From NCBI GenBank assembly GCA_001899305.1, contig MKWL01000001.1, positions 1 to 64,000 on the forward strand: a stretch of 64,000 bases of DNA, written 5' to 3'. The notes beneath the pieces are model-generated. The model was not told where the DNA came from and did no database searches. It was given only the letters and a program-made list of their open reading frames with translations. The position numbers and the translations under genes were made by a program. This stretch comes from Thiobacillus sp. 0-1251 (lineage in GTDB: Bacteria; Pseudomonadota; Gammaproteobacteria; Burkholderiales; Thiobacillaceae). Positions 1 to 64,000 of this stretch are shown one piece after another. The first letter of the stretch is position 1. Each line of letters opens with the position of its first letter.

Positions 1-278
1 AAACAGGCCGTATGTAGAGCCGCAGTCTTATACCGAATCAACATCCGGATGCTTTGCGTGATAGGGGGAGTCCATGTAGCTTCAGCTAACCGCTCCGTAA
101 GACGCCTCGTCGGCTGGGGGCCCCGTTTTCAGCGGATGCCTGCCAGTGCATAGGCAAAATCCTACCGACCCGCCGCAACCGACCGACCACAATCACAGTG
201 ACCTTGCTGGACCTTGGCAAGGCTTGGCCAAAGCCCGTCATGGGCGGGGCCAACTTCGAACGCACAAAGGAGATCGGT
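1..278. other. Left-edge stretch with no gene recognised
   Basis: No convincing coding region, RNA gene or terminator was seen on either strand. Short open frames here are antisense or frame-shifted relative to the next gene. The promoter of the AF1514-like gene probably lies in the last 100 bases, but no clear -35/-10 pair was picked out. Confidence 0.5.
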
Positions 279-665
279 ATGCAGAGAATCGCATTGGCGG
301 ACAACAAGGTGAATGATTTTGTGCAGGCGCGCCGCACGGCAGTTGGCAAAGCCGGGGAACTGCTTGCACGCCCCGTCATCGTTGCCTGGAAGGACGACAG
401 GAGCGGCAAGTCGGCGCCCGAGATTCCGGGCGGAAAAGCGGGACGCTGGCATGACTATGGCGAGAGCAACGATGGCGTGCTGGAACTCGAGGTGGCGAAC
501 GACTACCACTTTATTTTTACCGAGGCGGAGGGATTCGACGAACCCGATATGAATCTGACCACCCTCGACGATAACGGAACGCGGTTCATGTGCCTGAACA
601 ACGCATGCACCGAGGAAGACAAGGAGAAGCTGGGCTATTTCCCAGGTGGCGGTCTAGGCGGCTAG
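279..665 (+). CDS. AF1514-family conserved hypothetical protein
   Basis: 128-aa soluble protein of unknown function. The sequence resembles the AF1514/DUF5619-type small proteins that I recall from archaea and sulfur or methane bacteria: a front helix (ALADNKVNDFV), then an acidic beta-rich part containing WHDYGESNDG and LELEVANDYHFIF, ending in a glycine-rich tail. The start was set at the ATG preceded by AAAGGAG at 265-271; the open frame extends 27 codons upstream without a good ribosome site. It stands alone, followed 70 bp later by a small membrane protein. The family assignment is from memory of motifs, so it is moderate; no function is proposed. Confidence 0.6.
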   Translation: MQRIALADNKVNDFVQARRTAVGKAGELLARPVIVAWKDDRSGKSAPEIPGGKAGRWHDYGESNDGVLELEVANDYHFIFTEAEGFDEPDMNLTTLDDNGTRFMCLNNACTEEDKEKLGYFPGGGLGG

Positions 666-734
666 CCGTGGACTCGCTCGACTCGGACATATCACACGCC
701 CTTTATCTTCCACGTTCTTTATAAGGAGTACGTC

Positions 735-893
735 ATGAGCATTGGAACCATACTTTTGATCGTGCTGATCTTGATCCTGATCGGGGCGGTTCCCGTCTGG
801 CCGCACAGCCGCGCGTGGGGCTATGGTCCCAGCGGAGGCATCGGCCTGCTGGTCGTCATCCTGATCGTACTGCTGGTAATGGGCTTGATATGA
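735..893 (+). CDS. DUF3309-type small membrane protein
   Basis: 52-aa hydrophobic protein with a good ribosome site (AAGGAG, 724-729). It has two membrane segments, about residues 3-17 (TILLIVLILILIGAV) and 34-52, joined by a short loop with PVWPHSRAWGYGPSGG. This loop is the hallmark of DUF3309 proteins, which are widespread in Proteobacteria and functionally uncharacterised. The full length matches the family's usual 50-60 aa. No operon partner is evident; the next gene is convergent. Confidence 0.75.
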   Translation: MSIGTILLIVLILILIGAVPVWPHSRAWGYGPSGGIGLLVVILIVLLVMGLI

Positions 894-955
894 CGGCGCG
901 CCTTCTGGGCATCAGCCAACAGACTGATGTCCAGAAAGCCTGAACTACTGCAAGA

Positions 956-2083
956 TCAAGCCGGGCGGTCCGGCAAACACGCCTGTAGCGCTTTCAGGCA
1001 ATAGTCGACGTTCTCCTGCTTGGCGGAGTAGCCCATCAGGCCGATGCGCCAAATCTTGCCGGCCATGTCGCCGAGGCCGGCGCCGATTTCGAGGTTGAAC
1101 TCCGTGAGCAGGCGGGCACGGATCGCGGCCTCATCGACGCCTTCGGGCACGTAGATCGAGTTGAGCTGCGGCAGGCGTGCGGACGGGTCCACCACGTACC
1201 TGAGGCCCATGCCTTCGAGCCCGGCCTTGAGTTTTTCATGCATGGCACGATGGCGTGCCCAGGCGTTCTCCAGACCTTCTTCCTCCAGCATCACCAGCGC
1301 TTCGTGCAGGCCGTACATCGGGTTGATCGGCGCTGTGTGATGGTAGGTGCGCTTGCCGGCGGATTGCCAGTAGCCGAGCACGAGGTTGAGGTCGAGGAAC
1401 CAGCTCTGCACGACGGTTGTGCGCGCCTTGATGCGAGCGATGGCGCGCTCGGAGAACGAAACGGGCGACAGGCCGGGCGTGCAGGACAGGCATTTCTGGC
1501 TGCCGGAATACACCGCATCGATGCCCCATTTGTCCATATACAGCGGCGTGCCGCCCAGGCTGGTGACGCAATCCATGATGGTGAGCGCGCCGAATTCCTG
1601 CGCGATCTTGCCGAGCGCCTCGGCGTCGCTTTGCGCGCCGGTCGAGGTTTCGGCATGCACGAAGGCGAGGATCTTTGCATCCGGATTCGCCTTGAAGGCG
1701 TCGCGCACCTTGTTCGGATCGACCGGCGCGCCCCAGGCGTCGTCGACGATCACCGGCACGCCGCCGGTGCGTTTGACGTTTTCCAGCATACGGCCGCCGA
1801 ACACGCCGTTGCGGCAAACGATCACCTTGTCGCCGGGCTCCACCAGGTTGACGAAACACATTTCCATCCCCGCCGAGCCTGGCGCCGAGACCGGGAAGGT
1901 CAACGCGTTCTCGGTCTGGAACGCCATGCGCAGCATGGACTTGATCTGTTCCATCAGGTCGACGAACGCGGGGTCGAGATGGCCGATGGTCGGACGTCCC
2001 ATGGCATCGAGGATGCGCTGGGGCACGTCGGAGGGCCCCGGGCCCATGAGGATGCGCTTGGGTGGGATGAAGGAAGCGGTCAT
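956..2083 (-). CDS. Class V aminotransferase, alanine/serine-glyoxylate type
   Basis: 375-aa PLP-dependent enzyme expected to transfer an amino group from alanine or serine to glyoxylate, giving glycine. Family features visible are the N-terminal substrate loop GPGPSDVP (residues 14-21), TSTGA near 147-150, the PLP-pocket Asp in IMDCVTSLGG (D171), and the Schiff-base lysine in SGSQKC (K197). The start is the ATG preceded by AAAGAG; an upstream in-frame start would add 11 residues. In an autotroph with RuBisCO this would dispose of glyoxylate from phosphoglycolate salvage, which fits with the GlcF-like protein encoded near 53 kb, but that link is inference. Substrate choice between serine and alanine cannot be read from sequence here. 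Confidence 0.85.
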   Translation of the reverse strand: MTASFIPPKRILMGPGPSDVPQRILDAMGRPTIGHLDPAFVDLMEQIKSMLRMAFQTENALTFPVSAPGSAGMEMCFVNLVEPGDKVIVCRNGVFGGRMLENVKRTGGVPVIVDDAWGAPVDPNKVRDAFKANPDAKILAFVHAETSTGAQSDAEALGKIAQEFGALTIMDCVTSLGGTPLYMDKWGIDAVYSGSQKCLSCTPGLSPVSFSERAIARIKARTTVVQSWFLDLNLVLGYWQSAGKRTYHHTAPINPMYGLHEALVMLEEEGLENAWARHRAMHEKLKAGLEGMGLRYVVDPSARLPQLNSIYVPEGVDEAAIRARLLTEFNLEIGAGLGDMAGKIWRIGLMGYSAKQENVDYCLKALQACLPDRPA

Positions 2084-2158
2084 AACCTTGTTCTCTTTGT
2101 GGAAAATGTCAACCAAAACAAAGGGTTGATTTTACGGGGAAACGACGGTGCCTGGAAA

Positions 2159-3028
2159 TCAGGCAGGCGGCTCGCCCATCAGTGGTCGCATCGCGGTCAA
2201 TAAACTGTTGAAGATACGTGGATGGTGTTTTTCCTGTTCGGCCAGCATTTGCTTCATCGCGTAGCGCTGCTGCGGCTTGGCGAAGCAGGCCGGGCAGTTC
2301 TCGAAGATCACCGGCAGGCCGGCGTCGGCGGCGAAGGCGCGGGTCTGGCGTTCGCGTGCGTAGGCGAACGGTCGGATGATGCGCAGGTCGCCAGCGTCGT
2401 TCAGGTAATGCGGCGACATGGTCCTCAGCTTGCCGCCGAACAACATGGACATCATCAGCGTCTCGGCGAGGTCGTCCAGATGCTGCGCCAGCGCGACGAC
2501 GTTGCAGCCCTGTTCGCGCGCGACGCGGTAGAGGATGCCGCGCCGCATGCGCGAGCAATAGGCGCAGTACGAGTCGCTGTTCTTGGTCAGCGTTTTCTGT
2601 GCCTCTTCCAGGATGGGCTGCGATTCGAGGAAGTAGGGCACGCCAAGTGCGGCCATGTAGGGCGTGAGCGGCGAGGGATCGAACTGGTCAGACTGCGGGT
2701 CGACCGTGCAGGCGAGCAGTTCGAATTTCACCGGCGCCTTCTGTTGCAGGTGATGCAAGGTGTGCAGCAGCGACAGCGAATCCTTACCGCCCGACAGGCC
2801 GAGCAGGATGCGGTCGCCGTCGCGGATCATGCGGAAGTCGCCGATGGCGCGTCCGGCCGCGGTGAGCAGCGAGCGCGCGGGTTTCACCCAGCCGGTGTCC
2901 GTTCGTGCTGAATCCTGAGCTTGACGAAGGGTCGAAGCATGAGCGGACACGGGGCCTTCGACGGGCCTGTCCTGAGCCTGGTCGAAGGGCTCAGGCCGAG
3001 CGGCGCTTAAGTTCAAGTCCTGGCTCAT
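2159..3028 (-). CDS. ttcA: tRNA 2-thiocytidine synthetase TtcA
   Basis: 289-aa enzyme that thiolates cytidine 32 of certain tRNAs, using ATP and an iron-sulfur cluster. It has the PP-loop ATPase motif SGGKDS, the cluster-binding pair in YCAYCSR, a third Cys in NCPACF, and the QHLDDLAET segment. The start ATG overlaps the stop of msbA (ATGA). Residues about 11-42 are foreign to the family: an in-frame insertion reading PFDQAQDRPVEG and STLRQAQDSARTD, translated from a palindromic genomic repeat (separate entry). The catalytic core begins just after it, so the protein is probably still functional. Translation coupled to msbA is likely. Confidence 0.93.
   Translation of the reverse strand: MSQDLNLSAARPEPFDQAQDRPVEGPVSAHASTLRQAQDSARTDTGWVKPARSLLTAAGRAIGDFRMIRDGDRILLGLSGGKDSLSLLHTLHHLQQKAPVKFELLACTVDPQSDQFDPSPLTPYMAALGVPYFLESQPILEEAQKTLTKNSDSYCAYCSRMRRGILYRVAREQGCNVVALAQHLDDLAETLMMSMLFGGKLRTMSPHYLNDAGDLRIIRPFAYARERQTRAFAADAGLPVIFENCPACFAKPQQRYAMKQMLAEQEKHHPRIFNSLLTAMRPLMGEPPA
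2895..2993. repeat. Palindromic dispersed repeat inside the ttcA 5' end
   Basis: Two related units carrying the CTTCGAC...CTGAGC signature lie in the first 45 codons of ttcA. Inverted arms are visible: GTGTCCG (2895-2901) with CGGACAC (2944-2950), and CCTTCGAC (2955-2962) with GTCGAAGG (2981-2988). The translated product (FDQAQDRP, LRQAQDSA) resembles the FDKLRANG-like peptides that such repeats encode in many proteobacterial genomes. Repeat copies elsewhere in the genome cannot be checked here. Confidence 0.7.
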
Positions 3029-4785
3029 GCGGAAAACTGCAGCGCGTGCAGCTGCGCGTAGCGGCCCTGGCGGGCGATCAGGTCGGCATGGCTGCCGATT
3101 TCGACGATGCGACCGCCTTCCAGCACGACGATCCGGTCGGCGCGTTCGATGGTGGACAGGCGATGTGCGATGACCAGCGTGGTGCGGTTCTCCATCAGCG
3201 TCTCGAGCGCGGCCTGGACGTGGCGTTCGGATTCGTTGTCCAGGGCCGAGGTGGCCTCGTCCAGGATCAGCAGCGGTGCGTTTTTGAGGATGGCGCGTGC
3301 GATGGCGATGCGTTGGCGCTGCCCACCGGACAGTCGCATGCCGTTCTCGCCGATCAGCGTGTCGAGGCCGTCGGGCATGGCCTGGATGAAATCCCAGGCA
3401 TGTGCGGCGACGCAGGCGGTGCGGATCTCGTCGACCGTGGCGTCGCGTTTGTGGCCGTAGGCGATGTTGTGTGCCAGCGTATCGTTGAACAGCACGACAT
3501 CCTGCGACACCAGGGCAATGTGGCTGCGCAGGTTCTGCAAGCGGATGTCGCGGATGTCGATGCCGTCGAGCTGGATCGAGCCGGCATCCGGGTCGTAGAA
3601 GCGCGGCACCAGATTGGCCAGTGTCGTTTTGCCCGAGCCTGACGCGCCGACCAGCGCCACCGTCTCGCCGGGGGCGATGTCGAGCGTGATGCCGGCCAGC
3701 GCCGGTGTGGTCTTGCCGGGATAGGTCAGCGCCACGTCGCGCAGCGCCAGCCGGCCCTCGATGCGCTCGAGCGTGCGCGTGCCGCCGTCGCGCTCGGCGT
3801 CCTCGTCGAGCATGGTGAAGATGGTCTCGGCCGCGGCCAGCCCGCGCTGCAGCTGGTCGTTGACCGAGGTGAGCCGCTTCAGTGGCGCGAACAACAACAG
3901 CATCGCCATGAAGAAGGCGACGAAGCCGCCGACCGTCGTGGCGTTGTCGCTCGCCTGGTCGGCAGCGATGTAGACGATGATGGCGAGCGCGATCGCCGCG
4001 ATCAATTGGATGACGGGTTCGTACACTGCGTTGGCGGCGACACGCTTCATCTCGAACAGCCGCGCCAGATTGGCCGCCTCGCGGAAACGCGTCTGCTCGT
4101 AGGCCTCGCCGCCATAGAGCTTGACCACGCGGTGTCCGCCCACCGCCTCGTCGACCACCTGGGTGAGGTCGCCGATGTTCTGCTGCGCCTTGCGCGATAG
4201 GCCGCGCAGTCGTTTGCTGGCGACGCGCACCACCCACAGCGTGAGCGGCACCAGCGCGAACACGATCAGCGTGAGCTGCCAGTTCAGCCACAGCAGGTAG
4301 CCGAGCAGCCCCAGCACCGTCACCGTGTCGCGCACCAACGTGGTGAGCGAGCTGGTGGCCGACTGCGTGACCTGGGTGACGTTGAAGGCCAGATGCGCGA
4401 TCAGCTGGCCGCTCGGGTTCTGGTCGAAGTAGCGCGTCGGCAGCGTCATCAGCTTGTCGAACATGGTGGCGCGCAGATCCATCACCAGGCGGCTGCCGAC
4501 CCAGGCCATGCAATAGGTGCTGACGAAGCTGGTGACACCGCGCACCAGAAACAAGGCCAGTAGCAGGATCGGAATCCAGCGGATGAAATCCTGGTCCTTG
4601 GCGACGAAGCCCTTGTCCAGCAGCGGCTTGAACAAGGCAGGCAGCACCGGCTCGGTGGCGGCGGTGAGGACCAGCGCGACGAGGGACAGCGCGAACATGC
4701 GCCAATACGGCTTGACATAGCCGAGCAGGCGGCCATAGAGCGCGCGACTCTTGTGCCCTTCAGGGGAGTCGGGAGCGGGCGTCAT
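3025..4785 (-). CDS. msbA: Lipid A / lipopolysaccharide flippase MsbA (ABC half-transporter)
   Basis: 586-aa half-transporter of the inner membrane, forming a homodimer that flips lipid A-core to the outer leaflet. N-terminal half: six membrane helices (about residues 20-310). C-terminal half: nucleotide-binding domain with Walker A GASGSGKTT, signature LSGGQRQR, Walker B LLILDEATSALD and switch His in VIAHRLST. The start is the ATG that overlaps the stop of the small upstream membrane gene (ATGA); the open frame extends far upstream but that part is low-complexity and not family-like. Downstream ttcA overlaps by four bases. Length matches the family (about 580 aa). Confidence 0.93.
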   Translation of the reverse strand: MTPAPDSPEGHKSRALYGRLLGYVKPYWRMFALSLVALVLTAATEPVLPALFKPLLDKGFVAKDQDFIRWIPILLLALFLVRGVTSFVSTYCMAWVGSRLVMDLRATMFDKLMTLPTRYFDQNPSGQLIAHLAFNVTQVTQSATSSLTTLVRDTVTVLGLLGYLLWLNWQLTLIVFALVPLTLWVVRVASKRLRGLSRKAQQNIGDLTQVVDEAVGGHRVVKLYGGEAYEQTRFREAANLARLFEMKRVAANAVYEPVIQLIAAIALAIIVYIAADQASDNATTVGGFVAFFMAMLLLFAPLKRLTSVNDQLQRGLAAAETIFTMLDEDAERDGGTRTLERIEGRLALRDVALTYPGKTTPALAGITLDIAPGETVALVGASGSGKTTLANLVPRFYDPDAGSIQLDGIDIRDIRLQNLRSHIALVSQDVVLFNDTLAHNIAYGHKRDATVDEIRTACVAAHAWDFIQAMPDGLDTLIGENGMRLSGGQRQRIAIARAILKNAPLLILDEATSALDNESERHVQAALETLMENRTTLVIAHRLSTIERADRIVVLEGGRIVEIGSHADLIARQGRYAQLHALQFSA

Positions 4786-4934
4786 AGCAGCAGCAGGGTG
4801 GCGAGCCCAAGCAGGATGACGAAGCCCAGGCTGTCCGGGATGACGGTGAGCCGTCCCGACGCGCCGATGGCCGGATCGTGCTTCACGCGTTCCTGAATCA
4901 TGTGCTGCGGCGGGTTTTCGGGGTTTTCGGTCAT
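4782..4934 (-). CDS. Small single-span membrane protein upstream of msbA
   Basis: 50-aa protein with a polar N-terminus (TENPENPPQHMIQERVKHD) and one C-terminal hydrophobic segment (about 34-50, SLGFVILLGLATLLLL). The stop codon overlaps the msbA start as ATGA, so it is probably co-translated with msbA. No family was recognised. The chance that this is only a leader peptide for msbA cannot be excluded. An upstream in-frame ATG would add 13 residues. Confidence 0.5.
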   Translation of the reverse strand: MTENPENPPQHMIQERVKHDPAIGASGRLTVIPDSLGFVILLGLATLLLL

Positions 4935-5101
4935 GGGCGGATAGTGAAAAGCCCCGCGATTGTAACGCGCCATGGTTCGCTGGCGTCGATTCTGCCGGGA
5001 TGGGCGCCTCCGGTTCGGGTCTCCGGCGAGACGGCATTTTGTCGCCCATTCGCGGACTGAAGCGGTGCCTTGAACGAGTCGTCGAGCGTAGAATACGCGC
5101 C

Positions 5102-6472
5102 ATGTCGGAACCCATCGATCAGCGCCCGCGCGCGCAGAACCAGTTGGAGCAGCACCTCAGTGAGGTGCAGCTGCTGCTCGCGCGCCAGCGGCGCGTCGAA
5201 GCCCTGGTGCAGAAGCAGGACATGCCGCGCCACGAACTGGTCGAAGGCCTGGTGCACCGGCAGCATCTGGTCGAGCTGCACAACCTGCTGCGGCGCCTGT
5301 CGGCCGGCGAGATCGCGCGGGTCATCGAGGCCTTGTCGGAGGAAGATCGGCTCGCCGCCTGGCGGGAGGTCGAGGAAAACCGCTGCGAACTGGTCCTGGA
5401 AATCGTGTCGGATGACGTGCGTGCCGAACTGCTGGGGGCGCGTCCCCACAGCAGTGCGCGCAACATGCTCTCGGCCTTCGAACTGAAGAACGGCCGGCTG
5501 AGCCAGGTGCGCATCGACAGTCGCGCCGACCTGGCCAACGTCAACCCGATGTGGGTCGACCTCGTCGCCCCCTCGGCTAGCGTGCGCGCCTGGGTGGGCG
5601 AGTTCTTCGAGCTTTACCTGCCCGACCCGGAAGAAGTCACCGACATCGAGGAAAGCGCGCGCTTCTATATCGACGACAACGATGCGGTGCACATGAGCTC
5701 GAACTTCCTGCTCGACAAGCAGGGCGATTCGCGTAACGTCCCGGTGGCCTTCATCCTCCACCGCAACATCCTGTTCTCGGTCCGCAACGAGGAGCTGCCG
5801 GTGTTCCGCCTGCAGCGCCTGCGCGCCCGCACCCAGCCCGGCTATGTCTCTGACGGCAAGGACGTCCTGCTCGACCTCTACGGCGCCGATGTCGAATACT
5901 CGGCCGACGCACTCGAAGACGTCTACGCCGAATTCGAGCGCGTCGGCCGCCAAGTGCTGTCACCGCAGGTCAGCGACGACGAAGCCGCCGAGATCCTGTC
6001 CGAAATCGCCAAGGGCGAAGACCTCAACGGCCGCATCCGCCGCAACGTCCTCGACACCCGCCGCGCGCTCTCCTTCCTCATGCGCGGCCGCCTGCTCTCG
6101 TCCGACCAGCACGAGGACACGCGCCAGATCCTGCGCGACATCGAATCGCTCGACGGCCACACGTCCTTCCTCTTCAACAAGATCAACTTCCTGATGGATG
6201 CCACCGTCGGCTTCATCAACATCAACCAGAACAAGCGCGTGTCCAAGCTGACCGCGATTTCGGTCGTGTTCGTGCCGATCAACATCATCGCCGGCATTGG
6301 CGGCATGTCCGAATTCTCGATGATGACCGCCGGCATCCCGTGGCCGATTTCCTACGGCGCCTTCACGCTCGCGATGGGCGCGCTCGGTTTCGGCACCTAT
6401 CACGCACTGCGCCATCTCGAACAGCGCAAAGCCCAGCAGACGCTTGTGGCGCGGCAGCGGAAGGAAGCCTGA
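5102..6472 (+). CDS. CorA-like divalent cation transporter with MgtE-N-like domain
   Basis: 456-aa membrane protein. Residues about 40-120 form alpha-helical repeats like the MgtE N-terminal domain (HELVEGLVHRQHLVELHNLL, LSEEDRLAAWREV, VSDDVRAELL). The rest is CorA-like: cytoplasmic alpha/beta part, long stalk helix with NINQNKRVSK, then two C-terminal membrane helices (about 378-400 and 410-430). The CorA signature GMN is here G401-M402-S403 (GGMSEF), so ion choice may differ from classical Mg/Co uptake, and Zn or another cation is possible. It lies alone, divergent from the msbA group, which starts about 170 bp away. Start chosen at the ATG just upstream of SEPIDQRP. Confidence 0.8.
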   Translation: MSEPIDQRPRAQNQLEQHLSEVQLLLARQRRVEALVQKQDMPRHELVEGLVHRQHLVELHNLLRRLSAGEIARVIEALSEEDRLAAWREVEENRCELVLEIVSDDVRAELLGARPHSSARNMLSAFELKNGRLSQVRIDSRADLANVNPMWVDLVAPSASVRAWVGEFFELYLPDPEEVTDIEESARFYIDDNDAVHMSSNFLLDKQGDSRNVPVAFILHRNILFSVRNEELPVFRLQRLRARTQPGYVSDGKDVLLDLYGADVEYSADALEDVYAEFERVGRQVLSPQVSDDEAAEILSEIAKGEDLNGRIRRNVLDTRRALSFLMRGRLLSSDQHEDTRQILRDIESLDGHTSFLFNKINFLMDATVGFININQNKRVSKLTAISVVFVPINIIAGIGGMSEFSMMTAGIPWPISYGAFTLAMGALGFGTYHALRHLEQRKAQQTLVARQRKEA

Positions 6473-6819
6473 GCGCCTTCTACGGATATCAGTTTCATCA
6501 GAACGTCCGTTTTTGAAGAAAAGAACTGGGTTCGGTAGGCGGCTCAAATCGACCCTGAGAGACGCTCGGAGCTTGCTCATCGTACGGCCGCTGAGGCAGG
6601 GAAAGCGGTCTATTCAACATCCAATCTCAAACCTCCCGTCGATACTTGAGCCTCTAAATCAGGTGCATAATTCGCCTACCAAGAGCCTCTTTTTTCATAA
6701 CGGGCACTGCGAAAAAATTTAAAAAATCATCAAGATAAGCCACTATGACAGCCGTCTCTATCTTAATAAATATCCGGACCCCATAGGTCGCTTGATTAAC
6801 TATTCGATATTGCAGCGTC
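6473..6819. other. AT-rich intergenic stretch before the recombinase-like gene
   Basis: 347 bp without a credible gene. The last 130 bases are clearly AT-richer than the surroundings (for instance the A/T run at 6711-6731), as is common upstream of horizontally acquired genes. No direct repeat matching the far side of the recombinase gene was found by eye, so no attachment site is claimed. Confidence 0.45.
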
Positions 6820-8067
6820 ATGACGACCAAAGAAGCTGTCACCTCACTCCTCCAGCAGCGCAAGTACAGTCATCGCACCGTTGAGTCCTATGTCGGCTGG
6901 TTTGATCGGTTGAGTTCGTATTTCCATGGACGGGCAGTGGCGGATCTTGATACGGAAGATATCGCTTCGTATTTCCAGCATCTCCAGTCCAAGCGCCTCA
7001 ATGATCAGACCGTACGGCAGGCAAGCTCGGCATTGCGCTTCATTTTTCGTGAGGTTATTCGAAAGAAGGAGCTGGTTGCAGTTATTCCGGTCATCCGACC
7101 CAAGCGGCCGATTGCTGTAATTCCCAGTCAGGCACAGGTATTTTCTGGCCTCACTGAGGTAGCGAACCCACAGCTAAGGTTGGCACTGAAATGCATCTAC
7201 GGAATGGGCCTTGAGCTTCAGGAAGCTTTGCTGATTCGCGTAAGGGATATTGATTTCCCGTCGAACAGAATGCGTGTGATTCCACAGCGAAGCAAGACGG
7301 CGCGTGACGTACCGATCCCGCTTTTTGCCATAGATGATTTGCAGTTATTGGCCAAACCAAAGCGGAAAACGGATTTCTTGTTCAGCACCGACAAGGGTGA
7401 GAAGCTCCCCGAGCAGAGACTTCAACGTGCGTGGGCGGACGCGCGGGCCAAAGCAAGTCTTTCTCCAAGAATAAACATTCGATCACTTCGCCATGCATAC
7501 ATACGCCACCTCACTATGCTCGGTGTTCAGCTTAAAGACGTGCTACACCATCTCGGTTTACACAAAGCGCGCACATTAGAGTACTACTCAAACTACAGTG
7601 CCGTTCCGACGGAAATAACCTTCAGCCCGGCCGATCGATTGATCCACGAAGCAGAGCAAGCAACTGATTCAGAATCGCCGTGGTACGTAGCGCCAGCGCG
7701 AATCGCGGCGTTAGTCGAACTAAAACCGGAGAAATATGATTTCCGACGATTGGTCTTGTTGTTACAAGAGTTGAATTCAGCATCAGCGAATAGTAATTAC
7801 CTTTCGATGGCGTTCTTGGTCCGCGCAATTATTGACCATGTTCCTCCGATTTTCGGTTGTGAAACCTTTGGCCAAGTTTCCAACAATTATCAAGGGACGC
7901 GATCGTTCAAGAAGAACATGGACCATTTGCACAATGCACTTCGAAACGTTGCTGACAGTTATCTGCACACTCATGTGAGGCAGAAGGAAGATCTTCCTAC
8001 TTTTATTCAGATTGATTTTCGGTCCCAGCTGGATCAACTTCTTGGCGAAGTAATACGAATCGCGTGA
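6820..8067 (+). CDS. Tyrosine-recombinase-like protein with extra C-terminal domain; active site partly degenerate
   Basis: 415-aa protein. Residues 1-90 resemble the SAM-like core-binding domain of phage/XerD integrases (SHRTVESYVGWFDRL); 100-262 resemble the catalytic domain. Retained: beta-hairpin Lys (K159), box II H225-A-Y-I-R228 and tyrosine in LEYYS (Y255/Y256). Altered: the first catalytic Arg position, normally TGLR, reads MGLE (E132), and LGH reads LGL (L247). Residues about 275-415 are an added domain (LVRAIIDHVPPIFG, ADSYLHTHVR, LDQLLGEVIRI) that I recall as a stand-alone or fused region in hypothetical proteins. Lower G+C than its neighbours and an isolated position suggest transfer. 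It may bind DNA or recombine weakly; activity is uncertain. Confidence 0.7.
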   Translation: MTTKEAVTSLLQQRKYSHRTVESYVGWFDRLSSYFHGRAVADLDTEDIASYFQHLQSKRLNDQTVRQASSALRFIFREVIRKKELVAVIPVIRPKRPIAVIPSQAQVFSGLTEVANPQLRLALKCIYGMGLELQEALLIRVRDIDFPSNRMRVIPQRSKTARDVPIPLFAIDDLQLLAKPKRKTDFLFSTDKGEKLPEQRLQRAWADARAKASLSPRINIRSLRHAYIRHLTMLGVQLKDVLHHLGLHKARTLEYYSNYSAVPTEITFSPADRLIHEAEQATDSESPWYVAPARIAALVELKPEKYDFRRLVLLLQELNSASANSNYLSMAFLVRAIIDHVPPIFGCETFGQVSNNYQGTRSFKKNMDHLHNALRNVADSYLHTHVRQKEDLPTFIQIDFRSQLDQLLGEVIRIA

Positions 8068-8095
8068 ACGAAGCTAACATTTCATACCAAGGGAC

Positions 8096-8136
8096 GCGCC
8101 CCTGAATTCGGACGTTGGCTGACCACTTAGGGGCGC
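8096..8136. repeat. Inverted repeat downstream of the recombinase-like gene
   Basis: GCGCCCCT (8096-8103) and AGGGGCGC (8129-8136) are perfect 8-bp arms around a 25-bp spacer. There is no T-run, so it is a poor intrinsic terminator. It could be a recombination or folding site linked to the adjacent gene, but nothing proves this. Confidence 0.45.
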
Positions 8137-8258
8137 AACGCGGGCCTTCTTATTAGTTACTCCGACCGGCCGTTCCTGGCCGAATAGAGACAACTGGTTC
8201 GTGTCTCCAGAAACAGGAAACGCTCAGATTTTTTCGAGCAATTTCGAATTAATTCGAC

Positions 8259-8960
8259 TCAGCGCGGCACCTGCGCACTCCCCATATACCGGCTGATCAC
8301 CGCCACCCGCCGCTGATACGCGCGCGAGCTGCGGTGGTTCTCGTACCAGCGTGGGTTGGGCACCATGGCGGCCAGGCGGGCGGCCTGGTCGCGGCCGAGG
8401 TTGGCGGCGGAGGTCTTGTAATAGCGGCGGGCGGCGGCTTCGGCGCCGTAGATGCCGTTGCCCCATTCGATGACGTTGAGATAGACCTCGAGGATGCGAC
8501 GTTTGCTCCAGGTGGCTTCGATCATGAGGGTGATCACGGCTTCCTGGCCCTTGCGGATGAAGCTGCGCTCGCCGGAGAGGAACAGGTTCTTGGCGAGTTG
8601 CTGGCTGATGGTGGAACCGCCGGCGACGAGGCGGCCTTTCTTCAGGTTTTTCTCGACTGCTACTTGGATGCCCTCCACATCGAAGCCTTCGTGGGTGAGG
8701 AATTTGGCGTCCTCGGCGGCGACGATGGCGCGCTTCAGGTGGATAGAGATGCGGTCATAGGGCACCCACTTGTGGCGCAGTTCGGCGTCGGGGTTCTTCT
8801 CCTGCTGGCGCGCCAGGCCCGCTTCCATGAAGGAGGTCATGCTTGGGTTGTGATCGATCCACCACAGCACATGGGCGAACAGCCAGAGCTGATACAGCAG
8901 GATCAACACGACCGCGGCGGCAAGGGCCTTGCCGATCCAGCCGAACAGTTTTTTCATCAT
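8259..8960 (-). CDS. mtgA: Monofunctional biosynthetic peptidoglycan transglycosylase
   Basis: 233-aa inner-membrane enzyme that polymerises lipid II into glycan strands (GT51 family). It has one N-terminal membrane anchor (about 10-30), then the GT51 motifs [14 protein letters not shown] (catalytic E83), [29 protein letters not shown] and [13 protein letters not shown]. There is no transpeptidase domain, and the length fits MtgA. The start ATG overlaps the aroE stop, so it is translated with aroE in one operon. Confidence 0.93.
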
Positions 8961-9757
8961 GCTGTGCGCAGGGCCACGATGATGGGGGCGGTGTCGGGGC
9001 GCACGCCGCGCCACAGATGGAACGCTTCGGCCGCCTGCTCCACCAGCATGCCGAGGCCATCGGCGGTGCGCGCGCCGTGCGTGCGGGCGAAGTCGAGGAA
9101 GGGCGTGTCGCGCCCGTACATCATGTCGTAGGCCATCGTGTCCGGGGTGAACACGCGCGGCGACAGCGGCGGTAGGTCGCCGGCGAGGCTGGCGGCGGTG
9201 GCGTTGATGACGAGGTCGAAGGGCGTGTTGGCTGCGTCGAAGCCGCAGGCGCGGACGCCGCGGCCGAACAGCTCGGCGAGCTCCTCGGCGCGGCTGACGG
9301 TGCGGTTGGCAATGACGAGCGCCGCGGGCTGCTGGTCGAGCAGCGGTTCGATCACGCCGCGCGCCGCGCCGCCGGCGCCAAGCAGCAGGACGCGTTTGCC
9401 GACGATCGTGCAGTGCAGGTTGCGAGTGAGATCGGCGACCAGCCCGGCGCCGTCGGTGTTGTCGCCGAGGATGCCGTCGGCATCGAAGCTCAGCGTGTTG
9501 ACCGCCCCTGCGCGCTGCGCACGCGGGCTCAGGCGGCTGGCAAGTCTGAAGGCTTCTTCCTTGAATGGCACAGTGACGTTGGCGCCGCGCCCGCCTGCCG
9601 CGATGAAGGCAGCGACGCTGTCCGCAAAGCCATCGAGCGTCGCGAGGATGGCTTCGTACGTCATGTCCTGGCCGGTCTGGCGGGCAAACGCGGTGTGGAT
9701 CTGCGGGGATTTGGAGTGGGCAATCGGGTGCCCGAATACGGCGTAACGGTCGGTCAT
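8957..9757 (-). CDS. aroE: Shikimate 5-dehydrogenase
   Basis: 266-aa NADP-dependent enzyme reducing 3-dehydroshikimate to shikimate in aromatic amino-acid synthesis. Visible are the shikimate-binding SKSPQIH (residues 14-20), [11 protein letters not shown] with the catalytic Lys, GDNTDGAG, and the dinucleotide-binding GAGGAARG. Length matches E. coli AroE. It is first in a two-gene minus-strand operon with mtgA (four-base overlap); about 60 bp separate it from the upstream rhodanese gene on the same strand. Confidence 0.94.
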
Positions 9758-9815
9758 GGCGGCCGTATTTTATCCGCTCAACCGGCGGCCAGGCGTTTTT
9801 GTATGGACTGCCGTG

Positions 9816-10271
9816 TCAGCCTTGGGTCCAGGGCAGGCTTCGGTGTTTCCAGCCGTTGAGTTCGTTGCGATGGCCGGTGGCCTTGTTGAGTTCGCCTTCG
9901 ATGCCTTCCAGCACGTTGTAGCAACTGCCGCGTCCGGCGTCGGCGCAGGCTGCGGCGGCACGATGCGAACGTTCGCCGCTGCGGCAGATGAAGAACAGCA
10001 GGGATTCCGGATCGGTGGCCTGGGCCAGTTGAGTCAGAAAATGGGGATTGAGGACCCAGCCGGGCCAGGATTGCCATTCGACATGCAACGCCCCGGGAAT
10101 GACGCCGTTGAGTTCGAGTTCTGCATGGGAACGTACATCGATCAGGCGGGTTCCAGGGGCGATCTGCAGCAATTCGTACGCTTCGTGCGGCAATAGTGCG
10201 CCGGCAAATGGCCAGACATTCACCTGGCTACGATGATGGGCGGTGTCGAGCAATTCGGTGATGCGTCCCAT
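9816..10271 (-). CDS. Single-domain rhodanese-like protein
   Basis: 151-aa cytoplasmic protein with one rhodanese domain (about 27-125): LIDVRSHAELELNGVIPGALHV, then the active-site loop FICRSGERS with C96 as the persulfide-bearing residue. Such proteins carry sulfane sulfur in thiosulfate or persulfide metabolism; the specific partner cannot be told. It lies divergent from glnA, with the nitrogen-controlled promoter region between them, and just upstream of aroE on the same strand. Confidence 0.85.
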   Translation of the reverse strand: MGRITELLDTAHHRSQVNVWPFAGALLPHEAYELLQIAPGTRLIDVRSHAELELNGVIPGALHVEWQSWPGWVLNPHFLTQLAQATDPESLLFFICRSGERSHRAAAACADAGRGSCYNVLEGIEGELNKATGHRNELNGWKHRSLPWTQG

Positions 10272-10330
10272 GGCGGTGTCCTTTTATTTATTGTCGATTC
10301 AGTATATGAAACCCCCTGCCCGATGCAATT

Positions 10331-10347
10331 TGCACCATGTTGGTGCG
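10331..10347 (+). promoter_or_regulatory. NtrC-binding site upstream of glnA
   Basis: TGCACCATGTTGGTGCG closely fits the NtrC dyad consensus TGCACYN5GGTGCA. A second, weaker half-site TTGGTGCG follows at 10371-10378. They lie about 105-120 bp upstream of a -24/-12 element, the usual distance for enhancer sites, and ntrB-ntrC lie downstream of glnA in the same direction. Confidence 0.75.
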
Positions 10348-10451
10348 CATATTTGCTTTTTCGCCTTATTTTGGTGCGACAGGGAAAATGATTGCGCACT
10401 ATCCCCTGGCTTGAGCCTTATGGCACAATGGCTGGCGCTCGATTTTGGGTA

Positions 10452-10467
10452 TGGCACGGTTGCTGCT
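10452..10467 (+). promoter_or_regulatory. Sigma-54 (-24/-12) promoter of glnA
   Basis: TGGCACGGTTGCTGCT has GG and GC exactly 12 bp apart, matching TGGCAC-N5-TTGCW. Predicted transcription start is about 10478, giving an 80-nt leader before glnA. With the upstream NtrC dyad this makes a standard nitrogen-limitation promoter. Confidence 0.75.
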
Positions 10468-10556
10468 AACACTTTTTCTGTGTGACGTTTTGTGTGGCGG
10501 ATTTGGGCCACATACAACGTCGTAATTCAATTCATTTCAGTTTGAGGAGATTCAGC

Positions 10557-11966
10557 ATGGCCGTGGCCAATGTGATCAAGATGATTAAGGACGGCGAAGT
10601 GAAATTCGTCGATCTGCGCTTTACGGATACACGCGGCAAGGAGCAGCACGTTTCGATTCCTGCCCGCATCGTGACTGAAGACTGGTTCGAAGACGGCCAC
10701 CCGTTCGACGGTTCCTCGATCGCCGGCTGGAAAGGCATCCAGGCGTCCGACATGCTGTTGAAGGCCGATCCCGATTCGGCCTACATGGATCCCTTCTTCG
10801 ACGAGCCCACGCTGATCCTGACCTGTGACGTGATCGAGCCGTCCGACGGCAAGGGCTACGAGCGCGACCCGCGTTCGGTGGCCAAGCGCGCCGAGGCCTA
10901 CCTGAAGTCGACCGGCATCGCCGATACCGCGTACTTCGGCCCCGAGCCTGAGTTCTTCATTTTCGATTCCATCACCTGGCACGACAACATGTCGGGCTGC
11001 GGCGTGCAGATCAATTCCGAGGAAGCGTCCTGGTCGTCTGCCGAGAAATTCGAGAACGGCAACACCGGCCACCGTCCCGGCATCAAGGGTGGTTATTTCC
11101 CCGTTCCCCCGGTCGACAGCCTGCAGGACATCCGTGCCGCCATGGTGCTGGCACTGGAAGAAGCCGGCATTCCGGTCGAAGTGTTCCACCACGAAGTGGC
11201 GACCGCCGGCCAGTGCGAAATCGGTACCCAGTTCAGCACGCTGACCAAGCGTGCCGACTGGACCCAGACGTTGAAGTACATCGTGCAGAACGTCGCTCAC
11301 GCCTACGGCAAGACCGCGACCTTCATGCCCAAGCCCATCGTCGGGGACAATGGTTCCGGCATGCATGTGCACATGTCGCTGTGGAAAGACGGCAAGAACC
11401 TGTTTGCGGGCAATGGCTATGCCGGCCTGTCGGAAATGTGCCTGTACTACATTGGCGGCGTGATCAAGCACGCCAAGGCGCTGAACGCGATCACCAACCC
11501 GTCGACCAACTCGTACAAGCGTCTGGTGCCCGGCTTCGAAGCGCCCGTGATGCTGGCGTATTCCGCGCGCAACCGCTCGGCCTCGATCCGCATCCCGATT
11601 TCCTCCAGCGAAAAGGCCCGCCGCATCGAGACCCGCTTCCCGGATCCGACCGCCAACCCCTACCTGTGCTTCACTGCGCTGATGATGGCCGGTCTCGACG
11701 GCATCCAGAACAAGATCCACCCCGGCGATCCGTCGGACAAGGATCTGTACGACCTGCCACCGGAAGAAGATGCGAAGATCCCGAAGGTCTGCCACAGCCT
11801 GGAAATGGCGCTGGACGAGCTCGACAAGGATCGCGAGTTCCTGACCCGCGGCGGCGTGTTCACCAACGACATGATCGACGCCTACATCGCCCTGAAGATG
11901 GAGGAAGTCACCAAGTTCCGCATGACCACGCACCCGGTTGAGTTCGCGATGTATTACTCGCTGTAA
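10557..11966 (+). CDS. glnA: Glutamine synthetase type I
   Basis: 469-aa cytoplasmic dodecameric enzyme making glutamine from glutamate, ammonia and ATP. Signatures include the DGSSIAGW loop, [11 protein letters not shown] with metal-binding glutamates, the ATP-site [14 protein letters not shown], and the adenylylation tyrosine in LYDLPPEE. Length equals GSI-beta. Start is the ATG after GAGGAG at 10543-10548. It is preceded by NtrC sites and a sigma-54 promoter and followed by a strong terminator, so it is probably transcribed alone under nitrogen control. It would assimilate ammonia, including that released from thiocyanate. Confidence 0.97.
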
Positions 11967-11989
11967 ACACGGGACGTGTACAAATAATA

Positions 11990-12013
11990 GGGCGGCTTCG
12001 GCCGCCCTTTTTT
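11990..12013 (+). terminator. Rho-independent terminator after glnA
   Basis: GGGCGGC and GCCGCCC arms around a TTCG loop, followed by a run of T, 24 bp after the glnA stop codon. Confidence 0.92.
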
Positions 12014-12099
12014 ATGGCACGCCTTCAGGCTGAGCTATTCCGGGATCAAGATTGGCCGGCCGGTGTCCGTTAGCAAACGGGTACGCTACACTCAGCCCT

Positions 12100-12570
12100 A
12101 TGTCCATCGCCCGTCTGCCCTTCCTTCTGTGCCTGATACTGGCTGCGCCCGCGCAGGCGGAAATCTACAAATACGTCGATGAAAACGGCCAGGTGACATT
12201 TACCGACGTCTACAAGAAAGGCGCCAAGCGTGTCGACCTGCCCGGTGCGCCGACACAGCTGCCAGCCAGAAATAAAGCGCCGAGACGGGCCGCCTATACA
12301 CCCAGCCCGGCGGATTTCCCGCGTATCGATCCGGGCACCCAGAAACGGCGCGACGATATCCGGCGCCAGGTGCTGCAGGATGAACTGTCGAGCGAACGCC
12401 GCAATGCCGATGAAGCGCGCCGTCAGCTGACGTTGGGCGAGCGCCTGCAGCCGGGCGAACGGGCAACCGACGCCACCTACCTCGATCGCGTGAGCAAGTT
12501 GCGGACAACGGTGCAGCAACACGATCAGAACGTCACTTCCATCCAGCGCGAGCTGGCCAATCTGAAGTAA
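12100..12570 (+). CDS. Secreted DUF4124-domain protein
   Basis: 156-aa exported protein. Residues 1-20 are a signal peptide ending APAQA; the mature part begins with the DUF4124 pattern EIYKYVDENGQVTFTD, followed by a proline/arginine-rich linker and a C-terminal coiled-coil-like segment (about 85-155, many E/R/Q). The function is unknown; the family is common in Beta- and Gammaproteobacteria next to ntrB-ntrC. The start is the ATG after the TACACTCAGCCCT stretch; the open frame extends 16 codons further without signal-peptide character. Confidence 0.8.
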   Translation: MSIARLPFLLCLILAAPAQAEIYKYVDENGQVTFTDVYKKGAKRVDLPGAPTQLPARNKAPRRAAYTPSPADFPRIDPGTQKRRDDIRRQVLQDELSSERRNADEARRQLTLGERLQPGERATDATYLDRVSKLRTTVQQHDQNVTSIQRELANLK

Positions 12571-12665
12571 GTCGCCTGTACACGCATTCAAGACGCCGCC
12601 GGCAGCCCCCCAGCTAATAGGCCGTCTGCGGTTCTGAAGAGGTTGAAGCTTCAACAACCAGGCTC

Positions 12666-12681
12666 TGGCACAATCAGTGCT
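12666..12681 (+). promoter_or_regulatory. Possible sigma-54 promoter before ntrB
   Basis: TGGCACAATCAGTGCT has the -24 GG and -12 GC at the right 12-bp spacing. The implied transcript would start near 12692, almost at the assigned ntrB start (12694), so the match may be chance or the real start codon may lie downstream. Confidence 0.35.
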
Positions 12682-12693
12682 TCTACTGAGTGC

Positions 12694-13749
12694 ATGAGCA
12701 TGTCGCCGTTTTCGCCCACCGATTATTCAGGACTGGATTATCTCTCCACCGGCACCATGATTCTGGATGCCGGGCACCGCATCCTGTATGTCAATCCTGC
12801 AGCCGAGACCTTGCTGGGCATATCCGGTGTCCTGCTGCTTGGGGATGACGCCATGTCAGTGTTCGAGCGCAGCCCCGAGTTGCTTGCTGCGGTCCAGACG
12901 GCATGTGCCCAGCAGGAAACCGTCATCGAATATGAACTCGACGTGGTGGTGAGCGGTCATCCGCCAATCCGGCTCAGCTGCAGCGTGTCGCCGCTGGACA
13001 AGCCTGAGGACGCCGTGCTGATCGAAATGCGCGCGGTCGATCCGCATCTTCGTATCGCCCGGCTGGAACAGGCGCGCCTACAACAGGAAGCCAACCGCGA
13101 ACTGCTGCGCAACCTCGCACATGAAATCAAGAATCCGCTCGGCGGCATCCGCGGCGCGGCACAACTGCTGGAACACGAGTTGCCGCGCGAATCCCTGCGT
13201 GAATACACCCAGGTCATCATCAAGGAATCCGATCGCTTGCAGTCGCTGATGGAGCGGCTGCTTACTCCCCACCGCATGCCCCGTTTTGGTGCGGTGAATA
13301 TTCACGAAGTTCTGGAGCGGGTCCGCAGCCTGATCCTGGCGGAAACCCCGAGCATGTCGCTCCGCCGCGACTACGATATCAGCCTGCCGGAAATCCGGGC
13401 CGATGCCGAACAGCTGATTCAAGCGACGCTCAATATCGCACGCAATGCCGTGCAAGCGATGCATGGCCAGGGTGAGATCATTTTCAGGACCCGCGTGGCG
13501 CGGCAGATCACGCTGGAAAGCCGGCGCTACCAGCTCGGCATGCGCGTCGAGATCATCGATAACGGCCCGGGCATACCCGAAGACATCCGCGAACAGATCT
13601 TTTTCCCGCTGGTGTCAGGGCGCGAAGGCGGCAGCGGGCTCGGGCTTGCCGTTGCACAGACGTTGGTCGCGCAAAACCACGGCACCATCGATTGCGAAAG
13701 CCGTCCCGGCTGTACCACCTTTTCCATTTTTCTTCCTTTGCCTGGCTGA
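12694..13749 (+). CDS. ntrB: Nitrogen regulation sensor kinase/phosphatase NtrB
   Basis: 351-aa cytoplasmic histidine kinase that phosphorylates or dephosphorylates NtrC in response to nitrogen status through PII. An N-terminal PAS-like domain (about 10-115, LDAGHRILYVNPAAETLLG) is followed by the HisKA dimerisation helix with phospho-acceptor H143 in NLAHEIKNPLGG, and an ATPase domain with N box (LNIARNAVQAM), G1 (DNGPGIP) and G2 (GGSGLGLAV). No membrane segments, as expected. Start chosen at MSMSPF; an alternative 17 codons upstream or at the second Met is possible. ntrC follows after 5 bp. Confidence 0.93.
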   Translation: MSMSPFSPTDYSGLDYLSTGTMILDAGHRILYVNPAAETLLGISGVLLLGDDAMSVFERSPELLAAVQTACAQQETVIEYELDVVVSGHPPIRLSCSVSPLDKPEDAVLIEMRAVDPHLRIARLEQARLQQEANRELLRNLAHEIKNPLGGIRGAAQLLEHELPRESLREYTQVIIKESDRLQSLMERLLTPHRMPRFGAVNIHEVLERVRSLILAETPSMSLRRDYDISLPEIRADAEQLIQATLNIARNAVQAMHGQGEIIFRTRVARQITLESRRYQLGMRVEIIDNGPGIPEDIREQIFFPLVSGREGGSGLGLAVAQTLVAQNHGTIDCESRPGCTTFSIFLPLPG

Positions 13750-13754
13750 ACACT

Positions 13755-15173
13755 ATGTCGAAATCAAGCTGCGTCTGGATCATTGACGACGACCGCTCCA
13801 TCCGCTGGGTCCTTGAAAAAGCCCTGTTGCGCGAAGATATCGCGTGCATGACCTTCAGTTCGGGCAGCGATGCGCTGCGTGAACTGGAACGCAGCACGCC
13901 CGCCGCTGTGTTGTCCGACATCCGCATGCCGGGGGTGAGCGGCCTGGAATTGCTGCAGGCGCTGAAGGAGCGGCTGCCCAAGGTACCCGTCATCATCATG
14001 ACGGCGTATTCCGATCTCGACAGCGCGGTGGCGGCTTTCCAGGGCGGCGCGTTCGAATACCTGCCCAAGCCTTTCGACGTCGACCAGGCGCTCGAACTGG
14101 TACGCCGTGCACTGGCGGAAAATGCCAGCCGTGACGTGCCCGCCAGCAGCGATGTCCCGATGCCGGAAATCCTCGGGCAGGCGCCTGCCATGCAGGAGGT
14201 GTTCCGTGCCATCGGACGACTGGCGCATTCGCATGCCACCGTGTTGATCACCGGCGAATCGGGCAGCGGCAAGGAACTGGTGGCGCGTGCGCTGCATCGC
14301 CATAGCCCGCGTGCTGGCGCGCCGTTCATCGCGCTGAATACTGCGGCCATCCCGCGGGATTTGCTGGAGTCGGAACTCTTCGGTCACGAGCGCGGTGCCT
14401 TCACGGGCGCGGCCGCGCAGCGGCGCGGCCGCTTCGAGCAAGCTGACGGCGGCACGCTGTTTCTGGACGAGATCGGAGACATGCCGGCCGAATTGCAAAC
14501 CCGTTTGCTGCGCGTGCTGGCCGACGGGCAGTTCTATCGTGTCGGCGGTCATACGCCGATCAAGGTCAATGTGCGGGTGATCGCCGCAACCCACCAGGAT
14601 CTGGAAGTACGGGTGCGTGAAGGATTGTTTCGCGAAGATCTGTTCCACCGCCTCAACGTGATCCGCCTGCGCCTGCCGGCGCTGCGCGAGCGGCGTGAAG
14701 ACATCCCGCTGCTGGTACGCCATTTCATGCAGAAAAGCGCGCGCGAACTAGGGATGGAGACCAAGGGCGTGTCGGACGCCGCGATGAAGACGCTGGTTAA
14801 TCTGCCCTGGAGCGGCAACGTGCGCCAGCTCGAGAACGTCAGTCATTATCTGACCGTGATGGCGCCCGGCCAGGTGGTCGAGGTCGGGGATTTGCCGGCC
14901 GATCTGATGCAGGGGACGGTCGAGTCAAGCGGCGGCGACTGGTTGCAGGGGCTGGCCGCTGAAGCCGGCGCGCGGCTGGCACGCGGTGAGGCGGCGATTC
15001 TGGATGAGCTTACCCAGGCGTACGAAAAGACGCTGATCGAGGTGGCGCTCCGCCACACCGGGGGGCGCCGGATCGAGGCCGCACATCTGCTGGGATGGGG
15101 GCGCAATACGCTGACCCGGAAAATTCACGAACTGGGGATGGATGCGGAATCCGAGGGTGACGAGTCGAAATAG
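13755..15173 (+). CDS. ntrC: Nitrogen regulation response regulator NtrC
   Basis: 472-aa sigma-54-dependent activator. Receiver domain 1-120 with D11-D13 and phosphorylated D55 (VLSDIRMPG); AAA+ domain with Walker A GESGSGKE, the sigma-54 contact loop GAFTGA and Walker [12 protein letters not shown]-terminal Fis-type helix-turn-helix ([19 protein letters not shown]). It is expected to bind the TGCACC-type dyads upstream of glnA. Co-transcribed with ntrB (5-bp gap) and closed by a bidirectional terminator. Confidence 0.95.
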
Positions 15174-15203
15174 CCATCCGCTTGATAAGCGAAATTCAGC
15201 GAC

Positions 15204-15232
15204 AAAAAAGCCGACTCGAGTCGGCTTTTTTT
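15204..15232. terminator. Bidirectional terminator between ntrC and grxD
   Basis: GCCGACTCGAGTCGGC is a perfect palindrome flanked by six A on the left and seven T on the right, so it can end both the plus-strand ntrC transcript and the minus-strand grxD transcript. Confidence 0.93.
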
Positions 15233-15249
15233 GCATGCGGGGCGGCAGA

Positions 15250-15570
15250 TCAGGCGGCCTGGGCTTCTTCCAGAAGCTTCTGGATTTCACCCTTCTGGTA
15301 CATCTCGATCATGATGTCGGAGCCACCGATCAACTCGCCCTTCACATACAGCTGAGGGAAGGTCGGCCAGTTGGCGTAGTACTTCAGGTTTTCGAAGATT
15401 TCCGGATCGGCCAGCACGTTCACCGCCAGAAAATCCTTCACGCCGCAGGCCTGCAGCACTTGCGCCGCGCGCGACGAGAAGCCGCACTGCGGAAACTGGG
15501 GCGTGCCTTTCATGTACAGCACGACGGTATTGTTGGTGACTTGGTCACGGATGCGGTCGAGAGGGGTCAT
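15250..15570 (-). CDS. grxD: Monothiol glutaredoxin, Grx4 (CGFS) type
   Basis: 106-aa cytosolic protein that carries [2Fe-2S] clusters between assembly scaffold and targets. The CGFS motif is at C29-S32 (PQCGFSS), followed by NWPTFPQLYVKGELIGGSDI, the glutathione-binding segment. Length fits bacterial GrxD. It is a single gene convergent with ntrC. In this organism it may help supply the many Fe-S proteins of the Dsr system, which is inference only. Confidence 0.95.
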   Translation of the reverse strand: MTPLDRIRDQVTNNTVVLYMKGTPQFPQCGFSSRAAQVLQACGVKDFLAVNVLADPEIFENLKYYANWPTFPQLYVKGELIGGSDIMIEMYQKGEIQKLLEEAQAA

Positions 15571-15632
15571 GTGAGCTCCTGGGCAATACTTGACTGGAAT
15601 AGTCGGGAATTATACGCTCGGAGAAACCGGCG

Positions 15633-16727
15633 TCAAGCCGGTTTCTCATTTCGCTGATAGGGGCTGACGAAGGCTTTGTGAAGCAGATGCGGGATCAGCA
15701 GATGCACGGGCATGCGCAGCCAGTGGGCGCGCACGAAAGCGGCCAGCCCGGCAGGGGTGAAGCGATCGGCACAACTCGCATGGTCGGGCGCGAGGACCCG
15801 TGTGAAGATGCGGTCCATCAGGGCGAGAGTGAGGCGATTCGGCTTGTCGCGCTCGAGGGCCGCCATTGCGCTGTCGGGAATCGGCGTATCGAGGAAATAG
15901 CGTAGATAACGCAGCGCATAGAACAGCGAACGACCCAGTTGCAGCTCGTTGGCGCGCGTCGTCAGTCGCAGCCAGAAATCGGGGTTGGCAGCGGCATCGC
16001 GCAGCAACAGGTCGAGATCGGTCAGATCGCGCAGGCCGTGCGGCAATTCGCCATCGTGAAATACGTGGGTGGCCGAATGCAGGATGCGATCTTCCGTCGC
16101 CAGCACCTGGACGCCCGGCATGTCCGCCACTGCGACGGCACGATGGCGCAGCGTGGCGGAATCCGGATGATAACGTGCCGTATCGGGAAGAATGGCGTGA
16201 TGCACGTCGATCACCGTGGCGCGGACGGCATGTTGTAGCGGCGGGATTTCATGCATCCAACGGCGGTAGTAGCGCTGGTCATAGTCCGACAACAGGGTCG
16301 GGTGCCAGCCTGCAAGCATGAGTGCGGCTTCGACCGCGCCAAGTTGTGCCCGCGGGACCAGGATATCGATGTCATTGAACAGACGTCCGCTTGCCGCGGG
16401 CAGATTGGCCATGACGTAGGCGCTGCCTTTCAGGAGAATGAAGGGGAAGGCCAGCCCTTTCAAGGCGGTACGGATCTTGTCCACTTCCCAGCGTACGGCC
16501 AGTTGCTGCTTCGCGGCCAGCGTGGCCGCCGCATCAAAATGCCATCGTGCGACAGCCGGGATGGCTTCAGTCAGCTGGTGCCGGGCCAGAACGTGCCGAA
16601 CACGCGCCAGCAGGCCGGCACTCCGTGCCTGTCGCACCAGCAGGTCCCATTCGCCCATCGAAAAGCGCGTGACGGAATCGGGCGAACGCAAGGTGCAACT
16701 GAGCAAATCGCGGGACCTGGATTTCAT
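15633..16727 (-). CDS. Nucleotidyltransferase-family protein of the HprK-rel-A cluster
   Basis: 364-aa protein resembling the uncharacterised NTP_transf_5 family. The nucleotidyltransferase signature is GRLFNDIDILVP with metal-binding D119 and D121, preceded by FILLKGSAYV, where family members have a Lys-Gly pair. The C-terminal half is helical (HATHVFHDGE-type region, ALRYLRYFL). It follows the HprK-like kinase: an ATG 5 bp past that stop was chosen, while a GTG overlapping the stop as GTGA would add three residues. Members of this family commonly accompany HprK-like kinases and PqqD-like chaperones in peptide-modification or secretion loci; substrate unknown. Confidence 0.75.
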   Translation of the reverse strand: MKSRSRDLLSCTLRSPDSVTRFSMGEWDLLVRQARSAGLLARVRHVLARHQLTEAIPAVARWHFDAAATLAAKQQLAVRWEVDKIRTALKGLAFPFILLKGSAYVMANLPAASGRLFNDIDILVPRAQLGAVEAALMLAGWHPTLLSDYDQRYYRRWMHEIPPLQHAVRATVIDVHHAILPDTARYHPDSATLRHRAVAVADMPGVQVLATEDRILHSATHVFHDGELPHGLRDLTDLDLLLRDAAANPDFWLRLTTRANELQLGRSLFYALRYLRYFLDTPIPDSAMAALERDKPNRLTLALMDRIFTRVLAPDHASCADRFTPAGLAAFVRAHWLRMPVHLLIPHLLHKAFVSPYQRNEKPA

Positions 16728-16732
16728 GAATT

Positions 16733-17653
16733 TCACACAGCCCGGCGTTCGGCCAGACGATCGAAAGCGGTGACTGCCTCGCTCAATGCGCTGTAGCGGA
16801 AATCGTAACAGTGCGCATGGTCGATCAGCGTGGTGCCGACGCGAAAGCCGTCCGCGCCCAGATGGCTGTAGTTGAATGCATTCTGTGCCAGAAACATGAA
16901 CGTCTCGGCCCGGGAGCGGGGGGTCAACCGTGTTTCGGCGCCCGCCTCCCATTTGGGAAAAATCACCCAGCCGGGTCGGGCCGGTTCATGCTGGCGCAGT
17001 ACGCTGTCGCGGGGGGGGCGCATGTGCGCCACAGAGCCTTTGGACGTGTCGTGGGAGACGCGATTGATAAAGGCTTCAGGATTGAACTGGCGGATGACGT
17101 CGATCGACTGGTTTTTCAGGCTGACGGGACGCGGCAACGCATGGAGCAGGCCTGTCCTGCGATCGATCAGGGTCAGCTCGTCGGAAAGCAGGCGCCAGCC
17201 CGACAACACCAGTCCTGCGGTCAGGGTGCTTTTTCCCGAGCCGGGTGGCGCCGGGAGAATGGCGGCCAGACCATTTTTCTCCACGACGGCGGCATGAATG
17301 ATCAGGTAGTGGTGCGCGTGCATCGAGACGCACCAGTTCAGACCCCATTCCAGCATGGGGTAGGCCTGGTCCAACGGCAGCGGTTTGAACGGCTGGGCGC
17401 CATCAAAGGAAAAATTGACCTGCGGACGGAACCAGCGCCGCAGGCGGGAAGGGGGGTTCAGCTCGACATGGAAATCCGCAAAGGCCTGGTGCGCGCTACG
17501 CACTTCAAATTGGCCGTAGAGCTCAGTCAGTCCCTCGGCGACGCGTGGCAGGCACGAACGGATCCGGAGCGAGAAAGGACCGGTGCGCAACCATACGCCG
17601 TTACCGGCGAGCTGATGCCGCAAATCGGATGGAGAGAGTTGAAGCAGCTTCAT
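16733..17653 (-). CDS. HprK-related kinase A
   Basis: 306-aa protein resembling HPr serine kinase C-terminal domains but not part of a sugar PTS. Walker A/P-loop is PAPPGSGKST (GKS 140-142), followed by LLSDELTLIDR, which corresponds to the HprK catalytic Asp region, and a His in HAAVV (H120-A-A), shared with HprK-rel-A proteins. It overlaps the PqqD-like gene by four bases (ATGA). The target of phosphorylation is unknown; the neighbouring PqqD-like protein and the TPGYWKTH secreted protein are natural candidates to test. Confidence 0.8.
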   Translation of the reverse strand: MKLLQLSPSDLRHQLAGNGVWLRTGPFSLRIRSCLPRVAEGLTELYGQFEVRSAHQAFADFHVELNPPSRLRRWFRPQVNFSFDGAQPFKPLPLDQAYPMLEWGLNWCVSMHAHHYLIIHAAVVEKNGLAAILPAPPGSGKSTLTAGLVLSGWRLLSDELTLIDRRTGLLHALPRPVSLKNQSIDVIRQFNPEAFINRVSHDTSKGSVAHMRPPRDSVLRQHEPARPGWVIFPKWEAGAETRLTPRSRAETFMFLAQNAFNYSHLGADGFRVGTTLIDHAHCYDFRYSALSEAVTAFDRLAERRAV

Positions 17654-17904
17654 GGCGTTTCGAGCAAGCCGATCCGGCGCAGGCTGGCGAGCGCTTGATC
17701 CGTTTGATGAGCGAGATCCGGGCCAAACTCAAGAGACAACTGGGAAGCCAGCGCGCCATGCAGCTCGTCCAAAGTCATGCCGGGATTGCTCTGGACCAAC
17801 TGGAACAGCGCTACGTTGAACGGCGCGAGGTAGTGTGTGTCGCCGGATGCCGTATCGAATACCACAGCTTCCTGTTCAAAGGATTTGATCTGAAAACGTG
17901 CCAA
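17650..17904 (-). CDS. PqqD-like peptide chaperone of the HprK-rel-A system
   Basis: 84-aa winged-helix protein of the PqqD fold (FDTASGDTHYLAPFNVALFQLV, then helix and RRIGLLETP at the end). PqqD proteins hold precursor peptides for modifying enzymes. The apparent start is TTG (17902-17904 on the plus strand), with no in-frame ATG near and only a weak ribosome site, so initiation may be poor or depend on the upstream gene. It sits 39 bp after the TPGYWKTH protein and overlaps the kinase gene. Confidence 0.72.
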   Translation of the reverse strand: MARFQIKSFEQEAVVFDTASGDTHYLAPFNVALFQLVQSNPGMTLDELHGALASQLSLEFGPDLAHQTDQALASLRRIGLLETP

Positions 17905-17943
17905 TCGTATTTGAATCGGGAAGCTATTGAAGGAAAACTCAGA

Positions 17944-18609
17944 TCATACGGGCATGGTGGTCTTGAGGTAATCCACGATCTGTGCCGAATTCCACTGTAC
18001 GTTGGCCGTGGGTTCGAAATAGCCCTTGCTGACCCATTCGTTCCAGATGCCGATCACATCCGTTTCCGAGAGGACCGGAGTCAAACCAGCTTTGGCGTTC
18101 AACAGTGCGGCAACGATATGCGCACCCAAATTGTCAGGGTCGGTCAGCCCCCAGGGGTTGGAACCATTGCTCAGCATCAGGACCTGCATGAGGGAAAGCG
18201 AGGTCTTGGGCGTGCCGGGATTGCCATCGAGATCCGCCATGAACTGGGTGCCGGAAAAAAGCGGATGGAACAGGGTGCCGCCTTTCCAGTTCTGGACCTT
18301 GTTACAGCTATTCCCGGCGTTGCAGTTCCCGGGAAGATAAGGCGATGGCCAGGATCCCGAATGCGTTTTCCAGTAACCCGGCGTCCTGCCGCTACACAGC
18401 GTAGGGGTGCCATGCTGGCTCAGATTGCCCGAAACGGCACCCGAAGGCGACATGCACTGGTCGGTCGCCAATACAGGGCGGCTGGCCAGCGTGAAAATGG
18501 CAGAGACGCCCAGTGCGGCCCCCGCCAGTCTACGGCGCGAGGGATTGATCTCGCTGTGTGGCAATGCCTCGGGCGAGGTGTCTTGAGTTTCGGGTGTGTG
18601 GTCGGACAT
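17944..18609 (-). CDS. Putative Tat-exported protein with TPGYWKTH motif
   Basis: 221-aa protein. Residues 23-49 look like a twin-arginine signal (S-R25-R26-R27-L, hydrophobic AGAALGVSAIFTLA, ending VLA). The mature part has C-containing loops (DQC, TLCSG, GNCNAGNSC), the motif R-TPGYWKTH at 75-83, and a helical tail. The TPGYWKxH motif recurs in secreted proteins of unknown role. It is first in a minus-strand operon with the PqqD-like, HprK-like and nucleotidyltransferase genes, so it is a likely substrate or product of that system. Function not assigned. Confidence 0.65.
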   Translation of the reverse strand: MSDHTPETQDTSPEALPHSEINPSRRRLAGAALGVSAIFTLASRPVLATDQCMSPSGAVSGNLSQHGTPTLCSGRTPGYWKTHSGSWPSPYLPGNCNAGNSCNKVQNWKGGTLFHPLFSGTQFMADLDGNPGTPKTSLSLMQVLMLSNGSNPWGLTDPDNLGAHIVAALLNAKAGLTPVLSETDVIGIWNEWVSKGYFEPTANVQWNSAQIVDYLKTTMPV

Positions 18610-18752
18610 GTCAGGCCTCGATAATCATTCTGGATTTTGTCCCCAGAAAATACAGCAAGAATCGCACCAATGTACGTCATTCCTGCCTGAGTTGCCCGTC
18701 TTATGCTGTCTGCCGGCTTGTCGAGCGTGCCCTGGGTCAGGGCGAGTGTAAA

Positions 18753-19616
18753 TTATTCCGACAGATTGCCGCCACTGACACGGTAGATGCTAGACAGGTC
18801 CGGCCAGCTTTGCGGCTGGGAGAATCCCGCGGCCTGGAGCAAGGCCCGGACGGCATTCGCCTGATCGTACCCGTGTTCTACCAGCAGCGCGCCGCCGGGC
18901 TTGAGATGCCCGGGTGCTGCCGCGATCAGGCGGCGCAGGTCGTCCAGACCGTCCGGACCTGCTGCGAGTGCGGAAAGCGGCTCGAATCGCACATCCCCGC
19001 GCGCCAGATGGGGATCGGCGGCGGCGATATAGGGCGGGTTGCCGACTATGAGGTCGAAGCGGCGTCCGGCCAGTGCAGAAAACCAGTCGCTGGTCAGAAA
19101 TTCGACAGGTGCGTTGAGGATGCTGCTGTTATTTTTCGCGGCGGCGAGCGCGGCATCGGAGCGGTCCACGGCGGTCACGCGTGCAAGCGGCCGCTCCAGC
19201 GCCAGGGTGATGGCGACGCAGCCACTGCCGGTACCGAGATCGAGGACCTCTACTGCCTGGTCGCCGGGCATGTGCGTCAGAGCCCGCTCCACCAGCAATT
19301 CGGTATCGGGTCGCGGAATCAGGACGTCGGGCGACACGCGAAAGCTGCGGCCGTAAAACTCGCGCATGCCGGTGAGATAGGCGATCGGTTCGCCTGCCAG
19401 CCTGCGCGCGAGTAGCGTGCGAAATTGCGTGATTTGCTCTTGGGCCGGCAGGTCGGTGTCGTGCGCGATCAGCCAGGCGGGCGCCACGTCCCAGGCAAAC
19501 GCGGCGAGTACGCGCGCTTCCAGTCGCGCTTCGCGCGTGTCCAGTCCGAGCGTCGCGCCAATGCGTGTTGTGGCGTCGTCGAGCAGACGGGCGACGGTCG
19601 CAGCCTCGCGGGCCAT
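18753..19616 (-). CDS. prmC: Release-factor glutamine methyltransferase PrmC
   Basis: 287-aa SAM-dependent enzyme that methylates the Gln of the GGQ motif in RF1 and RF2. It has an N-terminal helical domain binding the release factor, then SAM motif I VLDLGTGSGCVAI and the catalytic NPPY (IVGNPPYIA). The start lies 3 bp after the prfA stop, so it is co-transcribed with its substrate gene, the usual hemA-prfA-prmC order. Confidence 0.95.
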   Translation of the reverse strand: MAREAATVARLLDDATTRIGATLGLDTREARLEARVLAAFAWDVAPAWLIAHDTDLPAQEQITQFRTLLARRLAGEPIAYLTGMREFYGRSFRVSPDVLIPRPDTELLVERALTHMPGDQAVEVLDLGTGSGCVAITLALERPLARVTAVDRSDAALAAAKNNSSILNAPVEFLTSDWFSALAGRRFDLIVGNPPYIAAADPHLARGDVRFEPLSALAAGPDGLDDLRRLIAAAPGHLKPGGALLVEHGYDQANAVRALLQAAGFSQPQSWPDLSSIYRVSGGNLSE

Positions 19617-19619
19617 GTT

Positions 19620-20702
19620 TCAGCCCTCGCCGGCAAGCGTCGCCAGCAATTCGGCCTGATGTTCGGCCGCGAGCGCATCGAGCAACTCGGTGAGGTCGCC
19701 GTCCATCATCGCGTCGATCTTGTATAGCGTGAGGTTGATGCGGTGATCGGTGATGCGGCCCTGAGGGAAGTTGTAGGTCCGGATGCGATCGGAGCGGTCG
19801 CCGCTGCCGATCAGGTTCTTGCGGGTGCTGGCTTCGCTGGCGTGCTGCGCCTGGATTTCGCGATCCTTCAGGCGCGCCGCCAGTACGCTCATCGCCTGCG
19901 CGCGGTTGCGGTGCTGGGAGCGGTCGTCCTGGCATTCGACCACCAGCCCGGTTGGCAGATGGGTAATGCGGACCGCCGAGTCGGTTTTGTTGATGTGCTG
20001 GCCGCCCGCTCCGGAAGCCCGAAATGTGTCGATGCGCAGGTCGGCCGGGTTGATGTCGACTTCGCCAATCTCGTCGGCTTCCGGCATCACGGCGACGGTG
20101 CAGGCCGAGGTGTGGATGCGGCCCTGCGATTCGGTTTCCGGTACACGTTGCACGCGATGGCCGCCGGATTCGAACTTCAGGCGCGAGTAGGCGCCTTGCC
20201 CAACGATGCGGAGGATCACCTCCTTGTAGCCCCCGACTTCGCCGGGATTTTCCGACACGATCTCAACCTTCCAGCTCTGGCGCTCGGCATAGCGCGTGTA
20301 CATGCGCAACAGGTTGCCGGCGAACAGCGCCGACTCGTCGCCGCCCGTGCCGGCGCGGATTTCCAGGAAGATGTTGCGCTCGTCATTGGGATCTTTCGGC
20401 AGTAGCGCAGTCTGCAGTTCGGTTTCAAGTTGCCCGATTTTCGTTGCGCAATCTGCGAGTTCCGCTTCGGCGAGTTCGCGCATGTCCGGGTCGGCAAGCA
20501 TCTCGCTTGCGGTTGTCCGGTCGGCTTCGACCCGCTTGTACTGACGGTAAAGCGCCACTACCGGGCTGAGATCGGCATGCTCGCGGGTGAGCTTGCGATA
20601 GCTTTCCATGTCGCCGGCGATTTCCGGCTGCGACAGCAAGGCGTCGAGTTCCTCGAGCCGCTCGTCGGCGCGAGCGAGCTTGTCGGCCAGCGAGGCTTTC
20701 AT
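19620..20702 (-). CDS. prfA: Peptide chain release factor 1
   Basis: 360-aa factor that terminates translation at UAA and UAG. It has the universal GGQ in [18 protein letters not shown] and the RAGTGGDES segment of domain 2. Length equals that of E. coli RF1 (360). Its start overlaps the end of hemA by four bases, and prmC follows after 3 bp. Confidence 0.97.
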
Positions 20703-21949
20703 TCGTGGTGCAGCCCGTAGAGTTGGCTGATGAGACGGACCAACTGGTCGCGTTCGGCACTGTTGGCGTGATTGAGCGCGTGAGTGGGGGCGTGCAGCAA
20801 CTTGTTGGACAGTGCGTGGCTCATCGCCTCGAGCACGGCGCGCGGGTCGCCGCCGCGCGCCAGCGCCTTCTCGGCTTTCTCGATTTCGTGGCGGCGATGG
20901 CGCTCGGCATTGTCGCGCAGCGAACGGATCAGCGGTACCAGTTCGCGGCCCTCCATCCAGTGCACGAAGTTTTCCACGCTGGTTTCGATGATGGCCTCGG
21001 CCTGTGCGACCTGCGCCACGCGATTGTCCATGCCTTCGCGCACCACCTGGCCGAGGTCGTCAACGCTGTAGAGGAAGACGTCGTCCATGTCGGCGACCTC
21101 GGCTTCGACGTCGCGTGGCACTGCGAGGTCGACGATGAAGATCGGGCGATGGCGGCGCTGCTTGATTGCACGCTCCAGCATGCCCTTGCCGAGGATGGGC
21201 AGCGGGCTTGCGGTGGAGGTGATGATGATGTCGTAGGCGGGCAACTCGTCGGGCAACGCGGTCAGCGGGATCACCTCGGCATTGAAGCGTTCGGCCAGCG
21301 GACGGGCACGTTCGGTCGTGCGGTTGGCGACGGTCATGCGGCGCGGGTGTTGCGCGGCAAAATGAGTGATGCACAGCTCGATCATCTCGCCAGCGCCGAT
21401 GAACAGGCAGGCCTGGTCCCGGATGCTGGGGAAGATGCGTTCGGCAAGCCGCACGGCGGCGGCGGCCATCGACACCGAATTGGCGCCGATCTCGGTGCTG
21501 GTGCGCACTTCCTTGGCGACCGAGAACGTGCGCTGGAACAGCTTGTGCAGCAGCAGACCGAGCGTGCCGGCCTCCTCTGCAGCCTGTACTGCCTGCTTCA
21601 TCTGGCCGAGGATCTGGGTCTCGCCCAGCACCATCGAATCGAGTCCGGCGGCGACACGGAAGGCATGCTGGGCCGCCTGCTCGCGCGGCAGCGTATACAG
21701 GTAGGGCGCGAGTTCACGCCGCTCGATATGGTGGAAGTCGGCCAGCCATTGCGCCACGGCCTCGGGGGAAGGCGTGTTGACATACAGTTCGGTGCGGTTG
21801 CAGGTCGACAGGATGGCGACTTCGGATGCGCGCTGGCTTTGCGTCAGTTCATGCAGCGCCTGCACCAGTTTTTCGGGGCCGAACGCCACCTGCTCGCGGA
21901 TCGCGAGGGGTGCAGTGTGATGGTTGACCCCGAGGGTGAGAAGCTGCAT
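20699..21949 (-). CDS. hemA: Glutamyl-tRNA reductase
   Basis: 416-aa NADPH-dependent enzyme that commits glutamyl-tRNA to tetrapyrrole synthesis. Catalytic C50 lies in [12 protein letters not shown]; the NADPH-binding part includes LFIGAGEM and [10 protein letters not shown]; the C-terminal dimerisation helices end in LYGLHHE. It supplies haem and sirohaem precursors, needed here for sirohaem-containing DsrAB and the cytochromes. It lies 46 bp downstream of the TauD-like gene on the same strand, possibly in one transcript with the dsr-divergent genes. Confidence 0.96.
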
Positions 21950-21995
21950 ACGGCAGATGGCCGAAAAACGAAGACCGCTATTTTAACCGCTCCCG

Positions 21996-22895
21996 CTACT
22001 GCGGGCGCGCGGGAAAGTTCAGGCGGTCGTAATAGCGCCCGCGATAGAGCAGACGACGGTGGCCGGGTGAGTCGGAGAACGCGCTGCGGGTGTGCAGCAC
22101 GTTGTTGCAGATGAGGCCCATGCCAGGACTCAGGCGCGCCGTGAGGATGTATTCCGAACTGGCGAGAATATCGGCCAGGGTTTTGACGGCGGCCTGCGTG
22201 ACCGCGTCGTCCTTCCACATGATCGAACGGGTGCGTGCGGTGTAGCGCATATACAGAAAACCCGCGTCGGGATCGACCGCGAACACCGGACCCCTCTGTT
22301 CCGGGCGAGCGACGTTGTCCTCGTCCATGCGAGCAGGAATGGTCATCGCATCGGGCTGCATCAGTGCGGCAACATAATCGGGGCTGGCATCGCGCAACTG
22401 GATATAGGCAATCTCGTGGTCGAGCAGGGCGTTCTCGCCGCCGGATTCGGCATCCTGCGCGCAATGCAGCGTCATGCCGAGAATGCGGCGGTCGAGTGCG
22501 TTGTAGTAGCCGTCGGTATGCCAGTTGATCGGCTTGTGGGTATAGGGAATGAAATCGCCGCGTACGCTACCGCCTTCGTCGCTGTCCGGGGTGATGCTGG
22601 AAAGCCCGTCTTCATCGGCCAGATAGTTGCCCTCGAGGCGGGAAAGGCCGAGTTGTTGTGCCAATCGATGCGGGATCGACTTGTCGGCGGCAGGCAGGTG
22701 CGATGCGCTGTAGATGGCCATGTTGGCGCGCGCGCAGCACGCCTCGAGCGTGTCGGCTTCGTCGGCAGTGAGATGGCGTGGATCGTCCAGCGACACAACC
22801 AGTTCGTCGATGCGGCGCGGATAGGCGGCAAGCCGGGCATCGCGCCAGGCGCGGTAGCCGCTCTCGTTGCCCAGATCGAAAGGCGAATTCGCCAT
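21996..22895 (-). CDS. TauD/TfdA-like Fe(II)/2-oxoglutarate dioxygenase
   Basis: 299-aa protein of the taurine-dioxygenase fold. The iron-binding H-x-D is in INWHTDGYYN (H174, D176), with a distal His-containing strand CNNVLHTRSAF and the 2-oxoglutarate-type Arg in HRRLLYRGRYYD. Many members oxidise sulfonates or sulfate esters. Its position among sulfur-trafficking genes divergent from dsrA suggests an organosulfur substrate, but TauD-like proteins vary widely, and no substrate can be named. It is 8 bp downstream of the 206-aa unknown gene. Confidence 0.75.
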   Translation of the reverse strand: MANSPFDLGNESGYRAWRDARLAAYPRRIDELVVSLDDPRHLTADEADTLEACCARANMAIYSASHLPAADKSIPHRLAQQLGLSRLEGNYLADEDGLSSITPDSDEGGSVRGDFIPYTHKPINWHTDGYYNALDRRILGMTLHCAQDAESGGENALLDHEIAYIQLRDASPDYVAALMQPDAMTIPARMDEDNVARPEQRGPVFAVDPDAGFLYMRYTARTRSIMWKDDAVTQAAVKTLADILASSEYILTARLSPGMGLICNNVLHTRSAFSDSPGHRRLLYRGRYYDRLNFPARPQ

Positions 22896-22903
22896 GCCGC
22901 GCC

Positions 22904-23524
22904 TTATTCCGGAGGCAGCATGTCGGGCGAACCGAAGCCGCGCTTGACCGGCGCGTCGGACAAGAGGCCCTTGAAGCTCTTCCTCACCGTGCCCATCATC
23001 TCGGGCATCTCGATGTCCATGATCTGGTCCATGATCCAGGTCTTGTCGTTGTCGCCCATCTCGTCACGGATCTGCAAACCGAGGAAACGTAACGCCGGGA
23101 AGCTGGCCTTTTCTTCGTCAGAGAACTCGAATTCCGCATAGTCGGCGAAGCGGCGGTTGAGGAAATCGATGAATTCCTGTTTGTAGTTGCGCGGGTCGTT
23201 TTTGCCTACCACTTCGCGCACGTTCTGCTCCATCACTTCACCGAGCCGGTTGGCGACCGCTTGCAGTACCGCGATGCGGCGTTCGGGTGTCAGCGTTGCA
23301 TAGGCCATGCGGTCGCAGTAATGCACCAGGAAGGCGAGGAATTCGGCGATCAGCTTGAAGCCGCGCGCCGGGGTGATGATGTCGTAGTTTTCGCGGCCGA
23401 GGTTGTCCACGGCCTTGTCGGCGACGCGCCAGGTGGTCGTGGCGACAGCGGTAGCGATTTCTTCGGCGCTGCGTTCGCCGTCTTTCTTGAACCAGACAGT
23501 TTTGACGCGGATAGGCATGGCCAT
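22904..23524 (-). CDS. Conserved hypothetical protein in the dsr-divergent cluster
   Basis: 206-aa soluble, mostly helical protein; no family recognised. Visible are a basic N-terminal strand (PIRVKTVWFKKDGERS), a long helical middle (FKLIAEFLAFLVHYCDRMAYATL, RIAVLQAVANRLGEVM) and an acidic C-terminal region (MDIEMPEMMG) ending in a Pro-rich tail. It has one cysteine. Its ribosome site GGAGAATA lies within the end of the upstream sulfurtransferase gene, so the two are coupled. Context implies a role in sulfur metabolism; nothing more can be said. Confidence 0.7.
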   Translation of the reverse strand: MAMPIRVKTVWFKKDGERSAEEIATAVATTTWRVADKAVDNLGRENYDIITPARGFKLIAEFLAFLVHYCDRMAYATLTPERRIAVLQAVANRLGEVMEQNVREVVGKNDPRNYKQEFIDFLNRRFADYAEFEFSDEEKASFPALRFLGLQIRDEMGDNDKTWIMDQIMDIEMPEMMGTVRKSFKGLLSDAPVKRGFGSPDMLPPE

Positions 23525-23526
23525 GA

Positions 23527-24375
23527 TTATTCTCCTGTGGCGACGGGGCGGGCGGGATCGGTGATCCACTCGCTCCACGAACCGGGGTAAAGCCGTGAAC
23601 CGGGAAGACCGGCGACTTCCATCGCCAGAATGTTGTGGCAGGCGGTGACGCCGGAACCGCACATGTGGATCACCTGCCAGGCAGGCCTGCCCTTGAGCAG
23701 GGCCTGATAGTTTTCGCGCAGCGCTTCGGGCGGCAGGAAGGTCCCGTCCACGTCGAGGTTCTCGTCGAATTGCCAGTTGATCGCACCAGGTACGTGCCCG
23801 GCCACCGGGTCGAGCGGTTCGAATTCGCCGGAGAAGCGGCGGTCCGGACGCGCATCGAGGATGAGTTGCTCGCCGGACTGTGACGCGCGCAAGACCTCGT
23901 CCGCCGCGACGATCTGGGTCGGTTCGGGCAGGCAGGCGCAGGCACCCCGGTGTGGTGCCGGGATGTCGGCATTGACTGGGCGCTTTTCACGCAGCCATTT
24001 CGGGTAGCCGCCGTCCAGCAGGGCCACACCGGGGTGCCCGAGCCAGCGCAACATCCACCATAGCCGCCCTGCCATGGCGCCATAACTGTCGTCGTATACC
24101 ACGACCTGTTTGTTGACGCCCACGCCCCATGCGCACAGCTTTTCGGTCAGTGCGCGCGGATCGGGCAGCGGGTGCCGTCCGGTGGTTTCGCCGATGGGAG
24201 CAGAGAGATCCTCATCCAAATGCACATAGCGAGCGCCCGGGATATGTGCTTTCTCATACGCCTGACGACCTGCCTCAGTGTCGGTGAGGGTGAAGCGGCA
24301 GTCCAGTATGACCCAGTTGGGGTCGTCCAGGTGGGCAGCCAGATCTTCAGTGGTAACGAGGGTGTTGGAAAACAT
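23527..24375 (-). CDS. sseA: Two-domain sulfurtransferase, SseA (3-mercaptopyruvate) type
   Basis: 282-aa protein of two rhodanese domains. The N-terminal one is structural (VILDCRFTLTD, GARYVHLDEDLS); the C-terminal one carries active-site C239 in MCGSGVTACH. The CGSGVTA loop is typical of mercaptopyruvate sulfurtransferases, whereas classical thiosulfate rhodaneses have CRKGVT. It moves sulfane sulfur to acceptor thiols or cyanide. Its place between the DsrC paralogue and the 206-aa unknown suggests delivering persulfide to the TusA/DsrE/DsrC relay; rhodanese with cyanide would give thiocyanate. Confidence 0.85.
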   Translation of the reverse strand: MFSNTLVTTEDLAAHLDDPNWVILDCRFTLTDTEAGRQAYEKAHIPGARYVHLDEDLSAPIGETTGRHPLPDPRALTEKLCAWGVGVNKQVVVYDDSYGAMAGRLWWMLRWLGHPGVALLDGGYPKWLREKRPVNADIPAPHRGACACLPEPTQIVAADEVLRASQSGEQLILDARPDRRFSGEFEPLDPVAGHVPGAINWQFDENLDVDGTFLPPEALRENYQALLKGRPAWQVIHMCGSGVTACHNILAMEVAGLPGSRLYPGSWSEWITDPARPVATGE

Positions 24376-24459
24376 CGTTGGAGCCGTGATAGGTGAACTT
24401 CAGGTCGGAGCGGGCAGCGAGGAAACCGCTGCCCGCCCAACGGGGTCTCTAGACGGCTA

Positions 24460-24792
24460 TCAGTAGCCGCCTTTGCCGTAAGGCTTGGTCAGGCCGGCAA
24501 CGCGGGCGGACTGACGTGCGGGCTGGTTGGGGAAGAGCTCATACAGCTTTTTCTTCCAGTCGGTACCGGGATGCAGGTCTTCCATCTCGGACAACATGTT
24601 GCGGAAGTTCGGGGTATGACCATCTTCCTTGTATTTGTCGCGCATATAGTTGATGACGGTCCAGTGATCGTCGGTCAGCGTGATTTTTTCAGCCGCGGCG
24701 ATGACGGGGGGGACGTCGTCGCTGAAGTTGGCTTCCAGCAGGAAGTCTTCTTCACCGGTTTCGAGCTCTTCGCCATTTACAACATAAGACAT
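24460..24792 (-). CDS. DsrC/TusE-like protein without cysteines (RspA-type)
   Basis: 110-aa protein clearly of the DsrC fold (LTDDHWTVINYMRDKY, DWKKKLYELFPNQPARQSARVAGL) but with no cysteine at all. The C-terminal arm ends KPYGKGGY where true DsrC has KPTGC plus one residue, and the inner Cys is replaced by Ser/Ala (ARQSARVAGL). It therefore cannot bind sulfur or form the DsrC trisulfide. Cysteine-free relatives have been proposed to be regulatory (Rsp, regulatory sulfur-related proteins). The start follows TTTCTCC/GGAGAAA on the minus strand. Compare the functional dsrC at 29.7 kb. Confidence 0.85.
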   Translation of the reverse strand: MSYVVNGEELETGEEDFLLEANFSDDVPPVIAAAEKITLTDDHWTVINYMRDKYKEDGHTPNFRNMLSEMEDLHPGTDWKKKLYELFPNQPARQSARVAGLTKPYGKGGY

Positions 24793-24847
24793 GTTTTCTC
24801 CTTTCGGGTTGGTCACTAAAGAATCGCCGGAACAACCGGCAGTGGGT

Positions 24848-25456
24848 TCAATGGTTCGCCGGCATCACCGGCGCAATGGATTTGTGCGGGATGAAAATCC
24901 CGCATCCTAACAAACGGTTGCGTCCCATGCCTTCGTCCTGCAGTTGCAGGGATTTGTGTGGCGGCACGTCATGCAGCATCAGACTGTAGCCGTAGATTGG
25001 GCCGGATGCGGTTTGCAGGGTTTGCTGTTTGCCGCAGATGAATCCGCAGCGCAGCTGGAAATGGCCATCCAGTTCGCGCATCACGTCCTGCACGAATTGT
25101 TCTTCACTCGCCCGGCCCGTGTCAACGAAGTGTGCGTAGATGTTGGCGAAGGCACTGAATTCACGGGTCTTGAAGCTGCCGATCTGCAGGCGGTGACCGG
25201 CCAGGTCCAGTGTCTGCCCGACCAGGCGCTGCATCTCGTCCACACGTGTCTTGGGCACGCGCACGAGCATCTTGGTACGCCGATTGATGTTGAGCGTGGC
25301 ATCGCCACTGTTGGTTTCTGCACCTTTGAGATGCTGGATGCCAGTGCCACCATCCTCACCCAGCCAGGGGAGCAGGCGCAGCAGTGCCTCCGACATCAAT
25401 TGTGCATTGTCGGCCGGAATGGTGGTGCCGGCCAGATCGAATTGTAGGTCGATCAT
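24848..25456 (-). CDS. Cas6/Cmx6-like RAMP-superfamily protein
   Basis: 202-aa protein with the pattern of type I-MYXAN Cas6 (Cmx6): start MIDLQFDLAGTTIPADN, LLRLLPWL, GIQHLKG, LVRVPKTRV, LDLAGHRLQIG, EFVQDV-type helix and a C-terminal glycine-rich RNA-binding loop LQLQDEGMGRNRLLGCGIF. Cas6 proteins cut CRISPR precursor RNA, but no CRISPR array or other cas gene is in the window. A catalytic His cannot be assigned with certainty. An alternative GTG start at 25507 overlaps the stop of the upstream 73-aa gene (GTGA) and would add 17 residues. It is probably a stand-alone homologue with a role linked to the dsr locus. Confidence 0.7.
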   Translation of the reverse strand: MIDLQFDLAGTTIPADNAQLMSEALLRLLPWLGEDGGTGIQHLKGAETNSGDATLNINRRTKMLVRVPKTRVDEMQRLVGQTLDLAGHRLQIGSFKTREFSAFANIYAHFVDTGRASEEQFVQDVMRELDGHFQLRCGFICGKQQTLQTASGPIYGYSLMLHDVPPHKSLQLQDEGMGRNRLLGCGIFIPHKSIAPVMPANH

Positions 25457-25503
25457 GTGCGGCGTGTACTCTTCGGGCTTGTTTTCAGGCCAGCCTGCCC
25501 AGT

Positions 25504-25725
25504 TCACGGCGCGTCTCCCGCATGGTCCTTGGCCCAAGCCTGCATCAGGTCGGCCCATTTCTGCGCGCTGACCGGGTCGACGTCGAAAATAGTGAAGCGC
25601 TTGTTCTCGCGTATGCGGATGCGTAGAAACGGCACGCCTCCCGACTCGTGGGTCAGGTGCTGGAACTCGATCTCCTGGCCGCCGAAGGGGAGTCGCATCT
25701 TGTCTAATGGTGTGATCTCTGGCAT
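25504..25725 (-). CDS. Small conserved protein preceding the Cas6-like gene
   Basis: 73-aa soluble protein, no family recognised. It reads as a beta-strand-rich domain (MRLPFGGQEIEFQHLTHESGGVP..., RIRIRENKRFTIFDVD) followed by a helix (AQKWADLMQAWA). Its stop overlaps a possible GTG start of the Cas6-like gene, pointing to tight coupling and perhaps a complex. It is the first gene of the minus-strand group that diverges from dsrA. Confidence 0.6.
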   Translation of the reverse strand: MPEITPLDKMRLPFGGQEIEFQHLTHESGGVPFLRIRIRENKRFTIFDVDPVSAQKWADLMQAWAKDHAGDAP

Positions 25726-26098
25726 GGAATCTCGATCCGGGTTGCTTCAATTCGATATGAATGCGTTGTACAGCAACACAAACAAACCTTGCTTTAATAA
25801 GGTTGTTGCGTACCATTTCAACCCTGCTTGTTACAGGGGCTTGCGTTTGCAACAATATTTTAATACTCTTATTGATTCCTGTGGCGGCCACGTAATGTCT
25901 CACCCTTTGCCTAGATGGGGCATTACCGCGTTGGGGAAATCGATCTACTCCTTTTGGGTAGGTTAAAACCTACCGCGATGGAGTAATCGTTTTACCCATG
26001 AGAATGATGGTGATGCGGCCATCAACTCAATACGATGATGGGATACCGTTGAGCTATCGGCTGAGCGGGCATTTCGAAATGTTCTAGGAGAGAAAACT
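25726..26098. promoter_or_regulatory. Divergent control region between the 73-aa gene and dsrA
   Basis: 373 bp without genes. It must hold the dsr operon promoter. The right end has the dsrA ribosome site (AGGAGAG, about 26086-26092). A possible sigma-70 pair is TTGCAA with TATTGA 17 bp later in the TTGCAACAATATTTTAATAC stretch (about 25846-25875), but it is weak. The best signal is an 18-bp inverted repeat described separately. Confidence 0.5.
25957..25974. promoter_or_regulatory. Inverted repeat (operator candidate) upstream of dsrA
   Basis: GGTAGGTTAAAACCTACC has perfect 8-bp arms with a 2-bp centre, 125 bp before the dsrA start. There is no T-run, so a protein-binding operator is more likely than a terminator. 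The regulator is unknown. Confidence 0.55.
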
Positions 26099-27400
26099 AT
26101 GGCAAAGAAGATGATTGATACGCCCAATCTGGACGAGCTCGAGAAAGGCCCGTGGCCGAGCTTCGTGACCGGTCTGAAGCGTCTGGCTAAGGACAACGAC
26201 ATGATGGTTGACCTGATGGGTCAGCTGGAGACGTCGTACAAGACCAAGTTCGGTTACTGGAAGGGTGGTACGGTTGGCGTGTTCGGCTATGGTGGTGGTG
26301 TGATCCCCCGCTTCACCGAGCTGAAGGACGAAAACCACCAGCCGCTGTTCCCTGAGGCAGCTGAATTCCATACCCTGCGCGTGCAGCCGCCCGCAGGCAT
26401 GCACTACACTTCCGACCTGCTGCGCAAGATGTGTGACGTCTGGTCCGCGACCGGCGGCTCGGGCCTGATCGCCTTCCATGGCCAGTCCGGCGACATCATG
26501 TTCCAAGGCATCAAGACCGAAAACGTCCAGAAGGCCTTCGATGAATTCAATGAAATGGGCTTCGACCTCGGCGGCGCCGGTCCCGCGCTGCGCACCTCGA
26601 TGTCCTGCGTCGGCGCCGCCCGCTGCGAAATGTCCTGCTACGACGAAGCCAAGGCTCTGCGCACCGTCATCAACAACAACCTGGACGACATGCACCGTCC
26701 GTCCCTGCCCTACAAGTTCAAGTTCAAGTTCTCCGGCTGCCCGAACGACTGCGTGAATGCCATCCAGCGTTCCGACATGGCGACCATCGGCACCTGGCGC
26801 GACAACATCCGCGTGAACGAAGCCCAGGTTCAGGACTACATGAAAGCCCACGGCATGAACGATCTCGTCAACGACGTGATCAGCAAGTGCCCGACCAAGG
26901 CCATCACCCTGGTTGAAACCGGCAAGTTCCAGGCCAGCGAGCATGTTTCCGCGGCCAACCTGGGCAACGGCCAGACCATGTGCATCGACAACAAGAACTG
27001 CGTGCGCTGCATGCACTGCCTGAACGTCATTCCCGGCGGTCTGCTGCCCGGTAGCGACAAGGGCGTGACCATCCTGGTGGGCGGCAAGGGCGTGCTGAAG
27101 ATCGGCGCCACCATGGGTACCGTGGTGATTCCGTTCATGAAGCTCGAATCCGACGAGGACTTCGAGAAGCTGAACGAACTGGCTCGCAATATCCTCGACT
27201 TCTTTGCTGAGAACGCACTGGAGCACGAGCGTACCGGTGAAATGATCGAGCGTATCGGCCTGACCAACTTCCTCGAAGGTCTGGATATCCCGGTTGATCC
27301 CAACATGATCAGTGCACCGCGTTCCAACCCCTACTTCCGTTCCGACGACTGGGACGAGCAGGTGGAGAAGTGGAACGAGTACAAGCAGTCCGCCGCTTAA
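26099..27400 (+). CDS. dsrA: Reverse-type dissimilatory sulfite reductase, alpha subunit
   Basis: 433-aa cytoplasmic subunit of DsrA2B2, which oxidises DsrC-bound or persulfidic sulfur to sulfite in sulfur oxidisers. Sirohaem-[4Fe-4S] ligands are C170-x5-C176 (SCVGAARC) and C214-x3-C218 (GCPNDC); a ferredoxin insert carries CPTK, then CVRCMHC. It is preceded by AGGAGAG. The reverse (oxidative) type is inferred from co-occurrence of dsrEFH and dsrL and absence of dsrD. It is first in the dsr operon. Confidence 0.97.
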   Translation: MAKKMIDTPNLDELEKGPWPSFVTGLKRLAKDNDMMVDLMGQLETSYKTKFGYWKGGTVGVFGYGGGVIPRFTELKDENHQPLFPEAAEFHTLRVQPPAGMHYTSDLLRKMCDVWSATGGSGLIAFHGQSGDIMFQGIKTENVQKAFDEFNEMGFDLGGAGPALRTSMSCVGAARCEMSCYDEAKALRTVINNNLDDMHRPSLPYKFKFKFSGCPNDCVNAIQRSDMATIGTWRDNIRVNEAQVQDYMKAHGMNDLVNDVISKCPTKAITLVETGKFQASEHVSAANLGNGQTMCIDNKNCVRCMHCLNVIPGGLLPGSDKGVTILVGGKGVLKIGATMGTVVIPFMKLESDEDFEKLNELARNILDFFAENALEHERTGEMIERIGLTNFLEGLDIPVDPNMISAPRSNPYFRSDDWDEQVEKWNEYKQSAA

Positions 27401-27466
27401 GTTTTCGCTTACCGCGGGCTCTGGTGAGAGCTGGGGCCCGTGCATTAAATCAGTTGGAGATAAAAC

Positions 27467-28537
27467 ATGGCAGAACTACGTCCGCCTATCGAATCCGGCG
27501 CCCCGGATCCGATGCCCTACATGCATCCCGTGATGGTCAAGAACTATGGCAAGTGGTCTTTCCACAGCCATCCGAAGCCGGGTGTCCTGTATCACCGCGC
27601 TGAGTCCGGCGACGAAATCTGGACCGTCAAGGCGGGTACCCAGCGCCAGATGGACCACTACACCATCCGTGAATTGGCTGACATTGCTGACCAATATGGC
27701 GATGGTTTCGTGCGTTTCACCGCGCGTTCCAATATCGAATACATGGTGGCTGATGGTTCCAAGGTCGAGCCGCTGATCAAGGCGCTGAACGACAAGGGCT
27801 ATCCCATCGGTGGTACCGCCAACTCCGTGTCCATGATCGCGCACACCCAGGGCTGGTTGCACTGCGACATCCCCGGCACCGACGCTTCCGGCGTGGTCAA
27901 GGCGCTGATGGACGAGTTGTATGACGACTTCGTTAAGTGCGAGATGCCCAACCGCGTCAAGATGTCGACCTCCTGCTGCGAGATCAACTGCGGTGGCCAG
28001 GCCGACATCGCCATCATCGTTCAGCACACCAAGCCGCCGAAGATCAACCACGATCTGGTTGCCAACGTGTGTGAGCGTCCGTCCGTTGTTGCCCGCTGCC
28101 CGGTGGCGGCGATCCGTCCCGCCCTAGTGAACGGCAAGCCCTCGCTGGAAGTCGACGAGAAGAAGTGCATCTGCTGCGGCGCCTGCTTCCCTCCGTGCCC
28201 GCCGATGCAGATCAACGACCCCGAGCACTCCAAGATCGCGATCTGGGTGGGCGGCAAGAACTCGAACGCCCGTTCCAAGCCGACCTTCCACAAGCTGGTC
28301 GCGTCCGGCCTGCCGAACAATGCGCCGCGTTGGCCGGAAGTGAGCGAGGTGGTCAAGAAGATCCTCGCCACCTACAAGGCTGACGGCAAGCCTTGGGAGC
28401 GCATGATTGACTGGATCGACCGCATCGGCTGGCCCGCATTTTTCGAGAAGACCGGTCTGCCCTTCACCAAGTATCACATTGATAACTGGCGTGGTGGTCG
28501 TGCCAACCTGAACGCTTCTGCGCACATCCGCTTCTAA
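27467..28537 (+). CDS. dsrB: Reverse-type dissimilatory sulfite reductase, beta subunit
   Basis: 356-aa partner of DsrA. It shows the sirohaem-cluster segments STSCCEINCGG (C169-C175 region) and RCPVAAI, and a ferredoxin domain with CICCGACFPPCPP (from C234). The DsrB N-terminus (MHPVMVKNYGKW) contacts DsrC in known structures. It follows dsrA after 66 bp with GGAGAT as ribosome site. Confidence 0.97.
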   Translation: MAELRPPIESGAPDPMPYMHPVMVKNYGKWSFHSHPKPGVLYHRAESGDEIWTVKAGTQRQMDHYTIRELADIADQYGDGFVRFTARSNIEYMVADGSKVEPLIKALNDKGYPIGGTANSVSMIAHTQGWLHCDIPGTDASGVVKALMDELYDDFVKCEMPNRVKMSTSCCEINCGGQADIAIIVQHTKPPKINHDLVANVCERPSVVARCPVAAIRPALVNGKPSLEVDEKKCICCGACFPPCPPMQINDPEHSKIAIWVGGKNSNARSKPTFHKLVASGLPNNAPRWPEVSEVVKKILATYKADGKPWERMIDWIDRIGWPAFFEKTGLPFTKYHIDNWRGGRANLNASAHIRF

Positions 28538-28558
28538 GCTGTTTGGGAAGCTGTCAGC

Positions 28559-28584
28559 TCCGCCACCGCCCTGGCTGTGGCGGA
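28559..28584 (+). repeat. Stem-loop between dsrB and dsrE
   Basis: TCCGCCAC and GTGGCGGA arms (8 bp, perfect) with a 10-bp loop in the 90-bp dsrB-dsrE gap and no T-run. It probably stabilises or partly attenuates the message between the reductase genes and dsrEFH. Confidence 0.55.
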
Positions 28585-28627
28585 TGCTTGATAACAATGA
28601 CTGGATTTTTCGGAGTTTGAGCTAGCC

Positions 28628-28987
28628 ATGCAATTCGGCATTCTTGTAAACGAAGGGCCTTACAACCATGAGGCCAGTGACTCCGCTTATCTCTTCGCCC
28701 GTACGGCGATCGAGAAGGGGCACAAAGTTCCGCGTATTTTTTTCTACCATGATGGCGTGAACAACTCGACGCGCATGGCTGAGCCGCCGCAGGATGACCG
28801 CAACGTCACCATGCGCTGGTCCAAGCTGGCCGAAGAGCATGGCATCGACCTCGTTGTGTGCGTGGCCGCTGCGCTGCGTCGTGGCATCAAGGATGAGCTG
28901 CTGGCCCCGGGTTTCCGTATTTCCGGTCTGGGTCAGTTGGTGGAAATGGGTATTCAGTACGATCGTCTCGTGACGTTCGGTGATTAA
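28628..28987 (+). CDS. dsrE: Sulfurtransferase subunit DsrE
   Basis: 119-aa subunit of the DsrE2F2H2 hexamer, which passes sulfane sulfur to DsrC. The persulfide-bearing Cys is C78 (VVCVAAALRRG), the same number as in Allochromatium vinosum DsrE, and it is followed by the conserved RRGI helix. dsrF follows after 11 bp. Confidence 0.95.
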   Translation: MQFGILVNEGPYNHEASDSAYLFARTAIEKGHKVPRIFFYHDGVNNSTRMAEPPQDDRNVTMRWSKLAEEHGIDLVVCVAAALRRGIKDELLAPGFRISGLGQLVEMGIQYDRLVTFGD

Positions 28988-28998
28988 GGGTTAACGAG

Positions 28999-29394
28999 AT
29001 GAGCGATATGGACGATATGGATGACGGCTCGGGTGTCGTCAAGAAATTCATGTTCCTGAACCGCAAGGCGCCACACGGTACCGTGTACGCGTTGGAAGGT
29101 CTGGAAGTGGTGCTGATTACCGCTGCCTTCGATCAGGATGTGAGCATGGTCTTCACCGACGACGGTGTGTACCAGTTGATGAAGGGCGTCGACACCAAGG
29201 GTATCGAGGTCAAGGATTTTTCCAAGACCTATCGTGCACTGGAAGGCTACGACATTGAGAAGCTCTATGTCGACCAGGTGTCGCTGGATGCGCGCGGTCT
29301 GACCGAAGACGACCTGATTGTGGATGTGACGGTGCTCTCCGTCGATGAGATGGCGAATCTCATGGCCGAGCAAGACGTCGTGATCAGCTTCTAA
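28999..29394 (+). CDS. dsrF: DsrF subunit of the DsrEFH sulfurtransferase
   Basis: 131-aa DsrE-fold subunit (KKFMFLNRKAPHGTVYALEGLEV, FTDDGVYQL). It contains no cysteine, which fits a structural role in the heterohexamer, with active cysteines on DsrE and DsrH. N-terminal MSDMDDMDDG is an acidic extension. Gaps of 11 bp to both neighbours. Confidence 0.93.
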   Translation: MSDMDDMDDGSGVVKKFMFLNRKAPHGTVYALEGLEVVLITAAFDQDVSMVFTDDGVYQLMKGVDTKGIEVKDFSKTYRALEGYDIEKLYVDQVSLDARGLTEDDLIVDVTVLSVDEMANLMAEQDVVISF

Positions 29395-29405
29395 GGGGAC
29401 CGGAC

Positions 29406-29705
29406 ATGCTGCATATTGTGAATAAATCGGCCACTGAGCGCAGTTCGCTGGAAAGCTGCCTGCGCATGGCCACCAAAGGTTCTGCTGTATTGCTGATCGA
29501 AGACGCGGTGTACGCGGCGACGAACGGTAACGCGGCAGCGGCGAAAATCCAGGCAGCAGCAGCTGACCTCAAGATTTACGCACTCGGTCCTGATCTGGCG
29601 GCGCGCGGCATGGCCGGGCGTGTGCTGGACGGAGTCAATGTCGTGGATTACGGCGGTTTTGTGGATCTGGTCGCAGAGCACAGCAACTGTCAGTCTTGGC
29701 TGTAA
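29406..29705 (+). CDS. dsrH: DsrH subunit of the DsrEFH sulfurtransferase
   Basis: 99-aa member of the DsrH/TusB family. The single conserved Cys is C18 in SSLESCLRM, equivalent to Cys20 of A. vinosum DsrH. The rest (LLIEDAVYAA, DLKIYALGPDLAARG) fits the family. dsrC begins 23 bp after its stop behind AGAAGGAG. Confidence 0.94.
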   Translation: MLHIVNKSATERSSLESCLRMATKGSAVLLIEDAVYAATNGNAAAAKIQAAAADLKIYALGPDLAARGMAGRVLDGVNVVDYGGFVDLVAEHSNCQSWL

Positions 29706-29728
29706 CTTTTAATAGAAGGAGTATTGCT

Positions 29729-30064
29729 ATGCCCATGGTGAATATCGCCGGTAAGGAAGTCGAAGTCGACGAGGAAGGCTATCTGGTCGACCTGTCGCAG
29801 TGGAACGAAGACATCGCCAAGTACATGGCCGTCGAAGAGAAGGTCGATCTGACCGACAGCCACTGGGAAGTCGTCAACTTCCTGCGTGAGTACTACGCCG
29901 AATACCAGATCGCTCCCGCTGTTCGCGTTCTGACCAAGGCTATTGGCAAGAAGCTCGGCCCGGAAAAAGGCAACAACAAGTACCTGTACGAGTTGTTCCC
30001 CTACGGCCCCGCCAAGCAGGCTTGTAAGATCGCGGGTCTGCCCAAGCCGACCGGCTGTATCTAA
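29729..30064 (+). CDS. dsrC: Sulfur carrier protein DsrC
   Basis: 111-aa substrate carrier of DsrAB and likely thiol partner of DsrK. The flexible C-terminal arm carries both conserved cysteines, C99 (AKQACKIAGL) and C110 (PTGC plus one residue), spaced 11 residues apart as required for the trisulfide with sulfite sulfur. The start ATG is 11 codons inside the open frame and matches family length; ribosome site AGAAGGAG. It is followed by a stem-loop before dsrM. Confidence 0.97.
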   Translation: MPMVNIAGKEVEVDEEGYLVDLSQWNEDIAKYMAVEEKVDLTDSHWEVVNFLREYYAEYQIAPAVRVLTKAIGKKLGPEKGNNKYLYELFPYGPAKQACKIAGLPKPTGCI

Positions 30065-30079
30065 GTTGTAAGTCGTCGG

Positions 30080-30103
30080 GTCGCCTCGGATTTTCGGGGC
30101 GAC
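30080..30103 (+). repeat. Stem-loop after dsrC
   Basis: GTCGCC and GGCGAC (extendable by G-U pairs) around a TCGGATTTTCGG loop, 15 bp after the dsrC stop and without a T-run. A second stem (TCCGCCA / TGGCGGG, about 30192-30219) precedes dsrM. They probably act as mRNA-stability or partial-termination elements setting high dsrC over dsrMKLJOP levels. Confidence 0.5.
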
Positions 30104-30243
30104 TCCGATCGTTATGTTTCCCAATCAAATGGGGCGGGGTTGGCTCGCCTTGCGTTTGATTCGCAAACAAAACGTTGGTAAGGAATGCAATTCCGCCAGG
30201 CATTTCATCGCGTGGCGGGACGGGGTCCGATAGGAGAGTGAGT

Positions 30244-30978
30244 TTGTCTACTGTGACGATGATTTACGCCGGGATGTTCTACATCGCCACCTTCCTGCTG
30301 GTGGTGGGTCTGGTCTACAAGATTTTTGATTACAGCCGCACACCCGCACCGCTGGTCATCCCGACGACCCCTGCGCCGACTACGCGAACCGGCGTGGTGT
30401 ACCGGATGGCGAAAGAGGTGGTGGTATTCGAGTCGCTGTTCAAATCGAACAAGTGGATCTGGGTCTTCGGCTGGCTGTTCCATTTCGGTCTGCTTCTGGT
30501 TCTGGCGCGCCACCTTCGCTATTTCACCCAGCCTGTCTGGTTCTGGGTCGACATCGTGCAGCCCTTCGGCAAATACGCCAGCATCATGATGGTCGCTGGC
30601 CTGGCGGGGCTGTTGGCGCGCCGCTTCGTTGTCGACCGGGTGCGCTACATTTCTACACCGTCCGATTATCTGATGCTGCTCCTGCTGATCGGGATCGGCG
30701 TGTCCGGCATGCTGATGACCTTCGTCGCCCATACCGACATCATTTCGCTGAAAGAGTTCTTCATGGGCTTGATGTATCTGGATATCCAGCCGCTTCCGCA
30801 GGACCCGATCCTGATGGTGCATCTGGCCCTGGTGGCTTCGCTGATGGTGATCTTCCCGGTCAGCAAACTGTTGCATGCGCCGGGCCTGTTCTTCAGCCCC
30901 ACCCGCAACCAGGTCGACAACCCGCGTGAACATCGCCATGTAGCGGCATGGGCTGCACGCCTGGATCAGAACAACTGA
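30244..30978 (+). CDS. dsrM: DsrM, membrane cytochrome b of the DsrMKJOP complex
   Basis: 244-aa NarI-like inner-membrane cytochrome b with about five or six helices (first MIYAGMFYIATFLLVVGLV; also WVFGWLFHFGLLLVL, IMMVAGLAGLLA, LMLLLLIGIGVSGMLM), and haem-ligand His residues in FHFG and FVAH-type positions. It exchanges electrons with quinone and DsrK. Start: TTG at 30244 is 7 bp after AGGAG (30232-30236), better placed than GTG 30238; the first ATG at 30259 would trim five residues. Confidence 0.92.
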   Translation: MSTVTMIYAGMFYIATFLLVVGLVYKIFDYSRTPAPLVIPTTPAPTTRTGVVYRMAKEVVVFESLFKSNKWIWVFGWLFHFGLLLVLARHLRYFTQPVWFWVDIVQPFGKYASIMMVAGLAGLLARRFVVDRVRYISTPSDYLMLLLLIGIGVSGMLMTFVAHTDIISLKEFFMGLMYLDIQPLPQDPILMVHLALVASLMVIFPVSKLLHAPGLFFSPTRNQVDNPREHRHVAAWAARLDQNN

Positions 30979-31028
30979 TTCGTCGACGACGATTGACGAA
31001 CGCCTAAGTACGGACAGAGGACTCACAC

Positions 31029-32552
31029 GTGGCTGCTGCTGAATTTGACATCCCAGAAATCAAGGACGACATCGAGGTTCCCAGGCTTCACGAAGGCGTC
31101 ATGTCGCATGTCAAGTCCTTCCCTGCGCCCAAGTCGGTTCAGGACTTCATGGGATATCCGCATGAACTGGGCGAGGACTGGAAAGAGCGCGCAATCGACA
31201 AGATGGGCGACCTGCTCGGCAAGTATCGCTCGCTGAAGGTTTTCCTCGATGCGTGTGTGCACTGCGGTGCGTGCACCGACAAGTGCCACTATTACCTGGG
31301 TACCTCGGATCCCAAGAACATGCCGGTGGCGCGCCAGGATCTGATGCGTCAGGTCTACCGCCGTTACTTCACTACAGCGGGCAAGCTGTTTCCCAAGCTG
31401 GTGGGCGCCAAAGACCTCACCAAGGAAATCCTCGACGATTGGTACAGCTACTACCATCAGTGTTCGGAATGCCGCCGCTGCTCGGTGTACTGCCCATACG
31501 GCATCGACACGGCTGAGATCACGATGGCCGGCCGCGAGATTCTTAACCACGTCGGCATGGGTCAGAAGTATTCCAATGAGATTCTCGGCAAGGTGCAGAA
31601 GATCGGCAACAACCTGGGCCTGCCTGGCCCCGCGCTGATCGACACCCTGGAAGGACTGGAAGAGGACATCGAAGCCGACACCGGCGTGCCGGTCAAGATG
31701 CCGATCGACGTGAAAGGCGCTGAAGTGCTGCTGATCACGCCGTCTGCCGACTTCTTCTCCGAGCCGCATGTTGAATCGCTGATCGGCTATGCCAAGGTAT
31801 TCCACGCGGCGGGCATCAACTGGACCCTGTCCACGCATGCGGCAGAAGCGGGTAACTTCGGCCTGTTCAACGGCAACTACGAAACGATGCGCAAGGTTGC
31901 CATGCGGATCAGGGATGCCGCGCTGGAGCTTGGCGTCAAGCGCATCGTCGTCGGCGAGTGTGGCCATGCCTGGCGCGTCGCCTACAGTTTCTGGAATACG
32001 CTGACCGGTATCGGCTATGGCGGCAACGATCCTTTCTCGATCGAACTGCAAAAGCAGCTCGATCCGACTTATCCGCAGCCGCAACATATTTGCGAACTGA
32101 CCAACGATCTGATCAAGTCCGGCAAAATCAAGGTCGATCCGTCAATGAATGATGATCTGATCGTGACTTATCACGATTCGTGCAACGTGGCCCGTGCGTC
32201 GCGCATGGGTACTGAACCCGGCGGGCAGTTCACCATTCCGCGCGAACTGATCAAGTCGGTGGTGAACAACTTCCACAACATGGCGGACGACACCATCTAT
32301 GAAGCCACGTTCTGCTGCGGCGGCGGCGGCGGCGTGCTGACGGACGACCTGATGGAAGTGCGCGTCAAGGGTGCGTTGCCGCGTGCTACTGCACTCAACA
32401 ATGTGGTCAAGGAATACCAGGTCAACTTCATGGCCACCATCTGCGCCATCTGCAAGGCGCAGTTCACCAAGGTTTTGCCCAAATATGGCTTCGACATGAG
32501 CATGGTGGGCGGGGTGCATCAATTGGTTAGCAAGGCGATCAAGCTGGACTGA
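31029..32552 (+). CDS. dsrK: DsrK, Fe-S catalytic subunit of DsrMKJOP
   Basis: 507-aa cytoplasmic HdrD-like protein that reduces or oxidises DsrC thiols. Two [4Fe-4S] motifs are CVHCGACTDKC and CSECRRCSVYC; two CCG-type regions follow (GECGHAW, DSCN; then CCGGGGG and CAICKAQF) which bind the catalytic cluster. It starts with GTG at 31029 after AGAGGA. It lies 50 bp after dsrM. Confidence 0.95.
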   Translation: MAAAEFDIPEIKDDIEVPRLHEGVMSHVKSFPAPKSVQDFMGYPHELGEDWKERAIDKMGDLLGKYRSLKVFLDACVHCGACTDKCHYYLGTSDPKNMPVARQDLMRQVYRRYFTTAGKLFPKLVGAKDLTKEILDDWYSYYHQCSECRRCSVYCPYGIDTAEITMAGREILNHVGMGQKYSNEILGKVQKIGNNLGLPGPALIDTLEGLEEDIEADTGVPVKMPIDVKGAEVLLITPSADFFSEPHVESLIGYAKVFHAAGINWTLSTHAAEAGNFGLFNGNYETMRKVAMRIRDAALELGVKRIVVGECGHAWRVAYSFWNTLTGIGYGGNDPFSIELQKQLDPTYPQPQHICELTNDLIKSGKIKVDPSMNDDLIVTYHDSCNVARASRMGTEPGGQFTIPRELIKSVVNNFHNMADDTIYEATFCCGGGGGVLTDDLMEVRVKGALPRATALNNVVKEYQVNFMATICAICKAQFTKVLPKYGFDMSMVGGVHQLVSKAIKLD

Positions 32553-32616
32553 GTTGGGTCACAGAACTGATTGCGATTTATCTATCTTTAGTTACGTAGG
32601 CGTTAGGAGAACCAAC

Positions 32617-34575
32617 ATGGCTGTCACGACGAACAAAGCAAAAACCGAAGGCGTTACATGGCGTCGTTATAAGGATGGCGAGTCAGACGCTGACTTCCGT
32701 TCCGCACAGGACAGGATTTTCCAGTCGAGCTGGACGCACAAGTGCCCGGAATACATGCTCTCCACGCCGCCTTGCCAGGGCTCCTGCCCGGCCGGTGAAG
32801 ACATTCGCGGCTACCTCAACATCGTGCGTGGCATCGAAAAACCGCCCGCAGGTGTGACCTGGCAGGAATATGCCTTCCGCCGCATCACCGAAGCCAACCC
32901 TTTCCCCGGCGTGATGGGCCGTGTCTGCCCCGCACCGTGTGAGTCCGGCTGTAACCGCAATCAGGTCGAAGACCACGTCGGCATCAACTCGGTCGAGCAC
33001 TTCGTCGGCGACTGGGGCATCGAAAACAACATGACCTACACGTCGACCGCAGCCGAAACCGGCAAGAAGGTTGCCGTGATCGGTGCGGGCCCTGCCGGCC
33101 TGGCCGCCGCCTACCAGCTGCGTCTGCGCGGTCACGGCGTGACCATTTTCGACGAGCACGAAGAGCTCGGCGGCATGATGCGTTACGGCATTCCCGGCTT
33201 CCGGACCCCGCGTGAAATGCTCGATGCGGAAATCAATCGCATCATCGCGCTGGGCGTAGAAACCCGCCTGAAAACCCGTATCGGTTCCGACGTCAGCTTC
33301 GAACAGCTGGAAAAGGATTACGACGCCATCTTCATGGCGATGGGCGCCCAGGCTGGCCGTCCGCTGCCGGTTCCCGGTGCTGAGGCTCCCAACTGCGTGA
33401 CCGCTGTTGCTTTCCTGCGCGCCTTCAACGAAGGCCGTCTGCAGCACGTTGGCAACCGTGTGGTGGTCATCGGCGGCGGCGATACCTCGATCGACGTCGC
33501 CACCGTCGCCCGTCGTCTGGGCAATGTCACCAAGTCGGGTACGCACGACGAACGCCCGGAAGCTGTGATTGCCGGCCACATGGCATCTGATGTCGCCTCG
33601 ATCTCTGCACGCGAAGGCGCCGAGGTGGTGCTGGTGTCCCGCGCCACCATCGACAAGATGGCCGCCAACAAGCACGAAGTCGAGCATGCCCAACAGGAAG
33701 GCATCGAGATCATCGGGGGCGTGACCCCGGTTGCCGTGGTCGTCGACGCGAATGGCCGTGCCACCGCCCTGCGCGTGGCCGACTTCGTGATGGAAGGCAA
33801 GGAAACCAAGATCGTCGAAGGCACTGAGCGCGACCTGCCGGGTGACCTGATCGTTTCCGCGATCGGCCAGGGCGTCGATTTCACCGGCCTCGAAAAATTC
33901 AACAACAACAATGGCTTGATCAAGGCCGACAAGAACTATCGCTTCCCCGGCAGCGAGAAGATCTTCGTCGGTGGCGACGTGATCCGTCCGCACCTGCTGA
34001 CCACCGCAATCGGTCATGCATCCATCGCCGTCGATGGCATCGATGCCTATCTGGCCGGCAAGGAACTCGACAAGCGTCCGAAGGTTGACGTCCACCACTT
34101 CGACGAAATCCGCAAGTGGCTCGAATCCGGCCACGAGTACAGCGAAGTCAAGGGCCAGATCTGGGGTACGTCGGAGCGCAAGGACATCCTGCACAACTTC
34201 GAAGACCGTTCGGCGCGCCACATCATTCCGCACAACGAACTGTTCCTCGGGCATTTCCCCAATGTTGCGCGCAACATCCGCGAGGTGACCGTGCTCGACA
34301 AGGAAGGCGCGCTGGGCAACTTCGAAGAGCGTCTGCATGCCCTGTCGGACAAGGCTGTCGTCGACGAGGCGAAGCGCTGCATGTCCTGCGGCCAATGCTT
34401 CGAATGCGACAACTGCGTCGTGTACTGCCCGCAGACCGCTGTGTTCAAGGTCAAGAAGAAGGACAACCCCACCGTCGGTCGTTACGTCGATACCGACTAC
34501 GGTAAGTGCATCGGCTGCCATATCTGCGCCGACGTTTGCCCGACCGGCTACATCGTCATGGGTATGGGTGACTGA
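32617..34575 (+). CDS. dsrL: DsrL, NAD(P)H:acceptor oxidoreductase of the rDsr pathway
   Basis: 652-aa iron-sulfur flavoprotein related to glutamate synthase small subunit. N-terminal Cys-rich part (PPCQGSCPAGED, CPAPCESGC) binds FeS; FAD site GAGPAGLAAAYQ; NAD(P) site VVIGGGDTSIDVA; C-terminal two ferredoxin motifs CMSCGQCFECDNC and CIGCHICADVC. In sulfur oxidisers DsrL takes electrons from DsrAB and reduces NAD+. Its presence supports the oxidative direction. Ribosome site TTAGGAGAA. dsrJ begins 2 bp later. Confidence 0.95.
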   Translation: MAVTTNKAKTEGVTWRRYKDGESDADFRSAQDRIFQSSWTHKCPEYMLSTPPCQGSCPAGEDIRGYLNIVRGIEKPPAGVTWQEYAFRRITEANPFPGVMGRVCPAPCESGCNRNQVEDHVGINSVEHFVGDWGIENNMTYTSTAAETGKKVAVIGAGPAGLAAAYQLRLRGHGVTIFDEHEELGGMMRYGIPGFRTPREMLDAEINRIIALGVETRLKTRIGSDVSFEQLEKDYDAIFMAMGAQAGRPLPVPGAEAPNCVTAVAFLRAFNEGRLQHVGNRVVVIGGGDTSIDVATVARRLGNVTKSGTHDERPEAVIAGHMASDVASISAREGAEVVLVSRATIDKMAANKHEVEHAQQEGIEIIGGVTPVAVVVDANGRATALRVADFVMEGKETKIVEGTERDLPGDLIVSAIGQGVDFTGLEKFNNNNGLIKADKNYRFPGSEKIFVGGDVIRPHLLTTAIGHASIAVDGIDAYLAGKELDKRPKVDVHHFDEIRKWLESGHEYSEVKGQIWGTSERKDILHNFEDRSARHIIPHNELFLGHFPNVARNIREVTVLDKEGALGNFEERLHALSDKAVVDEAKRCMSCGQCFECDNCVVYCPQTAVFKVKKKDNPTVGRYVDTDYGKCIGCHICADVCPTGYIVMGMGD

Positions 34576-34577
34576 GC

Positions 34578-35075
34578 GTGGCAGGCAAGATCAAACGCCT
34601 CCTGGCTTTGGGGGCAGTCGTGTTGACGACTGCGGCCCTGGCCTGGGCCGGGTCGGATGACCAGCCCAAGGCCAGTGGCGCACCCAAGCCCGTGATTACG
34701 AAGGCTGTCAAGGGCGAGCAGTGCGTCGAACCCAATGACTTCATGCGGCGCAACCACATGAAAGTGTTGCTGCATCATCGCGATGAGACTGTGCTTGAAG
34801 GTATCCGTACCAAGAAATACAGTCTCAAGGAATGCATCAATTGCCATGCCAGTGAAAAAACTGGCAGCGTTGCTGCGTCCAAGGACGACTTTTGCGTGAG
34901 CTGCCACAGCTATGCGGCTGTGAAAATCGATTGTTTCGATTGCCACTCCACCAAGCCGCAGGGCTCGATGGCGATGCACCCGTTGAACGCTGAGACGGCG
35001 CATTACGCGCATAAGCTTGCGGCCCAGGCCAATAGCAAGATCAGCGCGGAAGAGATGGCTGGGATTGCCCAATGA
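34578..35075 (+). CDS. dsrJ: DsrJ, periplasmic trihaem cytochrome c
   Basis: 165-aa protein with an N-terminal signal/anchor (about 5-23, RLLALGAVVLTTAALAWA). Three haem-c motifs: C86-INCH, C106-VSCH and C119-FDCH. C49 in GEQCVEPNDF corresponds to the extra Cys proposed as an unusual haem ligand in A. vinosum DsrJ. GTG start, 2 bp after dsrL; its end overlaps the dsrO start (ATGA). Confidence 0.94.
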   Translation: MAGKIKRLLALGAVVLTTAALAWAGSDDQPKASGAPKPVITKAVKGEQCVEPNDFMRRNHMKVLLHHRDETVLEGIRTKKYSLKECINCHASEKTGSVAASKDDFCVSCHSYAAVKIDCFDCHSTKPQGSMAMHPLNAETAHYAHKLAAQANSKISAEEMAGIAQ

Positions 35076-35851
35076 ACGATATGAAATCGATGTCCGACAA
35101 TACGCCCGGTTCACCCGAGCGTCGTCGTTTTATCAGCGTCGCCACGATGACGGCGGCAGGCGTGACCCTGGCCCCTGGCGTGATGTTGATCGACGTGGCG
35201 CATGGTCGTCCTGAAGAGCAGGCTGCCAGCAGCGCGGTGCGTTGGGGCATGCTGGTCGACGCGACCAAATGCGCAAGCGGCTGCGACGAGTGTGTGTCCG
35301 CCTGCAGTACAGAAAACGGCTGGACCCCGGTGGCTGAAAGCAAGCATCCTAAGCAGGCGCCGCAATGGATCCGCAAGCTGGAATTGCAGGATCCGCTGAC
35401 CCAGGCAGAAACCAACCTGCCCATGATGTGCCAGCATTGCGAAGAACCGCCATGCGTGGACGTGTGCCCGACCGGCGCCTCGTTCAAGCGTGCTGACGGC
35501 ATCGTGCTGGTCAACCGCCATACTTGCATCGGCTGCCGCTACTGCATGATGGCGTGCCCTTACAAGGCGCGCTCGCTGGTGCACGAGCCGCTGAACGATA
35601 CCCAGAAGCCGGATGTGCCGCGTGGTATCGGCTGCGTCGAAGCCTGTACGTTCTGTGTACAGAAAGTCGATCGCGGCGACGGTACGACGGCATGTGTCGA
35701 AGCGTGTACGGCCTCGGGTCACAACGCCCTGGTGTTCGGCGACATGAACGACCCCGAAAGCGAGATCTCCAAGCGCCTGCGCGAACTGCCGACCAAGCAG
35801 GTGCGGGCCGATCTGAATCTCAATGTCGGCGTTCGCTATCACGGAATCTAA
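35072..35851 (+). CDS. dsrO: DsrO, periplasmic ferredoxin-like subunit
   Basis: 259-aa protein with a twin-arginine signal (R17-R18-R19-F, then ISVATMTAAGVTL). Four [4Fe-4S] clusters are suggested by CASGCDECVSAC, CQHCEEPPCVDVCP, CIGCRYCMMACP and CTFCVQKVD...CVEAC. It relays electrons between DsrJ and DsrP at the periplasmic side. It overlaps dsrJ by four bases; dsrP follows after 6 bp. Confidence 0.95.
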   Translation: MNDMKSMSDNTPGSPERRRFISVATMTAAGVTLAPGVMLIDVAHGRPEEQAASSAVRWGMLVDATKCASGCDECVSACSTENGWTPVAESKHPKQAPQWIRKLELQDPLTQAETNLPMMCQHCEEPPCVDVCPTGASFKRADGIVLVNRHTCIGCRYCMMACPYKARSLVHEPLNDTQKPDVPRGIGCVEACTFCVQKVDRGDGTTACVEACTASGHNALVFGDMNDPESEISKRLRELPTKQVRADLNLNVGVRYHGI

Positions 35852-35857
35852 AACAAC

Positions 35858-37060
35858 ATGGCAAGCATCACTTTCCGCGAAGTAGAAGGCAGCAGCATGA
35901 AGTACTGGCTGCTGTTCGGAGGCATCGGCCTCTTCGTACTGTTCGGCTTTTTGTCCTATTTGTACATGCACCATCATGGTCACGTCGTGACCGGCATGGA
36001 CAACCAGATCGTCTGGGGCCTGCCGCACGTATTTGCGGTGTTTCTGATCGTGGCTGCCTCGGGCGCACTGAACGTCGCGTCGATCGCGTCGGTGTTCAAC
36101 AAGCCGATGTACAAGCCGTTGGCACCGCTGTCGGCCATCCTGGCGCTGGCACTGATGCTGGGCGGTCTGCTGGTGCTGGTGCTCGACCTCGGTCGCTCTG
36201 ATCGTCTGATCGTGGCGATGACGCACTTCAACTTCAAGTCGATGTTCACCTGGAACGTGTTCCTTTACTCCGGCTTCTTCGCGCTGGTGGGCATCTACCT
36301 GTGGACCATGCTGGATCGTAACGTCAAGGCCTACTCCAAGGCGGCCGGCACGGCGGCATTCATCTGGCGGCTGACCCTGACCACCGGTACGGGTTCACTG
36401 TTCGGTTTCCTGGTTGCACGCGAGCTGTATGGGACCTCGATGCTGGCGCCGATGTTCATCATCATGTCGTTTGCCTACGGCCTGGCCATCTACCTGATGG
36501 TGCTGGTCGCGGCCTACGCCTGGACCGGACGGCCGCTTGGCGATGCCGTGATGATGCGATTGAAGAGCCTCCTCGCGGTATTCGTCGCCGCAGTGCTCTA
36601 CTTCGTCGTGGTATATCACCTGACCAACCTGTACTTCGCCAAGCTGGGCAGTGTCGAAAGCTTCATCCTGCGCGACGGCGGCATCATCACCACCTTGTTC
36701 TGGGTGGGGCAGATCGTAATCGGCTGTGTCGTTCCGCTGGTCATTCTGCTGAGCGGTCTGGGCAGGCAGCGCAGCTGGATCATGATCGCCAGTGCGCTGG
36801 TCATCCTGGGCGGTATTGCGCAGATGTACGTCACCATCATCGGGGCCCAAGCCTATCCGCTGGACATGTTCCCGGGGATGACGATGAAGAGCAGCTTCTA
36901 TGACGGGGTGATCCACGAGTATTCGCCGACCATGGCTGAACTCTTCCTGGGGCTGGGTGGCGTCGCCATCGCGCTGCTGGTCACCACCTTTGCCGTCAAG
37001 GTACTGCGTTTGCTGCCGGCCAATCTGGACGATGCCACGATTGCCAAACTGGAACATTGA
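35858..37060 (+). CDS. dsrP: DsrP, NrfD-like quinone-interacting membrane subunit
   Basis: 400-aa integral protein with about ten membrane helices (first LLFGGIGLFVLFGFLSYLYM; later PLAPLSAILALALMLGGLLVLV, MFIIMSFAYGLAIYLMVLVAA, WIMIASALVILGGIAQMYV). It belongs to the NrfD/PsrC family and is expected to exchange electrons with the quinone pool in DsrMKJOP. A Met 12 codons in (SSMKYW) is an alternative start. Confidence 0.94.
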   Translation: MASITFREVEGSSMKYWLLFGGIGLFVLFGFLSYLYMHHHGHVVTGMDNQIVWGLPHVFAVFLIVAASGALNVASIASVFNKPMYKPLAPLSAILALALMLGGLLVLVLDLGRSDRLIVAMTHFNFKSMFTWNVFLYSGFFALVGIYLWTMLDRNVKAYSKAAGTAAFIWRLTLTTGTGSLFGFLVARELYGTSMLAPMFIIMSFAYGLAIYLMVLVAAYAWTGRPLGDAVMMRLKSLLAVFVAAVLYFVVVYHLTNLYFAKLGSVESFILRDGGIITTLFWVGQIVIGCVVPLVILLSGLGRQRSWIMIASALVILGGIAQMYVTIIGAQAYPLDMFPGMTMKSSFYDGVIHEYSPTMAELFLGLGGVAIALLVTTFAVKVLRLLPANLDDATIAKLEH

Positions 37061-37102
37061 TGCATAACCTGCCGGACGCCAGTCTGGCAGGGATCGTCCG
37101 GA

Positions 37103-38521
37103 ATGAACCAGCAAGCCACATCAAACGATTCTGACAAGCGCGGGGCTCCAATGCCCCGCGTCTTCATTTCTGCCGCGCACAAATCGTCGGGCAAGACCAC
37201 GCTGACGCTGGGCTTGTGCGCTGCCCTGCATGCGCGTGGCCATGAGGTTCAGCCGTTCAAGAAAGGCCCGGATTACATCGATCCCCTGTGGCTGGGCATG
37301 GCGGCACAGCGCCCCTGCTACAACCTCGATTTTCACATGATGCAGCGCAGCGAAATCGAGCGGCAGTTCGCCCGTGCCGCAGCTGGCGCCCACATCAGCC
37401 TGATCGAGGGAAACAAAGGGCTGTATGACGGCCTCGACCTCGACGGCAGCAACAGCAATGCCGCGCTCGCCAAATTGCTGGGTGCGCCGGTGGTGTTGGT
37501 GATCGACGCGCGCGGTATGACGCGCGGGGTGGCGCCGTTGATCCTGGGGTATCAGGCATTCGATCCGGACATCCGCATCGCCGGCGTCATCCTCAACAAT
37601 CTCGGTGGCAGCCGGCATGAATCCAAGCTGCGCGCGGTGATCGAGCATTACACGGATGTCGAAGTGATCGGCGCCGTCCAGCACGACGCCAGCATGCAGA
37701 TCGCCGAGCGTCATCTGGGTCTGGTGCCGGCCAACGAGCAGCAGGCTGCACGGGCGCGCATCCAGCACGTAGGCGAGCGGGTCGCCGCCCAGGTCGACCT
37801 CGATCGGCTGCGGGCCATCGCCGACAGCGCGCCCGCACGTGAGGCGCCGGACGAGCATCCAGCCCCGGCAGCGGGGGTGCAGGTACGGGTGGCAATCGCC
37901 CACGACCCGGCCTTCGGTTTCTACTACAGTGAGGATCTCGACACTCTCCGTGCATCCAATGTCGAACTGATCGAACTGGATACGCTGCATGCGGACACGC
38001 TGCCTGATGTGGACGGACTCATCATCGGGGGCGGCTTCCCTGAAGTGTTCATGGCCGAACTGGAGGCCAATGTTTCCTTGCGCAGCCGCATTCGACGTGC
38101 CATCGAAGCCGGGCTGCCCACCTATGCTGAATGCGGGGGCCTGATGTATCTGTCGAGACGGCTCGACTGGCAGGGAAAGCATTGCGAGATGGTGGGGGTG
38201 GTGCCAGGCGACACGGTGATGCATGATCGTCCCGTGGGGCGAGGCTACGCGCGGCTGCAGCCCACCGGCGACGATCGCTGGCAGGAAACCGCCCCGATCC
38301 CCGCACATGAATTTCACTATTCCAGCTTGGAAAATCTCCCGGCCGACTCCATCTATGCATATCAGGTCAAACGTGGCCATGGCATCGATGGCGTACATGA
38401 CGGCTACCAGCAATACAATCTTCTCGCTGCTTACGTACATCGCCGTGGCAGCGGGGAACGGGGCTGGATCGCGCCTTTTCTGAACCAGGTGCGTGCGCAT
38501 AAGGCGCGCGCTGCCACTTAA
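37103..38521 (+). CDS. dsrN: DsrN, cobyrinate a,c-diamide synthase-like amidase (sirohaem amide)
   Basis: 472-aa CobB/CbiA-type glutamine-dependent amidotransferase. N-terminal ATP domain with P-loop AHKSSGKTTLTLG; C-terminal class I glutaminase-like domain with nucleophile Cys in YAECGGLMYLS. In dsr loci DsrN is thought to amidate sirohaem to the sirohaem amide used by DsrAB. A start at 37151 (MPRVFISA) is also possible: an 8-bp inverted repeat CGCGGGGC/GCCCCGCG encloses that ATG. It lies 42 bp after dsrP. Confidence 0.92.
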   Translation: MNQQATSNDSDKRGAPMPRVFISAAHKSSGKTTLTLGLCAALHARGHEVQPFKKGPDYIDPLWLGMAAQRPCYNLDFHMMQRSEIERQFARAAAGAHISLIEGNKGLYDGLDLDGSNSNAALAKLLGAPVVLVIDARGMTRGVAPLILGYQAFDPDIRIAGVILNNLGGSRHESKLRAVIEHYTDVEVIGAVQHDASMQIAERHLGLVPANEQQAARARIQHVGERVAAQVDLDRLRAIADSAPAREAPDEHPAPAAGVQVRVAIAHDPAFGFYYSEDLDTLRASNVELIELDTLHADTLPDVDGLIIGGGFPEVFMAELEANVSLRSRIRRAIEAGLPTYAECGGLMYLSRRLDWQGKHCEMVGVVPGDTVMHDRPVGRGYARLQPTGDDRWQETAPIPAHEFHYSSLENLPADSIYAYQVKRGHGIDGVHDGYQQYNLLAAYVHRRGSGERGWIAPFLNQVRAHKARAAT

Positions 38522-38539
38522 TTACCGAGGGATGAACCC

Positions 38540-38884
38540 ATGATCAAGATCACCGACGCTGCTGCCGCGCAGATTCGCGCCGCCAACAACAATCCGGATG
38601 TATTCGAGATGATCCTGCGGGTGGCTGCCTATCAGGAGGACGACGGCAGCGTGAACTACGGCATGGGCTTCGATACCGAACGCGAGGCCGACGAACATCT
38701 CGTCGTCAATGGAATCGAAATCCTGATTGCCGCGTCCAGCACGCCGTATCTGCAGGGCGTAACGCTCGATTTTGTCGAAATGAATCCGGGCGACATGCGC
38801 TTCATCTTTATCCCGCCCTATTCGGCAGAAGACGGACCCGAGTCCGATTCAGAGCCGGACGCTGACGCCACCTCCGCCGAGTAA
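38540..38884 (+). CDS. dsrR: DsrR, IscA-fold protein lacking cluster cysteines
   Basis: 114-aa A-type-scaffold fold (ITDAAAAQIRAA, MILRVAAYQEDDGSVNYGMGFD, LDFVEMNPGDMRFIFIPP) without the three cysteines of IscA, as known for DsrR, which affects dsr expression post-transcriptionally in A. vinosum. An acidic tail of about 20 residues follows. cysG begins 3 bp after the stop. Confidence 0.92.
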   Translation: MIKITDAAAAQIRAANNNPDVFEMILRVAAYQEDDGSVNYGMGFDTEREADEHLVVNGIEILIAASSTPYLQGVTLDFVEMNPGDMRFIFIPPYSAEDGPESDSEPDADATSAE

Positions 38885-38887
38885 GCC

Positions 38888-40327
38888 ATGAATTACCTGC
38901 CGATTTTCCTTGACCTGCGCGACCGCCATTGCCTGGTGGTGGGCGGTTCCGAGACAGCCGCACGCAAGGCCGAACTGCTGCTGCGTGCAGGCGCGCGCGT
39001 CGATGTCGCTGCGCCCGCCTTGCACGAAGGCTTTGGGCGCCTGCCGCATGCCGATTGCCTGAACCGCGTGGCGGATGTCTTTACGCCCGACCTGCTCGAT
39101 GGCAAGGATGCGGTGATTGTGGTCGAGGAGGATGCGGCCGCAGCCAAGCTTGTCGCGGACGCGGCGCGGGCACGGCATATTCCGGTGAACGTGGCCGATA
39201 AGCCGGCATTGTGCAGCTTCATCCTGCCGTCGATCATCGACCGTTCGCCGATCATGGTGGCGGTCTCGAGCGGCGGCGAATCGCCGGTGCTCGCGCGTAT
39301 GCTGCGAGCGCGGCTGGAAACCCTGGTCCCGGCTGCCTACGGCCGCCTGAGCGCACTGGCTTCGCGCTACAAGGATCGTGTGCGTGCGGCGATCAAGCCG
39401 GAACAGCGACGCGCGTTCTGGGAGAAAGTGTTCCTCTCGCCGGTTGCCGAAATGGTGTTTTCCGGTCGTGATGTCGAGGCCGAGGCGCAGCTTCAGGCCA
39501 TGATCCAGGACGGTGCCGAGCATACGATCAGCCGCGGTGAGGTCTATCTGGTCGGTGCTGGCCCGGGCAATCCCGACCTGCTCACCTTCCGCGCCCTGCG
39601 CCTGATGCAGCAGGCCGACGTGATCGTCTACGATCGCCTGGTCTCGCCGCCCATCCTCGACATGTGCCGCCGCGACGCCGAGCGTATCTACGTCGGCAAG
39701 GAGCGCGACGACCACGCCGTGCCGCAGGAGGAGATCAACCTGATGCTGGTGCGACTGGCCAAGGAAGGCAAGCGCACGCTGCGGCTGAAGGGTGGCGATC
39801 CCTTCATCTTCGGCCGTGGCGGCGAGGAGATCGAAACCCTGGTCGAGCACGGCGTGCCGTTCCAGGTGGTGCCTGGCATCACCGCCGCCGCCGGCGTGGC
39901 ATCCTACGCCGGGATTCCGCTTACCCACCGCGACTATGCGCAGTCGGTGGCCTTTGTCACCGGCCATCTGAAGGAAAACACCTTCAACATGAACTGGGAG
40001 GGCATCGCGCGCAAAGACCAGACCATCGTCATCTACATGGGGCTGAAAGGTCTGCCGCTGTTGTGCGAGGCGCTGATCAAGCACGGCCTGACCGCTGACA
40101 CGCCGGCGGCCATCATCCAGCATGGCACGCTGCCGACGCAACGCGTCATCACCGGCGATCTCACCACGCTGCCCAAGCTGGCTGAGCAGGCCGGGCTCAA
40201 GGCGCCGACGCTCATCATCGTCGGTAATGTGGTCAAGCTGCGCGAAAAGCTCGGCTGGTATCAGCCCGAGCTGCACAGCGAGCAGGCCCATCTCACCCCG
40301 CTCGAGGCGGTGGACCACTTGCGCTGA
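38888..40327 (+). CDS. cysG: Trifunctional sirohaem synthase CysG
   Basis: 479-aa enzyme converting uroporphyrinogen III to sirohaem. N-terminal CysG-B domain (about 1-210): NAD site VVGGSETAARKAELL, ferrochelatase/dehydrogenase. C-terminal CysG-A methyltransferase (about 215-460): VYLVGAGPGNPDLLTFRAL, GGDPFIFGRGGEE, and VTGHLKENT. It supplies the DsrAB cofactor and is co-located with dsrN, which would modify it. Last gene of the dsr group. Confidence 0.96.
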   Translation: MNYLPIFLDLRDRHCLVVGGSETAARKAELLLRAGARVDVAAPALHEGFGRLPHADCLNRVADVFTPDLLDGKDAVIVVEEDAAAAKLVADAARARHIPVNVADKPALCSFILPSIIDRSPIMVAVSSGGESPVLARMLRARLETLVPAAYGRLSALASRYKDRVRAAIKPEQRRAFWEKVFLSPVAEMVFSGRDVEAEAQLQAMIQDGAEHTISRGEVYLVGAGPGNPDLLTFRALRLMQQADVIVYDRLVSPPILDMCRRDAERIYVGKERDDHAVPQEEINLMLVRLAKEGKRTLRLKGGDPFIFGRGGEEIETLVEHGVPFQVVPGITAAAGVASYAGIPLTHRDYAQSVAFVTGHLKENTFNMNWEGIARKDQTIVIYMGLKGLPLLCEALIKHGLTADTPAAIIQHGTLPTQRVITGDLTTLPKLAEQAGLKAPTLIIVGNVVKLREKLGWYQPELHSEQAHLTPLEAVDHLR

Positions 40328-40354
40328 ATCGTTCGACCGGAACGCGGTTTCAGG

Positions 40355-40377
40355 GCCGGGCGGCTGCAGCGCCCGGC
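40355..40377. terminator. Strong stem-loop between convergent cysG and the antiporter gene
   Basis: GCCGGGCG and CGCCCGGC arms (8 bp, perfect) with a 7-bp loop, 28 bp after cysG and 25 bp from the end of the opposing gene. No T-run, so termination is probable from position rather than proven. Confidence 0.5.
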
Positions 40378-40401
40378 GTGTCGTGCCGAAAGGCGGCGCA
40401 C

Positions 40402-42108
40402 TTAGACGTGCGCCTCGGCCTGTTCCTTCACGCATTCGCTTACGTGGCGCACCATGCTGTTCGCCAGCTCACGTTCTCCCACCAGGACATCCACGCTTTG
40501 TTCGCGCCGTAGCAGCGCAGCCTCGTCTTCACAATGGCTACGCACCAGGATATGGATGCGAGGGTTGAGCGTACGGGCGATCTCGATCATCTTGCGCGCC
40601 TGGAAGGCGTCGGGAATGGCGATGACCAGCATCAGTGCGCGTGCGATGTGTGCCTGGATCAGGACGGCCGGTTCGGAGGCATCCCCGACAACGGCGTGAA
40701 TGCCGCGGGTACGCAGTCTTTCCACTTCCTCGCGCTGCTGCTCGGCAACCACATAGGGCTGTCCCTGGGCATCAAGTGCTTCCGCGATACGACGGCCAAC
40801 GCGGCCGTATCCCCCCAGTACGATGTGGCCGGTGAGCGTGTGCGGCGTGACGTCAGAGGGCAGTTCGGCCAGCGGGTCGTCGCGTTGTTCCAGTTTGCGT
40901 GCCAGTTTCGAACGTGCGCGGATCCACGTCTGTGCAGGCTCGATGACCGTGAACACCAGGGGATTGAGTGCAATCGAGATCAGCGCGCCGGCCAGAATGA
41001 GGCTTTGCCCCTCGGCAGGCAGCACACCGAGCATCACGCCCAGGCCGGCCAGGATGAAGGAGAATTCGCCGATCTGCGCGAGGCTCGCCGAGACGGTCAG
41101 CGCGGTATTGAGCGGATAGCGGAACGCCAGCACCAGCAGGAACGCCGCCAACGACTTGCCGAACACGATGATGGCAACCACGGCGAGTACCTGCAGCGGC
41201 TGCGCCAACAACACGCTCGGATCGAACAACATGCCGACCGAGACGAAAAACAGCACGGCAAAGGCATCGCGCAGCGGCAGGGTCTCCTCGGCGGCACGGT
41301 AGCTCAACGCCGATTCGCGTAGCACCATGCCCGCGAAAAACGCACCCAGCGCAAAGGAGACGCCAAACAGCACGGACGAGCCATAGGCGATGCCGAGCGC
41401 AGCGGCCACCACGCACAGCGTGAACAGTTCGCGCGAGCCGGTGCGGGCAACCTGCCACAGCAGCCAGGGAAAAAAGCGTCGGCCGCCTACCAGCATCAGC
41501 CCGATGAACAGCGCGACCTCCCCGAGCGTGATCGCCAACGTGGCCAGCAGCGAATGACCGCTTGCCGTCCCGGGAGTGTTGCCGAACACCTGGGCCAGGG
41601 GCGGCAGCAATACGAGCACCATCACCATCACCAGGTCTTCCACGATCAGCCAGCCCACTGCGATGCGGCCGTTCGGCGTGGCCAGCGCTCCCAGGCTTTC
41701 CAGCGCTTTCAGCAACACTACCGTACTCGCGACCGACAACGACAGGCCGAACACGATGCCGGCCATCAGGTTCCAGCCCCACCAGCTGGCCAACGCCACG
41801 CCCATCGCAGTCGCCACGGCAATCTGGACTACGGCGCCGGGCAGGGCGATCTTCTTCACCGACAGCAGGTCATCGAGCGAGAAATGCAGGCCCACGCCAA
41901 ACATCAGCAGCATGACCCCGATTTCCGCGAGTTGGCCCGCGAGCGCGGTATCCGCCACGAAACCTGGAGTGAAGGGGCCGATCACGATGCCGGCCAGCAG
42001 ATAGCCGACCAGTGCGGGCAGCCGCAAGCGAACGGCAATGAAACCGAATATCAGCGCCAGGCCGAGCGCGGCAGCAATGGTGGTAATGAGTTCGACGCTG
42101 TGTGGCAT
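40402..42108 (-). CDS. CPA2 monovalent cation:proton antiporter, YbaL/KefB type
   Basis: 568-aa inner-membrane protein: about 12 helices of the Na/H-exchanger domain (GLALIFGFIAVRLRLPALVGYLLAGIVIGP, LGALATPNGRIAVGWLIVEDLVMVMVLVLLPPL), then a cytosolic RCK-N/TrkA-N domain with nucleotide motif IVLGGYGRVGRRIAEAL (about 425-540). It probably exports K+ or Na+ for protons; the ion cannot be told. It is a single gene, divergent from nifJ. Confidence 0.88.
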   Translation of the reverse strand: MPHSVELITTIAAALGLALIFGFIAVRLRLPALVGYLLAGIVIGPFTPGFVADTALAGQLAEIGVMLLMFGVGLHFSLDDLLSVKKIALPGAVVQIAVATAMGVALASWWGWNLMAGIVFGLSLSVASTVVLLKALESLGALATPNGRIAVGWLIVEDLVMVMVLVLLPPLAQVFGNTPGTASGHSLLATLAITLGEVALFIGLMLVGGRRFFPWLLWQVARTGSRELFTLCVVAAALGIAYGSSVLFGVSFALGAFFAGMVLRESALSYRAAEETLPLRDAFAVLFFVSVGMLFDPSVLLAQPLQVLAVVAIIVFGKSLAAFLLVLAFRYPLNTALTVSASLAQIGEFSFILAGLGVMLGVLPAEGQSLILAGALISIALNPLVFTVIEPAQTWIRARSKLARKLEQRDDPLAELPSDVTPHTLTGHIVLGGYGRVGRRIAEALDAQGQPYVVAEQQREEVERLRTRGIHAVVGDASEPAVLIQAHIARALMLVIAIPDAFQARKMIEIARTLNPRIHILVRSHCEDEAALLRREQSVDVLVGERELANSMVRHVSECVKEQAEAHV

Positions 42109-42261
42109 GGCAGGTGAGCGGGTGGAGCTTTAGCGGACACGAGTGGTTTAGTGTACTGGATGCAAATTCATTTCCCGACGCGTTTATCGTCGTCGTGGTG
42201 GCTGGTCCATTCGCGAGTCGCGTCTAGAATAAAGGATGGAGTTATCCTGTAAGAGCCCCTT

Positions 42262-45200
42262 ATGACCACGACGCTTACCATCGACGGCAACGAAGCCGTT
42301 GCCCGCATGGCCTACCTCGGCAACGAGGTGATCGCGATCTATCCCATCACACCGGCATCCAGCATGGGCGAATGGGCGGACGAATGGGCCTCGCAGGGCA
42401 GGCCCAACCTGTGGGAGACGGTGCCGAAAATCATCGAGATGCAGTCGGAGGGGGGGGCCGCTGGCGCGTTGCATGGCGCGCTCACGTCCGGCGCGCTGGC
42501 GACCAGCTTCACGGCCAGCCAGGGCCTTCTACTGATGATTCCCAACCTCTACAAGATCGCTGGCGAACTGACGCCTTTCGTCCTGCACGTCGCGGCGCGC
42601 ACGCTGGCGACGCATGCGTTGTCGATCTTCGGCGACCAGTCCGACGTCATGGCCTGCCGTGCCACCGGCTGCGCCATGCTTGCCGCCAATTCCCCGCAGG
42701 AGGCGCAGGATTTCGCGGTGATCGCGCAGGCGGCGACCTTGGCGGGACGCATTCCCGTCATCCATTTCTTCGACGGCTTCCGGACTTCGCACGAGGTGGC
42801 AAAGATCGCTGCGGTCGATGCGGAAACCGTGCGTGCGATGATCGATGACGATCTGGTGGCGGCGCATCGGGCACGCGCGCTGTCGCCGGAGCATCCGGTG
42901 CTGCGCGGCACCTCGCAGAATCCCGACGTGTTCTTCCAGTCGCGCGAACGTGCCAATCCCTACTACGATGCCTTCCCCGGCATCGTGCAGGACGCGATGG
43001 ATCGTTTTGGCGAACTCTCCGGACGCCGGTACACGCTGTTCGACTATGTCGGAGCGACGGATGCCGAACGGGTGATCGTGCTGATGGGCTCCGGTGCCGA
43101 GACCGTACACGAGACAGTCGAGCACCTTGTCGCGCGTGGCGAAAAGGTGGGTGTGCTGAAGGTGCGACTGTACCGGCCGTTTTCACCGGCGGCGCTGCTT
43201 GAGGCATTGCCGCCAACCGTCACATCCATTGCCGTTCTCGATCGCTGCAAGGAACCCGGCGCCGATGGCGAACCGCTCTACAAGGATGTGCTCGGCGCGC
43301 TGGCGCAGGCCTCGGCAGATGGCCAGCGCAGCATGCCGCGCGTGATCGGTGGCCGCTATGGGCTTGCCAGCAAGGAATTCACGCCAGCCATGGTCAAGGC
43401 GGTGTTTGACGAACTGGCCGCCGCCACACCGAAACGCCAGTTCACCGTCGGCATCCACGACGATCTCACTCACCTGTCGCTGCCATGGGACACCGCCTTC
43501 CGCACCGATGCGTCGCGGCAGTTGCAACACGCCGTGTTCTGGGGGCTCGGCGCCGACGGTACGGTGTCGGCCAACAAGAATTCGATCAAGATCCTCGGTG
43601 AAGCCACCGACCTGCAGGCCCAGGGCTATTTCGTCTACGATTCGAAAAAATCCGGTGCCGTCACGGTGTCGCACCTGCGTTTCGGTCCGGCACCCATCCG
43701 CTCCACCTATCTGGTCGAACCAGGCATGGCCGGATTCGTCGCCTGCCACCAGCCGATGTTCGTCGACCGCTATGAATTGCTCGAACACGCCGCGCCCGAC
43801 GGGGTTTTCCTGCTCAACACGCCCGCGTCGCCGGACCAGGTGTGGGATACGCTGCCGCAGGCATTGTGCACGCAGATACGGGAGAAACGCCTGCAGTTAT
43901 GGACGATCGACGCCTACGCCGTCGCTGCGGAGGCTGGCATGGGACGGCGCATCAACACCATCATGCAGACCTGTTTCTTCGCCATCTCCGGCATCCTGCC
44001 GAAGGGCGAGGCGATCGCCGCGATCAAGCAGGCGGTCGACAAGACCTACGGCAAGAAGAGCCGCCGGCTGGTCGAGTTGAATTACCGTGCCATCGACATG
44101 ACCTTGTCCAGGCTGCACCAGGTTGCGATTCCCGCCCAGCGAGCCTCGAACGTGGCGCCCGGACCGATTGCTGAAGCCGAGATGCCCGTTGCCTATCCGG
44201 ATTTCGTGCGCGATTTGACGCTGCCGATCTACCACGGCCACGGCGATGCGCTGCCGGTGTCCCGCCTGCCAGCAGATGGCAGCTACCCGCTCGGCACCGC
44301 GCAATACGAGAAGCGCAACATCGCGCTGGAGATCCCGGTGTGGGAGGCCGACCTCTGCACCCAGTGCGGCAAGTGCGTATTCGTCTGCCCGCATTCGGCA
44401 ATCCGCGCGCGCGCGTTCGCGGCCGAGGCGGTCAAGGAGGCGCCGCCGACTTTCAAGCACGTGCCGGCGAAGAGCAAGGAATTTCCTGCCGGGACCCACA
44501 TCAGTTACCAGGTGGCAGCGGAAGACTGCACCGGTTGCGGCGATTGCGTCGAGGCCTGCCCGATCCACGACAAGTCCAACGTCTCCCGCCGAGCAGTGAA
44601 CATGGCACCGGTTGGCCCGCTGCGCGAGCAGGAACGCGACAACTTCGCCTTCTTCCTGCGTTTGCCCGAGTTCGATCGCGCTGGGGTGAAGCACAACACC
44701 ATCCCGGGCGCCATGCTGCTCGATCCGCTGTTCGAGTTTTCTGGCGCCTGCGCGGGCTGCGGCGAGACGCCCTACATCCGGCTCGCCACCCAGCTGTTCG
44801 GCGACCGCATGCTGGTCGCCAACGCCACCGGTTGCTCGTCGATATACGGCGGCAACCTGCCGAGCACACCCTACACGGTGAACGGCGCCGGGCGCGGTCC
44901 GGCGTGGAGCAATTCGCTGTTCGAGGACAATGCCGAATTCGGCCTCGGCATGCGGCTGGCAGCCGACCAGTTGATGGGCTATGCGCAGCAACTGGTCCGG
45001 GAAATGGCCACGGAGATCGGCGGCGATCTTGCCGACGCACTCGTCACAGCCGACCAGCGCGAGGAGGCGGAGATCGTCGCGCAGCGCCAACGTGTGGCAC
45101 GGCTGCTCGAAAAACTGGCGTCTTCGCGGCACCCGTGCGCCAGGAAACTTGCAAGCGTCGCCGAATGGCTGATCCGCCGCTCGGTGTGGATCATCGGCGG

Positions 45201-45846
45201 CGACGGTTGGGCCTACGACATCGGCTACGGCGGCCTCGACCATGTGCTGGCGCTGCCCTACGACGTCAACATTCTGGTGCTCGACACCGAGGTCTATTCC
45301 AACACCGGCGGCCAGACATCGAAGGCGACGCCGATCGGCGCGGTCGCCAAGTTCTCCGCTGGCGGCAAGGCCACCGCGAAGAAGGACCTTGCCAAAATCG
45401 CCAGCGATTACGGTCACGTGTACGTGGCGACGGCGGCTTACGGCGCCAAGGACGTCCAGACCCTGCGCGTGTTCCACGAAGCCGAGTCGTATGCCGGCCC
45501 GTCGCTCATCGTCGCCTACAGCCCGTGCATCGCACACGGCTACGACATGCTGTATAACCAGCGCCAGCAGGAGCTCGCAGTGAAGAGCGGGCACTGGCCA
45601 CTCGTCCGCTTCGACCCGCGGCTGGCGGAGGCCGGTGCCAATCCCTTCAAACTTGACTCCGCGGCACCCAGCCAGCCGGTCAAGGCCTTCATGGAATCGG
45701 AGACCCGCTTCGCCATGTTGCAGCGCAGCCATCCCGAAGCGGCGCTGCACTTCCTGGAGCAGGCTCAGCAGGAAGCCGACCGGCGCTACAAGGCCTATCA
45801 GGACATGGCACAGGGCCATGCCGACGAATCCAAATCCGGAGCCTGA
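42262..45846 (+). CDS. nifJ: Pyruvate:ferredoxin (flavodoxin) oxidoreductase
   Basis: 1194-aa homodimeric-type PFOR interconverting pyruvate + CoA and acetyl-CoA + CO2 with ferredoxin. Domain order: N-terminal pyrimidine-binding domain (VIAIYPITPASSMGEWADEW), central gamma and linker domains, two [4Fe-4S] motifs CTQCGKCVFVCP and CTGCGDCVEACP (about 700-775), cluster Cys in GACAGCGETPY, and TPP site GGDGWAYDIGYGGLD. Length fits the family. A dihydroorotate-dehydrogenase-like gene follows almost directly, a pairing seen in other bacteria. Confidence 0.96.
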   Translation: MTTTLTIDGNEAVARMAYLGNEVIAIYPITPASSMGEWADEWASQGRPNLWETVPKIIEMQSEGGAAGALHGALTSGALATSFTASQGLLLMIPNLYKIAGELTPFVLHVAARTLATHALSIFGDQSDVMACRATGCAMLAANSPQEAQDFAVIAQAATLAGRIPVIHFFDGFRTSHEVAKIAAVDAETVRAMIDDDLVAAHRARALSPEHPVLRGTSQNPDVFFQSRERANPYYDAFPGIVQDAMDRFGELSGRRYTLFDYVGATDAERVIVLMGSGAETVHETVEHLVARGEKVGVLKVRLYRPFSPAALLEALPPTVTSIAVLDRCKEPGADGEPLYKDVLGALAQASADGQRSMPRVIGGRYGLASKEFTPAMVKAVFDELAAATPKRQFTVGIHDDLTHLSLPWDTAFRTDASRQLQHAVFWGLGADGTVSANKNSIKILGEATDLQAQGYFVYDSKKSGAVTVSHLRFGPAPIRSTYLVEPGMAGFVACHQPMFVDRYELLEHAAPDGVFLLNTPASPDQVWDTLPQALCTQIREKRLQLWTIDAYAVAAEAGMGRRINTIMQTCFFAISGILPKGEAIAAIKQAVDKTYGKKSRRLVELNYRAIDMTLSRLHQVAIPAQRASNVAPGPIAEAEMPVAYPDFVRDLTLPIYHGHGDALPVSRLPADGSYPLGTAQYEKRNIALEIPVWEADLCTQCGKCVFVCPHSAIRARAFAAEAVKEAPPTFKHVPAKSKEFPAGTHISYQVAAEDCTGCGDCVEACPIHDKSNVSRRAVNMAPVGPLREQERDNFAFFLRLPEFDRAGVKHNTIPGAMLLDPLFEFSGACAGCGETPYIRLATQLFGDRMLVANATGCSSIYGGNLPSTPYTVNGAGRGPAWSNSLFEDNAEFGLGMRLAADQLMGYAQQLVREMATEIGGDLADALVTADQREEAEIVAQRQRVARLLEKLASSRHPCARKLASVAEWLIRRSVWIIGGDGWAYDIGYGGLDHVLALPYDVNILVLDTEVYSNTGGQTSKATPIGAVAKFSAGGKATAKKDLAKIASDYGHVYVATAAYGAKDVQTLRVFHEAESYAGPSLIVAYSPCIAHGYDMLYNQRQQELAVKSGHWPLVRFDPRLAEAGANPFKLDSAAPSQPVKAFMESETRFAMLQRSHPEAALHFLEQAQQEADRRYKAYQDMAQGHADESKSGA

Positions 45847-45847
45847 C

Positions 45848-46864
45848 ATGATCGATCTTTCCACTGACTATCTCGGTCTCACGCTCAAGAATCCGCTGGT
45901 GCCTTCGGCCTCGCCGCTGTCGCGTGACCTCGACACCGCTTTGCGGCTTGAGGATGCCGGCGCGGCCGCACTGGTGATGTATTCGCTGTTCGAGGAGGAA
46001 CTGCGGGCGGAGGACGCGATGATGGATCGCTTTCTGCTGCATAGAGGACTTGGGTGCAGCGAAGCGGAGGATGGCTTCCTGCCCGACCTGGGTGAAGTCC
46101 AGGGCGGACTCGAGCGCTACCTGACGCACCTGCACCAGCTCAAGCGGCGCCTGGAGATTCCCGTGGTGGCGAGCCTCAATGGCGTGTCGCCGTCGGGCTG
46201 GGTGGAACTCGGGCGGGCGCTGGAACAGGCCGGCGCCGATGCACTCGAGCTCAACGTCTATCATGTCGCCGCCGACATGCACGCCGCCGGCGAAGCCGTC
46301 GAGGCGCGCTACGTCGACCTGTTGACCCGGCTGCGTCGCGTGGTGAGCCTGCCCATCGTCATGAAGCTGTCGCCTTTTTTTTCGTCGCTGCCGCATTTCG
46401 TGCGCCGACTCGAAGCAGCCGGCGCGAATGGCGTCGCCGTGTTCAATCGCTTCTACCAGCCGGACATCGATCTCGACGAGATGCGCATGACCGACCAGTT
46501 GCATCTCTCGTCGGCCGAAGAGGCCCTGTTGCGTATCCGCTGGATCGCCATCTTGTATGGCCGTACCCGCCTGACGCTCGCCGCTACCGGCGGCGTCCAT
46601 AGCGAAAGCGAAGCGTTGAAACTTTTATTGGCCGGTGCCGACGTCGTGCACCTGGCTTCCTGCCTGCTGCAGCACGGTCCCGACAAACTGACCGGGATTC
46701 TCGCGGCGATGCAGAATTGGATGGAGGAAAAGGAATATGCCTCCATCGCCCAGCTGAAGGGCAGCATGAGCCAGAAAAATCTGCCCGATCCCTCGCTCGT
46801 CGCACGCGCGAGCTACCTGCGTGTGCTGGACAGCTTTACTCCGCGGCCGGGTGTCTGGTCCTGA
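45848..46864 (+). CDS. Dihydroorotate-dehydrogenase-like FMN protein paired with nifJ
   Basis: 338-aa TIM-barrel flavoprotein of the DHOD-like family (LSTDYLGLTLKNPLVPSASPLSRD, VVASLNGVSPSGWVELGRALEQAGADALELNVYH, VMKLSPFFSS, ATGGVHSESEALKLLLAGADVV). Unlike true PyrD the active-site pattern and partner genes differ, and pyrimidine synthesis is an unsafe call. It starts 1 bp after the nifJ stop, so co-translation with PFOR is likely; it may supply or take electrons there. Confidence 0.82.
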   Translation: MIDLSTDYLGLTLKNPLVPSASPLSRDLDTALRLEDAGAAALVMYSLFEEELRAEDAMMDRFLLHRGLGCSEAEDGFLPDLGEVQGGLERYLTHLHQLKRRLEIPVVASLNGVSPSGWVELGRALEQAGADALELNVYHVAADMHAAGEAVEARYVDLLTRLRRVVSLPIVMKLSPFFSSLPHFVRRLEAAGANGVAVFNRFYQPDIDLDEMRMTDQLHLSSAEEALLRIRWIAILYGRTRLTLAATGGVHSESEALKLLLAGADVVHLASCLLQHGPDKLTGILAAMQNWMEEKEYASIAQLKGSMSQKNLPDPSLVARASYLRVLDSFTPRPGVWS

Positions 46865-46905
46865 ACCGATGCCGAACGCCATGTCGAGAGAATGGGGCGT
46901 AATGC

Positions 46906-48729
46906 ATGGTTGAACACGCCCTGGTCAGCCTCAGTGCCGTCGTCATCCTGGGCATTGCCGCCCAGTGGCTGGGCTGGCGTGTGCGCATCCCCTCGATCCT
47001 GTTGCTGCTGGTATTCGGTATCGTGGCCGGGCCGATATTGGGTTGGATCCATCCCGGCGAGCTGCTGGGATCGCTGCTGTATCCAGTGGTCTCGCTCGCA
47101 GTCGCGGTGATTCTGTTCGAAGGCGGTCTCAGCCTGTCGGTGAAGGAGTTTCGCGCCATCGGCGGTGTGGTGGCCTGGCTGGTCACGCTGGGAGCGGGTA
47201 TCACCTGGGTCATCGGCACGCTGGCGGCGCACTGGATACTCGGGCTCGACTGGCCGCTGGCGATCCTGTTGGGTGCGGTGCTGGTGGTCACCGGTCCCAC
47301 GGTCATCGGGCCGATGCTGCGATTCATTCGGCCGACAGGCCAGAGCGGCGCCATCCTGAAATGGGAAGGGATCGTCATCGATCCGATCGGCGCCATGCTC
47401 GCAGTGCTGGTATTTCAGGTCACGGCCTACTCGGGGGCCGAACATGGAATGATCGTGGCAACCGGCGTACTGAAAACCATCGCCTTCGGGACCCTGGTCG
47501 GCCTGCTGGGGGCATTGACCCTGGGGCTGTGCCTGAAGCGCGACCTGATTCCCGATTCCCTGCAAAATCCGGTGGCCGTCATGTTCGTCGTCGCCGTCTT
47601 TACCGGCGCCAACCTGCTGCAGTCCGAGTCGGGTCTGCTGGCCGTGACGATCATGGGATTTGCCATGGCCAACCAGAAAGCCGTCCCAATTAATCACATC
47701 GTCGAATTCAAGGAGAACCTGCGGGTACTGCTGATTGCGGGCGTATTCATTCTGTTGGCCGCCCATCTCAAGCCGTCGGACCTCGACCAGATCGGGATCG
47801 CCAGTTTCATGTTCTTCCTGGTCCTGGTGTTCATTGCGCGCCCCGCAGCCGTCTTTGCCTCCACGCTGGGGAGCAAGCTCAGTTTTCGCGAGAAGCTGTT
47901 CATGTCGTGGATGGCGCCACGCGGCATCGTCGCCGCTGCCGTGGCGTCGGTGTTCGCACTGCGCATGGAAGAGGTGGGGCTGGCGAATGCGGATGTGCTG
48001 GTTCCGCAGACCTTCTTCGTCATCATCGGAACCGTAGCCCTGTATGGCCTGACTGCGCCACTGGTCGCGCGACGGCTCGGTCTGGCCAAGGCCGAGCCGC
48101 AAGGCGTCCTCTTTCTGGGAGGACGTTTCTGGGTTCGCGAGATGGCCAAGGTTCTCCTGGATGAAGGCTATCCGGTCATGCTGGTGGACAACAGCCAGCA
48201 CAACGTGTCGGCGGCACGCATGGCCGGCATCCCGGCCTTTTATGCCAGCATCTTTTCCGACACCGTGCTGGACCGTGTCGAGATCAGCGGGATCGGGAAA
48301 CTCATGGCCATGACCAGCAACGACGATGTCAATTCGCTGGCGGCGCTGCACTTCGCTCCCTTGTTCGGGCGTGCGCAGGCCTACCAGCTGATGCCCGAGG
48401 ATGAAAAACAGCTTGCGGCCCACTCACGTCATCTCAGGGGCCGTTTCCTGTTTGGCAAGGACATGACGCACGCAGCCTTGACCCGATGGTTCACCGATGA
48501 GGCCGTGGTCAAGAAAACCCGGTTGAGCGAGGAATTCGGCTTCGAGGAATTGAAAGCCCAGTATGGCCAGGTGCAGCCGCTGTTCCTGATCACCGAAGAG
48601 GGTGCGCTTCAGGTCTTCACGGTTGAAGGGACCATCAAGCCGCAGGCCGGGCAGACCTTGATCAGCCTGGTGCTGGCACAGCCGGAAGCGGAGGAACTTG
48701 CTGCAGCAGTGGCGCAAGCGACACCGTAA
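46906..48729 (+). CDS. CPA1-type cation:proton antiporter with TrkA domain
   Basis: 607-aa membrane protein. About 12 helices (RIPSILLLLVFGIVAGPILGW; LGAVLVVTGPTVIGPMLRFIRP, the NhaP-like motif; FMSWMAPRGIVAAAVASVFALRM), then a TrkA-N nucleotide-binding domain starting GVLFLGGRFWVREMAKVLLDEG (about 400-520) and a C-terminal helical tail. It is expected to exchange Na+ or K+ for protons. It lies 41 bp after the nifJ pair but need not share their function. Confidence 0.87.
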   Translation: MVEHALVSLSAVVILGIAAQWLGWRVRIPSILLLLVFGIVAGPILGWIHPGELLGSLLYPVVSLAVAVILFEGGLSLSVKEFRAIGGVVAWLVTLGAGITWVIGTLAAHWILGLDWPLAILLGAVLVVTGPTVIGPMLRFIRPTGQSGAILKWEGIVIDPIGAMLAVLVFQVTAYSGAEHGMIVATGVLKTIAFGTLVGLLGALTLGLCLKRDLIPDSLQNPVAVMFVVAVFTGANLLQSESGLLAVTIMGFAMANQKAVPINHIVEFKENLRVLLIAGVFILLAAHLKPSDLDQIGIASFMFFLVLVFIARPAAVFASTLGSKLSFREKLFMSWMAPRGIVAAAVASVFALRMEEVGLANADVLVPQTFFVIIGTVALYGLTAPLVARRLGLAKAEPQGVLFLGGRFWVREMAKVLLDEGYPVMLVDNSQHNVSAARMAGIPAFYASIFSDTVLDRVEISGIGKLMAMTSNDDVNSLAALHFAPLFGRAQAYQLMPEDEKQLAAHSRHLRGRFLFGKDMTHAALTRWFTDEAVVKKTRLSEEFGFEELKAQYGQVQPLFLITEEGALQVFTVEGTIKPQAGQTLISLVLAQPEAEELAAAVAQATP

Positions 48730-48790
48730 GCCTAGTATCTAAGTGGGCCTCCGCAATATTCCCCGGCCGGATGGTCGGTATCCCGGTCAG

Positions 48791-49456
48791 CTAGCGTCCG
48801 TCGTTTCTCCCGCCGGGGGCGACCCGGTGCTCGACGGCGAATACTGCCGCTTCCACTCGGGATGACAGGTTCAGCTTGGCGAGGATGTGGCGGACATGCA
48901 GCTTGACGGTGTCGTGGCTGATGTCGAGGGTGCGCGCGATGGCCTTGTTGCTTTCGCCGCGCGACAGGTGGGACAGGATTTCGCGTTCGCGCGGGGTCAG
49001 CGCGTCAAGTAGTGAACCGGCATCCTGGCCTTTCTGGTCGTACAGCTTGACCAGCTTGGCGGTCATGGCGGGCGCAACGACAGTCTCGCCGCGCTGGGCG
49101 CGCAGGATGGCGTCGACCACTTCGTCGGGTTCCATGCTTTTCAGCAGATAGCCGTTGGCGCCGGCACGGAGCGCCCGTGCGAGGTCATCCTCGGCTTCCG
49201 ACAGGGTGAGGATGAGGATGGGCAGGTCGAAATCCTCAGCACGCAGTTGTTGCATCAGCGTGATGCCATCGGTGCCGGGCATGTTGAGGTCGAGAATGAG
49301 GACGTCAGGGCGATGCGCCCGCAGCAGCCGGGAGACATCGTCCGGATTGCCGGTGAAGGCCGTGACTTCGATACTGCCGCTCTGCTCGAGCAGTTCGGCC
49401 AGTCCCTTGCGGAACAGGGTATGGTCGTCGACGAGGATGATGCGGGTGAGGCTCAT
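48791..49456 (-). CDS. NarL/LuxR-family response regulator
   Basis: 221-aa regulator. Receiver domain with acidic D10-D11, phosphorylated D56 (LILDLNMPGTDG) and Lys in LLKSMEPDE; C-terminal LuxR helix-turn-helix LTPREREILSHLSRGESNKAIARTLDISHDTVKLHVRHILAKL. It overlaps the upstream kinase gene by four bases, so the two form a cognate pair. Resemblance is to NarL/NarP; the regulon is not in view. Confidence 0.93.
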   Translation of the reverse strand: MSLTRIILVDDHTLFRKGLAELLEQSGSIEVTAFTGNPDDVSRLLRAHRPDVLILDLNMPGTDGITLMQQLRAEDFDLPILILTLSEAEDDLARALRAGANGYLLKSMEPDEVVDAILRAQRGETVVAPAMTAKLVKLYDQKGQDAGSLLDALTPREREILSHLSRGESNKAIARTLDISHDTVKLHVRHILAKLNLSSRVEAAVFAVEHRVAPGGRNDGR

Positions 49457-50670
49457 GCGACGTGCTCACTGTGCTGATGGGATGCGGCGCGTTGCGGAAA
49501 GACCAGGCGGATGACAGTGCCGCCGGCCGGGCGGGACTCCACGCTGAGCTTGCCGTTCAGCTTGGCCGCGCGCTCGCGCATGATGGTCAGGCCGAAGCTC
49601 TTGCCCAGGGTGGACGATTCGTCGTTCTTCTTCTGCACGCCGACGCCGTCGTCGGCAACGTTGACGATGTACTGGCCGTTTTCCAGATCGAAGGTGATGA
49701 CGACGTGGCGCGCGCGGGCGTGCTTGGCGATGTTGTAGAGCGATTCCTGGATGATGTGGAAGACCTGGATTTCCTCGTCGGGCGACAGCGAGACATCCTG
49801 CACCAGATTGAGGAAGTCGACGTCGGCGTTGGCTTTCTTGCGGAAGCTCTTGGCCATTTCCTGGATCGCCGGCACCAGGCCGCGCGGGTTGATGCGGTCG
49901 CGGTACTGCGTGATGAGGTCGCGCAGGTCGGCGTAGGCGAGGTCGACCGCTTCCTCGACGTCGCCGAGGTAACGATTGGCCTTGGGGTAATCCTCGTGGC
50001 GCATCGCGTCGCTCAATACGGTGAGGCGCATCTTGGCGTAGGCCAGCGTCTGCGCCAGCGAATCGTGGATCTGGTTGGCCAGCATCTGGCGTTCGTTCAT
50101 CAGCGAGATGCGCATGTTTTCACGCGTCAGCCGTGCGTTTTCCAATGCGATGCCGAGGTGTTCGCTGATCGAGCGGAACAAGAGGCGCACATCCTCGGGG
50201 ACGGTCTTGCCTTCTTCGAGGAACAGGTTGTAGACACCCATGACCTGGTTCTTGTGCATCAGCGGCACTGCAACCACGGTGTTGCAGCTGTCGCTGAAAT
50301 AGGCGTCGTTGGCTTGACGCTTGCAGAAGGCGACGTTGTTCCAGCTGCTCACGGTCACCTCGCGCGCGGCCTTGCCGCATACGCCGCAATCGACGCTGAC
50401 GATGTTTTCGTGCTCGACCAGTTCGGGCGGCAGCCCCACCGAGCCGATCAGCCGCAGGTGCGTGCGATCGTCGGTGATGACGCGCACGGCGCCCGCCTGG
50501 GCACCCGCCAGCCGGATCATGGTCGACAGGAAGCGTCCCAGCAGCTGTTCGACGTTGGAATCCGTGGACAGGCTGGTGGTGATTTCCGACAGCACGCGCA
50601 GCGCCGGGATGCTGACGTTGCCCGAATCGGGCGGCGTGTGCTGGATCAGGGGATGGATGTTGTCTTTCAT
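49453..50670 (-). CDS. NarX-like GAF sensor histidine kinase (cytoplasmic)
   Basis: 405-aa HisKA_3-type kinase without membrane segments. GAF domain about 30-180 with four cysteines C95, C98, C116 and C129 (CGVC, FCKR, DSCN), a cluster also found in the central module of NarX-type kinases, suggesting redox or Fe-S sensing. Phospho-acceptor H202 lies in NQIHDSLAQTLAYAK, and the ATPase domain shows ESLYNIAKHARA and DDGVGVQ. It is translated with the NarL-type partner. Confidence 0.88.
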   Translation of the reverse strand: MKDNIHPLIQHTPPDSGNVSIPALRVLSEITTSLSTDSNVEQLLGRFLSTMIRLAGAQAGAVRVITDDRTHLRLIGSVGLPPELVEHENIVSVDCGVCGKAAREVTVSSWNNVAFCKRQANDAYFSDSCNTVVAVPLMHKNQVMGVYNLFLEEGKTVPEDVRLLFRSISEHLGIALENARLTRENMRISLMNERQMLANQIHDSLAQTLAYAKMRLTVLSDAMRHEDYPKANRYLGDVEEAVDLAYADLRDLITQYRDRINPRGLVPAIQEMAKSFRKKANADVDFLNLVQDVSLSPDEEIQVFHIIQESLYNIAKHARARHVVITFDLENGQYIVNVADDGVGVQKKNDESSTLGKSFGLTIMRERAAKLNGKLSVESRPAGGTVIRLVFPQRAASHQHSEHVA

Positions 50671-50779
50671 GGTGCGATCAGAAGACGTAGCTTTTCAGCA
50701 TATCCGATTTATGCGCGATCCCAAGCCGCCGGGGCGAGTCGGTCGCGAAAAAACCGGCTGGTTCAAAGGGGTTTCCGCG

Positions 50780-51664
50780 TCAAAGCAGCTCCCCCTTGAT
50801 GACGGGAATCACGCGTCCGCCCACACTTATTTCAGGAGCTCCATCGGACGTGCCGGCACGCAACTTCACCAGGGAAGGCCGGTTCATTTCGTATCCCTGT
50901 TCAATGCGCAGCGACAGGCTGGGTCCGGGGAGAATCGGATGTTCCAGAAGATAGGCGCCGAGGAAGGCGGCTCCGTTGCCCGTCGCCGGATCCTCGCGTA
51001 CGCCGTGGGCCTCGAAAAAGAACCTGACGCACAGGTCGTTGCAGGCGTGATGCGTCTCGCGGCAGAACAGGTACACGAGAGAAGGGAAGCCTTGCCTGGC
51101 CAATGGCGTGAAGGCGTCGAGATCCAGTTTGCAGCGGCGTAGCGCATCGAGGCTGCGCAGGGGCACGATCATGGCTGAAATGCCGGCAGTCATCTGCTGA
51201 ATGGGGGACGCTGTGTCGATATCGTCGGGCGATATGCCCAGCGCCGTCGCCATGGGTTTGCGGTCGCATGTCGCCCCAGGCGTCACCGGGGGTGCCTGAA
51301 ACCATGCAGTTTCGGGTTCGTCGGCAGTGAGTTCGAACGTGACGGGGACCTGGCCGACCGCAAGATTCAGCCGTACCGGCGCGGACGTGCCGGGCGCAAT
51401 CTGTTCCCGGATGACCCAGGCTGTCCCGAGGATCGGGTGCCCGGCAAAGGCGATTTCCCGCGCAGGCGTGAAGATCCTGACCCGGTGGCCGCCATCGCGC
51501 TCCGGGGCGGTGTAGACGAAGGTCGTTTCCGAGAAATTCATCTCGGTCGCGATCTGCTGCATCGTTTCGTCGGAGAGGTCGTCGGCGTGGGTGACCACCG
51601 CCAGTTGGTTACCGGCGTAGGGTCGTTCTGCAAAAACGTCAACGATGTGGAAAGGGTGCGTCAT
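50780..51664 (-). CDS. PhzF-family protein (isomerase-like)
   Basis: 294-aa protein of the diaminopimelate-epimerase-like PhzF/YddE family: VDVFAERPYAGNQLAVV at the start, MNFSETTFVY with the conserved catalytic Glu, TPAREIAFAGHPILGTA and the C-terminal REDPATGNGAAFLGAYL. Most members are uncharacterised, so no phenazine pathway is implied; no phz genes are near. The ATG chosen skips seven upstream codons and matches the family start. Single gene. Confidence 0.88.
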   Translation of the reverse strand: MTHPFHIVDVFAERPYAGNQLAVVTHADDLSDETMQQIATEMNFSETTFVYTAPERDGGHRVRIFTPAREIAFAGHPILGTAWVIREQIAPGTSAPVRLNLAVGQVPVTFELTADEPETAWFQAPPVTPGATCDRKPMATALGISPDDIDTASPIQQMTAGISAMIVPLRSLDALRRCKLDLDAFTPLARQGFPSLVYLFCRETHHACNDLCVRFFFEAHGVREDPATGNGAAFLGAYLLEHPILPGPSLSLRIEQGYEMNRPSLVKLRAGTSDGAPEISVGGRVIPVIKGELL

Positions 51665-51728
51665 GGCCGTGCTGCCCAGCAACAATCAACCAGGCAGTAT
51701 AAAAGCTTTTCCTGCGTGCGGCGTACCG

Positions 51729-52502
51729 TTAAAAGCGGATGGCCAAGCCGGTCAGCCATGCCGAATCTGCGGCAGGGTGGGTCAGACCTTTGCGGTATCC
51801 GAGGTCAATATCCAGATTCGGGGTGACGGAATAGACCAGCCCCAGCACCATCGACCCCACGTTGGGATGACCCGACCGTTCGGCACAGCTTTCCACGCTG
51901 GCGTCGCCTACCAGGCGCAGCGATTCGCCGAGCGCGTATTCCGCGGCAACCGAGGCGTGGTAAATATGGTTCCGTTCGTCCGTTCCGTCGTGGATGTTGC
52001 GCGTATAGCCGAGATGCACGTGAAAGGTCCAGGGCTCGCCTGCATAGGTCATCACGGCGAACAGGCTGGGCGTGACGTGCCCCGCACTCAACCCCTTGTC
52101 GTCGTTTCCGGTCGGCAAGCCCAGCCCGGGACGCAGGGCGAAGCTCAGCGCACCTTCGTCGTAGAAGCGCCACTTGGCAGCAATCTCCATGTCCGCAAAC
52201 CCCTGGACGGTGGCGTCCGTGGCAGCCAGCCGGTCGGTCTGGCGCTCATGCGGCAGGGAGGCGATCACGTCGAGGGTGTCCGTGAGGCCAATGGATAGAA
52301 CAGTATTGATGCGCTGATCGCGCGTGTTGGTGGAGTCGTCCTTCGTGTGGCTGAGATCGTGCGTCAATTCCAGCTGAACATGGCCGGCGCCCTGGGTGCC
52401 GGTATCCTCCGTAAGGAGCGGGTGCGCGCCCAGCGCTGTCACGGGCCATTGGCCACACATGAGCAATACGAAGATGCTCACGATTCTTGTTGTTGTCTTC
52501 AT
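51729..52502 (-). CDS. Outer-membrane beta-barrel protein, MetA-pathway-of-phenol-degradation type
   Basis: 257-aa exported protein: signal peptide 1-27 (RIVSIFVLLMCGQWPVTALGA), mature start HPLLTEDTGTQGAGHVQLE, then alternating amphipathic strands (LSFALRPGLGLPTGN, WTFHVHLGYTRNI, LDIDLGYRKGL) and a terminal Phe in LAIRF, as for outer-membrane insertion. The pattern resembles the Phenol_MetA_deg family, whose members are often simply annotated transporters; substrate unknown. Confidence 0.65.
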   Translation of the reverse strand: MKTTTRIVSIFVLLMCGQWPVTALGAHPLLTEDTGTQGAGHVQLELTHDLSHTKDDSTNTRDQRINTVLSIGLTDTLDVIASLPHERQTDRLAATDATVQGFADMEIAAKWRFYDEGALSFALRPGLGLPTGNDDKGLSAGHVTPSLFAVMTYAGEPWTFHVHLGYTRNIHDGTDERNHIYHASVAAEYALGESLRLVGDASVESCAERSGHPNVGSMVLGLVYSVTPNLDIDLGYRKGLTHPAADSAWLTGLAIRF

Positions 52503-52580
52503 TCCCTTGTTTTTGCTGCCGAGATCGTTTTTATCGAATGATTTTGGTGAGCCCGCTTCGGAGACGGGCCGTTCCTTGTG

Positions 52581-53936
52581 TCAAGAATCGGCGTTGGCGG
52601 ACGCCGCGTTCATGTGCGGCTCAGGATGGCCGCGTAGTTGGGAATCTGCTTCCTGGAATGTTTTGTCCAGCAATTCGATCCAATGGCTGACCGGCACCGG
52701 CGACGCCAGGGCCAGATGGGTCAGGCAGCCGATATTGGCCGTTGCGATGGCTTCCGGGCGACTGACCAGCAGGGTTTCCAGCTTGCGCTCGCGCAACGAT
52801 TCCGAGAGCGTAGACTGCAGGAGAGAGTAGGCGCCTGCCGAACCACAGCACATGAAAGGATAGCGAACGGGAAGGAGCTTGAACCCGGCGCGCTTCAGCA
52901 GTTTTTCGACCACGCCGTTCAGTTTTTCGCCATGCTGCAGGCTGCAGGATGACTGGAAGACGATGCGCCGCGGCTTCGGAGGGGCGGGCAGGGCATGAAG
53001 CGGGTCGTCATTCCATTCCTCGGCGACGATTTCCGCGATGTCCCGGGTCAGTTCCGAGATGCGTGCCGCCTTGTCGCGGTATTGGGGATCGTCGTGCAGC
53101 AGCTGGCCGTATTCGCGAAAGTGCATGCCGCACCCACTGGCAGTGAGGACGAGGGCTTCGGCGCCAGCCTCGATGTGCGGCCACAAGGCGTCGATGTTCT
53201 TGCGCATGAAGGCACGCGCTTCATCCGTTTCGGCCATGTGATGGCTCAGGGCGCCGCAACAGCCATCGCTGGCCGGAATCAGCCGGATTCCGAAGCGATC
53301 CAGCACGCGGGCGGAGGCGGCATTGATGTCGGGCGCGAGGCCGGGCTGCACGCATCCCTGCCAGATCAGCATGCGCCGGCCATGCGGCCGGTCGGGCCAG
53401 ACGCCAGCCTGGCGCCGCTGCGGAATCCGCGCACGCAGGTCTTCCGGCAGGAAGCGTCGCAGGGCCTGTCCTGTGCGTAGCAAGGCCGTGAAGCGGTAAC
53501 GGTAGGGCACCACGGCACGCAACGCACGGCGTGCCAGTTTCTCCTTGAGCGGTCGAGGGGACTCCTTTTCGACCAGCTCCCGTCCGATATCGAGAAGACG
53601 TCCGTAGCGGACACCCTGCGGGCAACTGGTTTCGCAGGACCGGCAGCCAAGGCAGCGATCGAGATGAAGTTGCAGATTGGCGCTGAGCGTGCGGCCTTCA
53701 AGGGTACTGAGGGTATAGGCCGGCAGCTCAAGCGTGTCTGGGGTGGGTTCCTTGCCCTCCATGAACTGCTTGATGAGATAAATGCGCCCCCGCGGCCCGT
53801 CCCATTCGTCATCCAGCAGCCGGAAGGTCGGGCAGGTAAAGGTACATTGGCCGCATTGCACGCAGGAAAGCAGGAGCGATTCCGCTTCGCGTCCCAGTTC
53901 GGTATCGCGGTAGGGTTCGGCCAGCTCGATTTTCAT
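52581..53936 (-). CDS. glcF: Glycolate oxidase iron-sulfur subunit-like protein GlcF
   Basis: 451-aa Fe-S protein with two ferredoxin motifs CVQCGQCTFTCPTF (from C25) and CLGCRSCETSCPQG, followed by two CCG domains (GCCGALSHH; CCGSAGAYS with SSCSLQH). The pattern is GlcF, which passes electrons from glycolate oxidation to quinone. No GlcD or GlcE partner lies in the window. Its upstream region carries the same promoter/operator block found before scnB and cbiM, in the orientation that would transcribe this gene. With the class V aminotransferase at 1-2 kb it suggests glyoxylate metabolism, but another substrate is possible. Confidence 0.85.
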   Translation of the reverse strand: MKIELAEPYRDTELGREAESLLLSCVQCGQCTFTCPTFRLLDDEWDGPRGRIYLIKQFMEGKEPTPDTLELPAYTLSTLEGRTLSANLQLHLDRCLGCRSCETSCPQGVRYGRLLDIGRELVEKESPRPLKEKLARRALRAVVPYRYRFTALLRTGQALRRFLPEDLRARIPQRRQAGVWPDRPHGRRMLIWQGCVQPGLAPDINAASARVLDRFGIRLIPASDGCCGALSHHMAETDEARAFMRKNIDALWPHIEAGAEALVLTASGCGMHFREYGQLLHDDPQYRDKAARISELTRDIAEIVAEEWNDDPLHALPAPPKPRRIVFQSSCSLQHGEKLNGVVEKLLKRAGFKLLPVRYPFMCCGSAGAYSLLQSTLSESLRERKLETLLVSRPEAIATANIGCLTHLALASPVPVSHWIELLDKTFQEADSQLRGHPEPHMNAASANADS

Positions 53937-54116
53937 GCTCGCTCTCCATATAGAAACACGTGTTTTACCCGATGGATCGAAGCCTGGATCCGAGGTTCGG
54001 GCGACGGCGTTTGACGGGGTGAGTTTTCAGTGCGCGGGATCAGCGCTGCGTCTTCGTGATCACGGCAGGCGGTCGCGTGATCGATCGAACTCATTCGTCA
54101 GTCGCCTTCGGATAAG

Positions 54117-54172
54117 ACTATGAGCCAGGCAAAAATGCTTGTCCAAGACCTTATTCCGATTGTGCTAATAGG
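54117..54172 (-). promoter_or_regulatory. Shared promoter/operator block, copy A (glcF)
   Basis: Read on the minus strand: operator CTATT-N13-ATAAG (54172 to about 54150; core AGCACAATCGGAATAAG), then -35 TTGGAC (54146-54141), an 18-bp spacer, and -10 CATAGT (54122-54117). The -10 lies 181 bp from the glcF start, giving a leader of about 170 nt. This is the only clear signal in the 302-bp gap between glcF and the LysR gene. Confidence 0.7.
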
Positions 54173-54238
54173 AACGGATTATGCTGTGCCGGCACGTCGT
54201 CCGGAAACGCAATTTCCCCGCTGGCGCGCCTGAAACGG

Positions 54239-55228
54239 CTACTCGTTCGAAGTGGATTCTTCGAGCAGGGAATCGAAATCGGCACCGAACTCCGCGAGCG
54301 CGCTTTTGTTGGCACCGGGACGGTTATGGCACCAGAGTGTTGCCAGCACGCCAAATGCCGTACAGGCCGGGCTCTTGTAACCCGACTTGCGGCAGATCAG
54401 GGTAATCGTGTGGTGCGGCATGTCGGGTTGCAGCATCACCGGATGGAGTCCCTGCTGCGAACAGATGATGCTGTGGGGAAGGATGGTGGCAAGCCGGCCG
54501 AGGCGGGCGACTTCGACAATGACGCTGAGCGAATTGGTTTCCATCGCGATACGCGGTGTGATGCCATGTTCCAGGCAATACAGGTCGATGTGGCGTCGCA
54601 GCGCAAAATCGGTGTTGAGCAATACCAGCGACTCGTTTTCCAGTACCTGGGGACTCAACGACTCGGTCTGGCCGGCGCGAGGGTGCGCCTTGCCTACGGC
54701 CAGGTTCAGCGTTTCAGTGAACAGGACATGGGTGTCGATCTCGTTCGAGCGGGCGACGGTCGAAAGCACGTTGGAGAAAGCGATACCAATATCGATATTA
54801 CCCTCTGCCACGTCGGCCTCGACGGCGTCCTGGGGCAGTTCGCGCGTACTGACGGTGATTCCGGGGTAGCGGGTATTGAAGGATTCCAGCAGGGGGCTGA
54901 CCAGGTGGTCGGTGATGGGCGTCATTCCCAGGCGCAGCGAACCGCGGCTCAGGTCCTGCAGCTCATGGATGGCCCGTTTTCCTTCGTCCAGTTCCCGCAA
55001 GGCGCGGCGGGCATAGTGCAGATAAACCTCCCCGGCGGCGGTCAGTTGCACCGTCCGTCCGGACCGGTCCAGCAACTGCACGTCGAGCAAATCTTCCAGA
55101 TGTTTGATCTGCTGCGACAGCGTGGGCTGCGAAACGAACAGCAGTTCCGCGGCGCGCGTGAAGCTTTGCATATCCGCCACCGCGATCAGGTAGCGAATGG
55201 AGCGAGGGAAGATGAGATTGCGTTGCAT
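54239..55228 (-). CDS. LysR-type transcriptional regulator (CynR-like)
   Basis: 329-aa regulator. N-terminal winged helix-turn-helix 8-66 (FTRAAELLFVSQPTLSQQIKHLEDLLDVQLLDR); effector domain about 95-300 (GSLRLGMTPITDHLVSPLLESF, IDIGIAFS, LAVGKAHPRAGQ). It is closest in feel to CynR/CysB-like regulators of cyanate and sulfur genes. It diverges from the cbiM-cynS transcript; copy B of the shared operator begins 8 bp from its start, so autoregulation is likely. It is the prime candidate for binding all three copies. ATG chosen over a TTG two codons upstream. Confidence 0.9.
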   Translation of the reverse strand: MQRNLIFPRSIRYLIAVADMQSFTRAAELLFVSQPTLSQQIKHLEDLLDVQLLDRSGRTVQLTAAGEVYLHYARRALRELDEGKRAIHELQDLSRGSLRLGMTPITDHLVSPLLESFNTRYPGITVSTRELPQDAVEADVAEGNIDIGIAFSNVLSTVARSNEIDTHVLFTETLNLAVGKAHPRAGQTESLSPQVLENESLVLLNTDFALRRHIDLYCLEHGITPRIAMETNSLSVIVEVARLGRLATILPHSIICSQQGLHPVMLQPDMPHHTITLICRKSGYKSPACTAFGVLATLWCHNRPGANKSALAEFGADFDSLLEESTSNE

Positions 55229-55235
55229 AGCCAAA

Positions 55236-55292
55236 CCTTATAGCACTAATCGGAATAAAGACTTGGAAAACTATAGCCAGTTAGTCCATTGT
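55236..55292 (+). promoter_or_regulatory. Shared promoter/operator block, copy B (cbiM-cynS / LysR gene)
   Basis: Operator CTTAT-N13-ATAAAG (55237-55260, core AGCACTAATCGGAATAA), then -35 TTGGAA (55263-55268), 18-bp spacer, -10 CATTGT (55287-55292). It would start a transcript near 55299 with a leader of about 310 nt before cbiM. It also sits at the divergent LysR promoter. The remaining 55293-55609 holds no gene; no riboswitch was recognised. Confidence 0.7.
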
Positions 55293-55609
55293 TGTGAACA
55301 TACGATTTGTATCGATGTTTCTGAAGACAGAGCAGCAGATCGACATACGCTTTTCATTATGACTGAACCTGCCTGGACAGGGGGTGACCGGTAGTGAATC
55401 GGCATATTCGAGAATGTTTATGGACCATCGAGCACGTGTCGTAGTTTGACGTTGATCGGCATGCAGGGTTCTACCACATGAGTGTGCGGCACAGGCTGGC
55501 GCGCGTGGAAGTGGGGCGGCTGGCGGTCATTCTGTCTGGGTTACTGGTCGTTACCTGGCGGGAGCTAGGTAACAAGATTCGTTAGAGAGTGCACAAAGGA
55601 GGAAACACC

Positions 55610-56305
55610 ATGCATATTGAACCAGGTATTGTTGAAGGCGCCAAAATGACACTGAGTTACGCTACGGCGATCGGGGTGTTTGGCTATACGGCGAAGCTGG
55701 CATTGAATTCGATCAAACAGGACGGGATCATCCCCCTGGGAATTCGCAGCCTGATCGCGGCAGCCCTCGTATTCAGCTTCTTCGAGGTGTTTCCGCACTA
55801 TCCGATCGGTGTTTCCGAGGTCCACCTGATCCTGGGCTCGACGCTCTTCCTCATGTTCGGCGCGGCGCCGGCGGCCATAGGCCTGGCGCTCGGACTGTTG
55901 ACGCAGGGCCTCTTCTTTGCGCCGTGGGATCTGCCGCAATACGGCATGAACATGACGACGCTGCTGGTGCCCCTGTTCGCGCTCAGCGCCATTGCGCATC
56001 GCTATATTCCTGAGAAAACGGCTTACAAGGATGTGAAATACAGCCAGTGCCTGGCGCTGTCGACCGCCTACCAAGGTGGCGTGGTGGCCTGGGTTGCCTT
56101 CTGGGCGATCTATGGTCAGGGCGTGGGTGCCGCGAATCTGGCGCAAATCGGGACGTTCGGTGTTGCCTACATGTCGATTGTCCTCATCGAGCCGCTGCTG
56201 GACCTGGCCATTCTCGCTGCCGTGAAGAGTTTGCATCAGCTTCAGGACAGCACGGTGTTCCAACAGCGTTTCTATCGGGTAGCGGCGGCCCGCGTGGGAA
56301 GCTGA
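55610..56305 (+). CDS. CbiM-like cobalt/nickel energy-coupling-factor permease
   Basis: 231-aa membrane protein with about six helices, starting MHIEPGIVEGAKM: the N-terminal M-H pair corresponds to the metal-binding N-terminus of CbiM/NikM. Later segments (LGIRSLIAAALVFSFFEVFPH, LILGSTLFLMFGAAPAAIGLALGLLTQGLFFAP) fit the family. No CbiQ or CbiO partner is present. Excellent ribosome site AAAGGAGG. In context it probably imports cobalt for the Co-dependent thiocyanate hydrolase encoded 2.8 kb downstream; that role is inference. Confidence 0.75.
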   Translation: MHIEPGIVEGAKMTLSYATAIGVFGYTAKLALNSIKQDGIIPLGIRSLIAAALVFSFFEVFPHYPIGVSEVHLILGSTLFLMFGAAPAAIGLALGLLTQGLFFAPWDLPQYGMNMTTLLVPLFALSAIAHRYIPEKTAYKDVKYSQCLALSTAYQGGVVAWVAFWAIYGQGVGAANLAQIGTFGVAYMSIVLIEPLLDLAILAAVKSLHQLQDSTVFQQRFYRVAAARVGS

Positions 56306-56441
56306 ACAACGCAACGGGGAGGGCTTCCGGGCAGTTGATGTCCTCCCCGCACGGATCGTTTACGCATTACCCGCACCCATTTGACCAGAGACACAGTTGC
56401 CGGGCGGCCCGTACGCCAGGTCAACGCAAGGAGCAGTACGG

Positions 56442-56882
56442 ATGAATAAAACAGAAATGAAAGAAGCGATCCTCCAGGCCAAGTCCGGGAAAGGCTTGAC
56501 GTGGGGCGACATCGCCAAGTCGGCGGGCTTGTCCGATGAGTTTGTCTGCTCGGCATGCCTGGGCATGAACCACTTGGAAAAACCGCAGGCCGATGCGGTG
56601 GCCGAGACGCTTGGTCTTGGCGGTGAGGTTTCGGCCGCGTTGCAGCGCTTCCCGACCAAGACATGGGATCGCCCCATTCCGACGGACCCGCTGATTTACC
56701 GCTGGTACGAGATGCTGAACGTGTATGGCGAGACGATCAAGGAGATGATCAATGAGAAATTCGGCGACGGCATCATGAGCGCCATCGACTTCACCATGAA
56801 CATCGATAGACAGGAAGACCCGAAAGGCGATCGCGTACTGGTCACGATCAGCGGCAAGTTCCTGCCCTATAAATCCTGGTGA
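56442..56882 (+). CDS. cynS: Cyanate hydratase (cyanase)
   Basis: 146-aa cytosolic decameric enzyme: cyanate + bicarbonate gives ammonia + 2 CO2. Catalytic triad R87, E90 and S113 fall in LIYRWYEMLN and GIMSAIDFTM, equivalent to E. coli R96, E99, S122 with a constant shift of nine. N-terminal helical DNA-binding-like domain as in the family. It lies 136 bp after the CbiM-like gene and is followed by a terminator at 57042. It removes cyanate formed alongside thiocyanate use and yields ammonia. Confidence 0.97.
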   Translation: MNKTEMKEAILQAKSGKGLTWGDIAKSAGLSDEFVCSACLGMNHLEKPQADAVAETLGLGGEVSAALQRFPTKTWDRPIPTDPLIYRWYEMLNVYGETIKEMINEKFGDGIMSAIDFTMNIDRQEDPKGDRVLVTISGKFLPYKSW

Positions 56883-57041
56883 GCGCGTCATGGCTACGCC
56901 TCCGAGAGGGCGTTACGGGAGTGAGGTCCCGTTTGCCGTGAAGCTGCCTGAACTGATCATGGGAACAAGCATTCATTGAACATAAGTGTTAGGGCTCCTC
57001 AATCCGGTATCTACTCCTCCTGTGCCGGATGTCCTAGGGTT

Positions 57042-57070
57042 GCCGCCTCCTCGCGAGGCGGCTTTTTTTT
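57042..57070 (+). terminator. Rho-independent terminator after cynS
   Basis: GCCGCCTC and GAGGCGGC arms with a CTCGC loop, followed by eight T. It ends the cbiM-cynS transcript 160 bp after cynS; the 329-bp gap to the methyltransferase otherwise shows nothing clear. Confidence 0.93.
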
Positions 57071-57211
57071 ATGAATATGCCGCAGGCCATGGTGCTGTGC
57101 GGCGACCTGGGCTTCAGCATCGATCCGCCACTCCGGTTGTCGGGAGGACACCTGCTTTTCGGATTCGGTTGTGCTGGACGATCGGGCTTCGTTTTAAAGA
57201 TGAGGTGAAGC

Positions 57212-58033
57212 ATGGCTGCGCGTGACCCCCACCGTTTCGTCAATGAACTTGATGAGGCCGCACTCGAACGTCTCGTCGCCCGACTTGAAAGCAGGGCACG
57301 CGATGGTGTCTTTGCACGCCTGCTCGACAACTATGTGGCTCGACTTGCCTTGCCCCCGTCCGCCCAGGTCCTGGAGGTGGGCTGCGGCACGGGTGCCGTG
57401 CTGCGGTCGATCGCGCGCCGAGGCGATTTTGCCGGCAAGGCGCTGGGGGTCGATCAATGCGGCCATTTCATCGATGCCGCAAACGGTTTCGCACGAAGCG
57501 AACATGTCGATGGGCAGATCGTTTTCCGGGTCGGCGATGCGCACCGCCTCGCGTTCCCCGATGCGACATTCGATGTCGTCATCGCGCACACGCTGATCAG
57601 CCATGTGACTGCACCGCTCGCGGTTTTGGGCGAGATGGCGCGTGTTGTCCGCCCCGGCGGAACCGTGGTTGTTTTCGATGGCGATTACGCCTCCCTGACC
57701 TATGCTTACCCTGACCACGACTTCGGCCGCCTTGTCGACGAAGCCCTGGCGAATGCCACGTTCAACAATCCGCGGATCATGCGCGATCTGCCGAGACTCC
57801 TGCCCGAGCTCGGCTTGAAGCTGGCAGACGCCTGGGGCGATGCCGTGGTCGAAATCGGTCAGGCAAGCTATTTCAAGTCGTTTGCCGAGACCTATGTGCC
57901 CTATGTCAAACAGGCAGGATTGCTGCCGGAACGCGCGATGGAGGTCTGGCACAACGAGCAGCGTCAGGCGATGGAGAACGGAACATTCTTTGCCGCGTGC
58001 AATTACTACACCTACATGGCGCACCGTATCTGA
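57212..58033 (+). CDS. Class I SAM-dependent methyltransferase
   Basis: 273-aa soluble enzyme. SAM motif I is VLEVGCGTGAVLRSIA (about 51-66), acidic motif LGVDQCGHFIDAA, motif FDVVIAHTLISHV and post-motif RVVRPGGTVVVFDGDY. The C-terminal part is helical with KSFAETYVPYVKQAGLL and a Tyr-rich end. Small-molecule methyltransferase (for example thiol, cyanide-related or quinone type) is plausible; substrate not determined. It lies between cynS and scnB behind its own ribosome site (GATGAGGTGA) with a terminator upstream, so it may have a separate promoter. Confidence 0.8.
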   Translation: MAARDPHRFVNELDEAALERLVARLESRARDGVFARLLDNYVARLALPPSAQVLEVGCGTGAVLRSIARRGDFAGKALGVDQCGHFIDAANGFARSEHVDGQIVFRVGDAHRLAFPDATFDVVIAHTLISHVTAPLAVLGEMARVVRPGGTVVVFDGDYASLTYAYPDHDFGRLVDEALANATFNNPRIMRDLPRLLPELGLKLADAWGDAVVEIGQASYFKSFAETYVPYVKQAGLLPERAMEVWHNEQRQAMENGTFFAACNYYTYMAHRI

Positions 58034-58197
58034 TCCCCTTGTAAGTCAGCGTGGAACGATCCGGATGGAGATGTGAAAGATACCTATTGGATATTGTTTG
58101 GAGAGGGGTCTTTGAACGGCACTGTGACAAACGGGTTTCGATGTGTTCGGAAATGCTGGAATCCAGTCTGCAAGCGGGTCTTGGGCCTATAGCAAAA

Positions 58198-58254
58198 CCC
58201 TATGGGGATCATCGGAATTAAGACTTGGAAACCAATAGTTAGATGACGCATAGT
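58198..58254 (+). promoter_or_regulatory. Shared promoter/operator block, copy C (scn operon)
   Basis: ATCGGAATTAAGACTTGG (58211-58228) is 17/18 identical to copy B. Left half-site CCCTAT is looser. -35 TTGGAA (58225-58230), 18-bp spacer, -10 CATAGT (58249-58254); leader about 170 nt to scnB. The -10 to start distance is 180 bp, almost the same as in copy A (181). Confidence 0.72.
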
Positions 58255-58433
58255 TGGGCCATCAAAGATCTGCGATGGAATCCACCGCAACGCAAACAGA
58301 AGGTGTAGACCCGAAGTACTCCAGATTTTTGGTGCTGGAAATTCGTAGAAGCTGAGTTGGCATGGAAGTAAGGCAATTGTAAATCGCATTACGGCAAGCC
58401 GACTTGTTCGTAATCCACAAAGGAGTCAACACA

Positions 58434-58865
58434 ATGTCATCGTCTCACAGAGAAGTGGTTCTCCGGCATATCGAGACTGTCGGTTACATGCAGCCGGCTC
58501 TGCACCGCCAGACGCACGCGCCTGCCCCCGATCTAATCACCCCTGACCTCTGGAAGGCTTACACCCGTATTGTGCACGACGTCGGCGGCGAGCCGGATGT
58601 GCCTATGGCGTGGGAAGAAAAGCAAGAGGAACAGTGGGAGTTGAATACCTTTGCGACTGCCGAATGTCTTGCTTGGCGCGGAGCGTGGACGGCGGAAGAG
58701 CGGCGTCGTAAACAGAATGCGGACGTTGGTCAGACGCAGTACCTGGGTCTGCCTTACTACGGTCGATGGTTGCTGACGTGTGCGCGGATCCTGGTCGACA
58801 AGCAGTTCTGTACGCTCACCGAACTGGTCAACAAAATTGAGGAGGTAAAAAATCGCCATGTCTAA
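58434..58865 (+). CDS. scnB: Thiocyanate hydrolase beta subunit
   Basis: 143-aa subunit corresponding to the N-terminal half of nitrile hydratase beta (EETVGYMQPALHR-like front, WELNTFATAECLAWRGAWTAEERRR). Thiocyanate hydrolase turns SCN- and water into carbonyl sulfide and ammonia. Order scnB-scnA-scnC equals that of Thiobacillus thioparus. Start after AAAGGAG; a start 10 codons upstream lacks a good site. It overlaps scnA by eight bases. Confidence 0.93.
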   Translation: MSSSHREVVLRHIETVGYMQPALHRQTHAPAPDLITPDLWKAYTRIVHDVGGEPDVPMAWEEKQEEQWELNTFATAECLAWRGAWTAEERRRKQNADVGQTQYLGLPYYGRWLLTCARILVDKQFCTLTELVNKIEEVKNRHV

Positions 58866-59226
58866 ACCCCATTACGACAGAGAGCATCACGCCAAAATTG
58901 CCTCCGGCATTGGCGATCCCCAGTGCTTTCGCGGCAAGGCCGGTGAGGCCAAATTCAAGGAAGGCGAGCGCGTGCGGATCCGGGATCTACCGGACATTTT
59001 CTACACGCGCACGATGCTCTATACGCGCGGTGCGGTCGGTACCGTGACCAAGCTGGTCTATGAGAGCCCGGCTGCGGAAGATGAAGCCTTCGGCAACGAG
59101 GATCATCCCGAGTGGTTCTACAGCGTGGTTTTCATGCAGAAGGACCTTTGGCCCGAGTATAGCGATACGTATGCAAACGACACATTGGAGACCGAGTTTC
59201 CAGAGCGTTATCTTGAGCGGGCGTAA
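58858..59226 (+). CDS. scnA: Thiocyanate hydrolase alpha subunit
   Basis: 122-aa subunit corresponding to the C-terminal half of nitrile hydratase beta (FKEGERVRIRDLPDIFYTRTMLYTRGAVGTV, EWFYSVVFMQKDLWPEYSD). It binds the beta and gamma subunits in the heterododecamer. Ribosome site GAGGT inside the end of scnB; overlap indicates coupled translation and equal stoichiometry. Confidence 0.93.
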   Translation: MSKPHYDREHHAKIASGIGDPQCFRGKAGEAKFKEGERVRIRDLPDIFYTRTMLYTRGAVGTVTKLVYESPAAEDEAFGNEDHPEWFYSVVFMQKDLWPEYSDTYANDTLETEFPERYLERA

Positions 59227-59260
59227 TCTGGCTCGCAGACAATTTTAAGAGGAAATACAA

Positions 59261-59986
59261 ATGTCAGATCATCATGACCATGACCACGACCACGGCCATA
59301 AGCCGGCACCGATGGTCGATGAAGTCAGTCATTTCGAAATTCTCGAAATGGCAGTCCGCGAACTCGCAATTGAAAAAGGACTGTTTACTGCCGAGGATCA
59401 CCGGACTTGGGTGGAATATGTCCACACGCTCGGCCCAACCCCGGCGGCGCGTCTGGTTGCCAAGGCTTGGTTGGATCCTGAATACAAGAAGCTGTGCGAA
59501 GCCGATGGCGTCGAGGCCAGTAAGGCCGTGGGTGTCAACTGGGTGACCAGCCCGCCCACCCAGTTCGGCACGCCGAGCGACTACTGTAACTTGCGTGTCC
59601 TCGTGGACACCCCGACGGTCAAGCATGTCGTGGTGTGTTCACTGTGTTCGTGCTATCCCCGCCCGATTCTCGGTCAGTCGCCCGAATGGTATCGGACCCC
59701 TAACTATCGTCGTCGTCTGGTTCGTTGGCCGCGCCAGGTGCTTACTGAGTTTGGCTTGCAGTTGCCTTCGGAAGTGACGATCCGGGTTGCCGACTCCAAC
59801 CAGAAGACCCGTTACATCGTGATGCCGGTGCGGCCCGAGGGCACGGAAGGCTGGACCGAGGATCAGCTGACCGAGATCGTGACGCGCGATTGTCTGATCG
59901 GCGTGGCTGTGCCCAAGCCTGGAATTACGACAAACGTCAAGCTCCCAGTGCGCAAGGCGATCCATCCAGTCCATCACGACCATTGA
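59261..59986 (+). CDS. scnC: Thiocyanate hydrolase gamma (catalytic, Co-binding) subunit
   Basis: 241-aa subunit homologous to nitrile hydratase alpha. The cobalt claw is C126-S-L-C129-S-C131 (VVCSLCSCYPRP), where the second and third Cys are expected to be oxidised to sulfinic and sulfenic acid. The N-terminus (residues 4-13) is His/Asp-rich, HHDHDHDHGH, a likely metal-binding tail. Ribosome site AAGAGGA. P15K follows after 27 bp. Confidence 0.96.
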   Translation: MSDHHDHDHDHGHKPAPMVDEVSHFEILEMAVRELAIEKGLFTAEDHRTWVEYVHTLGPTPAARLVAKAWLDPEYKKLCEADGVEASKAVGVNWVTSPPTQFGTPSDYCNLRVLVDTPTVKHVVVCSLCSCYPRPILGQSPEWYRTPNYRRRLVRWPRQVLTEFGLQLPSEVTIRVADSNQKTRYIVMPVRPEGTEGWTEDQLTEIVTRDCLIGVAVPKPGITTNVKLPVRKAIHPVHHDH

Positions 59987-60013
59987 TGCAAATGTAATTT
60001 TAAGGAGAGGGCC

Positions 60014-60436
60014 ATGAGTGCTTCGAGCAATGACGCAAACGCTGAAAACGGCGAGATGCTGATTGATGCAACGCCTATCCCCTTGCTTCGGAGCATTCAG
60101 GCTCATGGCAGGGTGTGGGAAGACTTGGCTGCGCAATACGGGGTAACCAACCCGGATCCGCCCTGGAAAATCACGCTGGAAGCCACGTGCGACCTTCTCG
60201 CGGGTGACTCCTGTGTCAAGCCCTACGACCAGGTCGAGCCCGGCTCCTGCGCCTTGCCCTCACTCGAGCGACGCGCGGAGGAGGATGAGTTGTCTGCAAC
60301 GCTTTACGAGGATGTGCCGTTTCCTGAGCGGCAGCTTCTTGCGCTGGCGCATTCCATGATCGCGCGTGGCTTGCTGGATGAGGCTGAGCTGGCCAGTCGG
60401 ATGGAAGTAGTAGGGCAGCGCTTCAACAGTGCTTGA
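60014..60436 (+). CDS. P15K, thiocyanate hydrolase cobalt activator protein
   Basis: 140-aa protein of about 15 kDa that fits P15K, the chaperone encoded after scnC in T. thioparus and needed for Co incorporation. Visible are LRSIQAHGRVWEDLAAQYGV and LTDEAEL-like helices; two nearby cysteines at CDLLAGDSC (C69, C77) could carry metal. Ribosome site AAGGAGAG. Confidence 0.83.
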   Translation: MSASSNDANAENGEMLIDATPIPLLRSIQAHGRVWEDLAAQYGVTNPDPPWKITLEATCDLLAGDSCVKPYDQVEPGSCALPSLERRAEEDELSATLYEDVPFPERQLLALAHSMIARGLLDEAELASRMEVVGQRFNSA

Positions 60437-60441
60437 TCGGC

Positions 60442-60468
60442 GCCAGCCCGGCGAGACGCTGGGCTGGC
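60442..60468 (+). repeat. Stem-loop between P15K and the ABC genes
   Basis: GCCAGCCC and GGGCTGGC arms with an 11-bp loop, 5 bp after the P15K stop and with no T-run. It could reduce read-through from scnBAC-P15K into the transporter genes. Confidence 0.5.
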
Positions 60469-60554
60469 CGTAGGCGAGTAGCCCGGGGAACCTAACAGAA
60501 TTCTGCCGTGAGTCCTTGTGACCGGGCGATGAAAATAGACAGAGGAATATGTAG

Positions 60555-61346
60555 ATGGCAATACGTGGAACAGAAATCAAGATCCAGGGCCTGACCCACC
60601 GTTACAGTTCGCGGACCGGGGTGACCTTCAATCGGGTTGATCTGGTGTCGCCGCCCGGTGAGGCGCTGGCAATTATCGGCCGTTCGGGTTGTGGCAAATC
60701 CACGCTGCTCCATATTCTGGCCGGCATTCTGAAACCTACCGAAGGCAAGGTCCTGCTCAATGGGACGGCGATTACTGCACCGTCGCCCCGCTGGGTCATG
60801 ATGTTCCAGGCGCCGCACCTGTTTCCCTGGATGACGGTTTCCCAGAACGTCGGCGTCGGCTTGAGCTTCGGGCGCTGGTCCAAGGAAGAAACCGAAGAGC
60901 GCGTGACGGAGGCGATCAAGCTGGTCGAGCTGCAGGATTTCGCCATGGCCAATGTGCAAGATCTCTCGGGTGGCCAGCAACAGCGTGTGGCATTGGCCCG
61001 CTCGCTGGTGATGGAGCCGGAACTCCTGCTGCTGGACGAACCGTTCTCCGCGCTTGACGCGTTCACGCGTTCATCCCTGCAAAAGGATGTGCGCAACATC
61101 GCCAAGCGCAAGGGCTTCAACATCGTCTTCGTGACGCACGATATCGACGAGGCCGTGATCATGGGCGACCGTGCCGTGATCATGGCAGGCTCGCCCGGAA
61201 ACATCGTTCACGAACTGGATATCGACCTTCCCGATCCGCGCGATCGCCACGACGCGGCGGTTCAGGCTTTGCGTACTCGCCTGATGGCGACGTTCCAGGA
61301 AGCGGCGAACTACAAGAAACCGGAGTCGGCCACGCTGGCTGCATGA
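60555..61346 (+). CDS. ABC transporter ATP-binding protein (nitrate/taurine/cyanate type)
   Basis: 263-aa ATPase. Walker A GRSGCGKSTLL, Q-loop MMFQAPHLFPWM, signature LSGGQQQR, Walker B LLLLDEPFSALD and switch His VTHDIDEAV. It resembles SsuB/TauB/NrtD. It pairs with the downstream substrate-binding protein and two permeases. In this setting thiocyanate is the natural candidate, cyanate the alternative; specificity is set by the binding protein and cannot be read here. Confidence 0.9.
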   Translation: MAIRGTEIKIQGLTHRYSSRTGVTFNRVDLVSPPGEALAIIGRSGCGKSTLLHILAGILKPTEGKVLLNGTAITAPSPRWVMMFQAPHLFPWMTVSQNVGVGLSFGRWSKEETEERVTEAIKLVELQDFAMANVQDLSGGQQQRVALARSLVMEPELLLLDEPFSALDAFTRSSLQKDVRNIAKRKGFNIVFVTHDIDEAVIMGDRAVIMAGSPGNIVHELDIDLPDPRDRHDAAVQALRTRLMATFQEAANYKKPESATLAA

Positions 61347-61434
61347 TCTGCGACTTACCCGAATTGCTCAAAGTGAAGAGGCAGGATGAGCAAACACCGG
61401 TCGGGATACCGACCCTCACCTTAGGAGACCGAGA

Positions 61435-62862
61435 ATGAAGAAATATCTATACGAAGAGCATAGCCAGCCGCGTCCGCTGGTGCACGTTGATGGATGTTCA
61501 TGCGGTACATGTGGCAAGGCCCGTCCGATCGACCCACGCATGCAGATGATGATGCCCGACAATCCGGACATCGGCGACGGCATGGAAGATCCGAATCTCG
61601 ACCTAGCCTATGACCCGCTGTTCAGCTCCGTCCTCGGCACGGGCGTCAGCCGGCGCGACATGCTCAAGATGGCCGGTCTCTCCGCACTGGGCGGCATGGC
61701 CGGGATGGGCGGCATGCTGTCCTCGTCGGCCTTCGCTGCCGACAAGAAGAAATTCTCCAAGCCGTTCGACCCCGTGGTCAAGATCGGCTACATCCCGATT
61801 ACCGATGCGGCCGCGCTCCTGGTCGCGCACGAAATGGGCTTCTTCAAGAAGCAGGGTATCGAGTCGGAGCCGCCGACACTGATTCGCGGCTGGTCGCCGC
61901 TGGTCGAGGCCTTCTCGTCCCAGCGTTTCAACCTCACGCACATGCTCATTCCGGTGCCGATCTGGATGCGTTACAACAACAAGTTCCCGGTGAAGATCAC
62001 GGCCTGGAACCACACCAACGGCTCCGGCATCATCGTCCACAAGAGCAGTGGCATTTCCTCGCCCAAGGACTTCGGCGGCAAGCAGTTCGCCGTGCCGTAC
62101 TGGTACTCGATCCACAACATCATCTCGCAGAAAATCCTGCGGGAAGCCGGCATTACGCCCGTGGTCCGGCCGCAAAACGCGAAGCTCGCACCCAACGAGT
62201 GCAACTTCCTCGTGCTGAACCCGCCCGACATGCCGCCGGCCCTGGCAGCGAGACAGATCGACGGCTATTGCGTCGCCGAACCGTTCAATGCGCTCGGGGA
62301 GCTCAAGGCGGGTGGCCAGATGCTGCGCTTCACCGGCGACGTCTGGAAAGGCCATCCTTGCTGCGTAGTCATCATGCACGAAGACGATGCCATGGATCCC
62401 GCCCGCGCGGCCTGGGCGCAGGGCGTCCATAACGCCATCGTCGAGGCGCAGATCTATCTGTCCAACAACAAGAAGGCGATGGCGCAGATGCTGTCCAAGG
62501 ATGGCAAGAAATACCTGCCGTTCCCCTCCGAGGTCGTCGAGCGCGCGATGCTGTTCTACAGCCCGGCCGATTATGCGACGCCACCCGCCATCAAGCATCC
62601 GGAGTGGGGCCAGAGCCGCATCAATTTCCAGGGCTGGCCGTACCCGAGTGCCACCAAGTACGTTACCGAAGAGCTCAAGAAAACACTGGTCGGCGGCGAC
62701 CTGGGTTTCCTGAACAACCTCACCGCCGATTTCGTGGCCAAGGATCTCGTCAACTACACCTATGTCAAGAAGGCGCTCAATGCCAACCCGACATGGAAGG
62801 CGGATCCGAGCGTGCCGCAAAAAGGCGATCCCTTTGTGCGTACCGAGGTGATTGAACTATGA
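61435..62862 (+). CDS. Tat-type substrate-binding protein of the ABC transporter
   Basis: 475-aa NrtA/SsuA-like binding protein. It starts with a 70-residue polar lead containing C21-S-C23-G-T-C26, then a Tat signal (S72-R73-R74-D-M-L, hydrophobic GLSALGGMAGMGG, ending AFA). The mature part shows IGYIPITDAAALLVAHEMGFFKKQGIE and QIDGYCVAEPFNALGELKAGG, typical of oxyanion or pseudohalide binders. Ribosome site AGGAGA. Having the RR pair at residue 73 is unusual. It overlaps the next gene by four bases. Confidence 0.87.
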   Translation: MKKYLYEEHSQPRPLVHVDGCSCGTCGKARPIDPRMQMMMPDNPDIGDGMEDPNLDLAYDPLFSSVLGTGVSRRDMLKMAGLSALGGMAGMGGMLSSSAFAADKKKFSKPFDPVVKIGYIPITDAAALLVAHEMGFFKKQGIESEPPTLIRGWSPLVEAFSSQRFNLTHMLIPVPIWMRYNNKFPVKITAWNHTNGSGIIVHKSSGISSPKDFGGKQFAVPYWYSIHNIISQKILREAGITPVVRPQNAKLAPNECNFLVLNPPDMPPALAARQIDGYCVAEPFNALGELKAGGQMLRFTGDVWKGHPCCVVIMHEDDAMDPARAAWAQGVHNAIVEAQIYLSNNKKAMAQMLSKDGKKYLPFPSEVVERAMLFYSPADYATPPAIKHPEWGQSRINFQGWPYPSATKYVTEELKKTLVGGDLGFLNNLTADFVAKDLVNYTYVKKALNANPTWKADPSVPQKGDPFVRTEVIEL

Positions 62863-63680
62863 ATTATGCAGTCACATCCGCCGGGGAGGGCGGCTTTTGC
62901 CGCCTGATGAAGCATCGGGCGGTGCAGAGTCTTGGCTGGGCTGCGGGCGGTATCGCGATCCTGGCCATCCTCTGGTTGATCGGAGGGTACTTTATCGCCA
63001 ATAACCCGACGACGAAGACCTTCGTCAAGTTCGGATTGCTTCCTACGCTCGAGGCGTTCCCCGAGTTGTGGGGGGCGGGCAAGATCCAGAATGCGCTGGC
63101 TGCCAGCGGCTTCCGCTTGGGCTCCGGCCTGCTGATGGCCATCGTCATCGGTGTGCCGATCGGCATCCTCATGGGACGCATCAAGTGGTTCCGCGACTTC
63201 ACCAACTCGCCGTTCCAGTTCGTGCGGATGATCAGTCCGCTCTCCTGGATGCCGCTTGCGGTGCTGGTGTTCGCGACCTGGAACGGGTCGATCATCTTCC
63301 TGATCGCGATCGCGGCGGTCTGGCCGGTGATGTTTGCAACTGCAGCCGGACTGGCCAAGGTTGACCCGAACTGGTTCAAGGTGGCGCGCAATCTTGGCGC
63401 CACACCCATGCACATCCTGACCAAGGTGATCATGCCGGCGATCACGTTCGACGTGTTGTCCGGCATCCGCCTCGCGCTGGGGGTTGCGTGGATCGTGCTC
63501 GTCCCGGCCGAATATCTCGGCGTGACGTCCGGCCTGGGCTATGCCATCGAGGATGCACGCGAGACGCTTTCGTACAACCACCTCACTGCGATGGTGGTCA
63601 CGATCGGTATCGTCGGTTATTTCCTCGACAGCATCCTGGTGGCGCTCATCAAACGCTACAGCTGGCATCGGGGGGGCTGA
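62859..63680 (+). CDS. ABC transporter permease (first)
   Basis: 273-aa permease of the BPD_transp_1 family with about six helices and the EAA-type loop LGATPMHILTKVIMPAITFDVLSGIRLALGVAW. Start overlaps the binding-protein stop (ATGA). A second permease begins 134 bp later, so the transporter may be a heterodimer. N-terminal residues 1-20 are an extra polar stretch. Confidence 0.88.
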   Translation: MNYAVTSAGEGGFCRLMKHRAVQSLGWAAGGIAILAILWLIGGYFIANNPTTKTFVKFGLLPTLEAFPELWGAGKIQNALAASGFRLGSGLLMAIVIGVPIGILMGRIKWFRDFTNSPFQFVRMISPLSWMPLAVLVFATWNGSIIFLIAIAAVWPVMFATAAGLAKVDPNWFKVARNLGATPMHILTKVIMPAITFDVLSGIRLALGVAWIVLVPAEYLGVTSGLGYAIEDARETLSYNHLTAMVVTIGIVGYFLDSILVALIKRYSWHRGG

Positions 63681-63705
63681 TGGGTAGCGCCATCTGGACA
63701 TACAT

Positions 63706-63822
63706 ATGAACGTTGATAAGAAGTTACTCGATATGAATGACACGTATTTGATCGAAAGAGTGCCCCACGGCCAGGCGTTTTCCGCGCCGGTTGCATGGGC
63801 GGGGGGGATGAACGATGAGTAG
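63706..63822 (+). CDS. Possible 38-aa protein between two permease genes
   Basis: Short frame starting MNVDKKLLDMNDTYLIERVPHG and ending WAGGMNDE. Its stop overlaps the start of the second permease by 8 bases, so it could couple translation. No strong ribosome site and no family recognised; it may be non-coding. Confidence 0.3.
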   Translation: MNVDKKLLDMNDTYLIERVPHGQAFSAPVAWAGGMNDE

Positions 63823-64000
63823 CCAAACCGCAACAGTGGGCGGCGGCGTGGTCAGTGCCGGCGTCAGTGGAAACTGCCTGTCCCGGGCGATCAAGAGCAC
63901 GGCAGACCAGTCGCTGCACTTTTTCGTGGGTCTGGGAGTCCTCTTTGCGCTCTGGGGCGTCGGCATCTACATCGTCACGCTCAACCCCGCGATGTCGCAG
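63815..64000 (+). CDS. ABC transporter permease (second), cut by right edge
   Basis: The first 62 codons are present, running off the window without a stop. A polar N-terminus (SSQTATVGGGVVSAGVS) leads to a membrane helix (LHFFVGLGVLFALWGVGIYIVTL). It is expected to be the second membrane subunit of the transporter encoded just upstream; the identity rests mainly on position. Confidence 0.6.
   Translation, partial: MSSQTATVGGGVVSAGVSGNCLSRAIKSTADQSLHFFVGLGVLFALWGVGIYIVTLNPAMSQ

Follow-up and report, generated by a model that had tools for sequence, protein, structure and literature searches.

Boxes recognised by LysR-type regulators follow a T-N11-A rule. In E. coli, the CynR boxes lie at -66 and -44 (PMC5002191). 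For Thiobacillus thioparus, the ABC transporter of the thiocyanate hydrolase (scn) cluster has been described as being of the NitT/TauT type (PMC5328954). An open literature search returned no paper describing a regulator dedicated to a Thiobacillus-type thiocyanate hydrolase operon; the nearest report concerns Mycobacterium smegmatis genes that are annotated as thiocyanate hydrolase and induced by nitrogen limitation (PMC4617892).

The window analysed here is a 64,000-nucleotide stretch of Thiobacillus sp. 0-1251, in which three similar blocks, A, B and C, had been noticed. We estimate at about 90% the probability that they are operator-promoters of CynR type, bound by the LysR protein encoded at 54239-55228 and activating the scn, cobalt/cynS and GlcF-like genes. 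The features are the following:

50780..51685, minus strand: PhzF-family protein.
51729..52502, minus strand: PF13557 protein, the next gene after GlcF2; an outer-membrane barrel by reading only.
52581..53936, minus strand: GlcF-like Fe-S/CCG protein, a second paralogue, here named GlcF2; predicted target of site A.
54117..54195, minus strand: site A, putative operator/promoter (CynR-type) facing the glcF-like gene; box 1 ATAATCCGTTCCTAT 54182-54168, core 54160-54143, -35 TTGGAC 54146-54141, -10 CATAGT 54122-54117.
54239..55228, minus strand: CynR-type LysR regulator (scn-linked subfamily); the frame opens with TTG at 55234 and the ATG at 55228 is the likely start.
55214..55292, plus strand: site B, putative operator/promoter between cynR and cbiM-cynS; box 1 ATAGCCAAACCTTAT 55227-55241, core 55249-55266, -35 TTGGAA 55263-55268, -10 CATTGT 55287-55292.
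55610..56305, plus strand: CbiM-family cobalt-uptake membrane protein, first gene after site B (PF01891, 64.6 bits, cutoff 23.1; under the NCBIfam CbiM cutoffs).
56442..56882, plus strand: CynS cyanase (TIGR00673 and NF002773 above cutoff).
57212..58033, plus strand: class I methyltransferase, retained in the cluster among relatives.
58176..58254, plus strand: site C, putative operator/promoter facing scnBAC; box 1 ATAGCAAAACCCTAT 58189-58203, core 58211-58228, -35 TTGGAA 58225-58230, -10 CATAGT 58249-58254.
58434..58865, plus strand: ScnB, nitrile hydratase beta N-terminal half (PF21006).
58858..59226, plus strand: ScnA, nitrile hydratase beta C-terminal half (PF02211).
59261..59986, plus strand: ScnC, thiocyanate hydrolase gamma subunit (TIGR03887, 385.9 bits, cutoff 291.45).
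60014..60436, plus strand: hypothetical protein 3' of scnC, kept in relatives; no NCBIfam or Pfam match at 0.001.
60555..63680, plus strand: ABC transporter, with ATPase 60555-61346 (no family above its own cutoff among the NCBIfam matches listed), NMT1-like binding protein 61435-62862 and permease 62859-63680 (assigned by reading).

The names ScnB and ScnA follow what we take to be the order of the subunit genes. The three blocks were found at the positions and on the strands of the original prediction, each with TTGGA(A/C) followed 18 bp later by CATAGT (A and C) or CATTGT (B), and the start first given for block B (55236) does lie 8 bp away from 55228, where the LysR gene has its likely ATG. 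The core had been typed one base too long: with up to 3 mismatches allowed, that version needed all 3 to recover B and C, and it missed A. The corrected core, ATCGGAATWARGWCTTGG, matches A, B and C exactly. It has exactly 3 copies in the 3.66-Mb genome, all at this locus, and only 3 other places come within 3 mismatches, all of them at 3, versus 10 places for a reversed control pattern. A genome-wide scan with a site model gave 4 matches, including A (8.8e-14), B (6.2e-17) and C (2.7e-17). Scanning the genome thus returned 3 exact cores and 4 model matches, not the hundreds that would have indicated a dispersed repeat. Blocks A, B and C are genuine and specific. The fourth match has no sensible target; an XRE-type gene lies 0.5 kb downstream of it, a TPR/glycosyltransferase gene is divergent and a phage capsid gene is found about 8 kb away.

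A CTTAT-N13-ATAAG dyad, which had been placed directly upstream of the -35, is complete in none of the window copies, the arms at that position being CTTAT/ATAAA (B), CCTAT/ATTAA (C) and CCTAT/ATAAG (A). Fully complementary arms occur there in 0/37 sites, which rules out this dyad as the recognition element. The conserved dyad, ATAG-N7-CTAT, lies farther upstream and begins 22 bp before the core; its arms are fully complementary in 26 of the 37 sites. The order is ATAG-N7-CTAT, N7 and then the core, so that each block extends beyond the length given earlier. A LysR-activated promoter should present an inverted T-N11-A box near -65 and a second box that extends to the -35; the sites have both, with positions counted from the start that the -10 box predicts. 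In site B, box 1 shares 2 bp with the likely cynR ATG and an additional CTATAG is present at 55271-55276. With at most 1 mismatch, CTATAG follows the core in 7/12 B, 0/7 A and 2/12 C sites, a pattern that fits a putative third, autoregulatory box at B. Since the upstream box of B overlaps the cynR start and ribosome-binding region, its conservation is confounded; A and C are free of this.

The LysR protein exceeds the cutoff of the CynR equivalog family (NCBIfam NF008416, 370.1 bits, cutoff 277), matches PDB 2hxr/3hfu (E. coli CynR) at 3.8e-46 and is 44% identical to E. coli CynR. With cynR on the minus strand from 55228, cbiM-cynS on the plus strand and site B between them, the locus has the divergent layout of the cyanate operon. 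It is not an operon of the cynTSX type, in which the carbonic anhydrase gene cynT and the transporter gene cynX adjoin cynS, because CbiM, CynS and the methyltransferase lie between cynR and scnB. In all 18 scn-linked CynR rows the TPTFT loop is shorter by one residue and there is an insertion of 5-6 residues, changes that are absent in the 6 cyanate-only CynRs compared; the window CynR thus does not have an effector domain like theirs. This difference suggests that the scn-linked subfamily senses thiocyanate. The gene facing site A had been taken for the glycolate-oxidase gene glcF and proved to be a second, divergent GlcF-like paralogue. A housekeeping glycolate oxidase is ruled out for it by the stronger GlcF (666 bits vs 461) at G000:C15:216733-217953, near which an FAD-oxidase_C (GlcD-type) gene is located. 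The gene between these two was recognised as GlcE by eye only.

A CynR at 64% identity or more is encoded in 14/56 genus genomes, and one more genome has a CynR at 51%. Site model matches (E<=0.001, with stricter filters and at most 84 candidates scored per genome) were obtained in 14/14 genomes with a close CynR, at 2 to 5 per genome, and in 0/42 others, the 51% one included; these genomes are kin to one another, so that the phyletic counts are not independent. ScnC scored above cutoff in 13 genus genomes, all within the same 14, and in the fourteenth (G344) a contig end holds a partial ScnC, while a different contig carries a site followed by scnB/scnA-like genes. Cyanase per se was rejected as the linked trait: cynS is above cutoff in 31/56 genomes, 17 of which have neither a close CynR nor model matches. 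These counts give comparative support to the proposed regulon of thiocyanate hydrolase, cyanase, cobalt supply and a glcF-like gene.

Alignment of the same regions in other scn genomes, as suggested at the outset, showed sites kept before scnB in most; they also mostly remain before the cobalt-transporter/cynS unit and the glcF-like gene. The copies retain their place and orientation ahead of the same genes while the flanks lose similarity, pairwise identity in A and C being 0.31-0.35 in the flanks vs 0.88-0.89 in the core (7, 12 and 12 chosen sites for A, B and C). The upstream flank of B (0.75) is cynR coding sequence and is excluded from the flank figure; in one B row (L099, with a TonB receptor gene) the alignment is shifted by one base past the core. 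Exceptions were found. G310 has GlcF2 and no site at E<=0.5, G050 has no separate site before scnB, and in G265, where scnC is above cutoff, the genome gave no model match and the 18 kb examined contained no CynR. Among the 7 loci above the ScnC cutoff (L032-L038), L035 (G050) and L038 (G265) have no core match within 3.6 kb; the 23 nitrile-hydratase loci below it (L039-L061) gave a single core-like match, at 3 mismatches. Wider phylum sampling found scnC in this genome only out of 398, gammaproteobacterial scn clusters being outside the sample.

When the E. coli cyn locus was searched with a model that contained no E. coli sequence, the top match (E=0.00077, unfiltered, in 6 kb) fell in the gap between cynR and cynT; it was gapless, and its orientation was the same. 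The 37-site matrix scored 15.8 at this gap, with the next best at -3.5 in 106 kb (0/20000 shuffles). This matrix omits L090, L097 and L101 (genomes near-identical to that of the window) and four L102/L103 sites (6-bp spacer or 3 mismatches), and contains one hand-added site with 4 mismatches (L022). Of four other cynR-cynT gaps, those of Paraburkholderia and Caballeronia scored 14.1 and 16.1, in each case the top rank within about 5.9 kb, and those of Enterobacter and Agrobacterium only -9.2 and -11.0. The stretches shown for E. coli, Paraburkholderia and Caballeronia contain no annotated scn genes. The motif, believed to be undescribed, therefore matches the E. coli CynR operator region, described in PMC5002191 and work cited there. 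The assignment to a LysR-type promoter class is upheld by the comparative evidence; its being new in kind is not.

In the proposed mechanism, a dimer of the LysR protein would bind the upstream box ATAG-N7-CTAT, centred at about -65 from the expected start, and a second dimer would bind 22 bp downstream, on the box that holds the core and overlaps the -35 TTGGA(A/C). Upon binding of the inducer, thiocyanate and/or cyanate, the tetramer would recruit RNA polymerase to TTGGAN-18-CATAGT. Site C would then switch on scnBAC and its transporter, site B the cobalt transporter and cynS, and site A the GlcF-like gene. At B, the same binding would cover the cynR start, and cynR should be repressed.

A different factor, whether a LysR paralogue or some special sigma factor, might bind the sites, the CynR gene being merely a neighbour. 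CynR binding is deduced here from sequence, and the fourth match (G000:C11:189866-189934) stands beside an XRE-type gene with a LysR protein in 0/7 ORFs scanned there. However, the model matches follow the close CynR across the genus (14/14 and 0/42), the gap that separates cynR from the gene divergent to it holds a site, and this site matches the corresponding cynR-cynT gaps in E. coli, Paraburkholderia and Caballeronia, where the stretches shown carry no annotated scn; we consider this explanation quite improbable. The occurrence of three similar blocks inside 4.2 kb could also reflect a dispersed or recently duplicated repeat devoid of regulatory role. Dispersal is ruled out by the 3 exact copies and 4 model matches in 3.66 Mb, and the restriction to 2 to 5 matches per positive genome, with none in the 42 others, together with the retention of place and orientation beside diverged flanks, makes such a repeat extremely improbable.

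The nature of the inducer is a separate matter, compatible with a CynR operator. Cyanate could be the sole inducer, scn being induced only via cyanate accompanying thiocyanate: E. coli CynR responds to cyanate (PMC5002191) and cynS belongs to the regulon. On the other hand, thiocyanate hydrolase produces COS and ammonia, not cyanate (PMC6504805), the effector-domain changes common to the scn-linked CynRs are absent in the 6 cyanate-only ones, and E. coli cynT was induced by thiocyanate treatment, although the authors could not exclude cyanate contamination (PMC12096828). Cyanate as sole inducer is possible, and we hold it to be rather doubtful.

As for the CynR operator itself, joint activation of thiocyanate hydrolase, cyanase, a cobalt importer and a little-understood iron-sulfur protein by one CynR-related regulator is probable. 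The novelty would be the extension of the CynR regulon from cyanate to thiocyanate hydrolase and cobalt uptake. More tentatively, at slightly under even odds, the scn-linked CynRs may form a distinct subfamily whose anion pocket shifted from cyanate to thiocyanate, with scn, cobalt importers and GlcF2 drawn under an old cyanate operator, and GlcF2 may be an unrecognised part of COS-pathway thiocyanate catabolism. The cobalt importers are interchangeable in that reading (CbiM or HupE/UreJ). The scn operon hereby gains a specific candidate regulator with sites located to the base, which would explain why a cyanase and a cobalt importer stand beside scn although the enzyme makes COS. It also raises the possibility that a LysR regulator changed its effector and retained its operator, and it draws attention to GlcF2 as a candidate, so far unstudied component of thiocyanate use, of relevance to cyanide-mining and coking wastewater.

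The scn clusters of Thiobacillus thioparus DSM 505 and Thioalkalivibrio thiocyanodenitrificans likewise have a cobalt transporter, cyanase and methylase upstream of scn and a NitT/TauT transporter downstream; the part of PMC5328954 devoted to them deals with gene context and differing cobalt uptake systems and names no regulator, operator or GlcF2. The locus analysed here is also present in T. thioparus DSM 505 (L017). With the OxyR/IlvY/CynR promoter group, as outlined in PMC5002191, the sites share a 15-bp box, a second box 22 bp downstream beside the -35 and a third box in the divergent gap, whereas the second box is here conserved as sequence (the core) and not as a good dyad. The box spacing equals that of the E. 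coli CynR boxes given in the same source. E. coli K-12 cynR-cynTSX further resembles the locus in equivalog family, divergent layout, gapless operator match and cyanase as target. It has one divergent region, whereas Thiobacillus has several sites; the interval from cynR to scnB here lacks counterparts of cynT and cynX, the effector domain is altered relative to the E. coli type, and the predicted targets reach beyond cynTSX to scnBAC, cobalt transporters and GlcF2.

The three near-identical promoter blocks of the original prediction are present where it had placed them. The window features concerned are listed here.

52581-53936, minus strand: GlcF2, a second, divergent GlcF-like Fe-S type
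54117-54195, minus strand: block A, facing GlcF2
54239-55228, minus strand: cynR, a LysR gene
55214-55292, plus strand: block B, between cynR and cbiM-cynS
57212-58033: class I methyltransferase gene
58176-58254, plus strand: block C, facing scnBAC (thiocyanate hydrolase)

From 5' to 3', each block consists of ATA(G/A)-N7-(C/T)TAT (box 1), seven bases, the core ATCGGAAT(A/T)A(A/G)G(A/T)CTTGGA(A/C) and then CATAGT or CATTGT, which stands 18 bp 3' of TTGGAN in all three. The core as first written carried one letter too many: searched at up to 3 mismatches, it recovered B and C at 3 mismatches only and missed A. The corrected core has three exact matches in the 3,658,319-base genome, all within blocks A-C, and three further places match at 3 mismatches each, compared with ten for a reversed control pattern. 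No window copy and 0/37 sites contain the full dyad originally proposed next to the -35; upstream of it, the arms of ATAG-N7-CTAT are fully complementary in 26/37. At A and C sites, pairwise identity was 88-89% in the core, 76-79% in the upstream box and 31-35% in the flanks.

The LysR product exceeds the NCBIfam CynR equivalog cutoff (370 vs 277 bits), and at E<=1e-20 it matches a single distinct PDB sequence, the effector domain of E. coli CynR (2hxr, 3hfu; 3.8e-46). The window ScnC (thiocyanate hydrolase subunit) likewise exceeds its own family cutoff. Thiobacillus thioparus DSM 505 (L017) has a CynR 98% identical to the one in the window; the genes around scn in T. thioparus are described in PMC5328954. 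A contig labelled as a Rhizobium MAG (L015) carries a Thiobacillus-like cluster with a 98% identical CynR and is probably mis-binned.

The distribution of the site was analyzed with R1, a sequence-only model of 79 positions built from 39 sites, none of them from E. coli. Among 56 genus genomes, which are related so that presence/absence counts are not independent events, CynR at >=64% identity was found in 14 (one further genome, G309, at 51%), ScnC above cutoff in 13 and the core at <=1 mismatch in 13. A genus-wide R1 scan, with stricter filters and a ceiling of 84 scored candidates for each genome, gave matches at E<=0.001 in 14/56, exactly those with close CynR and none of the other 42. All 13 ScnC genomes fall within this set; in the fourteenth (G344), ScnC is partial, lying at the end of a contig, and a nitrile-hydratase-beta-type scnB and scnA stand behind a site on a separate contig. 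The core pattern agreed in 12/13 ScnC genomes, G351 having instead two copies at 2 mismatches. Comparison of the same regions in other scn genomes, proposed as a check of the prediction, placed a site before scnB in 13/13 genus genomes with ScnC. Cyanase exceeded its cutoff in 31/56 genomes, 17 of them lacking both close CynR and R1 matches; the site therefore follows CynR rather than cyanase. Among 300 genomes of the order, seven have ScnC above cutoff, five of them outside the genus (G231, G033, G050, G078, G265). R1 matched in the first four; in G265 it found nothing genome-wide, and no CynR was present in the 18 kb searched.

Across relatives, sites keep their direction ahead of the same genes. 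Two loci of another family (L102, L103) show the order cynR, site, scnB. In L022, scnB itself stands divergent to cynR and its site is weaker (R1 2.1e-8); in G050, scn comes after the divergent site and no separate site was found ahead of scnB.

Gene following the cynR-side site, tallied in 19 genomes.
CbiM: 10/19
HupE/UreJ protein: 5/19 (L096, L100, L104, L105, L107)
cynS, directly: 2/19 (L102, L103)
TonB receptor (Pfam): 1/19 (L099; site at 4563-4641)
scnB: 1/19 (L022)

HupE/UreJ and CbiM, which we take to be unrelated nickel/cobalt importers, replace each other in one slot, and this fits cobalt supply to a cobalt enzyme. In L099, CbiM has a separate site of its own. A second TonB-dependent receptor gene (Pfam) lies behind a site in L144 (9002-9069); the sites before these two receptors possibly reflect metal or metallophore uptake.

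Several other genes accompany these loci. Weak sites in G078 and G033 (L102 5943, L103 5565, L145 5943-6011, L146 6107-6175) precede a formate/nitrite-type channel (L102, Pfam) and a multicopper-oxidase gene (L145, Pfam), the latter followed, by reading, by a second scnBA-like pair. Between the methyltransferase and scn, G311 (L092 9267-10630) also carries one more scnBA-like pair (45-54% identity), which has its own site, making four in all; the sites show this locus and L018 (Thiobacillus sp. 63-78) to be one and the same. The methyltransferase is kept in 16/20 scn loci compared (absent from L022, L102, L103 and L106), even in L104, where cynS does not adjoin. A second cyanase gene of the window's genome (G000:C5:68692-69132, L109) stands beside ABC-transporter-like genes.

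GlcF was searched in 14 genomes, nine with the CynR/scn system and five genus genomes without close CynR. A first type at 585-672 bits and a second at 416-474 bits, to which the window's gene belongs, occur together in 9/9 of the former (G000, G353, G310, G327, G321, G351, G231, G050, G078; in G078 with a third below cutoff) and a single one in 5/5 of the latter (G301, G306, G325, G303, G309). The first-type GlcF of G000 is at C15:216733-217953, near a FAD-oxidase_C gene. GlcF2 has a site ahead of it both in the window and in relatives, including cases in which the gene stands apart from cynR: 1.4-1.5 kb apart in L094, L096 and L100 and, in G231 (R1 6.5e-5), some 9 kb away from scnC. The site scores weakly in G050 (0.0075) and G078 (0.0018); in G310, whose GlcF2 lies on a different contig, a search at E<=0.5 gave none. 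GlcF2 is therefore most likely a member of the predicted CynR regulon and not a glycolate oxidase subunit.

A fourth site-like match in the genome (G000:C11:189866-189934, minus strand; L140 9867-9935; R1 5.4e-9) lies 0.5 kb ahead of an XRE-type gene, with a TPR/glycosyltransferase-41 gene divergent and a phage capsid gene some 8 kb away. Similar matches occur in G300, G311, G328 and G353, and an XRE-type gene stands behind this type of site in three loci (L140, L141, L143).

The effector domain was compared in 26 LysR rows, including 18 scn-linked proteins, several of them close relatives, and six cyanate-only CynRs (E. coli, Paraburkholderia, Enterobacter, Agrobacterium, Caballeronia and G309 of the same genus). 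The loop equivalent to TPTFT is expected to contact the effector in LysR proteins. At the place of TPTFT in the six cyanate-only CynRs, 18/18 scn-linked proteins have (T/N)P-I(T/S), as well as a 5-6 residue insertion further along; FATR (6/6 cyanate-only) becomes ALRR in 16/18. In a tree of 25 rows, a branch with support 94/98, below the tool's star threshold, parts the 18 from the rest. According to PMC12096828, hypothiocyanite induces E. coli cynTSX 10- to 50-fold and thiocyanate itself induces cynT, with cyanate contamination possible. At slightly better than even odds, thiocyanate is the more likely, putative inducer here.

Accessible portions of the open-access literature on thiocyanate hydrolase, CynR, cyanase or scn regulation, or cobalt transport, yielded no report of such a regulon, nor did those of PMC5328954, PMC6382920, PMC6504805, PMC5458468, PMC6172326, PMC5744179 and PMC6627978. 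A sigma-54 two-component system was proposed for a different enzyme, thiocyanate dehydrogenase (PMC6504805, PMC5328954, PMC5744179), and in nitrogen-limited M. smegmatis genes annotated as thiocyanate hydrolase subunits rose about 3.4- to 3.7-fold, together with cyanate hydratase (PMC4617892). We judge the predicted CynR regulon to be real, its presumed mechanism ordinary and its membership newly widened.

Two CynR dimers would bind each block, one on box 1 and one on the core box, and activation would act at the -35 that the core box overlaps. Box 1 of B overlaps the likely cynR ATG, and cynR would be autorepressed there. An extra CTATAG (<=1 mismatch) occurs 3' of the core in 7/12 B, 0/7 A and 2/12 C sites. 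Beyond the sequence pattern, we infer this mechanism from the CynR model.

The motif, of which the original prediction knew no description, matches the E. coli cynR-cynT operator region. Run unfiltered over a 6-kb E. coli K-12 stretch, R1 placed its top match in the cynR-cynT gap, gapless and in the right orientation (E=0.00077; second match E=0.42); with default filters and E. coli searched together with other loci, this match was absent at E<=1. A 37-site matrix scored 15.8 in the gap and at most -3.5 elsewhere (106 kb, both strands), and 0/20,000 letter shuffles of the gap equalled it. The Paraburkholderia and Caballeronia plasmid gaps scored 14.1 and 16.1, ranking first in their respective 5.9-kb loci; those of Enterobacter (-9.2, rank 1) and Agrobacterium (-11.0, rank 2) scored weakly. 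According to PMC5002191, which draws on both its own analysis and cited work, E. coli CynR protects a 60-bp cynR-cynT region with boxes ATAA-n7-TTAT centred at -66, -44 and -34. If transcription starts about 7 bp 3' of the -10 box, the Thiobacillus boxes fall at about -65 and -43, a spacing equal to that of the E. coli boxes reported at -66 and -44. Because of this equal spacing and the match of model and matrix to cynR-cynT gaps, blocks A-C are read as predicted CynR operators.
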